36,435 bases of DNA from Anaerovorax odorimutans (lineage in GTDB: Bacteria > Bacillota > Clostridia > Peptostreptococcales > JAAYPU01), in the NCBI GenBank assembly GCA_016841185.1, contig JAENZQ010000032.1, forward strand, positions 1-36,435, written 5' to 3'. The notes under the pieces were generated by a model. That model was not told the origin of the DNA, made no database searches, and saw only the letters and a list, made by a program, of their open reading frames with translations. Positions 1 to 36,435 of this stretch are shown here, in pieces. A program made the translations under genes and the position numbers. The stretch's first letter is position 1. The number at the start of each line of letters is the position of its first letter.

Positions 1-1
1 A

Positions 2-61
2 GGCGGCGGCTTCGGAGGCTTCGGCGGCGGTTCATCCGGAGGCGGCGGCGCAAGCCGATAA
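2..61 (+). CDS. C-terminal tail of a glycine-rich protein (partial)
   Basis: The window opens inside a reading frame that ends in TAA at 59-61. The 19 visible residues are almost all Gly, with Phe, Ser, Ala and a final Arg (pattern GGGFGGFGGG then SSGGGGASR). This tail resembles the glycine-rich C terminus of TPM-domain (YgcG-like) membrane proteins, but no domain lies inside the window, so the family assignment is inference. It ends 139 bases upstream of alr and a repeat hairpin lies between them. Confidence 0.5.
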   Translation, partial: GGGFGGFGGGSSGGGGASR

Positions 62-78
62 ATTCAATAAAGAATTAA

Positions 79-134
79 AATGAATAATGAATAATTAAGG
101 AGGAAATTTACGATTTAAATCGTAAATTTCTTTT
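79..134 (+). repeat. Intergenic repeat copy A, core hairpin only
   Basis: The words TGAATAATGAATAATTAAGG are followed by a perfect 28-nt palindrome at 103-130 (GAAATTTACGAT, TTAA, ATCGTAAATTTC). The same left flank precedes the core hairpin near 14500, so this is a short member of the dispersed family, lacking the TTATC-rich right arm seen in other copies. It lies between the gly-rich gene and alr and could act as a weak terminator or a 5'-leader hairpin. Confidence 0.6.
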
Positions 135-139
135 GCTTT

Positions 140-167
140 TTGAAAAATGTTAAATCGTATATACTAT
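140..167 (+). promoter_or_regulatory. Candidate sigma-A promoter for alr
   Basis: TTGAAA at 140-145 and TACTAT at 162-167 are separated by 16 nt. Transcription would start about 30 nt before the alr GTG. The -10 matches only 4 of 6 positions in very AT-rich DNA, so this is tentative. Confidence 0.35.
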
Positions 168-200
168 TAAATATGATAATAAATAAAAGGAGCGTTATCG

Positions 201-1364
201 GTGGAGAATAATCAAATCAAATGGGCAGAAATAAATTTAAATCATTTGATACATAATCTTAAAGAAATCAGGAGACATGTGGGCAAAGAAACAAAAATAG
301 CAGCAGTAGTCAAAGCAAACGGTTACGGTCATGGAGCTTTGGAAATTGCAGAAGTTCTTCTTGAGAATGGGGCGGACATTTTGGCCGTATCCTCCATAAA
401 CGAGGCAGTAGAAATTAGGAAAAAGTTTAAAAAAGCCCAGACACTTGTTTTAGGGTATACCCCTACGGAAAATATAGAAGATGCTATACGTTATGGTATT
501 ATTCAAACCATTTATTCCTATGAGCAGGCTGAAAAATATGCCCGCATTGCTGAAAAAATAGGAATGGGTATCAGTTTTCATATAAAAATCGACAGTGGTA
601 TGAACAGAATCGGATATATGCCAGATGAGACAGCCATAAACGAAATCAAAAAAATCAATCAGCTTCCTAATGTTAAGATAAACGGAATTTTTTCGCATTT
701 TGCTGTTGCTGATGAAAAGGATAAAAGTTTTTCGGAAATGCAGTACCGAAAATTTATTGAATTTACTGAGAAATTGGAAGAAGAGAACATCAAAATCCCC
801 ATTCGTCATATATCCAATAGTGCCGGAGCCATGGATCTTCCTGATATGAACTTGGATATGGTTCGACCGGGCATTATTTTATATGGACTGTATCCTTCCA
901 GGGAAGTAGATCATAGTGTATTAGATCTGAAACCTGTCATGTCACTTAAGACAAGAATATCTCATGTAAAAACTTTAAATGAAGACGGAGGCATCAGTTA
1001 CGGGTTGAAATATAGAGGGAAAAAAGGAGATAAAATCGCAACAATCCCCATTGGCTATGCAGACGGATATACCAGGCTTTTGAGCGATAAAGGAGAGGCT
1101 CTGGTGAGGGGAAAACGGGTTCCGGTGGTGGGGACCATATGTATGGACCAATGCATGATTGATGTATCGTCTATTGACGATATTGAGGCGGGAGATGAAG
1201 TAACCCTGTTTGGAACGGACGGAGATAGTACACTGAATGTAGAAGAAATTGCTGAAAAAATCGGTACCATAAATTATGAGATTATTTGCATGATTGGAAG
1301 GCGTGTCCCCCGCGTCTATATTCAAAATGGTGAAATTATCAAAATAACCGATTATCTCAAATAA
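201..1364 (+). CDS. alr: Alanine racemase
   Basis: PLP-dependent racemase that interconverts L- and D-alanine and so supplies D-Ala for peptidoglycan. Its 387 residues are the usual length. The N-terminal TIM-barrel motif AVVKANGYGHG carries the PLP lysine K38, and Y267 in GISYGLKY is the expected second catalytic base. The C-terminal beta domain has the family motifs IGYADGY and GTICMDQ. The start is GTG at 201, with AAAAGGAG at 185-192 placed 8 nt upstream. It is the only plus-strand gene before the minus-strand opine module, and a perfect 18-bp bidirectional terminator follows at 1380. Whether this racemase is biosynthetic or a second catabolic copy cannot be told from the window. Confidence 0.95.
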   Translation: MENNQIKWAEINLNHLIHNLKEIRRHVGKETKIAAVVKANGYGHGALEIAEVLLENGADILAVSSINEAVEIRKKFKKAQTLVLGYTPTENIEDAIRYGIIQTIYSYEQAEKYARIAEKIGMGISFHIKIDSGMNRIGYMPDETAINEIKKINQLPNVKINGIFSHFAVADEKDKSFSEMQYRKFIEFTEKLEEENIKIPIRHISNSAGAMDLPDMNLDMVRPGIILYGLYPSREVDHSVLDLKPVMSLKTRISHVKTLNEDGGISYGLKYRGKKGDKIATIPIGYADGYTRLLSDKGEALVRGKRVPVVGTICMDQCMIDVSSIDDIEAGDEVTLFGTDGDSTLNVEEIAEKIGTINYEIICMIGRRVPRVYIQNGEIIKITDYLK

Positions 1365-1379
1365 AGAACATTAAAATAT

Positions 1380-1423
1380 AAGGAGACGGTTTATGGGATA
1401 ATTGCCCCATAAACCGTCTCCTT
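1380..1423. terminator. Bidirectional terminator between alr and the yfcC-like gene
   Basis: A perfect 18-bp stem (1380-1397 with 1406-1423) encloses an 8-nt loop. It lies between two converging genes, alr ending at 1364 and the permease ending at 1442. On the minus strand it is followed by TATATTTTAATG, a reasonable U-rich tail; the plus-strand tail is weaker. Confidence 0.8.
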
Positions 1424-1441
1424 GTTGGGATTATATTATGT

Positions 1442-2839
1442 CTAAAATGGCCCTAAATTTATGGCCGTTGCAATCATGACCATAGCAAATGCTATCAGTA
1501 GGAAAACACCCATCAATGGCAGGATATATTTAAACCATTTTTCATAGGGGATTTTAGCTAAACTCAACCCACCCATCAGTACCGCCGATGTGGGATACAA
1601 TGAATTGGTCAGTCCGTCGCCATATTGGTAAGCCAGGACGATGGTTTGCCTTGTGATTCCCAATAAGTCTCCTAAAGAAGACATGATTGGAATTGTTGTT
1701 GCTGCCTGGCCGCTTCCGGAATTAACGAAAAAATTGAAGATAACCTGAAAAACATATATCCCTACAGCGGACAGCTGTTTAGGAAGACTACCCAGTAAGA
1801 CGGCACCACCTTGAATGATCGTATCGATGACCATTCCGCTCTCAAGGACCACTACGATGGCCTTGGAAAGCCCGACAACCAATGCCCCAAAGGTCAAAGC
1901 CTTGGCACCGTTAACAAAATCTTGTGCTATTTTGCTTGGCCCGTTTCCACCTACAAGACCGGCTACAATACCCATTGTCAGGAATATGGCATTCAAATCC
2001 GTACTTGTACTCCATCCATGAGATACACCATAGACGATAAAGCCAAAGCCGATGACAACGACTACCATGACAAGCTTCCTTTTCGTAGTGAATTCCGGTA
2101 TTTCACTTAATGCCATTTCTTCCTTATTTTGTTTTTCCAAATCGTATATGATACTGGTTTCCGGATTTTTCTTTACTTTCAAAGCATACCGGGTAATAAA
2201 GATAACAGCTGCGATGTAGAATAAGATGTGCCCTGCAACTCTGAATCCTAATCCTGAGAACAAAGGTAAGCCTGCTAATCCTTGAGCGACTCCGACGGTA
2301 AATGGATTTAAAGCACCACCTGAAAAACCTACTGCTGCACCTATCGAAACCATGGACATACCAACTAAAGCATCAAATCCCATGGATCTCGCCAGGACAA
2401 TTCCCATCGGAATAAAAACCAAGGTGGATTCTGCCATACCAAACGTTGCACCGCCTAATGAAAATATCAGGATCGTAACAGGGATTAGGATTTTTTCTTT
2501 TCCCTCAAATTTAGAAACCATTCTGCCAATGCCAGCCTCTATTGCACCGGTGCCATTGATCATTCCAAAAGACCCGCCTATTATAAAAATCAGAAAAATG
2601 ATCCAGGCTGAACTATTCATCCCTGCGGGTATGGCTCGAATAATATCTAAGGGTTTTATAGGGTTCTGCTCAACATTTCGGTAAGAATCAGGATCAACGA
2701 TTTCTTTACTTGTACTTCCTGTAGGGTCAGGTATTCTGTCGAATTGTCCTGCAGGTACCAGGTATGTAGCAGCTGCCGCAATAAGAATAATACAGAATAT
2801 TATGACATACGTATGTGGAACTTTAAACTTTTTATTCAT
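1442..2839 (-). CDS. YfcC-family membrane permease (putative amino acid/carboxylate carrier)
   Basis: Polytopic inner-membrane protein of 465 residues with about 11 hydrophobic segments. The first is near residues 10-31, there are glycine-rich re-entrant-looking stretches (GGSFGMINGTGAIEAG, GGATFGMAES, NFFVNSGSGQAATTIPIM), and the last helix lies near the C terminus. These match the YfcC/DcuC-like carrier family, whose members are annotated as basic amino acid antiporters or C4-dicarboxylate carriers; the substrate is not proven. ATG at 2839 follows an AGAGAGG site. It is the last gene of the opine-dehydrogenase/M20 operon, 36 nt after the second hydrolase gene, so it probably imports the compound those enzymes break down or exports a product. 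Confidence 0.85.
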   Translation of the reverse strand: MNKKFKVPHTYVIIFCIILIAAAATYLVPAGQFDRIPDPTGSTSKEIVDPDSYRNVEQNPIKPLDIIRAIPAGMNSSAWIIFLIFIIGGSFGMINGTGAIEAGIGRMVSKFEGKEKILIPVTILIFSLGGATFGMAESTLVFIPMGIVLARSMGFDALVGMSMVSIGAAVGFSGGALNPFTVGVAQGLAGLPLFSGLGFRVAGHILFYIAAVIFITRYALKVKKNPETSIIYDLEKQNKEEMALSEIPEFTTKRKLVMVVVVIGFGFIVYGVSHGWSTSTDLNAIFLTMGIVAGLVGGNGPSKIAQDFVNGAKALTFGALVVGLSKAIVVVLESGMVIDTIIQGGAVLLGSLPKQLSAVGIYVFQVIFNFFVNSGSGQAATTIPIMSSLGDLLGITRQTIVLAYQYGDGLTNSLYPTSAVLMGGLSLAKIPYEKWFKYILPLMGVFLLIAFAMVMIATAINLGPF

Positions 2840-2875
2840 ATAAATACCTCTCTTCCTAATTCTATTTAGAAGGAT

Positions 2876-4099
2876 TTAAATACTGAAGTGGTCAAATTCT
2901 ATTTCGCAGAATTTTAAAATACTGTACAAATAAGTTTTAACTCCCGTTATCAAGTCATCAATCAAAATCTTTTCATGTTTTGTATGGGAAAAGGCGATGT
3001 TTCCCGGCCCGTAAATAATAGTTGGAATGCCTGCCATTTTCGAAATAAGGCCGGCATCTGTCCACCCGCGTTTATTTGTCAATCCTGCTTCTTTTCCGGT
3101 TATGTAGTTGACTGCTTCTTTCACACTTTGAACGATAACTGCATTTTCATCCGTATCTAAAGGGGGATGTTCCAAATAATCTGTTAGCCTGATAACTTCC
3201 GCATCAAATTCAGGGTCTTTTTCTTTTATATTATTGATGATCTCATTGAATTCGGCTATTACACTGTCGACACTTTCTCCTGAGATATATCTCCTGTCTA
3301 GTTTGATTCTCACTTCGTCAGGTACGATACAAGTCTGCTTTCCGCCGTTTATGACTGCCAGATTCAGGGTGGACTGCCCCATTTTATAGCTGTAACGTTC
3401 ATTGAGTTTTGGGATGAGCTGTTCTTTGATGGCATAAATCAAAACAGCTGCTTTTTCTATGGCATTGATGCCTAAATGAGGCATTCCTCCGTGGGCGGAC
3501 TTGCCTCGTATGACCAGTTCCAAAGATTCCAATCCTCTATGACCGATAGCATATTCATAACTGGACGGTTCTCCAACGATGGCACCGTCTGCCTTGATGC
3601 CGGATCTAACCAGATATTCTGTTCCCTCGCTTCTTCTTTCTTCTCCAATAACGCCTGTAAACATGACATCACCTTTCAGTTTTATTCCTGAGTCATTGAT
3701 GATTTTCATGGCATACAACATAGCCGCTATAGGACCTTTCATATCGCCTGCGCCTCTCCCAAGGATATAACCGTTTTCAATGATGCCTTCGTAAGGATCG
3801 AAGTTCATTTCAAAAGGAGGAACAGTATCCAGATGACCGTTCAGTAATAGATTTTTGCCTTGGCCATTTCCTCTGATATATCCGTAGACGTTGGCCCGCT
3901 TGCCTATGATAGGGATGAGTTCCGTTTCAATATCGTTTGCTTTCAAATAATCATAAACAAACAGCCCAACTTCTTTTTCCCTTCCGTCAACATATTCATG
4001 ACTGGGAATTCTGATAAGGGCACGTGTCAGATCAATGACATCTTTTGCAATGATTTTTTTATTCAGTTCATTGTAAATTTTGCTTATATCCATATTCAT
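2876..4099 (-). CDS. M20-family metallohydrolase (ArgE/DapE-like), copy 2
   Basis: Cytoplasmic zinc aminoacylase/deacetylase-type enzyme of 407 residues. Visible motifs are GHLDTVPP (metal ligand H89, D91), GRGAGDMKG (bridging D119), GEERRSEG (general base E153 and ligand E154), VGEPSS (E177) and SHTKHE (H372), in the order and spacing expected for M20. The central GHRGLESLELVIRGKSAHGG belongs to the dimerisation lid. The family removes N-acyl groups or splits dipeptides; which substrate is used here is unknown. The start has GGAGG within the 13-nt gap after the preceding gene, implying translation from the same mRNA. It is clearly paralogous to the neighbour at 4113. Confidence 0.9.
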   Translation of the reverse strand: MNMDISKIYNELNKKIIAKDVIDLTRALIRIPSHEYVDGREKEVGLFVYDYLKANDIETELIPIIGKRANVYGYIRGNGQGKNLLLNGHLDTVPPFEMNFDPYEGIIENGYILGRGAGDMKGPIAAMLYAMKIINDSGIKLKGDVMFTGVIGEERRSEGTEYLVRSGIKADGAIVGEPSSYEYAIGHRGLESLELVIRGKSAHGGMPHLGINAIEKAAVLIYAIKEQLIPKLNERYSYKMGQSTLNLAVINGGKQTCIVPDEVRIKLDRRYISGESVDSVIAEFNEIINNIKEKDPEFDAEVIRLTDYLEHPPLDTDENAVIVQSVKEAVNYITGKEAGLTNKRGWTDAGLISKMAGIPTIIYGPGNIAFSHTKHEKILIDDLITGVKTYLYSILKFCEIEFDHFSI

Positions 4100-4112
4100 A
4101 ATACCTCCGCAT

Positions 4113-5312
4113 TTATTTGCAGATGTTCAGTATAGTATAGAGATATATTTTGCATGCGTTTATGATATCTGCTACCGGACAGTATTCTTTATCTGAATGG
4201 GCAGAAGAAAGATATCCGGGTCCGAAGACAACAGCTTCAACGCCTTTATAATTTAACAAAGACCCGTCGGACCAAGCAGGGAAATAAGAAAGTTTCGCCT
4301 TTAGAGCATTATATTTTAAGGCATCCTTTAGTGATAAAACAATATTTGAGTCTGGTTCGCAGGCCAGAGGAGGATAGCCGATATTTGTACTTTCCTTGGT
4401 GGACATGATTTCTGCCTTGGCATTGAACGAAGGATCATCTTCAGATATTTTTCTAAAAATGTCATTCAGTTCATTTATGACAGATTCCCTTGTTTCGCCG
4501 GGAATATATCTTCTGTCAATTTCCAGGATGCATTCTCCGGGAACGGTACTGGGCTGAGTGCCTCCTTTTATGGTTCCCAGATTAAAATTAGCAGGACCGG
4601 CTATAGGATGTTTTCGTTCCTTTACCAAAGGCAATAGATTATTCTGTATTTCAGTTATAACGCGATTCATTTTTTCTATTGCATTGATGCCATCCTTAGG
4701 GGTGCCGCCGTGTGAATATTTGCCTTGTACGATAATACGTATCCATTCAAGACCGCGGTGTCCGTTTTGGATTTCCAGATTGGAGGGTTCACCTACAATG
4801 CCATATTTTGTAATGGGTCCGTTTTTCAATATATGTCTTGTTCCTTCTGCTCCACGTTCCTCATCTATTACGCCGGCGAAATATACTTTGCCGGATAGTT
4901 TGATATTTGCTCTTTTCACCAGAAGGACCGCCATCATCATTGCTGCTACCGCACTTTTCATATCTACGGCACCCCGCCCGAAAATACATCCGTTTTCTAT
5001 ATGCCCGCTGAAGGGATCGATGATCATATTTTTTACATCTACTGTATCCAAATGGCCATTTAACATCAGCGTTTTAGATAGATTTTGATCCTCACCATAG
5101 CCACAGATGACGTTTGACCGGTTTCCCTTTACTTTTACCAGTTCCGGCTCCATATGATCGTTTTTGAAAAAATGGTAGATATATTCACCAATTTCTTTTT
5201 CTATGTCCGGAAGGCCATGATAGCTGGGGATCGAAATCAATTTTTTTGTCAAGTCTATCAGTTCATCTTCATTAAGAGTCTTTATCAAAGATCCATACAG
5301 GTCTCTTTCCAT
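4113..5312 (-). CDS. M20-family metallohydrolase (ArgE/DapE-like), copy 1
   Basis: Metallohydrolase of 399 residues with the full M20 ligand set: GHLDTVD (H87, D89), GRGAVDMKS (D117), DEERGAEG (E151, E152), VGEPSN, and SSAHSDKE near the C terminus. Long stretches align with the gene at 2876 (NGHRGLE, SHGGTPKDGINAIEKM, EIDRRYIPGE), so the two arose by tandem duplication but have diverged around the active site. It starts at ATG 5312 after AAAGGAG, 28 nt behind the opine-dehydrogenase-like gene. The two paralogues may process different N-substituted amino acids; that is inference. Confidence 0.9.
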   Translation of the reverse strand: MERDLYGSLIKTLNEDELIDLTKKLISIPSYHGLPDIEKEIGEYIYHFFKNDHMEPELVKVKGNRSNVICGYGEDQNLSKTLMLNGHLDTVDVKNMIIDPFSGHIENGCIFGRGAVDMKSAVAAMMMAVLLVKRANIKLSGKVYFAGVIDEERGAEGTRHILKNGPITKYGIVGEPSNLEIQNGHRGLEWIRIIVQGKYSHGGTPKDGINAIEKMNRVITEIQNNLLPLVKERKHPIAGPANFNLGTIKGGTQPSTVPGECILEIDRRYIPGETRESVINELNDIFRKISEDDPSFNAKAEIMSTKESTNIGYPPLACEPDSNIVLSLKDALKYNALKAKLSYFPAWSDGSLLNYKGVEAVVFGPGYLSSAHSDKEYCPVADIINACKIYLYTILNICK

Positions 5313-5340
5313 TCCTAATCTCTCCTTTAAGTTTTAGTAA

Positions 5341-6411
5341 TCACAGATTGTGAATGATTTCAGTGGTCAGACCAAGCTTACTTACACTTCTCAGATCCAT
5401 CTCCTTGAAGTCTTTTTTGATTAGTATGGATGCAATATTGATCAATGAATCTGTAACAGGTGTCTCAACATTCAATAATTTTCCAAGAGATGACCAGAAT
5501 ACCAAACCATAGCCAACATCCTCATCCATGAATCGGTTATCCAGTGTGGGAGATGCCATGATATCTTTGAAAGCTTCACTTTCATTATAACCGTCCAGGT
5601 AATTGGCTTTTTTCATATATCCTTCTGCTACGCCGATTTCAGGTTCAGATAAAATAGTCAATCCAAGTATCTTACCCAGTTTGATTCTTTCATCATCAAT
5701 TGCTTTGATTAAATGTCCGACGGATTTAGTGATGCCGTCAGCATAAAATCTGAAGTTCCCGTTTGTCCTTTCGATCAGGCCTGCATTAAGAATCACGACT
5801 GCCGGATGAATAACGGGATTGCCGCATTCCAGGCTGGTGAACATGACATTTTCCGCAGGTGTAAAAGCAGGGAATAAATCACTTACCAGCTTTAGGTTTT
5901 CTTCTGTTTTGCTGGATGGAAGTGTAGAAAAGTACAGTTTTTTTACAAAGTGATGTATTTCTATGCATCCAGGTTTATTTAATCTTGTCGCATAGGGAAG
6001 TGTGGATGTTTCACTGACTTGTACTCTATCATCCGGATAATCATACCCGATTTCCTTTTTAAATTCAAAAGCACCACCTATGGTACCCGGGCATAAAATA
6101 ATTTTGTGTTTTTCAGTAATGTAAGGTTTGCACTCTGCTGCAATGGGTTTGGTCCCGTAAGCGGGAGTTGAAATAAAAATCAAATGAGAAAATGCCAAAA
6201 CATCTTTGATGTTTTCACTTGTAGACACCTTCACAAAGTCTTCATTACCGGAATCTTTGATTTTAGCTGTGATACCGCCATTATTTTTGATTCCTTTCAC
6301 ATTATCCAGAAATTGAGGAAGGTCTGAAATCATTACTTCGTGGCCTTTTGAGGCGATATCATATGCCAGAGTTGTTCCTCCGTTCCCGGAGCCTATAATT
6401 CCTATTTTCAT
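5341..6411 (-). CDS. NAD(P)-dependent opine dehydrogenase-family protein
   Basis: A 356-residue enzyme with an N-terminal Rossmann fold (IGIIGSGNGGTTLAYDIASKGH, with GxGNGG at residues 7-12) and a helical C-terminal domain of the octopine/nopaline dehydrogenase type. The segment GNPVIHPAVVILNAG carries the presumed catalytic His, and DDERIKLGKILGL is the usual following Asp/Glu-Arg helix. Known members reductively couple an amino acid with a 2-oxo acid, or reverse this. First gene of the operon; AGGAGGAG precedes the ATG and a sigma-54 promoter lies 45 nt further upstream. Its position with two M20 hydrolases and a permease suggests catabolism of N-(carboxyalkyl) or N-acyl amino acids. The exact substrate is unknown. 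Confidence 0.85.
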   Translation of the reverse strand: MKIGIIGSGNGGTTLAYDIASKGHEVMISDLPQFLDNVKGIKNNGGITAKIKDSGNEDFVKVSTSENIKDVLAFSHLIFISTPAYGTKPIAAECKPYITEKHKIILCPGTIGGAFEFKKEIGYDYPDDRVQVSETSTLPYATRLNKPGCIEIHHFVKKLYFSTLPSSKTEENLKLVSDLFPAFTPAENVMFTSLECGNPVIHPAVVILNAGLIERTNGNFRFYADGITKSVGHLIKAIDDERIKLGKILGLTILSEPEIGVAEGYMKKANYLDGYNESEAFKDIMASPTLDNRFMDEDVGYGLVFWSSLGKLLNVETPVTDSLINIASILIKKDFKEMDLRSVSKLGLTTEIIHNL

Positions 6412-6455
6412 GATGCTCCTCCTATTGATTTATTTTGCCGGCGTTTTATACTATT

Positions 6456-6471
6456 AGCATAATGCATGCCA
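6456..6471 (-). promoter_or_regulatory. Sigma-54 (-24/-12) promoter of the opine/M20 operon
   Basis: On the minus strand the sequence reads TGGCATGCATTATGCT. It has GG and GC separated by exactly 10 nt, as in the consensus TGGCACG-N4-TTGCA. The predicted start is near 6445, leaving about 34 nt of leader with the ribosome site before the ATG at 6411. A gene for a sigma-54 activator lies immediately upstream. Confidence 0.8.
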
Positions 6472-6533
6472 AAAAATATCATTGATACACCTATTGGAAT
6501 TTGAGGACTTTTGATAAAAGGCATATCGGGCAA

Positions 6534-6563
6534 TAAAAAAGGTTTACGAAAAATCGTAAACCT
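6534..6563 (-). terminator. Terminator of the sigma-54 activator gene
   Basis: A perfect 10-bp stem (6540-6549 with 6554-6563) with an AAAA loop is followed on the minus strand by TTTTTT. It overlaps the first base of the activator's TGA stop and isolates that gene from the operon promoter at 6456. Confidence 0.85.
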
Positions 6564-7942
6564 CAAATCTGTATATTATACTTTTTTAATTTATACTGTA
6601 GTGTTGTGATAGGGACCTTCAGTTTTCTGGCTACTTCAGACATGTTTCTTTTTGTTGTTTTAACAGTATCCAGAATAATTCTTTTTTCAAATTCCTCTAC
6701 TGATTCTTTTAATGATTTGACTTCTATTGACGGCGATTCTTCTTTGAACCTATCCATACTGCTCAAATAAACAGGAAGGGAGTGGATGGTTATTTTATCA
6801 TCTATCGTTGTATTCATACCGCCTTCTATCAAATGTTCCAATTCCCGTACATTCCCCGGCCAGCTGTATTTTAAAAAAAATGCCATAACTTCGTCGTCCG
6901 CATCTTTTACTTCTTTATCCAATGTGCTGTTATATTTATCTATAAAGTAACGTGTAAGGATCGGGATATCTTCTTTTCGGTCCTTTAAAGCTGGAATGAC
7001 CAATTGAATCACATTTAATCTGTAGAACAGATCTTTTCTTAAAGTGTTTCTATTCAGTAAATCCTGAGGGGAAATGTTGGATGAAGCAATTATTCTTACG
7101 TCGATTTCAATGGGATCTTGACCGCCGACTCTGTAAATGATTTTTTCTTGAATGGCCCTGAGTAACTTTGCCTGCAGGTTTTTATCCATAGAATTTATTT
7201 CATCCAGATATAGAGTCCCGCCATTTGCTTTTTCAAACAGTCCTTGTTTTGTCTCAGCTCCTGTGAAACTACCTTTTTCCGTACCAAACAGCATGCTTTC
7301 CAGTAGATTTTCAGGAATAGCTGCACAATTAACCGGTATGAACTTTTTGTATTTTCTGTAGCTTTCATTATGTATGGATTGCACAAATAATTCTTTGCCT
7401 GTTCCTGTTTCACCATAAACCATTACAGTAGAATTTGTGTTGCATATTCTTTTTACTGTTTCCTTTAAATCCTTGATTGACTGGTTTTCGGTAATGATGT
7501 TATCCAATGTATATTTAGCCGTTAGTTTAGAGCTTGTTTTATACTCGGGCGTATGCTTATATATTTCATCAACTTGATCGATTTGTGTCAGGTCTTTGGA
7601 GATTTCTAAAGCACCTATTATTTTTCCCCTTGATAATATAGGAATATTTAGTGTCGCACTGACCAGCTTTCTTCCTCTGTGATCCCAAACTACTTGCTTA
7701 TCCATATAGACCGTTTCCCCGGTATTGATGGTTCTTAGAAGTGTGCTGGTTTCAGGGGAGATGTCCGGAATCAGTTCAAGAATGTTTTTTCCAATAGCAT
7801 ATCGGTTATCTTGCTCATTTTCAATTGTAGAGAATCTAGGATTATATCTGAACTGAGACACAATTTTGCCTGTGTTGTCTACGATGATAATGGAGTCAAT
7901 ATAACTAAAATTTTTCATGATTTTATTATAATCTTTATCCAT
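6563..7942 (-). CDS. PAS-containing sigma-54-dependent transcriptional activator
   Basis: A 459-residue enhancer-binding protein. The N-terminal 125 residues form a PAS-like sensor (SIIIVDNTGKIV ... IGALEISKDLT). The AAA+ core has Walker A GETGTGKE at 177-184, a sigma-54 contact loop GSFTGA (the usual motif is GAFTGA), Walker B-type GGTLYLDEI and an arginine-finger region. A Fis-type helix-turn-helix ends the protein (MSEVARKLKVPITTLQYKLKKY). ATG at 7942 is chosen; a TTG at 7960 would add six residues but neither has a strong ribosome site. It very probably activates the sigma-54 promoter just downstream, with the PAS domain sensing the operon's substrate or a redox cue. Confidence 0.9.
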   Translation of the reverse strand: MDKDYNKIMKNFSYIDSIIIVDNTGKIVSQFRYNPRFSTIENEQDNRYAIGKNILELIPDISPETSTLLRTINTGETVYMDKQVVWDHRGRKLVSATLNIPILSRGKIIGALEISKDLTQIDQVDEIYKHTPEYKTSSKLTAKYTLDNIITENQSIKDLKETVKRICNTNSTVMVYGETGTGKELFVQSIHNESYRKYKKFIPVNCAAIPENLLESMLFGTEKGSFTGAETKQGLFEKANGGTLYLDEINSMDKNLQAKLLRAIQEKIIYRVGGQDPIEIDVRIIASSNISPQDLLNRNTLRKDLFYRLNVIQLVIPALKDRKEDIPILTRYFIDKYNSTLDKEVKDADDEVMAFFLKYSWPGNVRELEHLIEGGMNTTIDDKITIHSLPVYLSSMDRFKEESPSIEVKSLKESVEEFEKRIILDTVKTTKRNMSEVARKLKVPITTLQYKLKKYNIQI

Positions 7943-7994
7943 AGCAGTACCGTTACCCAATTTTCGTAATTTTTCTGAATTTTCGTTAATTCAA

Positions 7995-8023
7995 ATAATA
8001 GCAATAGATGGTGGCTTTGTCAA
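7995..8023 (-). promoter_or_regulatory. Sigma-A promoter of the sigma-54 activator gene
   Basis: On the minus strand TTGACA (8018-8023) and TATTAT (7995-8000) are separated by 17 nt, a near-consensus promoter. Transcription would begin about 45 nt before the ATG at 7942. Two direct copies of ACGAAAATT, 19 nt apart (7978-7986 and 7959-7967), lie in the leader. Confidence 0.75.
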
Positions 8024-8040
8024 ATAAACTTTTTTAGGAA

Positions 8041-8064
8041 TAAAAGACGGTCGAATGACCGTCT
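8041..8064 (-). terminator. Terminator after the sensor kinase gene
   Basis: An 8-bp GC-rich stem (AGACGGTC at 8045-8052 with GACCGTCT at 8057-8064) and a 4-nt loop are followed on the minus strand by TTTTATT. It lies 31 nt beyond the kinase stop codon. Confidence 0.75.
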
Positions 8065-8094
8065 CCTTGCATATATTGTTTATACTGTAATGAT

Positions 8095-10089
8095 CTAGTC
8101 GGTATTCTTCCACAAGGGTATCTCAAGGATCGTTTTAAACAGATCTCCATCAATTTGAATGTTGAATTCTCCGCTTTGAAGTCTTGTAAGGCTTTCAGCT
8201 ATAGACAGGCCTAAGCCGGAGCCTTCGGTTGTCCTGGCGGTATCCCCCCTAACAAACCGCTGGGTCAATTGTTCCGGAGAAATATCCAATGGAGCTGCTG
8301 AGATATTCTTGATGGTCAGCTGCCCATAGTTATAGGATTTTTTGATATCGATATAGACTCTTGAATGATTCAATGAATATTTGATAACATTTGACATCAG
8401 GTTTTCAACAATACGCCACATATACTTTCCATCAGCATATATGAAGACACGCTCTTCACATTCCGAAATACGTACATTCAATCCTACACTGTGAAATTTC
8501 TCTTCGTATTCGCCATATGCCTGCAGTACCAATTCATGTAAATCTATTTTTTCCGGTTCTACTCGAAGATTTCCGCTGGAGGCTTTGCTGGCTTCCACCA
8601 AATCTTCAATAAGCTGTTTAAGTCTTGAGGATTTCTCCTCCAGAACACCTACAAATTCATCTGCTTTTTCATTATTTAAGTCTTCCTTTTTTAATAGATC
8701 CACGTAGGTAATGATGGAAGTAAGAGGCGTTTTCAAGTCATGAGAGACATTGGTGATCAAATCAGCCTTCATTCTTTCTCCTTTTACCGCTTCCATTACT
8801 GCTTTTTTCAGCCCTGCCTGGATATTTAGGATATCTTCAAAGAACCCGGAAAAGACAGGGGAAACTTTTGAAGTATCTGATACATGGTTTAAGTTGCCTG
8901 CAGATATTTCCTTTGTGGTGTTCATAATATGAGACAAAGAAAAGAGAGATTTTGCAGTGAAGTATACAACAAAGATATTAAGCGCCAGCAGCATGACAGC
9001 TGAAATAAATCGAGCTCCGCCGCCATAGTAATTGGCAAACACACTGAATAAAATACCATTTACCCCGCCGTAAGCTATCAAAAGGATGATAACAATAGGT
9101 TTGAAAAGTTTGCCGTTGAATAATACCTTCAGCCAATTCCTTAAAGCTGTTAAAAGTTGATAAATCATAGAATTTTTTAAGAGCTGCCTGCTCTTTATTT
9201 GCCTGATCATAGAAAAGATGAAGGATAGCCCTATGACAGCATCAATAGCTAAAACCGCAGAACCTGTGAAAATAAAGAATTTGTCTTCAAGATAGGAGAA
9301 CTCTCTTACAAGCATTATTGAGAATAAAGCGGCAATAAAAACCAGAAGTAAATGAATATCCGTATAGAGCCTGTCTATAAAAGTAAGCTGTATCTCTCCG
9401 TTTTTTTCTTTGCGTCCTGATACGATGCAAAGATAGGTAAAGGACAGGGTTAGCAATAACAGTGAAGAAATAATAGCCGGAGGGATGTAATGAGCTAAGG
9501 CATTTACTTTTGTGTATGTTACATAATCGGTATAAAATTCATCTCCGGGCTGCAAGGGTTCTACAACAGCTGCATATACTTCATAAGGGGTATTGTCTAA
9601 CATCTCCTGGATATCCCTGTTCATAGGGAAGCTATCAACCGTATGGAGCCTGTCGAAATGTACACCGGAGGGTTGCTCTTTCAATAATGCGATGGCATCT
9701 TCCTCTTCGGTGGCGCTTAGATTGCTGAAAAATTCTTCGGTTTTAGTATTTCTTATATAATATTTAAAATTAACGGTTTCTGAAAGATGATCCATTATTC
9801 GATCCAATCGGTCTATTTTTTCCCTAATGGATTCATTGTCTTGACCGGAAGCTTTTATATGGTCTTCATTTTTTAATTGCGTAGCCAGTTCAACGGCATT
9901 ATGCACCAGATGTGCATAGTCCCATTGAAATTCAGTGGAATAATAATAGGTTTTATTATTCAGCTCATCATAATAATAGCCGTAAAAAATGCAGGTACCT
10001 GCAAAAGCAAGAATACTTGCCAGCATAATAATAAAGACAATAGCTTTTACTGCTAAAGAATATTTAATATTTTTCAATTTTGTATCCAA
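8095..10089 (-). CDS. Membrane sensor histidine kinase
   Basis: A 664-residue kinase. TM1 is near residues 12-34, an extracytoplasmic domain runs to about residue 205, and roughly five further hydrophobic helices lie between 205 and 385, many more than in a simple two-TM kinase. Then come a short HAMP-like linker, a HisKA segment with phospho-acceptor H450 (VSHDLKTPLTSI) and an HATPase_c domain (NLMSNVIKY N box, GSGLGLSIAESL G box). The reading frame starts at ATG 10089, inside the response-regulator gene, whose stop is at 10064, so the two are translationally coupled. The signal is unknown; the multi-helix region could sense envelope or membrane state. Confidence 0.9.
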   Translation of the reverse strand: MDTKLKNIKYSLAVKAIVFIIMLASILAFAGTCIFYGYYYDELNNKTYYYSTEFQWDYAHLVHNAVELATQLKNEDHIKASGQDNESIREKIDRLDRIMDHLSETVNFKYYIRNTKTEEFFSNLSATEEEDAIALLKEQPSGVHFDRLHTVDSFPMNRDIQEMLDNTPYEVYAAVVEPLQPGDEFYTDYVTYTKVNALAHYIPPAIISSLLLLTLSFTYLCIVSGRKEKNGEIQLTFIDRLYTDIHLLLVFIAALFSIMLVREFSYLEDKFFIFTGSAVLAIDAVIGLSFIFSMIRQIKSRQLLKNSMIYQLLTALRNWLKVLFNGKLFKPIVIILLIAYGGVNGILFSVFANYYGGGARFISAVMLLALNIFVVYFTAKSLFSLSHIMNTTKEISAGNLNHVSDTSKVSPVFSGFFEDILNIQAGLKKAVMEAVKGERMKADLITNVSHDLKTPLTSIITYVDLLKKEDLNNEKADEFVGVLEEKSSRLKQLIEDLVEASKASSGNLRVEPEKIDLHELVLQAYGEYEEKFHSVGLNVRISECEERVFIYADGKYMWRIVENLMSNVIKYSLNHSRVYIDIKKSYNYGQLTIKNISAAPLDISPEQLTQRFVRGDTARTTEGSGLGLSIAESLTRLQSGEFNIQIDGDLFKTILEIPLWKNTD

Positions 10090-10759
10090 TGCCCCACACC
10101 ACCTTTAAATATTTTGGTTCCCTCGGATTGATTTCTATTTTTTCTCGAATACGACGGATATGAACAGAGACAGTATTTTCTGCAGAATAGGAAGGTTCTT
10201 TCCATACTCTTTCATAGATTTCTTCTATGGAGAAAACTCTCCCCATATTTTCCATTAGAAGGTGCATAATGCCATATTCCGTGGCTGTAAGCCGAATCAA
10301 CTCACCGTCTACCCGGACTTCTTTGGTATTCTGGTCCAGCTCTAAACTATCGGTTTGTAGTACGTCGTTTTTATTAACGATACTCCCCAAAGATGTGTAT
10401 CGACGCATTTGGGATTTGACTCGTGCTAAAAGTTCTAATGGATTAAAAGGTTTAGTGACATAATCATCAGCTCCAAAATTTAGTCCGATGATTTTGTCTG
10501 TATCTTCTGATTTTGCCGATACCAATATGATAGGAATATTTTTTTCTTCTCTTATTTTAAGAGTTGTTTTCAAGCCATCCAGTTCCGGCATCATAATATC
10601 CAAAATGATAAGATGAATTTCCTGTTTTTCTAAAGCTTCAAGCACCTGTATGCCGTTGTAGGCTTTAAATACATGATAGTTTTCCTGCTTTAGGTAGATC
10701 TCAATAGCATCTACGATGGTTTTATCATCATCACATATCAAAACATTTAATTTATCCAT
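10064..10759 (-). CDS. OmpR-family response regulator
   Basis: A 231-residue regulator with a receiver domain (acidic pocket D10-D12, phospho-acceptor D54 in LIILDIMMPELDG, conserved Lys in TKPF) and a C-terminal winged helix (LTATEYGIMHLLMENMGRVFSIEEIYERVW ... VHIRRIREKIE, shown in parts; GIGYKIEKY at the end). It overlaps the kinase gene by 26 nt and forms a two-component operon with it. A possible TATAAT (10809-10814 on the minus strand) lies about 50 nt before the ATG. The 11-bp phased repeats at 10861 are a plausible binding site for this protein. Confidence 0.92.
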   Translation of the reverse strand: MDKLNVLICDDDKTIVDAIEIYLKQENYHVFKAYNGIQVLEALEKQEIHLIILDIMMPELDGLKTTLKIREEKNIPIILVSAKSEDTDKIIGLNFGADDYVTKPFNPLELLARVKSQMRRYTSLGSIVNKNDVLQTDSLELDQNTKEVRVDGELIRLTATEYGIMHLLMENMGRVFSIEEIYERVWKEPSYSAENTVSVHIRRIREKIEINPREPKYLKVVWGIGYKIEKY

Positions 10760-10960
10760 ATCCTATTCCCTTCATTCCATAGAATTTCATAAAATATCAC
10801 CTGCCTTTATTATAGTAGGATCATTTTACGAAACATTTTTTACAATTTATACAATGAAAATCTTAAGAATTTCTTACGATTTTCTTCCATAACGTTTAGA
10901 TGGTATAATAAAAGTCAAGCATAATAACTTAGGGTTGTCAATCACAATTGAGGACAGGTG
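10760..10960. promoter_or_regulatory. Divergent control region between the response regulator and glpK
   Basis: This non-coding stretch holds three direct repeats starting with TCTT at exact 11-nt steps (10861, 10872, 10883), the spacing typical of OmpR-family sites. They overlap a 13-bp inverted repeat with one mismatch (10857-10869 and 10871-10883). The third unit reaches the -35 position of a plus-strand promoter with an extended -10, TGGTATAAT (TATAAT at 10904-10909). The minus-strand promoter of the two-component operon probably lies near 10809. The next plus-strand gene, glpK, is 460 nt away. Confidence 0.55.
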
Positions 10961-10964
10961 GCGT

Positions 10965-11345
10965 GTGACAGATAAAGACAGATAAAAGATAATAAATAAG
11001 AGATAAGAGTTAAGGGTGGCTTTGTGCAAAGCCTTCATCTTGTCATCGCGAGGAGCCTATGAGAAGGGCAGAAGATCAGAAATTGATAATGGAGAATTGA
11101 TAATTGACAATTATGGTGGGGTTTGTTCTCAAACCCTTCAGAAGATAAGAGATAACAGATTTAAGATTTATGATTTAAGATTTAAGATTGAAGGTAGAAA
11201 TTTTCTTTAGAAAATTTCTGTCCATCCCTAACCTCTAACCTTTAACCTCTAACCTCTAATTTAATCCATATTCTGCTTCCATGTCATCTTTTATCTATTA
11301 TCTTATTATTGCCACTAACCTCTTGAGAACAGGGGCAAGCCGTAT
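10965..11345 (+). repeat. Mosaic intergenic repeat copy B (three hairpins)
   Basis: This non-coding block between the two-component system and glpK is built of modules. They are: GATAA-rich words (10977-11010); hairpin GGCTTT/AAAGCC at 11018-11033; a TGTCATCGCGAGGAGC word at 11041; an AATTGATAATTGACAATT module; hairpin GGGTTTG/CAAACCC at 11119-11136; phased TTTAAGATT words (11160-11190); perfect hairpin 11197-11218; AACCTCTAACCTCTAA-type words; and a TTATC-rich right arm up to about 11315. A 64-codon frame here has no start signal and runs through the repeats, so no gene is called. Confidence 0.75.
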
Positions 11346-11369
11346 AAACCGATAAAAGGAGGTGTTAGG

Positions 11370-12860
11370 TTGGAATATATACTTGCTTTAGACCAGGGGA
11401 CAACCAGCTCAAGATCTATTATATTTGATAAAAATGGCGATGTTGTTTCTATTTCACGGAAAGAATTGACCCAGATATATCCTAAGCCGGGTTGGGTTGA
11501 GCAAAACCCTGAAGAAATATGGGAAACTCAACTATCAACTATATGGCAAGTGATTGCAAAAAGTCAGATATCCCCCCGAGATATTAAAGGAATTGGAATA
11601 ACGAATCAAAGAGAAACAACGGTTTTGTGGGATAAGCATACGGGTAAACCTATTGCCAATGCTATTGTGTGGCAATGCAGGCGTACTGCTGAAATATGTG
11701 AGGAAATTAGAAACAGCAACCTGAAGGATTATATCTATGAAAATACAGGGTTGATGGTAGATGCCTATTTTTCCGCAAGTAAAATAAAATGGCTGCTGGA
11801 CGAGATTCCGAAAGCAAGAGAAAAGGCTGAAAAAGGAGACTTATTATTCGGAACTATAGATTCATGGCTTATATGGAACCTGACAAATGGAGAGATCCAT
11901 GCAACTGATTTTTCTAATGCATCACGTACCATGCTTTATAATATAAAGGAGCTTTGTTGGGATTCAAAAATATTGGATGCCCTGGATATCCCTGATACTA
12001 TTCTGCCGGAAGTCAAGCCTTCCAGTGGGCTGTTTGGGCATACTGCCGATTCTGTTTTTGATGGGAGGGAAATACCCATAGCAGGAGTCGTAGGAGACCA
12101 GCAGGCTGCTTTGTTCGGTCAGGCTTGCTTTGATAAAGGAATGGTTAAAAATACTTACGGGACAGGCTGTTTTATGCTTATGAATACAGGAGACAAATTG
12201 GTCAGGTCACATAATGGACTTATTTCTACGATTGCCTGGGGAATAGAGAATAAAATACAATATGCCCTTGAAGGAAGTATTTTTGTAGCAGGTGCCGTTG
12301 TACAATGGCTGAGGGATGAGTTGAATCTTATTGATACTGCTGAGGAAAGCGGGAAATTGGCTTGTTCGGTTTCTGATACTGGTGGGGTATATATTGTTCC
12401 TGCTTTTGTTGGTTTAGGAGCTCCATACTGGGATATGGGCTGTAGAGGCAGCATTCATGGATTAACGAGGGGCACCGGAAGAGCCCATATCATCCGTGCA
12501 GCTTTAGAATCTATCGCCTATCAGACAAAAGATGTCTTAGAAGCCATGGAAAGTGATTCCGGATTTCGTTTAAAGTCTCTTAAAGTAGATGGAGGGGCAG
12601 CAGGAAACGATTTCATGATGCAGTTTCAATCGGATATTCTAAATGTAAGTGTAGAAAGACCAATGGTGTTGGAAACAACTGCTTTAGGTGCGGCTTTCAT
12701 GGCAGGTATGGCTGTAGGTGTATGGGTAAATCAAGGTGATATTATATCAAAACGTAAAACGGAAAAGATATTTTCTCCTCAGATGACGGATGATGAAAGG
12801 AAGAGGCTTTATTCAGGCTGGAAGGATGCAGTAAAAAGAACTTTAAAAGGAGATGTATAA
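11370..12860 (+). CDS. glpK: Glycerol kinase
   Basis: FGGY-family kinase that makes sn-glycerol 3-phosphate from glycerol and ATP. It has 496 residues, the standard length. The N-terminal ATPase motif is [12 protein letters not shown], the substrate motif is [10 protein letters not shown], and the C-terminal nucleotide motif is [16 protein letters not shown]. The start is TTG at 11370, 6 nt after a perfect AAAGGAGGTG. Where Gram-positive enzymes carry the HPr-phosphorylated His in an HFYG motif before PIAG, this protein reads VFDG (V229), so PTS activation looks lost. No glpF or glpD is adjacent; a small membrane peptide and a ferredoxin gene follow. Transcription may come from the promoter at 10904, through repeat copy B. 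Confidence 0.95.
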
Positions 12861-12861
12861 A

Positions 12862-13002
12862 ATGGGAAAAATGATATTATGGGGATTTATCGTTCTTATT
12901 TTATTTATCGCTTACAGAAAAGCGGATAAAACGGTTAAACATATGGAAGAAGTTGCTGAAAAGCAAAAAATGGAGCACGAAGATCCTAAAGAAGATGTTT
13001 AA
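12862..13002 (+). CDS. Small single-pass membrane protein (46 aa), unknown function
   Basis: A short frame starting ATG at 12862, one base after the glpK stop, with AAAAGGAGATG inside the glpK end as ribosome site. The product has one hydrophobic helix (residues 4-17, MILWGFIVLILFIA) followed by a highly charged tail rich in Lys and Glu, ending DPKEDV. No family is recognised. The tight junction with glpK indicates co-translation. It could be an accessory peptide for the kinase or the following ferredoxin, but nothing in the sequence fixes the role. Confidence 0.65.
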   Translation: MGKMILWGFIVLILFIAYRKADKTVKHMEEVAEKQKMEHEDPKEDV

Positions 13003-13055
13003 AGGGTTTTTAACAGGGTAACAACATGTTAGCATATCAAAAAGGAGGCAACTTT

Positions 13056-13262
13056 ATGAAGAAAAGTGTCCGCATGACCATTGACGAAAATATATGCCCT
13101 GCAAATCATCCCTGCCCTTCTATTCGTGTATGTTCAGAAAAAGCGATCAAGCAAAAATATTTTCTTGCTGGATTGCCGATAATAGATCAGGATAAATGTA
13201 TTCAATGCGGAAAGTGTATCAGGTTTTGCCCGATGGGAGCAATAAAAGCAATAGAGGAATAA
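13056..13262 (+). CDS. 4Fe-4S ferredoxin-type protein
   Basis: A 68-residue iron-sulfur protein. The second half has a classical cluster motif, CIQCGKCIRFCP, then MGAIKAIEE. The first half has an irregular set, CPANHPCPSIRVC, with five residues between cysteines instead of two, so a first cluster may be atypical or absent. ATG at 13056 is chosen because AAAGGAGG at 13041-13048 stands 7 nt upstream; an ATG at 13026 lacks such a site. It lies 53 nt after the small membrane peptide and may be an electron carrier for a flavin or Fe-S enzyme encoded elsewhere. Confidence 0.85.
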   Translation: MKKSVRMTIDENICPANHPCPSIRVCSEKAIKQKYFLAGLPIIDQDKCIQCGKCIRFCPMGAIKAIEE

Positions 13263-13280
13263 TTTGTAAAAAGAAATCAC

Positions 13281-13309
13281 TTATAAAACTGGGAAAATAA
13301 TGGTATAAT
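13281..13309 (+). promoter_or_regulatory. Promoter of the lytic transglycosylase gene
   Basis: An extended -10, TGGTATAAT (TATAAT at 13304-13309), lies 34 nt before the ATG at 13343. The -35 position (TTATAA at 13281-13286, 17-nt spacer) is weak, as is usual for extended -10 promoters. Confidence 0.65.
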
Positions 13310-13342
13310 TTTGTTTAAACAATACTGCAAAGGAGAAAAAGT

Positions 13343-14380
13343 ATGTTTAAAAAGATTATATCATTTTTTTTGATTGCCGTAATCTCCTTGACATCTATTG
13401 CATATGCAAAAACTGAAGACAAAGAAAAAGTTGAAGTGTACAATAAAGGTATTTATATTAATGGAGAGAAACTGGTCAATAACTATTCCCTGTATCCGTT
13501 TTTTGAATATAAGGATATCGTGTACATGCCTTTGACGGTAGAAATCGGTAAGATTTCAGGGTTTGAGATTGAATGGGATGAAAAGGAAAAAGCCATTTCA
13601 ATAATTCCCAAAGACCCTTCGTTGAAAAATTATGAAGAAAAGTGGATAAAGCATGAATGGAAAACCGTCCAGGTAAGCCCATCCGGCAATGAGGTAAATA
13701 TTTTTGGTAAGGAATACGATTCTGATACTTATCAAGTTTTTGATTATAACTACATTACTTATATTCCCCTTACTTATTCGGTTATTCATGATTATTTAGG
13801 TTGGGATATGTATTATAATCAATACATGGAAATTTATATTTCGACCATTGAAGGGCAAACAGCAAAAAGTACCTTTGATGAAGATGCCTTTTCATATTAT
13901 AAGGTTTTAGCCGAATACACCATGAAGATCAATAAGAATCTCAGTGAATCGGAAGCATTGGATATCATCATGCTTCTGAAAAACAAAAGCAAGATTTATG
14001 AAATGGATGAATTGTTGGTATTTGCCACTATGTGGCAGGAAAGTAACTTTAACCCTAATTGTTATTACAAAGGTGCCATCGGCCTCATGCAAATAATGGA
14101 CAGTACCGGAAAAATATATGATCTTACCCCTCAAATGCTTTATGATCCGGAAATCAACGTAGACTTTGGGGTTCGATATCTTAAAGATAAAATCGATATG
14201 TATGAAGGCAGTGTGAAGCTGGGATTGACAGCGTATAATCAGGGAATCACTCGGGTGAATAGAGGAAATTATTCCCTTAGGTACTATGAGAATGTAATGA
14301 ATAAAAAAGCAAAACTGGAAGCATACCTTAAAGAGCAGGGAATGCTCGTAACGGAAGATTCGGAACAGGAAACAGATTAA
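13343..14380 (+). CDS. Secreted lytic transglycosylase with N-terminal stalk-type domain
   Basis: A 345-residue exported protein. A signal peptide covers residues 1-22 (Lys-rich start, hydrophobic core, AYA cleavage site). Residues about 30-170 contain the repeated pattern of copper-amine-oxidase-N-like 'stalk' domains (GIYINGEKLVN, DIVYMPLTV, YITYIPLTY), which often bind cell-wall material. Residues about 215-330 form an SLT domain with catalytic E233 in MWQESNFNP, then GAIGLMQIM and LGLTAYNQG. The enzyme should cleave the MurNAc-GlcNAc bond outside the membrane. AAAGGAG precedes the ATG. It has its own promoter and is followed by repeat copy C. Confidence 0.88.
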   Translation: MFKKIISFFLIAVISLTSIAYAKTEDKEKVEVYNKGIYINGEKLVNNYSLYPFFEYKDIVYMPLTVEIGKISGFEIEWDEKEKAISIIPKDPSLKNYEEKWIKHEWKTVQVSPSGNEVNIFGKEYDSDTYQVFDYNYITYIPLTYSVIHDYLGWDMYYNQYMEIYISTIEGQTAKSTFDEDAFSYYKVLAEYTMKINKNLSESEALDIIMLLKNKSKIYEMDELLVFATMWQESNFNPNCYYKGAIGLMQIMDSTGKIYDLTPQMLYDPEINVDFGVRYLKDKIDMYEGSVKLGLTAYNQGITRVNRGNYSLRYYENVMNKKAKLEAYLKEQGMLVTEDSEQETD

Positions 14381-14636
14381 AGGAGATAAGAGATAATAAA
14401 TAGCAGATAAGAGATAAAAAATAAGAGATAACAATTAAGAAAAGGTTTTGTACCAAAACCTCAATTATTAGAGGACAGAGAACAGAGATGAATAATGAAT
14501 AATTAAGGTAGAAACTATGACTTTGTCATAGTTTCTGACAACAACTATTATCTATTATCCTTTATCTATTATCTTATTATTAACCTCTAACCTCTAAACC
14601 CTAATTTAATCTATACTCCATACTCTGCTTTAAACA
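14381..14636 (+). repeat. Mosaic intergenic repeat copy C (two hairpins)
   Basis: The most complete copy. In order: GATAA-rich left arm (14383-14432); hairpin AGGTTTTG/CAAAACCT at 14443-14461; GGACAGAGAACAGAG word; AATAATGAATAATTAAGGTA; perfect core hairpin (14511-14521 with 14525-14535, loop TTT); TTATC-rich right arm (14548-14580); AACCTCTAACCTCTAA words; and an ATCTATACTCCATACTCTGCTT-type end, split here by position. The two arms are broadly complementary, so the whole element could fold as one long hairpin. It ends about 20 nt before the purL ribosome site. Confidence 0.8.
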
Positions 14637-14658
14637 CTTACATTTTGGAGGTTGTAAT

Positions 14659-17600
14659 ATGAGCCAAGTTAAAAGAATATATGTTGAGAAAAAAGAAGGA
14701 TTTGATATAGAAGCTCAAGGCTTATATCATGATCTGACAGAAACAATCAAACCTAAAGGACTGAAATCAGTTAGAATTATTAATCGATATGATGTAGAAG
14801 GGATAGATAAAGAGACTTATAAGAAGGCAAAATATTCAGTTTTTGCAGAACCCAATGTGGACATAGCTTATGATGAGCATATCGATTTACCTGAGGACTG
14901 CCGCTACTTTGCCATGGCCTATCTTCCGGGACAATATGATCAACGGGCGGATTCGGCAGCCCAATGTGTTCAGATCATCAGCAAAAAAGATAAACCTGTA
15001 GTAAGATCGGCTAAATTGATTGTATTGATAGGGAATATATCCGATGAAGAATTTGAAGGAATAAAGCATTATTGTATAAATCCGGTGGATTCACACGAAG
15101 CAGAGCTTGAAAAGCCTCAAAGTTTGGCGTTGGAATTAGAAAGCCCTTCAGATGTTTCGGTTATCCATGGGTTTACTCTTATGGATGAATCCCAATTGGA
15201 AAAAATGAGTGAAAAAATGCAACTGGCGATGAGCAAAGAAGATTTGATATTTATCAGAAACTTCTTTAAAAATGAGGAGAAAAGAGATCCGACTGTTACG
15301 GAAATCAGAGTGTTGGATACTTATTGGTCTGATCATTGCCGACATACTACATTCTTGACAGAAATAACAGAGGTAGCATTTGAAGAAGGCAAATATAAAG
15401 AAGCCTTAGAGAATACTTTTTCTGACTACATCACCGTAAGGAAAGATGTTTACAAAGACAAGAAAAAGCCTATATCTCTTATGGATATGGCAGTTATTGG
15501 AATGAAACATCTGAAGATGAAAGGTAAGTTGGAGGATTTAGATGAATCTGAGGAAATAAATGCCTGCAGCATTCGAGTCAAAGCAGATGTTTCCGGAAAA
15601 GAAGAAGACTGGCTGGTTATGTTTAAAAATGAAACACATAATCATCCTACTGAAATAGAGCCCTTTGGCGGAGCAGCTACTTGTCTTGGCGGCGCTATTC
15701 GAGATCCACTTTCAGGACGATCTTATGTATATCAGGCCATGCGTGTAACAGGGAGCGGTGATCCGCGAGCAAAAATAGAAAATACTTTGCCCGGCAAACT
15801 TCCACAGAAAAAAATCACCATAGAAGCTGCTCAAGGATACAGTTCCTATGGCAATCAAATAGGTCTGTCTACAGGGCAGGTGGCGGAGATATATGATGAA
15901 GGATTTATTGCCAAAAGAATGGAAGTGGGTGCTGTTATAGGTGCTGCGCCTAAAGAAAATGTCATAAGAAAAAAACCTGAAAAAGGAGATCATATCGTAT
16001 TGGTAGGGGGAAGGACCGGGAGAGATGGATGTGGCGGTGCAACAGGTTCTTCCAAGGAACATACCGAAGAATCGATATTATCCTGTGGTGCAGAAGTTCA
16101 AAAAGGCAATCCTCCTACTGAAAGAAATATTCAGAGGCTTTTCAGAAGAAAAGAAGTTTCGACTCTAATAAAACGATGTAATGACTTCGGTGCAGGTGGT
16201 GTATCTGTAGCCATTGGCGAGTTGGCTGATAGTATAGAAGTCGATCTGGATTTGGTTCCCAAAAAATATGAAGGGCTTGACGGCACTGAATTAGCGATTT
16301 CCGAATCTCAGGAGAGGATGGCAGTAGTGGTATCAGAAAAAGATGTCCTTCAATTTATTAAATATGCAGATGAAGAGAATTTGGAGGCGGTTTCTGTTGC
16401 AAGAGTAACAGATGACGGCCGATTTAAAATGAAATGGAAAAATAAATATATATTAGACCTTAAACGAGATTTTCTCGATACCAATGGTGTCAGCCAAAAA
16501 ACGAAAGCAACGGTTACCATGCCTTTGGATGATGAAAACTACTTTAATAAACACAAAAAACGACCAGGAAAAGTCAAGGATTTATGGCTGGAAGAAGTCC
16601 AGGATTTGAATATTGCAAGCCAAAAAGGATTGGTTGAGCGGTTTGACAGCACCATAGGTGCTAAAACGGTGCTTATGCCTTTAGGTGGTAAATATCAACT
16701 GACACCTGCCGAAGGCATGGCTGCAAAACTTCCGGTATTGGAGGCTGATACTGAAACAGCCACTTTGATGACTTATGGATATGACCCAAAAATATCAAAA
16801 TGGAGCCCATACCACGGCGCTCTTTATGCAGTCATAGATTCGGCAGCGAAAATAACTGCAATGGGCGGCGATTATTCCGAATGCAGACTGAGTTTTCAGG
16901 AATACTTTGAAAAATTGGGAGAGAATCCCGAAAAGTGGGGAAAACCATTGGCAGCCTTATTAGGGGCATTTCAAGCCCAGAAGGAATTGCAGATTCCTGC
17001 TATTGGCGGAAAAGATAGTATGTCCGGTACTTTTATGGATTTAAATGTACCGCCTACGCTTATCTCATTTGCGGTTGGTACAACTTGTGTAAAAAATATA
17101 ATTTCTCCTGAATTTAAAAAGGAAAACAGCTTAATCGTTTATGTTTATTGCGGCAGAGATGAAAACGAGATCATCGACTTTGAAACCTTTAGGTCGAATA
17201 TGCAGAGAATCCATCAATTGATAAAAGAAGGCAAGGTGCTGTCTGCTAAAACAGTGGGTTATGGCGGAATAGCGGCTGCTGTAACTAAAATGAGCATGGG
17301 GAATAAGATTGGAGTCAAGATCGAGGGGCTATTAAAAGAAGAGCTCTTTGAACCGGCATATGGATCCATTATTTTGGAAATCGATGAAAAAGAAAATGTA
17401 TTTCAACTGTTGAAAAGTATCAACCATAGAGCGATCGGAAAGACCGTTTCGGAGAAAACCATAAGTGTTGCCGGAGAGAAGATGGAGCTGGATTTGCTTT
17501 ATAGAAAATGGGCTGCTCCATTGGAACAAATATTCCCTACGAGAGATAGTGATTTGGCTGCATCAGGTTTAGAAGGTCAAGAAACTGAAAAAGAAAAAAT

Positions 17601-18453
17601 CGAAGACAAAATATATAAAAGCAGGAATCATCAAAAAGCTAAAACACATTTTGCGAAGCCAAAAGTATTGATCCCATTCTTCCCGGGATCCAACTGTGAA
17701 GTAGATTCAAAGCTTGTATTTGAAAAAGCCGGAGCAGATGTCAAAACACTGATGTTCAGAAACTTGACGCCCAATGCCATCGAAGAATCCATCGAGACAT
17801 TGGTAAAAAGTATCAAATCCTCTCAGATCATCATGATACCGGGGGGCTTCAGCGGAGGAGATGAACCGGAAGGTGCTGCAAAATTCATAACCTCAGTTTT
17901 CAGAAACCCCAGTGTTTCAGATGCGGTTATGGAGTTGATCGATAACAGGGATGGTCTGATATTAGGAGTCTGCAATGGTTTTCAAGCCCTAATAAAATTA
18001 GGTCTGCTGCCCTATGGTGAAATAAGAGATATTAAAGAGGATGATCCCACTCTCACTTATAATCGAATTGGAAGACATGTATCCTGCTTGGTTCGTACGA
18101 AAGTTACTTCGGTCAAATCTCCATGGTTCAATAATGTAAACCCGGGAGATGTACACATGATCCCTGTATCACATGGAGAAGGACGATTCATCAGTTCAAA
18201 AGAATTGTTGGAAGATATGGAAGCAAACGGTCAGATTGCAACACGATATGTAGATTTTGAAGGTAATCCTACCATTGATATAAGGTTCAACTCAAATGGT
18301 TCTGTTGGTGCTGTTGAAGGAATTACCTCTCCGGATGGTCGTATATTAGGAAAAATGGCACATTCTGAGAGAATAGGAAAGTATCTTTACAAGAATATAG
18401 AAGGCAATATGGACCAGAAGATATTTGAGGCAGGCGTGAGCTACTATAAATAA
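14659..18453 (+). CDS. purL: Phosphoribosylformylglycinamidine synthase, single-chain form
   Basis: Converts FGAR, glutamine and ATP to FGAM in purine synthesis. With 1264 residues it combines the synthetase and glutaminase parts in one chain, unlike the PurL/PurQ/PurS set of Bacillus. The synthetase half contains FKNETHNHPTEIEPFGG and GGKDSMSGT, and a second AIRS-like repeat follows. The C-terminal class I glutaminase has C1105 in LGVCNGFQAL, PVSHGEGRF, and H1235/E1237 in MAHSER as the remaining triad. TGGAGG lies 9 nt before the ATG. It stands alone, 11 kb from the other pur genes; its 3' end abuts a 28-bp perfect palindrome. Its leader is repeat copy C. Confidence 0.96.
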   Translation: MSQVKRIYVEKKEGFDIEAQGLYHDLTETIKPKGLKSVRIINRYDVEGIDKETYKKAKYSVFAEPNVDIAYDEHIDLPEDCRYFAMAYLPGQYDQRADSAAQCVQIISKKDKPVVRSAKLIVLIGNISDEEFEGIKHYCINPVDSHEAELEKPQSLALELESPSDVSVIHGFTLMDESQLEKMSEKMQLAMSKEDLIFIRNFFKNEEKRDPTVTEIRVLDTYWSDHCRHTTFLTEITEVAFEEGKYKEALENTFSDYITVRKDVYKDKKKPISLMDMAVIGMKHLKMKGKLEDLDESEEINACSIRVKADVSGKEEDWLVMFKNETHNHPTEIEPFGGAATCLGGAIRDPLSGRSYVYQAMRVTGSGDPRAKIENTLPGKLPQKKITIEAAQGYSSYGNQIGLSTGQVAEIYDEGFIAKRMEVGAVIGAAPKENVIRKKPEKGDHIVLVGGRTGRDGCGGATGSSKEHTEESILSCGAEVQKGNPPTERNIQRLFRRKEVSTLIKRCNDFGAGGVSVAIGELADSIEVDLDLVPKKYEGLDGTELAISESQERMAVVVSEKDVLQFIKYADEENLEAVSVARVTDDGRFKMKWKNKYILDLKRDFLDTNGVSQKTKATVTMPLDDENYFNKHKKRPGKVKDLWLEEVQDLNIASQKGLVERFDSTIGAKTVLMPLGGKYQLTPAEGMAAKLPVLEADTETATLMTYGYDPKISKWSPYHGALYAVIDSAAKITAMGGDYSECRLSFQEYFEKLGENPEKWGKPLAALLGAFQAQKELQIPAIGGKDSMSGTFMDLNVPPTLISFAVGTTCVKNIISPEFKKENSLIVYVYCGRDENEIIDFETFRSNMQRIHQLIKEGKVLSAKTVGYGGIAAAVTKMSMGNKIGVKIEGLLKEELFEPAYGSIILEIDEKENVFQLLKSINHRAIGKTVSEKTISVAGEKMELDLLYRKWAAPLEQIFPTRDSDLAASGLEGQETEKEKIEDKIYKSRNHQKAKTHFAKPKVLIPFFPGSNCEVDSKLVFEKAGADVKTLMFRNLTPNAIEESIETLVKSIKSSQIIMIPGGFSGGDEPEGAAKFITSVFRNPSVSDAVMELIDNRDGLILGVCNGFQALIKLGLLPYGEIRDIKEDDPTLTYNRIGRHVSCLVRTKVTSVKSPWFNNVNPGDVHMIPVSHGEGRFISSKELLEDMEANGQIATRYVDFEGNPTIDIRFNSNGSVGAVEGITSPDGRILGKMAHSERIGKYLYKNIEGNMDQKIFEAGVSYYK

Positions 18454-18457
18454 ATCA

Positions 18458-18520
18458 AAACGGTAGGGACGGTTCTTTTTGTTTCGGTTAGTGAAACAAA
18501 AAGAACCGTCCCTACCGTTT
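18458..18520. repeat. REP-like perfect palindrome and bidirectional terminator
   Basis: A perfect 28-bp stem (18458-18485 with 18493-18520) has a 7-nt loop. Its core words GGGACGGTTC and TTTTTGTTTC resemble REP-type elements seen in other Firmicutes (recalled, not searched). It occupies almost the whole gap between the converging purL and EamA genes; its last base is part of the EamA stop codon. Each strand has T-rich sequence near its 3' side (TTTTTTT at 18526-18532 on plus), so it probably terminates both genes. Confidence 0.75.
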
Positions 18521-19401
18521 CAGCATTTTTTTGCTTTCAATTTATTCAATTTATGTATATCTACTTCAACAAGTAGTATGCTTGATAGTAGAAGGAATGC
18601 GCCGAAATAACCTCTTGGAGATAGTATTTCCTTGAGAAAGATAAAGGCAAAGAATGCCGCGAAAGCAGGCTCAAGACAGAAAATAATACCTGTGTGCGTA
18701 GGACTGGTATGCTGCTGAGCAATTGGCTGTGTAATAAATCCAAAAGCCGAACAAAGAAGGCTCAATGCTAAAACCACAAGCCAGGATTGTGTAGTTGTAG
18801 GCAGTATTGGTGATTCCAGAGCAAAAGAGAATATAAGGCTGTAAAAGCCTACAAAACCTAATTGAAGTATACCTAAAGATAAAGAGTCTACCTTTTTTGT
18901 AAGTTTGTCTGTTACCAAAATAAAAACAGCAAAATCCAATGAACATAAAATGCAGAAAAAATCCCCCAGATTAAAAGCAATGGTACTTTGAATGGTAAGC
19001 AGATAAACGCCTATAAAAGCAAGAGATATAGCGACCCAAACTTTAGGTTCCTGTTTTTGTTTAAGAAAAACAAATAGAAGAATGGGAACAAATATACCTT
19101 CTAAGCATGTTAAAAAACCTGCATTTGATACAGTGGTATATTTCACCCCAAAAGTCATAAAAACCAAGATAGAAAACAATAGTGTTCCTGTAATAGCAGA
19201 ATATTTAAGAGTAAGAAGGTCTATATTTCTTAATTTCTTATTAAAAATCAAAGCAGATACAAAGAATGCAATGATAAATCTTAAAGCAATAAGATTGAAC
19301 TCCTGGATCCCGCCTAAGCCAACTTTCGTTAACAAACAGGATATCCCCCAGAACATAGTAACCAAAACAAGGCATAAGTCAGCTTTTAATTCTGTTTTCA
19401 T
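18520..19401 (-). CDS. EamA-family (DMT superfamily) transporter
   Basis: Inner-membrane protein of 293 residues with about ten hydrophobic helices arranged as two EamA repeats (residues about 5-140 and 150-285). The first repeat begins LVLVTMFWGISCLLTKVG. These proteins mostly export metabolites or amino acids; the substrate is unknown. GGAGGG precedes the ATG at 19401. The MarR-type regulator gene lies upstream on the same strand with repeat copy D in the 156-nt gap, so the regulator may control this exporter, though the repeat could break the transcript. Confidence 0.88.
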   Translation of the reverse strand: MKTELKADLCLVLVTMFWGISCLLTKVGLGGIQEFNLIALRFIIAFFVSALIFNKKLRNIDLLTLKYSAITGTLLFSILVFMTFGVKYTTVSNAGFLTCLEGIFVPILLFVFLKQKQEPKVWVAISLAFIGVYLLTIQSTIAFNLGDFFCILCSLDFAVFILVTDKLTKKVDSLSLGILQLGFVGFYSLIFSFALESPILPTTTQSWLVVLALSLLCSAFGFITQPIAQQHTSPTHTGIIFCLEPAFAAFFAFIFLKEILSPRGYFGAFLLLSSILLVEVDIHKLNKLKAKKC

Positions 19402-19424
19402 AACTTGATCCCTCCAAAAAAGAA

Positions 19425-19600
19425 TAGAGTATGGATTATGGAGTATAGATTAATTTAGAGGTTAGAGGTTAATAATAAGATAATAGATAAAGGATAATAG
19501 GTTGTCAGAAACTATGACTAAGTCATAGTTTCTACCTTAACTCTTATCTCTTATTTTTTATCTCTTATCCGCCTTTAACCTGTTCTCTGTCCCCTGTAAC
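19425..19600 (-). repeat. Mosaic intergenic repeat copy D (inverted)
   Basis: Read on the minus strand this copy matches copy C closely. It has GACAGAGAACAGG, GATAAGAGATAAAAAATAAG, GTTAAGGTA, a perfect core hairpin with the same stem as copy C (19508-19518 with 19522-19532), then GACAACCTATTATCC, the TTATC arm, AACCTCTAACCTCTAA and the ACTCCATAATCCATACTC end. The loop differs by one base from copy C. Its orientation follows the flanking minus-strand genes. Its left end encodes the last residues of the marR-like gene. Confidence 0.8.
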
Positions 19601-20058
19601 CTGATTAAGTAATCCCTTGTGCCGCCTTTTTTTACCAATTCCCAGTCAGGCTCGATGTTTTGCCGTATTCGCTTCAGAAAGTTTAGTAATTTTTCTATTT
19701 CCTCGGAAGTAAATCCCTGCAGAGCAACTTTATCCGAATAAACTTCTTCATTTTCCAGAAGTGCATACATTTTCAGCCCTGACTCTGTAGGATACAGTTT
19801 CAATATTTTTTTATTATTTTTATCACATTTTTTGATGATAAAGCCGGCTTTTTTTAGTTTTCCAATGGCCCGGGATGCTGTTGAACGGTGCACTTTTAAC
19901 ATGTCTGCTACTCTTTCTTGTATGATCCCCGGATTTTCACAAATTCTTGCCAGATAGATATACTGATTTTTAGCAAGCCCGTAATCTTTAAATTCAATAT
20001 TTGCAATAGATTCAAAACACCTTTCGATCATACCAATTTCCCGTAAAATATCTTTCAT
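19558..20058 (-). CDS. MarR-family transcriptional regulator
   Basis: A 166-residue winged-helix regulator. The DNA-binding core is NPGIIQERVADMLKVHRSTASRAIGKLKKAGFI followed by a basic wing (KKCDKNNKKILKLYPTESG), flanked by N- and C-terminal dimerisation helices. The real fold probably ends near residue 150; the last residues (GTENRLKADKR) and the TAA lie inside repeat copy D, so the repeat has replaced or extended the native 3' end. ATG at 20058 follows AGGAGAT. A palindrome TTGCA-TT-TGCAA overlaps its own -35 box, which suggests autoregulation. The DMT transporter downstream is the obvious second target. Confidence 0.88.
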   Translation of the reverse strand: MKDILREIGMIERCFESIANIEFKDYGLAKNQYIYLARICENPGIIQERVADMLKVHRSTASRAIGKLKKAGFIIKKCDKNNKKILKLYPTESGLKMYALLENEEVYSDKVALQGFTSEEIEKLLNFLKRIRQNIEPDWELVKKGGTRDYLIRLQGTENRLKADKR

Positions 20059-20091
20059 AAAACAAGATCTCCTATTGATTGAATTAAGAAA

Positions 20092-20120
20092 ATATTACCA
20101 TAGTTTTGTTGCATTTGCAA
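20092..20120 (-). promoter_or_regulatory. marR promoter with overlapping operator-like palindrome
   Basis: On the minus strand TTGCAA (20115-20120) and TAATAT (20092-20097) are separated by 17 nt, about 35 nt before the marR start. The 12-nt palindrome TTGCA-TT-TGCAA at 20109-20120 covers the -35 box, a position where a MarR dimer would block RNA polymerase. Confidence 0.6.
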
Positions 20121-20144
20121 TAAAATTTTAAACAATTACGATGG

Positions 20145-20190
20145 ATGAATTAACCCATCCAATATTCAAAAATTGGATGGGTTAATTCAT
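20145..20190. promoter_or_regulatory. 19-bp inverted repeat, candidate MocR operator
   Basis: Perfect 19-bp arms (20145-20163 and 20172-20190) around an 8-nt loop, in the divergent gap between marR and the MocR gene. The half-site word ATTGGATGG recurs a third time at 20246-20254, close to the MocR ribosome site. There is no T-tract, so a terminator is unlikely. Confidence 0.6.
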
Positions 20191-20202
20191 GTCAATTGGT
20201 GG

Positions 20203-20230
20203 TTGTAATTTTTTTAAAAAAGCATATGAT
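20203..20230 (+). promoter_or_regulatory. Promoter of the MocR gene
   Basis: TTGTAA (20203-20208) and TATGAT (20225-20230) with a 16-nt spacer. It lies between the inverted repeat at 20145 and the third ATTGGATGG copy at 20246, so bound regulator on both sides could repress it. Confidence 0.5.
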
Positions 20231-20283
20231 GTTTTTAACAGAAAAATTGGATGGTTTATTGAAAAACCAAAAGAGGAGAAAAT

Positions 20284-21801
20284 ATGAAAATACAATTGGA
20301 CAAAGAGAGCAGGATACCCCTTTATATTCAGATAATAAATCAGATTAAAGCTATGATTTTTTCGGGAGCATTGCCGCCGGAGTATCTTCTTCCTCCGGAA
20401 AGAAAATTGGCAGAGGAATTGGAAGTGAACCGGTCCACCATACTCAATGCGTATAGAGAGCTGAAAGCTGAAGGTCTTGTACATTCCAGAATCGGAAAAG
20501 GAACCATGGTTGTTCCATATGAAAGCAAAACCGAGGTATCCATAAGGCCACCTGAACATAGGTTGACATGGCAGTATTTACTTAGCGACGAAGCTTGTCG
20601 TTTCAATGATATTCGTATCATAGAAATGTTAAGAGTAAATGGAGATCAGCCCATAATTTCTTTTGCAACGGGTATGGCTGATCCGGCTCTATATCCGGTG
20701 GATGAATTTTATCCGGATATTACTTACGATATTGACAAGAAAAAAAGAGCTCTGGGGCATACACTTGTTGAAGGCTGTGTTGAATTGAGAAAAACTATAA
20801 TGAAAATGCAAAAAGAAAAAGGAATTGATTCGCTGTTGGAAGAGTTGTTGATCCTTTCAGGTTCTCAACAAGGTCTGAACCTTGTTGCAAGATGTCTTTT
20901 GAATGCAGGAGATACAGTTATCGTTCAGGAACCTACATATATTGGTGCATTACAAATTTTTTCAAATGCCGGCGTAAAAATCATAAGTGTTCCGGTAGAA
21001 GAAAAAGGAATGCGATTGGATATTATGGAGACTCTGATCAAAAAACATAAGCCAAAGCTGATTTATGTCATTCCAACTTTTCAAAATCCCACGGGCACTA
21101 CCATGGATCTGAAATCAAGGATTAAGCTTTTGAATATTGCATATTCCAATCAAGTGCCTATTATTGAGGATGATGCTTATGGTGAATTAAGGTATGAAGG
21201 AAATACGTTTCCTTCACTGAAAGCATTAGACCAGTATGATCATGTGCTTTATCTGAATACCTTTTCCAAAACATTATTCCCGGGGATTCGTATCGGATGG
21301 ATGTGCGGACCGAAGGAAATTATCCATCAATTGACGGTAAAAAAACAATTGGAGGATTTGCATACCAGCACTTTTTCTCAGGTTTTTCTGACGGAATTTT
21401 TGAAAAGCGGACGTTTTCAGGTGCATATCGATGAAAGCTGCAGGTATTATCGGGAGAAAAGAGACACCATGTTGAAAAAGCTGGAGAACAGCCGTATAAA
21501 AGGGCTTCGTTGGGTCAGGCCTTCAGGCGGTCTGTATATATGGTGCAGATTACCTTTAAACATATCTGCCGATACGCTTTTGCTGAAGTCGAAAGAGAAA
21601 GGGGTTATTTTTGTGCCCGGCTCCGTATTTTTTTTGAATAATAAAGGTAATGAGTATATCCGGTTAAATTTTACTTATCCCACAGTTAAGGAAATTGAAA
21701 AGGGCATGATGATTTTACTAAATGTAATAGAGGAAGAGAATAAAAAGAATCAGGAAAAGATAATTAATAAAGATTCGGCCATATGTAATCCGATATATTA
21801 A
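20284..21801 (+). CDS. MocR-type regulator (GntR helix-turn-helix fused to aminotransferase)
   Basis: A 505-residue chimera. Residues 1-75 are a GntR winged helix (PLYIQIINQIKAMIFSGALPPEYLLPPERKLAEELEVNRSTI in outline). After a linker of about 50 residues comes a fold-type I aminotransferase domain (from about 110) with the PLP lysine K329 in NTFSKTLFPGIRIGW, plus YVIPTFQNPTG and the C-terminal RLNFTY. Family members bind PLP or an aminoacyl-PLP adduct and control PLP, GABA, taurine or amino acid genes. Adjacent inverted and direct copies of ATTGGATGG are likely binding sites. An aminotransferase gene of the same fold follows 23 nt later. Confidence 0.92.
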   Translation: MKIQLDKESRIPLYIQIINQIKAMIFSGALPPEYLLPPERKLAEELEVNRSTILNAYRELKAEGLVHSRIGKGTMVVPYESKTEVSIRPPEHRLTWQYLLSDEACRFNDIRIIEMLRVNGDQPIISFATGMADPALYPVDEFYPDITYDIDKKKRALGHTLVEGCVELRKTIMKMQKEKGIDSLLEELLILSGSQQGLNLVARCLLNAGDTVIVQEPTYIGALQIFSNAGVKIISVPVEEKGMRLDIMETLIKKHKPKLIYVIPTFQNPTGTTMDLKSRIKLLNIAYSNQVPIIEDDAYGELRYEGNTFPSLKALDQYDHVLYLNTFSKTLFPGIRIGWMCGPKEIIHQLTVKKQLEDLHTSTFSQVFLTEFLKSGRFQVHIDESCRYYREKRDTMLKKLENSRIKGLRWVRPSGGLYIWCRLPLNISADTLLLKSKEKGVIFVPGSVFFLNNKGNEYIRLNFTYPTVKEIEKGMMILLNVIEEENKKNQEKIINKDSAICNPIY

Positions 21802-21824
21802 TAATTTAAAAGGGGGTTGGCAAA

Positions 21825-23027
21825 GTGAAATATGCGAATCGTATGAATCAGATGACAGCATCGGAAATCAGAGAGATTCTGAAAGTGACGGAACAGAAGC
21901 AGGTCATTTCTTTCGCAGGAGGACTACCGGATCCGGAGTTATTTCCCGTAAATGAGTTTTTAACGGCAGCTAATTATGTTTTGAAGGAAAGCGGAAGCCA
22001 AGGGCTTCAGTACAGTACAACGGAAGGTTTTGAGCCTTTGAGAATGCAAATTGCAAATCGGATGAACAGCAAGTTTCAGTCTCAGATAACAAAGGATGAT
22101 GTGTTAATCGTAAACGGGGCACAGCAGGCATTGGATATGTCCGGAAAGCTTTTTCTGGATAAAGGGGACTTGATTGTATGCGAGAGTCCGACTTATCTGG
22201 GTGCTATTAATGCTTTCAGGACATATGAATGTAGATTTATAAGTGTTTTAACTGAGGATGAAGGGATGAGTTTAAGTCACTTGGAAGAAACATTAAAAGC
22301 TCATCCTGATATCAGGATGATTTATGTGATACCGGATTTTCAGAACCCGACAGGCCGCCGGTGGTCGTTAGAAAGGCGCAAGAGATTTATGGATTTGATA
22401 TCCTGTTATGATATTCCGGTCATTGAGGATAATCCCTATGGAGAAATTGTTTTTGATAATCAGATTTTTCCTTCTCTTAAAAAATGGGATAAAAACAATC
22501 AGGTTATCTCGTTGGGGACATTTTCAAAGATTTTCTGCCCCGGACTTCGTGTGGGATGGATTTCGGCTTCTCAGGAGATATTGAACCGGTACATTCTTTT
22601 GAAACAAAGTTCGGATTTGCATACTTCGAATTTAAGTCAGAGGCAAATCAGTAAATATTTGGAATTATTCGACATAGAAGTACATATAAGGAAACTGATT
22701 TTGGCTTACAGAAATAAAAGAGATATTGCGGTGTCTGCAATTAAAAAATGCTTTCCTGCCGATATAAAATATACCATGCCGGAAGGCGGTCTATTTTTGT
22801 GGATAGAACTGCCGGAATCATGGTCATCAAGGGAATTGCTTGAAGTATGCATCAAGGAAAATGTCGCTTTTGTACCGGGAGAACCATTTTATCCCAATGG
22901 AGAAAAAAAGAATGCCTTCCGCCTGAATTTTTCCAATGCTGATGAGGAAAAGCTGAAGGAAGGCATTTCAAAAATGGGTGGTATCATAGGTCGATACCAT
23001 TCAGCTTCTATGTCTGAAACCATTTAA
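21825..23027 (+). CDS. PLP-dependent aminotransferase, class I/II
   Basis: A 400-residue fold-type I aminotransferase resembling 2-aminoadipate/aromatic-type enzymes. It has the nucleotide-like YVIPDFQNPTGRRW motif, the PLP lysine K235 in GTFSKIFCPGLRVGW, and RLNFSNADEE with the substrate-carboxylate arginine near the end. It is homologous to the catalytic half of the preceding MocR protein but lacks the DNA-binding domain. The start is GTG at 21825 with AGGGGG upstream. It is probably regulated by its neighbour and transaminates an amino acid that the MocR protein senses. A strong terminator follows. Confidence 0.9.
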   Translation: MKYANRMNQMTASEIREILKVTEQKQVISFAGGLPDPELFPVNEFLTAANYVLKESGSQGLQYSTTEGFEPLRMQIANRMNSKFQSQITKDDVLIVNGAQQALDMSGKLFLDKGDLIVCESPTYLGAINAFRTYECRFISVLTEDEGMSLSHLEETLKAHPDIRMIYVIPDFQNPTGRRWSLERRKRFMDLISCYDIPVIEDNPYGEIVFDNQIFPSLKKWDKNNQVISLGTFSKIFCPGLRVGWISASQEILNRYILLKQSSDLHTSNLSQRQISKYLELFDIEVHIRKLILAYRNKRDIAVSAIKKCFPADIKYTMPEGGLFLWIELPESWSSRELLEVCIKENVAFVPGEPFYPNGEKKNAFRLNFSNADEEKLKEGISKMGGIIGRYHSASMSETI

Positions 23028-23039
23028 TAGTTTCATAAG

Positions 23040-23081
23040 AAATGAAATGGCGATATATTTTTATCGCCATTTCATTTTTTT
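23040..23081 (+). terminator. Terminator after the aminotransferase gene
   Basis: A perfect 15-bp stem (23040-23054 with 23063-23077) and an 8-nt loop run into a T-tract. It separates the plus-strand aminotransferase from the convergent molybdenum hydroxylase operon. Confidence 0.85.
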
Positions 23082-23091
23082 AGAAGGTAGA

Positions 23092-24099
23092 TCATATTGA
23101 CTTTTTATTGTCAGCAAGTAATCTCAGTATTTTTTCCGGAGTAGCCGGTAAACTGTCTACCCATACACCAACGGCATCATAGATGGCATTGATAATAGCC
23201 GGAGGCTGTGTATTGGTTACCATTTCTCCGCAGCCCTTTGCTCCGAAAGGACCGTATGGATCATAGTTTTCAAAAAACTCAATCTGACTGTTCAAAGGAA
23301 TATCCTTTGATGTGGGGATAATATAATCTGTAAAGTCAGAAGTATATTTTTCGATACTTACAGGATAGTCCGGAGAAAGATCCTCAAAAAGTGCCATGCC
23401 AATACCCTGTACGTTGCCACCGTCTACCTGCCCTTCTGCAGATAAAGGATTGATAACAGTTCCTATGTCGTAACAATTGAATAGATTGACTACTTCAACT
23501 ACACCTGTTTCGGTATCTACATCCACATCAATAACTGAGGCACCCCAGGCCATGGATCGACTTGGTTCTGTGAAGCCTGTTCCAGGCTCTCTTGGGGGTG
23601 CAACCGGTGGGAGAAAACCATCATGTCCCATTAAGAATTTTCCTGAGTATGTTGCACCGCTTCCGATTTCTGCCAGTGTCAATTGTTCGCTTGTATTAGA
23701 TTTTTTAAATACTTTTCCTTCCGCATATTCCAGTTCCGAAATATCACAGGACAACATTGCAGCAGCGTACATTTTCATTTGCTTGATGAGATCCTGAGCA
23801 GCATTTATACTGGCGAGACCGACAATATAGGTGGACCGGCTCCCGGCAGTATCCATACTGAAGGCACAGGTGTCAGTATTTGAATTGTCAATGTTTATTA
23901 CTTCTTCCGAAACACCTAATGCTTCTGCAACCATTTGGCAAGCAACGCTTTTAAAGCCTTGCCCCATTTCACAGGTTGCATTGGTCATGTCTATTGTTCC
24001 ATCGGATTTGAGGCGCAAGGATACATGATCAGGGTCGCCGCCTCCGTTGAATCCTGTTGGGTAATAGATAGAAGAAATTCCACGCCCTCTTTTAATCAT
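23092..24099 (-). CDS. Molybdenum hydroxylase, medium molybdopterin-binding subunit
   Basis: A 335-residue protein equal to the C-terminal molybdopterin half of xanthine dehydrogenase/aldehyde oxidase. It contains TCEMGQGFKSVACQMVAEALGV, DTAGSRSTY and the catalytic-glutamate motif PFGAKGCGE (E292). Together with the 429-residue protein upstream it makes the usual catalytic chain of about 760 residues in two pieces. The split resembles NdhM of Eubacterium barkeri nicotinate dehydrogenase, so it need not be a mutation: the frames differ, there is a TAA stop, a 14-nt gap, and AAGGATGG before this ATG. Substrate candidates are nicotinate, a purine or another N-heterocycle. Confidence 0.88.
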   Translation of the reverse strand: MIKRGRGISSIYYPTGFNGGGDPDHVSLRLKSDGTIDMTNATCEMGQGFKSVACQMVAEALGVSEEVINIDNSNTDTCAFSMDTAGSRSTYIVGLASINAAQDLIKQMKMYAAAMLSCDISELEYAEGKVFKKSNTSEQLTLAEIGSGATYSGKFLMGHDGFLPPVAPPREPGTGFTEPSRSMAWGASVIDVDVDTETGVVEVVNLFNCYDIGTVINPLSAEGQVDGGNVQGIGMALFEDLSPDYPVSIEKYTSDFTDYIIPTSKDIPLNSQIEFFENYDPYGPFGAKGCGEMVTNTQPPAIINAIYDAVGVWVDSLPATPEKILRLLADNKKSI

Positions 24100-24113
24100 T
24101 TAAATCACCATCC

Positions 24114-25403
24114 TTACTTTGAACTCATTTCCTGATATTCCTTTGGCAGTTCAACTCCGGCCATTTTTGCAACCTTTTGCAGAGTTTCTATACCGGATAC
24201 AGCAACCAAAGGATTACCGACATGGTTTTCATCGCCTTCTTTAAAGGCATTATTTAATCTTATTTCAAATGGACTTATACCTATTTTCCTTGCAAGCTTA
24301 TCTGTTTGGACCTGCTCTGCATACTGTCCGATATTTACACCAAAGCCCCTCATGGAACCACTTGGCATTTTATTGGTGTATACAAGTCTTCCATCTATTG
24401 CAAGGTTTTCTATTTTATTGGCACCTCCGATATAATTTACGTTTTTTTCAAGAGCATAAAGCCCTAATTCCGTATAGGCACCGCAATCTTCAAGGACATC
24501 TACATAACGAGCCGTTATTTTGCCATCTTTTTTTATGCCGTCTTTTATTTTAAAGCGCCATGCACTTCTTATGGTGGTATACATCATTTCTTCTTCACGA
24601 GTCAGATGAAATTTAACGGGTTTTCCAGTCTTTAAAGCCAAAACACCTGCAATATGATCGGTATGTATGCTGTTTTGACCACCAAAGGCGCCGCCGATAG
24701 TGGCTCCCACCATCTTCAGCTTATTGAGGGGAAGCTGGAATACGTTGGAAAGATCGCCCAATGTAAAATATAATCCCTGGGTTTTTGAATGGATAACCAA
24801 CTTGCCGTTTCCGTCCAAATAGGCCAAAGATGCCGTTGTTTCAATGGGTGCATGTTCCTGATTGGGAGTCCAATATTCCCCTTCTACGATATAATCTGCT
24901 TCTGCAAATCCTTTTTCGACATCCCCTCTTCGAATCCTTCTCACTGTATCCACATCATCAAACACTCTTAAATTTCCTTCCGGACGTACTTTCGGAGCAT
25001 CTTCTTTCATGGCTTCTACAGGATCGATTACGTAAGGGAGTTCTTCCATTTCAATTTTAACTTTGCTTAAAGCTTTTAGTGCAGTGGATTTGTCAACTGC
25101 AGCTACTGCAACGATATTCTGTCCTTTATATCGGGCAATATCTTCTGCCAGTACATGATGGTCCGGAACCATTGAGAATAGATTATGGGGGACATCCTTA
25201 TGTGTTATGACCGAATATACTCCCGGTACTTTTTCGGCTTCCGTTGTATCGATAAAATGAATGCGTGTACAGTGATAAGGGCTTCTTAAAGTTTTGCATA
25301 CAAGCATTCCGGGCATACTAAGATCGCTGGGATAAACTGTTTTTCCCGTAACATGACCTATGCCGTCAAAACGGGGGACTCTTTTACCAACGCTTTTAAA
25401 CAT
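24114..25403 (-). CDS. Molybdenum hydroxylase, large molybdopterin-binding subunit
   Basis: A 429-residue protein corresponding to the N-terminal half of the molybdopterin subunit. An a/b-hammerhead domain comes first (YPSDLSMPGMLVCKTLRSPY ... PGVYSVITHKDVP), then the first molybdopterin domain with GGAFGGQNS and PSGSMRGFGVNIGQ. Size and gene order match NdhL of the split clostridial nicotinate dehydrogenase. It overlaps the 2Fe-2S subunit gene by 8 nt and precedes the medium subunit by 14 nt. No in-frame TGA suggests selenocysteine. Molybdenum-cofactor maturation genes are not in the window. Confidence 0.9.
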   Translation of the reverse strand: MFKSVGKRVPRFDGIGHVTGKTVYPSDLSMPGMLVCKTLRSPYHCTRIHFIDTTEAEKVPGVYSVITHKDVPHNLFSMVPDHHVLAEDIARYKGQNIVAVAAVDKSTALKALSKVKIEMEELPYVIDPVEAMKEDAPKVRPEGNLRVFDDVDTVRRIRRGDVEKGFAEADYIVEGEYWTPNQEHAPIETTASLAYLDGNGKLVIHSKTQGLYFTLGDLSNVFQLPLNKLKMVGATIGGAFGGQNSIHTDHIAGVLALKTGKPVKFHLTREEEMMYTTIRSAWRFKIKDGIKKDGKITARYVDVLEDCGAYTELGLYALEKNVNYIGGANKIENLAIDGRLVYTNKMPSGSMRGFGVNIGQYAEQVQTDKLARKIGISPFEIRLNNAFKEGDENHVGNPLVAVSGIETLQKVAKMAGVELPKEYQEMSSK

Positions 25404-25896
25404 CTACATCACTTCCTTTCGGAATAGGTCCGAATTCGCCCTTTGCAACAGCCATGACAGCATCCACGTATTTTTGATATCCGCCGCATCTGCAAAGATT
25501 GCCGGCCAATGCATCTTTTACTTCGTCATAGGAAGGGTTGGGATTCTCGTTTAAAAATGCAGTTGCTGCCATTACCATTCCAGGTGTACAGTATCCGCAT
25601 TGCGGTGCACCATATTCATGAAAAGCCTGCTGAACAGGATGGAGCTTTCCATCCGTACCTAATCCGTCTACTGTTACAACACTTTTTCCTTCAACAGTTA
25701 ATGCAATAATCATACAGGATTTAACTGCCTTGCCGTTGAGGATTACAGTACAGGAACCGCAGTCACCGTGATTACAGCCACATTTCGGACTTGTCAGACT
25801 AAGCTTTTCTCGTAATACCTGCAATAAGGTTTCTTGCGGCTCTGCCACTACTTTAACAGGCATACCATTTAAAACAAATTTAAGAACTTTTGACAT
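25396..25896 (-). CDS. Molybdenum hydroxylase, 2Fe-2S subunit
   Basis: A 166-residue electron-transfer subunit. A plant-ferredoxin-type cluster is bound by C41, C46, C49 and C61 (GCNHGDCGSCTV), and the second, helical-domain cluster by C100, C103, C135 and C137 (QCGYCTPG ... NLCRCGGY). This is the complete two-cluster pattern of XdhC/NdhS-type subunits. It passes electrons from the molybdenum centre to the FAD subunit. It lies 12 nt after the FAD-subunit gene and overlaps the large subunit gene, so all four are one operon. Confidence 0.95.
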   Translation of the reverse strand: MSKVLKFVLNGMPVKVVAEPQETLLQVLREKLSLTSPKCGCNHGDCGSCTVILNGKAVKSCMIIALTVEGKSVVTVDGLGTDGKLHPVQQAFHEYGAPQCGYCTPGMVMAATAFLNENPNPSYDEVKDALAGNLCRCGGYQKYVDAVMAVAKGEFGPIPKGSDVDV

Positions 25897-25908
25897 AACA
25901 CTTACCCC

Positions 25909-26781
25909 CTATTCTTCACTGCAAGCTTGATTAATAGCTCTTTCAAGCATAACAGGTGCGACTTGTTTACGGTACCATGCAGTAGCTCTTATATCATCTA
26001 TAGGGTTGATTTCTTCAACAACCCCGGAACAGATTTCTTTTATAAGCTCCGGTTTTACAGGTTTGCCCACTAATTTGCTTTCAGTTTGGTAACAACGTAC
26101 TGCTGTCGGTGCAACTGCGCCAAGAGCAAGTCTTGCAGCTTTACAAATGCCGTTATCCATTTCGATGTAGGCAGCTGCATTTACAACAGAAAGTGTTTCT
26201 GCTTTTCTTCTCCCGAGCTTTTTAAAGGCGGCTTTACCTTTTCCTTTTTTTATTATGATGGTCGTCAGGACTTCCTTATCGTCAATAACGGTTGATCCCG
26301 GCCCTGTAAAGAAATCTTTAGCAGCAATGGTTCTGCTGCCGTCGATACCGGCCAGTACAAATTGAGCATCAAGAACCAGTAAAGGGGTAATGCTGTCGGC
26401 AGCCGGAGAAGCATTCATAATATTACCTCCGATGGTTGCGACGTTTCTGACAGTGTGTCCGGCTGTTTCTTCCATTGCCTGTATCAAAACAGGAAGATGC
26501 TGTTTTATCAGGTTGCTTTCTTCAATTTCAGTTAAAGTAACCAATGCACCGATGTAAACATTGTCCGAATCCTCTTTAATTTCATTGTTCCCGGTATTTC
26601 CCATATAAATGATATGTAGTGGTGGTTTTTGCTCCTTTGGGATTTCATCCAATTCCTTAGACAGTTTTGGAACAAAATCGGTGCCCCCTGCAAGCAGCTT
26701 TACTTCTTCATCGTTCAGCCCTTGTAACAGACCCAGTAATTCGTCCAGAGATTCAGGGGCTTCATAAAAATATTCCCTCAT
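25909..26781 (-). CDS. Molybdenum hydroxylase, FAD-binding subunit
   Basis: A 290-residue flavoprotein of the CO-dehydrogenase M-subunit/XdhB type. It has LLAGGTDFVPKL and ATIGGNIMNASPAADSITPLL for FAD binding and a C-terminal CODH-flavoprotein domain (RKAETLSVVNAAAYIE, WYRKQVAPVML). First gene of the FAD, Fe-S, large, medium order also reported for ndhF-S-L-M of E. barkeri. AAAGGAGGTC lies close before the ATG. Electron acceptors are NAD(P) in the related enzymes; here this is not shown. Confidence 0.92.
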   Translation of the reverse strand: MREYFYEAPESLDELLGLLQGLNDEEVKLLAGGTDFVPKLSKELDEIPKEQKPPLHIIYMGNTGNNEIKEDSDNVYIGALVTLTEIEESNLIKQHLPVLIQAMEETAGHTVRNVATIGGNIMNASPAADSITPLLVLDAQFVLAGIDGSRTIAAKDFFTGPGSTVIDDKEVLTTIIIKKGKGKAAFKKLGRRKAETLSVVNAAAYIEMDNGICKAARLALGAVAPTAVRCYQTESKLVGKPVKPELIKEICSGVVEEINPIDDIRATAWYRKQVAPVMLERAINQACSEE

Positions 26782-27123
26782 GCTTGACCTCCTTTAAACT
26801 AAATTTCAATGTCTTTTCCGTGATGTATTTTAAATAAATAAATAATAATTTTAACCATTTCTCATCCCCTTTTTACCGTTTTGAACATAAAGCAATTAAA
26901 TATTTATTTGCATAAAATATAATTATGTCATATCATACTATTATTATATTATTATTTTATATTTTTACAATAGCAAATCAATAATTTCCATATTCTAAAA
27001 ACTGACATTAAAAAAATATAGGAGATTTGAAATGATCGCTGTTTTTATTGAATATACAGTATTTATGTCATAGAATTGTTATTATAAACGACAAGCAATT
27101 TATTAAAAGGCAGGCGAGTCAGA
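26782..27123. other. AT-rich divergent intergenic region
   Basis: No convincing gene. On the minus strand a possible TTGTAA/TATAAT pair (26943-26970, 16-nt spacer) could serve the hydroxylase operon, but the DNA is so AT-rich that confidence is low. Two tiny frames with ribosome-site-like words exist: a 19-codon minus frame (26799-26858) and a 13-codon plus frame (27032-27073). Both are too short to call. No member of the mosaic repeat family is present here. Confidence 0.4.
27048..27076 (+). promoter_or_regulatory. Promoter of the O-methyltransferase-like gene
   Basis: TTGAAT (27048-27053) and TAGAAT (27071-27076) are separated by 17 nt. The start point would be about 40 nt before the ATG at 27124. 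Confidence 0.5.
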
Positions 27124-28083
27124 ATGAAGAAATTGATTATTTTTGGAGCAGGTATGAACTGGAACCGGTTAAATAAAGTACTGAACTACCAGAATGCTGA
27201 AATTATAGCTTTTTCCGATAACGACAAGGAAAAATGGGGCAGAGACATCAATGGTATAAAAGTAATCCCGCCGGCTGAAATTTCCATACAATCCTTCGAT
27301 TATATCGTTATTACCAGTCAGTATTATAATGAAATTGAAGTACAGTTAGCGAAACTTGGAATCCTTCGAGATAAAATCATTTCCTTTCTTTCGGGTGATT
27401 TACGTTTGTTTACAGGCGAAAAAATACTCAGTATTTACGATACTGAAAAACTCAGGCAAGAACGGCTGATTATCAATAAAATGGTCAATCTTGACAGGCG
27501 CCGCCTTATGGATCTCGATGATGGCGATTATGTCCGGTTTTCGACTTTGGAGCTTATGGCATTTGAGATTCAATCCAAAGGGTTAAAGGGTAATGTGGCT
27601 GAATTAGGCGTTTATCAGGGTGCATTTGCAAGAAAACTCAACGACCTTTTTAAAGACAGGCTTTTGTATCTGTTTGATACTTTTGAAGGGTTCGAAAAGA
27701 AAGATATTGTCCGTGAAGAAAAAGACCGCTTTTCCAGTCCGAGAGATTCGGCTTTTTCCGATACAAGTATTTCAAAAGTTTTAAAAAAAATGAAGTATCC
27801 TGAACAATGTATCATTCGTAAGGGCTATTTTCCTGAAACCGCTGAGGGGATCCATGATAATTTTGTGTTTGTTAGCTTAGATGCAGATTTATATAATCCC
27901 ACTTATGAAGGACTGAAATACTTTTATCCATTACTTTCCAAGGGAGGCTATATCTTTGTCCATGACTATAATAATGACGAATATACAGGCGTAAAGAAAG
28001 CTGTTCGGCAGTTTTGCAAAGAGGAAGAGATTGGTTATGTGCCCATAGGGGATATGTGTGGAACGGTGGTTATCGCTAAATGA
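27124..28083 (+). CDS. TylF/MycF-like O-methyltransferase with N-terminal Rossmann-like domain
   Basis: A 319-residue two-domain protein. Residues 1-95 are a small nucleotide-binding-like domain (MKKLIIFGAG, IAFSDND, FDYIVITSQYYNEI) of the kind found at the N terminus of some sugar-modifying enzymes. The rest resembles macrocin O-methyltransferase: the SAM-site motif GNVAELGVYQGAFA, LFDTFEGFEKKD, and the metal/substrate motif SLDADLYNPTYEGLKYFYPLL with VHDYN. Family members methylate sugar or small-molecule hydroxyls in an SAM- and Mg-dependent way. No glycan or antibiotic genes are adjacent, so the substrate is open. The ribosome site is weak (AAAAGGCAGG). Confidence 0.8.
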   Translation: MKKLIIFGAGMNWNRLNKVLNYQNAEIIAFSDNDKEKWGRDINGIKVIPPAEISIQSFDYIVITSQYYNEIEVQLAKLGILRDKIISFLSGDLRLFTGEKILSIYDTEKLRQERLIINKMVNLDRRRLMDLDDGDYVRFSTLELMAFEIQSKGLKGNVAELGVYQGAFARKLNDLFKDRLLYLFDTFEGFEKKDIVREEKDRFSSPRDSAFSDTSISKVLKKMKYPEQCIIRKGYFPETAEGIHDNFVFVSLDADLYNPTYEGLKYFYPLLSKGGYIFVHDYNNDEYTGVKKAVRQFCKEEEIGYVPIGDMCGTVVIAK

Positions 28084-28183
28084 CAATATAAGCAGGGTTT
28101 TTTGAATATAGGAAGCTGTTAATGGGAATACTGACTGTTGAAATATTCTGAAGAAGAATAGATGCTTCAGAAAGGAGCATAAC

Positions 28184-29491
28184 ATGCAGGAACCTAATTT
28201 TCTTGAAAAACAGTTTAAGCTTTCCCAGAATAAAACTACTGTCAGGACTGAAATACTCGCAGGAATTACAACCTTTATGACCATGGCCTATATTCTTGTT
28301 GTGAACCCCTTGACTTTGTCGGAAGCGGATATGGATTTTGAAGCCGTATTTACAGCTACGGCATTGTCTTCTATTGTGGGTATTCTGATAATGGCCTTTG
28401 CAGCCAATCTGCCTTTTGCATTAGCACCGGGAATGGGACTGAATGCTTTCTTTGCTTATTATGTGGTTCAAACTTTAGGATACCCATGGCAAATGGCGCT
28501 TACTGCCGTGCTGTTTGAGGGGATTATTTTTATCATACTTACTTTTCTGAATATTAGAGAAGCTATTATCAATTCAATTCCAATGTCTTTGAAGAAATCG
28601 GTTTCTGTAGGAATAGGATTGTTTATTGCACTGATTGGACTGACCAATGCAGAAGTAATTATACCTGGTTCCGGAGTGCTGGTGGCTCTCGGAGATATAA
28701 GAAGCGGAGAACCGTTATTAGCATTGATTGGTCTTGCGGTTACAGGTGTGTTGCTTGCTAAAAAAGTCAAAGGCGCTTTGTTTCTCGGTATTTTGATTAC
28801 AACTGCGGTGGGCTTTCCTATGGGAATTACAAAGATACCTGAAGCTGTTATCAGTCCGCCGCCGTCATTGGCACCAACATTTGCACAATTTGATTTTTCG
28901 AATGTTTTTTCTTTAGATATGCTTATCGTTATTTTTACATTTCTTTTTGTTGATTTGTTCGATACGGTAGGAACTCTGGTAGGAGTTGCGACAAAAGCGG
29001 ATATGCTTGAAGAGGGTGGTAAAGTACCAAAAGCAAAACAGGCTTTATTGGCAGATGCCGTCGCGACAACTGTTGGTGCGGTTTTGGGCACCAGTACCGT
29101 AACGACATATGTTGAAAGTGCTTCCGGAGTTGCCGAAGGCGGCAGGACCGGATTAACATCACTTACTACGGGATTTTTCTTCATCATCGCATTGCTTTTT
29201 TCTCCGATATTTATTATGATTCCATCTTCAGCAACAGCACCTGCCCTTGTACTGGTAGGTCTGTTTATGCTGTCACCCATAAAGGATATTCCTTTTGATG
29301 ACTTCACCGAATCCATACCTGCTTTCCTGGCAATGATTATGATGCCATTGACTTACAGTATATCCGAAGGAATCGTATTTGGTATACTGAGTTATGTGGT
29401 GATTAAATTGCTTTCGGGAAAAGCTAAAGAAATATCCCTGCTTATGTATCTTGTAGCAATACTATTTTTGATTAAAATATATATCGGATAA
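28184..29491 (+). CDS. AzgA-type NCS2 purine permease (guanine/hypoxanthine)
   Basis: A 435-residue membrane protein with about 12-14 hydrophobic segments. Family motifs are TEILAGITTFMTMAYILVVNP at the N terminus, ALAPGMGLNAFFAYYVV, LFVDLFDTVGTLVGVATKADML and GTSTVTTYVESASGVAEGGRTGLT. These match PbuG/AzgA proton-driven transporters of guanine, hypoxanthine or adenine. AAAGGAG stands 7 nt before the ATG. It lies directly upstream of the purE cluster but has its own terminator at 29519. No purine riboswitch is visible in its 100-nt leader. Confidence 0.9.
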   Translation: MQEPNFLEKQFKLSQNKTTVRTEILAGITTFMTMAYILVVNPLTLSEADMDFEAVFTATALSSIVGILIMAFAANLPFALAPGMGLNAFFAYYVVQTLGYPWQMALTAVLFEGIIFIILTFLNIREAIINSIPMSLKKSVSVGIGLFIALIGLTNAEVIIPGSGVLVALGDIRSGEPLLALIGLAVTGVLLAKKVKGALFLGILITTAVGFPMGITKIPEAVISPPPSLAPTFAQFDFSNVFSLDMLIVIFTFLFVDLFDTVGTLVGVATKADMLEEGGKVPKAKQALLADAVATTVGAVLGTSTVTTYVESASGVAEGGRTGLTSLTTGFFFIIALLFSPIFIMIPSSATAPALVLVGLFMLSPIKDIPFDDFTESIPAFLAMIMMPLTYSISEGIVFGILSYVVIKLLSGKAKEISLLMYLVAILFLIKIYIG

Positions 29492-29518
29492 TATCACATT
29501 TCAATTAGTTTTCATTTT

Positions 29519-29539
29519 CGGCGATTAACGCCGTTTTTT
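29519..29539 (+). terminator. Terminator after the purine permease gene
   Basis: CGGCG-ATTAA-CGCCG followed by TTTTTT, 28 nt after the permease stop codon; a compact classical intrinsic terminator. Confidence 0.85.
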
Positions 29540-29550
29540 ATTGCACAAAT

Positions 29551-29587
29551 CCGAATATTAAACTACAAATAACATAATGATATTCGG
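29551..29587. promoter_or_regulatory. PurBox-like inverted pair upstream of purE
   Basis: CCGAATAT at 29551-29558 and its inverted copy ATATTCGG at 29580-29587 are 21 nt apart. They resemble the paired PurR sites (core CCGAAC) that sit upstream of Bacillus pur promoters, though the T in place of C and the slightly longer spacing weaken the match. The predicted purE promoter lies 50 nt downstream. Confidence 0.5.
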
Positions 29588-29637
29588 GTTAAATAGATTT
29601 ATTTTCAAAAATATAATTTAAATAATTCGTATTTATA

Positions 29638-29666
29638 TTGACTCAATGTTTTTTCGTTGATAAGAT
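29638..29666 (+). promoter_or_regulatory. Promoter of the purE-purC-purF cluster
   Basis: TTGACT (29638-29643) and TAAGAT (29661-29666) with a 17-nt spacer, about 66 nt before the predicted purE transcript reaches its TTG start. The -35 matches 5 of 6 positions and the -10 matches 4 of 6. Confidence 0.55.
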
Positions 29667-29738
29667 AAGGATAAGCATATAAATGTGGACAATTTACGGG
29701 CATAATAAGATTAACACATACAATCAGGAGGGATTTAA

Positions 29739-30230
29739 TTGAAAGTTGCGATTATTATGGGTAGTGACTCGGATTATGAAGTTGTCGAGAAAGCCGAAAA
29801 ATTGTTGTTTGAATTTGGCATTACCTGTGATGTGAGAATAATATCTGCACACAGAACACCTTATCAAGCTGAAAATTTTGCAAAAAATGCAGAAAGCGAC
29901 GGTGTAGAGGTCCTAATAGGCGCAGCAGGAAAAGCAGCCCATTTGCCGGGTGTTTTGGCAGCCTATACGCCGCTTCCGGTTATAGGGCTTCCTATTAAGT
30001 CATCCACAATGGATGGGTTGGATTCTCTGCTTTCCATTGTGCAAATGCCAAAAGGAGTTCCTGTTGCTACTGTAGCAATAAATGGAGCAGAAAATGCAGC
30101 ATTGTTGGCGGTACAGATTTTGTCCGTTAAATATCCTGATCTTCGTGAGAAGATGAAGGCTTATAAGAAGAAAATGGAAGAAGATGTTGTGAAAAAAGAT
30201 CAGGCTTTCAGAGAGAGGAGATACCAATGA
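29739..30230 (+). CDS. purE: N5-carboxyaminoimidazole ribonucleotide mutase
   Basis: A 163-residue class I PurE that converts N5-CAIR to CAIR. The motif [13 protein letters not shown] at the N terminus, SAHRTP (residues near 40-45) and [14 protein letters not shown] form the active site. The start is a TTG at 29739, 4 nt after AGGAGGGA; no ATG fits as well. Its stop codon overlaps the purC start (ATGA), so the two are coupled. It heads the pur cluster. No purK gene is in the window, so the N5-CAIR synthase must be elsewhere if this is a true mutase. Confidence 0.95.
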
Positions 30231-30931
30231 AAAAACTTGAAATGCTGTATGAAGGAAAAGCAAAAAAAGTATATAAAACTGATAATGAAAAACAGTATAT
30301 TGTAGAATACAAGGACGATGCCACAGCTTTCAACGGAGAGAAGAAAGGCACCATTGTGGATAAAGGCATCGTCAACAACACCATGTCCTCAATAATATTT
30401 CAATTATTGGAGGATAAAGGTATTCCGACGCATTTGGTCAAACTGCTCAGTGACAGGGAAACGTTGGTGAAAGCCGTTAAAATCCTTCCCCTCGAAGTTA
30501 TCATCAGAAATGTTGCAGCAGGTTCCATGTCAAAAAGATTTGGTGTAGAGGAAGGCAGGACTTTAAAGGAAACCGTTTTGGAATTCAGCTATAAAAATGA
30601 TGATTTGGGAGATCCCATGATAAATGAATACCACATTTTTGCATTAGAGCTGGCTACCAGGGAACAGGTAGAGATAGTTAAAGAATATGCTTTCAAAATC
30701 AATGAAATACTTAAGGGCTTTTTTATTGAAAAAGGGTTGAAACTTATTGATTTTAAGTTGGAGTTCGGAGTATATGACGGGAAAATAATTCTTGCAGATG
30801 AAATTTCACCGGATACTTGTAGATTGTGGGATGCTGTAACCAATGAGAAAATGGATAAAGACAGATTCAGAAGGGACTTGGGCAGTGTGAAAGAGACCTA
30901 TCAGGAAGTTCTTGGAAGAATCAAAAGTTAA
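30227..30931 (+). CDS. purC: SAICAR synthase
   Basis: A 234-residue enzyme that joins CAIR and aspartate using ATP. Typical motifs are [13 protein letters not shown] near the start, [25 protein letters not shown] and [14 protein letters not shown]. Its length is standard for Firmicutes. It overlaps purE by 4 nt. Repeat copy E separates it from purF, which otherwise would be the next cistron. Confidence 0.96.
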
Positions 30932-30959
30932 GAATCAAGAATTGGTTGGTTGAGTTTTT

Positions 30960-31145
30960 GCGGTTGGCAGTCTGGAGTGGATATATGAGGTTAGAGGCAG
31001 TAATAAAATAATAGATAAAGGATAACAGATAACAGTTGTGGTAAGATACTATGACACAGCCATAGCTTCTACCTTAATTATTAATTGTTCATTATTCAAT
31101 AACTCTTATCTTTTATTTATTATTTATTATCTATTATCTGATATT
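30960..31145 (-). repeat. Mosaic intergenic repeat copy E (inverted, decayed hairpin)
   Basis: On the minus strand this copy has GATAATAGATAATAAATAAT arm words, AATAATGAACAATTAATAATTAAGGTA (in pieces), a core hairpin at 31045-31069, then the TTATC arm and a CCTCTAACCTC end. The stem is the same type as in copies C and D but has one mismatch and two G-U pairs. It is the only complete copy opposite to the flanking genes (purC and purF, plus strand). The remaining leader to 31217 shows nothing else except the purF ribosome site. Confidence 0.75.
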
Positions 31146-31217
31146 CTGTCGCCTATCCCTGATAAGGCTTATATTATAGACCATAGACTTAGACTGATTT
31201 AGATTGGAGCGGTAACT

Positions 31218-32657
31218 ATGTGTGACGAAAGAGAATTGTTTGTAAATGAAACCCCTTGGGATAAATTGAAAGAAGAATGTGGTGTTGTCGGTGTATATGC
31301 ACCGGAAAAAAGGGACATCGCCAGATCCGTATATTTTGGACTGCATGCTCTACAGCACAGAGGACAGGAAAGTGCCGGCATTGCATCCAATAAAAACGGT
31401 AAAATACAATATTATAAAGAAATGGGACTGGTTCAGGAAGTTTTTAACGATGAAATTATAGAGAGATTACAAGGTGATATTGCCATAGGGCATGTCCGGT
31501 ATTCTACTACTGGAGAAAGTTATGTAGTGAATGCAATGCCTTTAGTAGTTTATCATAAAGGAGGAAGCCTTGCTTTGGCCCATAACGGTAATTTGGTCAA
31601 TGCAAAAGAAATAAGGGATGAGCTACAGGATAATGGTGTTATTTTTCAGACATCCATTGATTCGGAGGTTATTGCCAGCCTTATAGCAAAGTACAGTCGG
31701 GAGAAAACAATAGAAGAGGCTATTGTGGAAACAACAAAAATGATTCGGGGGGCTTATGCTCTGGTGATCACTTATGGCGATAAGCTTATTGGCGTACGGG
31801 ACCCAAATGGTATCCGGCCTCTTTGTATTGGAAAACTGGAAAATGGTTATGTCCTATCTTCTGAAAGTTGTGCTTTTTCTGTAATGGGGGCTGAATTTGT
31901 AAGAGATGTGGAAGCCGGTGAAATGGTGATTATTGAAGATAACCAGATAAAAAGCATTCAGTATGGGGGTAAGGTTCAAAAGGCAGCCTGTACCTTCGAA
32001 TATGTTTATTTTTCAAGGCCTGACAGTGTTGTGGACGGAAAAAATGTATATCTGGCCAGAAGAAATGCAGGCATTATTTTAGCAAGAGAATATCCTGTCG
32101 AGGCTGATATGGTCATTGCTGTTCCCGATTCCGGAACGGTAGCTGCTGTCGGATATGCACAAGAGTCCGGAATTCCTTTCGGGGAAGGATTGATAAAAAA
32201 TAGATATGTGGGAAGAACCTTTATACAACCGGATCAGAGAATGCGGGAATTAAGTGTAAAATTGAAATTAAATGTTCTCAGGGAAAATATAAAAGGAAAA
32301 CGGATCGTCATGATTGATGATTCTATTGTCAGAGGTACAACAAGCGGGAAAATTGTGAAAATGCTTAAAGAAGCAGGGGCAAAAGAAGTCCATATTCGCG
32401 TAAGCTCACCTCCAGTCATGCATTCATGCTATTTTGGAATTGATACCCCGAGCAGAAGACATTTGGTTGCAGCCAATCATTCTGTGGAGGAAATCAGCAA
32501 AATGATCGGTGCAGACAGTTTAGGTTATTTAAGTGTAGAAGGCCTCATTGAAGCCATAGGACTGCCGGCAGATCAATTGTGTACCGCATGCTTTAACGGA
32601 GTGTATCCTATGGATGTCTCCAGGACAGGGAATAAGTATGTTTTCGAGAAAGAATAA
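31218..32657 (+). CDS. purF: Amidophosphoribosyltransferase
   Basis: The first committed enzyme of purine synthesis: PRPP and glutamine give phosphoribosylamine. It has 479 residues. Residues 1-20 are a propeptide; cleavage exposes C21 (CGVVGVY) as the N-terminal nucleophile of the glutaminase. The transferase half has the PRPP loop RIVMIDDSIVRGTTSGK. Cysteines in AACTFEY, HSCYFGIDTP and LCTACFNG fit the 4Fe-4S cluster of the Bacillus-type enzyme, which makes it oxygen-sensitive. GGAG lies 8 nt before the ATG. Its leader is repeat copy E, and purM follows after 134 nt. Confidence 0.96.
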   Translation: MCDERELFVNETPWDKLKEECGVVGVYAPEKRDIARSVYFGLHALQHRGQESAGIASNKNGKIQYYKEMGLVQEVFNDEIIERLQGDIAIGHVRYSTTGESYVVNAMPLVVYHKGGSLALAHNGNLVNAKEIRDELQDNGVIFQTSIDSEVIASLIAKYSREKTIEEAIVETTKMIRGAYALVITYGDKLIGVRDPNGIRPLCIGKLENGYVLSSESCAFSVMGAEFVRDVEAGEMVIIEDNQIKSIQYGGKVQKAACTFEYVYFSRPDSVVDGKNVYLARRNAGIILAREYPVEADMVIAVPDSGTVAAVGYAQESGIPFGEGLIKNRYVGRTFIQPDQRMRELSVKLKLNVLRENIKGKRIVMIDDSIVRGTTSGKIVKMLKEAGAKEVHIRVSSPPVMHSCYFGIDTPSRRHLVAANHSVEEISKMIGADSLGYLSVEGLIEAIGLPADQLCTACFNGVYPMDVSRTGNKYVFEKE

Positions 32658-32791
32658 AAAAAGAAGGTTAGAAGTTCAGAGGGTGTCACCGTATCTATCA
32701 GCACCAAAGTAGCAGTGTAGTAATCTAAATAAGAAAGTAATAGAGGGCAGTTGAATGCTAAGAATTTAAGAACGGGAGGGATAGGATTAAT

Positions 32792-33814
32792 ATGAAGGAC
32801 ACAATCACATATAAAGATGCCGGAGTCGATATTTATGAAGGTGAAAAGGCAGTGAAGCTGATGAAGCAGCACGTGGAAAAGACTTTTAATAAAAATGTGC
32901 TGACCGGATTAGGCGGCTTTGGAGGATTGTTTAAACTGGATTTAAGTGATATAAAAGAGCCCGTGCTGGTATCAGGAACGGATGGTGTGGGGACTAAATT
33001 AAAGATCGCTTTTATGATGGATAAACATGATACAGTTGGACAAGATTGCGTAGCCATGTGTATCAATGATATCCTCTGTCAGGGTGCAAAGCCTTTGTTT
33101 TTTCTTGACTATATTGCAACAGGAAAGCTGAAAGCAGAAAAAGCGGCAGATATTGTAAAAGGTATATCCGAAGGGTGCATCCAGAGCGAATGTGCTCTTA
33201 TAGGAGGAGAAACGGCGGAAATGCCGGATTTCTATCCGGAAGGTGAATATGACTTGGCAGGTTTTGCCGTTGGAATAGCAGACAGAAGGAAAATAATAGA
33301 TGGTTCAGAGATCCGGGAAGGAAATTTATTGATTGGGATACCTTCCACAGGGCTTCACAGCAATGGATATTCATTGGTGCGTAAGATTCTGTTTGAAAAA
33401 ATGAACCTGAATGTAGAGGATTATATCGAAGAACTGGGATCAACTTTAGGGGAGGCATTGCTTCGGCCAACGAGGATATATGCAAAAGAATGTTTAGATA
33501 TGTTTGAGGATTTTAATATAAAAGGCATTGTTCATATAACCGGCGGAGGCTTTTATGAAAACATTCCAAGAATTCTTCCGGAGGGATTAGGTGTCGAGAT
33601 AGAATTAGGGAGCTGGGAAGTAACGGATATTTTTAAGTATATACAAAAATGCGGAAATATAAGCAGAGATGAAATGTATTCAACCTTCAATATGGGACTG
33701 GGTTTTATCATGGTGATAGATGCTTTAGATGCGAATAAATTTCTGAATCGTTTTAAGGATTTCAGAATAATCGGAAAAGCTGTTAAAGGTTCAGGGGTAA
33801 AGCTATGGGAATAA
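32792..33814 (+). CDS. purM: Phosphoribosylformylglycinamidine cyclo-ligase
   Basis: AIR synthetase of 340 residues. Motifs are [17 protein letters not shown] at the N terminus, [46 protein letters not shown] and the C-terminal [23 protein letters not shown] precedes the ATG. The last 10 nt overlap purN, typical for coupled purM-purN. The 134-nt gap to purF carries words such as AAGAAGGTTAGAAG but no full repeat. Confidence 0.96.
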
Positions 33815-34452
33815 AAATTGCTGTTATGGTATCAGGCGGCGGGACAAACATGCAAGCGGTCATTGACGAAATAGAAAAAGGAAATATCAATGGATCCGTC
33901 GAGATCGTCATTTCTTCCAGAGATAATGTATTTTCACTGAAGCGGGCAGAGAATCATGATATAGAAAGTGTCTGCATTGGTAAAAATGGTTTCCCGGATC
34001 TGGAAAAAAGAACCGAGGAGATCATAAGGGTTCTTGAGAAAAAAGAAATTGAACTGGTTGTACTTGCAGGTTATATGAGCCTTATAGACAAAAGAATTAT
34101 AGAAAAGTATCCCAACAAGATTATTAATATTCATCCGTCGCTTATTCCCAGTTTCTGTGGCAGAGGATTTTATGGTGCGAAAGTCCATGAAGCAGTATTG
34201 AATTATGGTGTAAAAATAACCGGTGCGACGGTACATTTTGTAGATGAAGGGACAGATACAGGCCCCATCATATTACAGGAGGCGGTAGAAGTTAAACAGG
34301 ATGATACTGCTGAAACCCTCGCTGCAAGAGTTCTGGAAGTTGAACATAAATTATTGCCGAAAGCTGTGAAACTTTTCTGTGAAGGCAGGCTTCATATTGA
34401 AGGACGGAAAGTCATCATTAAGGAAGCAGAGGGGAGCCTAAAAGAGGGGTAG
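33805..34452 (+). CDS. purN: Phosphoribosylglycinamide formyltransferase (folate-dependent)
   Basis: GAR transformylase of 215 residues that uses 10-formyl-THF. It has the [11 protein letters not shown] phosphate loop, VLAGYMSLI, the catalytic [28 protein letters not shown], and a C-terminal tail a little longer than in E. coli. The ATG at 33805 lies inside the end of purM. The 3' end reads into AGAAGGGCAGAAGGGCAG words that begin repeat copy F. Confidence 0.95.
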
Positions 34453-34803
34453 AAGGGCAGAAGGGCAGAAGTATAGATTGGAGCTTGGTGGAGGAAGATA
34501 AGAGATAAAAAATAACAGATAACAATTAAGGAAAGGTTTTGTACCAAAACCTCAATTATTAGAAAACAGAGAACAGAGGAATACAGAACAAAAAGAACTT
34601 ATAATGATAGATAGAAATTTTACTTTTAGAAAATTTCTTACCTTCTCTGTTATCTATTAACCTTTATCTATTATCTTATTACTGCTTCTAACCCCTAACT
34701 TAATCTATACTCCATAATCCATACTCTGCTTTTATTACAATGAAATTGTGGAACAAAAACACCTTAAATCTTAATTCTTAAAATTCGCAAGAGGAGGGTA
34801 CAT
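34453..34803 (+). repeat. Mosaic intergenic repeat copy F (two hairpins)
   Basis: Non-coding gap between purN and purH. It starts with GGGCAGAAGGGCAGAAG, then a GATAA-rich arm (34497-34522) and hairpin AGGTTTTG/CAAAACCT at 34534-34552, identical to the one in copy C. An ACAGAGAACAGAGG word follows, then a core hairpin of the AAATTTT type at 34614-34637, a TTATC arm, CTAACCCCTAAC words and the ATACTCCATAATCCATACTCTG end (in pieces, to about 34732). The purH ribosome site GAGGAGGG follows at 34791. No separate promoter is evident. Confidence 0.8.
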
Positions 34804-36345
34804 ATGATAAAAAGAGCATTGATCAGTGTTTCCGATAAAAACGGAATCGTAGAATTTGCAAAAGAACTCGAAAAATCAGGAGTCGAAATCATATCTACTG
34901 GAGGGACTTCAAAGCTTCTATTAAAAAATGGTATCAAAGTTGTGGGAATCTCGGAGATAACAGATTTTCCTGAATGTCTGGATGGAAGAGTAAAGACACT
35001 GCATCCGGCAGTACATGGTGGTATTTTAGCTATCAGGGATAATGAAAACCATATGGAGCAATTGGAGCAGTTAAATATCAGTACCATCGATTTGGTGGTC
35101 ATTAATCTGTATCCCTTCAAAGAAACGATATTAAAGCCGGATACAACTCTGGAAGAGGCTGTGGAAAATATAGACATCGGCGGGCCTACAATGTTGAGGT
35201 CTGCAGCCAAAAACCACAAAGATGTTACCGTTATTTGCGATACTTCCGACTATGACAAAGTTTTGCAGGAACTAAAAGAAATTGGAGATATTTCTTATGA
35301 TACAAAGTATCGGTTAGCCCTCAAGGTATTTGAACATACCGCAAGTTATGATGCTATGATTGCCGGTTATTTACGGGAAAGGATCAATGGGGATCTTCCT
35401 GAAAAGCTGACTCTGACTTATGAAAAAATTCAGGACCTGAGATATGGAGAAAATCCTCATCAGAAAGCTGCTTTTTATAAAGAGGTCAAACCGGAAGCCG
35501 GGTCTATGGTAAAGGCTGTACAGCTACACGGAAAAGAGCTTTCCTTCAACAATATCAATGACACCAATGGTGCTTTAGAAACCCTCAAAGAATTTGACCA
35601 GCCAACAGTTGTTGCGGTAAAACATGCTAATCCATGTGGTGTGGGAACCGGATATGATATATATGATGCATATAAAAAAGCATATAAAGCAGATCCAATT
35701 TCTATTTTTGGAGGTATTGTTGCTGCAAACAGTACTATTGATGAAAGAACAGCCGAGGAAATCAACAAAATCTTTTTAGAGATCATAATTGCCCCTGATT
35801 ATACGGAAGAAGCACTGGAAATATTAAAACAGAAAAAGAATATTCGCCTGCTTAAACTTAAAGATATTGAGAAGAAACAGACCAAGAGTTCAATGGACAT
35901 AAAAAAAGTCAGCGGCGGGCTTTTGATACAGGACAATGACATGGAACTTTTCAAAGACGAGGGACTGGAAGTCGTTACGGATCGGATACCTACGGAAAAT
36001 GAGATAGAAGATCTGAAATTTGCATGGAAAGTCGTAAAACATATAAAATCCAATGGGATCGTCATTGCAAAAGGGGGAAAAACAAATGGTGTAGGACCGG
36101 GACAGGTAAATCGTATCTGGGCAGTTGAAAATGCCATAAGACAGGCAACAGAAGATACAAAAGGAAATGTATTGGCTTCCGATGCCTATTTCCCTTTTGG
36201 AGACAGCGTAGAAGCGGCAGCCAAGGCTGGAATCACAGCCATCATACAGCCCGGAGGTTCTGTAAGGGATGAGGAATCCATCACAAAAGCGAACCAGTAC
36301 GGCATTGCCATGGTCTTTACTAGAATGCGCCATTTTAAACATTAA
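34804..36345 (+). CDS. purH: Bifunctional AICAR transformylase/IMP cyclohydrolase
   Basis: A 513-residue enzyme that catalyses the last two steps to IMP. Residues 1-145 are the MGS-like cyclohydrolase domain ([29 protein letters not shown]). The transformylase domain follows, with [32 protein letters not shown] and the C-terminal [19 protein letters not shown] ... RMRHFKH. Length is standard. GAGGAGGG stands 6 nt before the ATG. It lies downstream of repeat copy F and upstream of copy G, so it may be transcribed at a different level from purE-purN. Confidence 0.96.
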
Positions 36346-36435
36346 GAGAAGGGCAGAAGGATAGAGGGGCAGAAGATCAGAAATTGATAATGGAGAATTG
36401 ATAATTGACAATTATGGTGGGGTTTGTTCTCAAAC
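36346..36435 (+). repeat. Mosaic intergenic repeat copy G (cut by the window end)
   Basis: Directly after purH. From 36367 to the last base, 69 nt are identical to 11066-11134 in copy B, including the AATTGATAATTGACAATT module and the left arm and loop of the GGGTTTG hairpin. The copy continues beyond the window. Confidence 0.85.

Follow-up and report, generated by a model that had tools for sequence, protein, structure and literature searches.

We identify in Anaerovorax odorimutans a four-gene operon, FSLM, whose sequence predicts a complete, working-looking molybdenum hydroxylase, with molybdopterin held by L and M together, two [2Fe-2S] clusters in S and FAD in F. On balance, we think it somewhat likely that this enzyme is the entry oxidase of an uncharacterized module, and that its product is a lactone (or lactam) for a UlaG-like enzyme to open. 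Relatives of FSLM sit among genes of a breakdown pathway, which makes both nicotinate and a purine improbable as the substrate.

FSLM occupies the minus strand of the window, the whole 36,435-nucleotide stretch of DNA that was analyzed, and its genes run F-S-L-M, which we take to be the subunit order of nicotinate dehydrogenase (NDH) as well. The first gene encodes the 290-residue FAD subunit F (25909..26781; Pfam FAD_binding_5 and CO_deh_flav_C), 58% identical to its counterpart in Clostridium bovifaecis. The 166-residue subunit S (25396..25896; Fer2 and Fer2_2) is 75% identical to the C. bovifaecis protein and has eight cysteines (C41, C46, C49, C61, C100, C103, C135, and C137) at the usual Fe-S ligand positions, assigned by the cysteine pattern that we presume for such domains. 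The 3′ end of its gene overlaps the start of the gene for L (25396 versus 25403), the large molybdopterin chain of 429 residues (24114..25403; Ald_Xan_dh_C and MoCoBD_1), which is 73, 70, 69, and 64% identical to its four nearest relatives. The medium chain M, of 335 residues (23092..24099; MoCoBD_2), shares 72, 71, and 59% identity with relatives and contains the glutamate of the GAKGxGE motif as Glu292. The sequence features checked for the Mo-hydroxylase (xanthine oxidase) superfamily are all present, namely MoCoBD_1, MoCoBD_2, the a/b hammerhead, two [2Fe-2S] domains, the FAD domain, and the GAKGxGE glutamate. Gene calls and Pfam domains bear out the preliminary description of a four-subunit split enzyme whose subunit sizes, and whose order of FAD, Fe-S, large, and medium chains, agree with NDH of Eubacterium barkeri.

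The molybdopterin chain is divided, as that description had read it, into 429- and 335-residue genes in different frames with their own ribosome sites. The L stop codon, a GGATGG-type ribosome site and the M start lie within 24100..24116 (minus strand), and the two genes are 14 nt apart. Fused chains are the commoner form among homologues (57 of 77 tree rows), and a frameshift or misassembly might have broken one here, but we give this next to no credence: L is free-standing in all nine clade members examined, across phyla, with an adjoining M gene in eight, and separate M starts could be read in seven (the window, C. bovifaecis, Synergistaceae, G313, G809, G935, and G1017). The break, moreover, falls between MoCoBD_1 and MoCoBD_2, as it does in NdhL/NdhM. 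Close relatives with an unsplit chain, named in the preliminary description as the sign of a frameshift, did not appear; clade members at 42–73% identity to L are split, and fused chains among the matches listed reach at most 41% and belong to other clades. The count of nine leaves out G1062, which has a 433-residue L. In one locus, L072, neither an M gene nor a module gene was found on the 8.75-kb contig.

L and M find their best PDB matches in NdhL (3hrd_A, E 1e-57) and NdhM (3hrd_B, E 1.4e-41) of E. barkeri NdhFSLM, a four-subunit enzyme with the same cut in the inter-domain linker and the same cofactor set as predicted for FSLM. Identity is only 31% for each pair, however, and NdhL was placed in a separate clade of mixed split and fused chains. 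The phylogeny against NdhL called for in the preliminary description put L outside that clade, and the AU test rejects joining the two (p 0.0089 in a 37-row tree and 0.00057 in a 28-row tree). From these comparisons, we conclude that FSLM is not an NDH orthologue and that the split in its Mo chain arose independently of nicotinate dehydrogenase. The trees comprised 77 rows and then hand-picked subsets of 37 and 28; the largest left out L001 (already present as the window row), the repeats L002, L033, L095, L096, and L097, and L003, the second molybdenum hydroxylase chain on contig C22 of this genome, seven loci in all. Since these trees show repeated changes of split state (6, 7, and 5 changes with 77, 37, and 28 rows), a large/medium division like that in the nicotinate dehydrogenase structure does not mark an enzyme as NDH, and naming by architecture would mislabel the FSLM family.

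Other differences from NDH point the same way. FSLM has Asn and Lys at two pocket positions where NDH has Leu and Arg, and its conserved neighbors differ. PrpF (PF04303), the one nicotinate-fermentation marker searched for elsewhere in this genome, was not found with a profile that finds 2 of 14 control genomes. The proposed look for selenium genes was made with the single marker YqeB (TIGR03309), likewise not found here with a profile that finds 3 of 14 controls, and an excerpt of PMC11448449 lists nicotinic acid hydroxylase as selenium-dependent. Tree, markers, and neighbors together disfavor nicotinate and support the earlier suspicion that it is not the substrate. That FSLM nevertheless works like NDH on nicotinate or another pyridine- or pyrimidine-type ring, with the UlaG-like protein as a lactam hydrolase, strikes us as unlikely. 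The PDB matches and the shared subunit order and sizes speak for such a role, as do an AmiS/UreI-family channel adjoining two more distant relatives and the module-type dehydrogenase of this genome (L084), whose best PDB match is FHMPC dehydrogenase, a pyridine-carboxylate enzyme. Against it stand the low identity, the AU test, the two markers not found, and an IlvD step that is hard to fit on a pyridine route. The new N-heterocycle offered in the preliminary description keeps a small place, but the conserved neighbors suggest a different substrate more. A cousin genome, G935, does carry YqeB and YqeC.

Purine genes do lie on both sides of FSLM in this one contig, as had been noted: a PurL-like gene (14659–18453) on one, and on the other a permease, PurE-like and PurF-like genes, and purC, purM, purN, and purH, which score above cut-offs. 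A purine hydroxylase, which these neighbors might suggest, is nonetheless very improbable. All of the named flanking enzymes belong to de novo synthesis rather than catabolism, and none of eight pur and permease proteins of the window is matched in the 13 stretches of DNA fetched from around relatives. The pocket, which lies between two chains and whose residues the preliminary description had wanted inspected on a model, also speaks against it when compared by alignment. We take bovine xanthine dehydrogenase (XDH) Glu802 and Arg880, so numbered, to be xanthine-binding residues. At the Glu802 position, L has Asn244 (codon 24672..24674, minus strand), with Asn in seven of the nine clade members and Ser in two; at the Arg880 position, which is Arg in NdhL, it has Lys320 (24444..24446, minus strand), and Lys is found in all nine. 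NCBIfam XDH equivalog scores are all under cut-off, although half chains cannot reach full-chain cut-offs.

The genes that do recur with FSLM are catabolic. In five of nine clade loci from two phyla (L071, L073, L074, L106, and L107/L113), its genes share a string with those for a UlaG-like hydrolase, a dehydrogenase of the HADH fold, and an IlvD dehydratase; the five genomes include C. bovifaecis, a Synergistaceae MAG, and three more, and the IlvD of G809 is an internally deleted remnant of 181 residues. Three of the five loci also carry a ferredoxin-dependent 2-oxoacid oxidoreductase (a PFOR in L073, and VorB above its subfamily cut-off in L107 and L106), and none was seen in L071 or L074. 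These conserved partners mark a catabolic route. In our genome, module-type partners form one string on a different contig (C14), together with a TRAP transporter and a GntR-type regulator, and their best identities to module counterparts are 68% for IlvD, 65% for HADH, 63% for UlaG, and 56% for PFOR, the last to the L073 protein. This IlvD is just 47% identical to that of C. bovifaecis, and it resembles another IlvD of the genome (on C31, 64% identity) about as closely as it does the module proteins.

The occurrence of the UlaG-like gene parallels that of FSLM. Among 247 genomes of the order, only ours has a UlaG-like hit above 34% identity at E ≤ 1e-40. An L match of at least 745 bits was found in this genome, G809, and G935 (phylum draw of 328 genomes), and UlaG at 62% or more in the same three (phylum draw of 329); the two draws were separate and not necessarily of the same genomes, and no p-value was used. 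All six module HADHs lack the CoA-contact residues Lys56 and Asn221 and keep Ser/His/Asn, and the same loss is described for the free-acid enzyme CsTfD in an excerpt of PMC10470551. As a test for CoA use this is imperfect, since Lys56 is likewise missing from an ordinary 3-hydroxybutyryl-CoA dehydrogenase of G935, which does keep Asn221. A gene for a β-keto acid cleavage enzyme (BKACE) was seen next to FSLM in just one species, C. bovifaecis. UlaG, HADH, and BKACE all score under NCBIfam equivalog cut-offs, with BKACE near the 3,5-dioxohexanoate family (407.5 against a cut-off of 430). For the more distant G1017 and G804 (42–43% identity), no UlaG, HADH, or IlvD was present in the 19.9 and 7.1 kb fetched; neighbors in G1017 are DmpE/F/G-like enzymes, an AmiS/UreI channel, and a LarA-like protein.

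FSLM could instead be a general aldehyde oxidoreductase that scavenges or detoxifies aldehydes, unlinked in this genome from a UlaG/IlvD pathway, but to us this reading is less probable than even an NDH-like role. It would account for an FSLM that stands in the window alone with a TylF-like SAM methyltransferase (27124..28083, plus strand, divergent from FSLM; assigned by Pfam, with a weak C2185-like N-terminal match), and S scores best, under cut-off, as glyceraldehyde dehydrogenase gamma. The genome already has two other Mo-hydroxylase chains on C22, scored as aldehyde oxidoreductases (NF045668; 1233.6 and 1180.8 bits, cut-off 1100). These share the superfamily and nearby maturation-type genes with FSLM but fuse Fe-S and Mo domains in one chain of 946–952 residues on a far tree branch, and their stretch (L075) has no match to the FSLM FAD subunit. 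A general role is hard to square with the recurrence of similar catabolic genes beside FSLM in those five loci of two phyla, and, among the matches listed, L above 41% identity in just 2 of 393 order genomes is unlike a house-keeping detoxifier.

We therefore return to FSLM as an entry oxidase, with a sugar-like aldehyde or a lactonizable carbonyl acid as the favored substrate class. The enzyme would place a water-derived oxygen on a small substrate, at an aldehyde or hemiacetal carbon or at a carbon next to a ring heteroatom, and electrons would pass from Mo through the two [2Fe-2S] clusters to FAD. The resulting lactone (or lactam) would be opened by the UlaG-like metal hydrolase, and the open acid may then go to the HADH-fold dehydrogenase, whose substrate would be a hydroxy acid or aldehyde not bound to CoA. 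The IlvD-type dehydratase could convert a 2,3-dihydroxy acid to a 2-oxo acid, from which the ferredoxin-dependent oxidoreductase would form an acyl-CoA.

There is a precedent in the oxidative deoxyribose pathway of Pseudomonas simiae, in which, according to an excerpt of PMC6365646, a Mo dehydrogenase forms a lactone, followed by a lactonase, a 3-dehydrogenase acting on the hydroxy acid, and β-keto acid cleavage. That pathway uses an IorAB-like Mo enzyme with a cytochrome, and an SDR as the dehydrogenase, where the module has FSLM, UlaG-like, HADH-fold, and IlvD proteins and, in some loci, a 2-oxoacid:ferredoxin oxidoreductase. Each deoxyribose-oxidation-type step has a candidate enzyme in C. 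bovifaecis, BKACE included. The phloroglucinol cluster of Clostridium scatologenes shares with the module an HADH-fold free-acid dehydrogenase and BKACE but differs in its reductase and cyclase-family cyclohydrolase, and the excerpt of PMC10470551 makes no mention of FSLM, UlaG, or IlvD. Deoxyribose, other aldoses, uronates (suggested by the TRAP transporter), furoate, pyridoxal (given the resemblance of the module HADH to FHMPC dehydrogenase), pantolactone, and a phloroglucinol-like ring were each considered, and none of them accounts for all of the partner enzymes. The route can be tested directly in C. bovifaecis, a named species with a complete genome, where a single stretch carries the genes for FSLM and for the UlaG-like, HADH-like, IlvD, and BKACE proteins.

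TylF-like homologues adjoin three other FSLM operons, with the window protein 41.6, 34, and 34% identical to the L071, L073, and L074 copies, so that the nearest FSLM relatives are accompanied by such a methyltransferase. A wider and distinctly tentative proposal is an undescribed pathway of anaerobic oxidation common to bacteria of two or more phyla. Its split Mo-hydroxylase would convert a sugar-like aldehyde or a heterocycle directly to a lactone or lactam, with UlaG-type opening next and IlvD and the ferredoxin 2-oxoacid oxidoreductase leading on to acyl-CoA. The TylF-like methyltransferase, near MocA-like and Mo-hydroxylase genes, might then modify the molybdopterin dinucleotide sugar or otherwise mature the enzyme. 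No description of an FSLM/UlaG cluster was recognized in the open-access PMC literature, which is weak evidence with most subscription papers outside that scope.

No FSLM relative was found in the viral contigs searched, and an Rfam scan of the window gave no matches. The A+T-rich divergent intergenic region ahead of F (26782..27123) probably holds promoters, with promoter matches that are merely suggestive. Between M and the convergent aminotransferase-like gene, an inverted repeat with a T run after it (23040..23086), seen by eye and absent from the list given by the scan, is a possible shared terminator. In genome G124, a TylF-like gene lies inside a cluster similar to that of the aldehyde oxidoreductases on C22.

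In the 3.56-Mb, 88-contig Anaerovorax odorimutans genome (G000), whose contig C45 (1-36435) supplies the window, minus-strand genes for the FAD (F, 26781-25909), Fe-S (S, 25896-25396), large molybdenum (L, 25403-24114) and medium molybdenum (M, 24099-23092) subunits carry the expected Pfam domains. Between the L stop and the M start lie 14 nt with a ribosome site, the frames differ, and the Fe-S cluster cysteines and M Glu292 of GAKGxGE are all preserved. The nearest relatives of L (64-73% identity) come from genome G313, Clostridium bovifaecis (CP046522), a Synergistaceae MAG and a MAG labelled Deltaproteobacteria; L stands alone in all four and M follows in three. More distant members at 42-49% (loci L106, L107, L119 and L120) are split too, each with M adjacent. 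The split of the Mo chain is real, as the preliminary description held: across the nine clade members examined, window included, L is separate in all and M adjacent in eight, with none unsplit as a frameshift would imply. The matches listed for the order (393 genomes) include L above 41% identity from G000 and G313 alone. The 8.75-kb Deltaproteobacteria-labelled stretch (L072, 1-8751) yielded no M gene after L, even with permissive thresholds; its L, F and S are 92, 79 and 72% identical to the Synergistaceae copy, and either gene loss or a chimeric contig could account for the missing M.

Among solved structures, L and M come closest to the NdhL and NdhM chains of nicotinate dehydrogenase (NDH) from Eubacterium barkeri, each at 31% identity. 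A 77-row tree separates the window chain, in a clade of five rows, from NdhL, whose 28-row clade mixes 15 split and 13 fused chains, and mixture-model trees support a wider, all-split eight-row window clade (100/99). Forcing the window clade and NdhL together costs 41-43 log units in the mixture-model trees, and the AU test rejects the join (p-AU 0.0089 for the five-row clade, 0.00057 for the eight-row clade). Splitting thus arose repeatedly or was at some point undone; the trees require 5-7 split/fused changes. The NDH likeness noted earlier thus holds for subunit make-up and best solved match but not for orthology: the enzyme appears to be NDH-like in its working and, by the tests available, not an NDH orthologue. 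Searches of G000 found neither PrpF, a marker of nicotinate fermentation, nor YqeB, a marker of selenium insertion; the same searches found them in two and three of 14 control genomes, respectively. In the cousin G935, YqeB and YqeC lie near the FSLM (four-gene) copy and both exceed their cut-offs, so selenium use may vary within the clade. The same G935 contig (C34; L107 and L113) also carries an AmiS/UreI channel. An HpaB-family protein there, which by eye may be 4-hydroxybutyryl-CoA dehydratase, is accompanied by genes for 3-hydroxybutyryl-CoA dehydrogenase and for crotonase-like and thiolase-like proteins.

Purine genes do lie on both sides of FSLM, and a purine substrate had been suggested from them. 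The genes in question encode a permease and PurL-, PurE- and PurF-like proteins, with purC, purM, purN and purH over their cut-offs, and the pur enzymes are makers of purines; the eight window pur/permease proteins had no matches in 13 fetched stretches around relatives. In the alignment, the positions of bovine XDH Glu802 and Arg880, which bind xanthine in that enzyme, also differ: the first is Asn244 in seven of nine clade members, Ser in L119 and L120 and Leu in NdhL, and the second is Lys320 in all nine and Arg in NdhL. The suggestion is not borne out. The other two Mo-hydroxylase chains found in G000 score 1233.6 and 1180.8 against an aldehyde oxidoreductase cut-off of 1100. These two, fused chains of 946 and 952 aa, lie on G000 C22 (150000-169900) with a DVU_1553-type CoA ligase, a methyltransferase of DVU_1556 type and radical SAM TrsS, all over their own cut-offs, and XdhC-like and PreT-like genes named by eye; nearby (L076, 980-10036, minus strand) is a 3018-aa repeat-rich protein, probably secreted, by eye.

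FSLM shares a gene string with a UlaG-like hydrolase, an HADH-fold dehydrogenase (HADH) and IlvD, or an IlvD remnant, at five of the nine clade loci. In C. bovifaecis (L071) the order is GntR-type, BKACE, HADH-like, IlvD, UlaG-like, F, S, L, M, then CobC-like, TylF-like, MocA-like, ModE-like, XdhC-like, molybdopterin-binding-like and ModABC-like genes (CobC and XdhC below cut-offs, the molybdopterin-binding-like protein without an NCBIfam match, ModE and ModABC by eye). G313 (L074) has GntR-type, F, S, L, M, HADH, UlaG, IlvD, a MocA-ModE-like fusion, TylF-like and CobC-like; Synergistaceae (L073) has PFOR, GntR-type, IlvD, HADH, UlaG, F, S, L, M and TylF-like. G809 (L106) has HADH, UlaG (73% identical to that of C. 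bovifaecis), F, S, L, M, a Vor-type 2-oxoacid oxidoreductase and an internally deleted IlvD remnant. One G935 contig has HADH, an ordinary fatty-acid-type gene set, IlvD, a Vor-type oxidoreductase, UlaG, M, L, S and F, with ~15 kb between HADH and FSLM. We regard FSLM as a new lineage of a known enzyme kind, its Mo chain split independently and tied to this module, of which no description was found in the literature searched, itself of incomplete coverage. The distant split FSLM of G1017 (L119, C1:1851000-1870900) adjoins DmpG- and DmpF-type enzymes that score over cut-off and a DmpE-like enzyme that does not; LarC, a LarA-like protein and an AmiS/UreI channel lie beside it as well.

Module-type genes also occur elsewhere in G000. 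Contig C14 holds one string of GntR-type regulator, IlvD, PFOR, HADH, TRAP transporter (DctP assigned by Pfam, its two companion genes by eye), MBL protein, UlaG-like and Fe-alcohol dehydrogenase; identities to module counterparts are 68/54/47% (IlvD), 65/63/56% (HADH), 63/62/61% (UlaG) and 56% (PFOR), the IlvD link being non-exclusive, as a C31 IlvD is 64% identical to that of C14. A second UlaG-like gene (about 50%; L085, C31:30000-49646) neighbours two IlvD, an acylating acetaldehyde dehydrogenase that passes its cut-off and, below cut-off, a GarL/HpaI-like aldolase and a hydroxyacid dehydrogenase. Such company suggests that UlaG-IlvD pairs handle lactones and sugar acids, and the L085 set is a candidate deoxy-sugar-acid lactone pathway; TRAP-like transporters are also present there. 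UlaG-like matches at 1e-40 occur in 6 of 247 order genomes and exceed 34% in G000 only, G313, whose contig has UlaG, giving no row and evidently not being drawn. In phylum draws, G000, G809 and G935 have UlaG of at least 62% (329 genomes; two further at 46%) and L of at least 745 bits (328 genomes; three further at 456-467 bits).

All six module HADHs keep the catalytic Ser/His/Asn and lack the two CoA contacts, resembling the free-acid dehydrogenase CsTfD, for which the same loss is reported (PMC10470551); the contrast rests on Asn221, as the ordinary G935 3-hydroxybutyryl-CoA dehydrogenase has Asn221 without Lys56. For the G000 HADH the better match was FHMPC dehydrogenase (4om8), ahead of 3-hydroxybutyryl-CoA dehydrogenase, whereas for the C. 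bovifaecis one the latter was slightly better, so the substrate may also be an aldehyde. IlvD exceeds the equivalog cut-off for dihydroxy-acid dehydratase (TIGR00110) in L071, L073, L074 and G000 C14 and falls below it in L107. A ferredoxin 2-oxoacid oxidoreductase lies near IlvD in L073, L106, L107 and C14, which makes acyl-CoA the likely pathway end; the stretches fetched as L071 and L074 showed no such enzyme. Taking these genes together with deoxyribose oxidation in Pseudomonas simiae, where a Mo-enzyme is reported to be followed by a lactonase (PMC6365646), a logic like that from FSLM to the UlaG-like protein, we propose that FSLM would act as the entry oxidase and yield a lactone (or lactam); we infer both the step order and the substrate.

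A TylF-like gene at 27124 diverges from FSLM and has homologues beside FSLM in L071, L073 and L074; no match was found around more distant members (L106, L107, L111-L113, L119 and L120). In G124 the homologue lies within a cluster that also has two fused Mo-hydroxylases and, named by eye, MoeA-like and ThiF-like genes. Within 13.6-19.9 kb fetched around homologues in G191, G243 and G245, of one genus code, no Mo-hydroxylase matched, and a FeoB-like gene (by eye) adjoins the homologue in G191 and G243. A role in cofactor maturation, which fits some of these neighbours, is our guess. Convergent with FSLM on the plus strand (20284-23027) are a MocR-type regulator (NCBIfam PdxR, 351.5 against a cut-off of 320) and, after it, a second aminotransferase-like gene. 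The minus-strand region 1442-10759 encodes a DcuC carrier, a pair of M20 peptidases, a protein with an octopine-dehydrogenase domain, a sigma-54 activator resembling PrdR (below cut-off), and a histidine kinase together with a response regulator.
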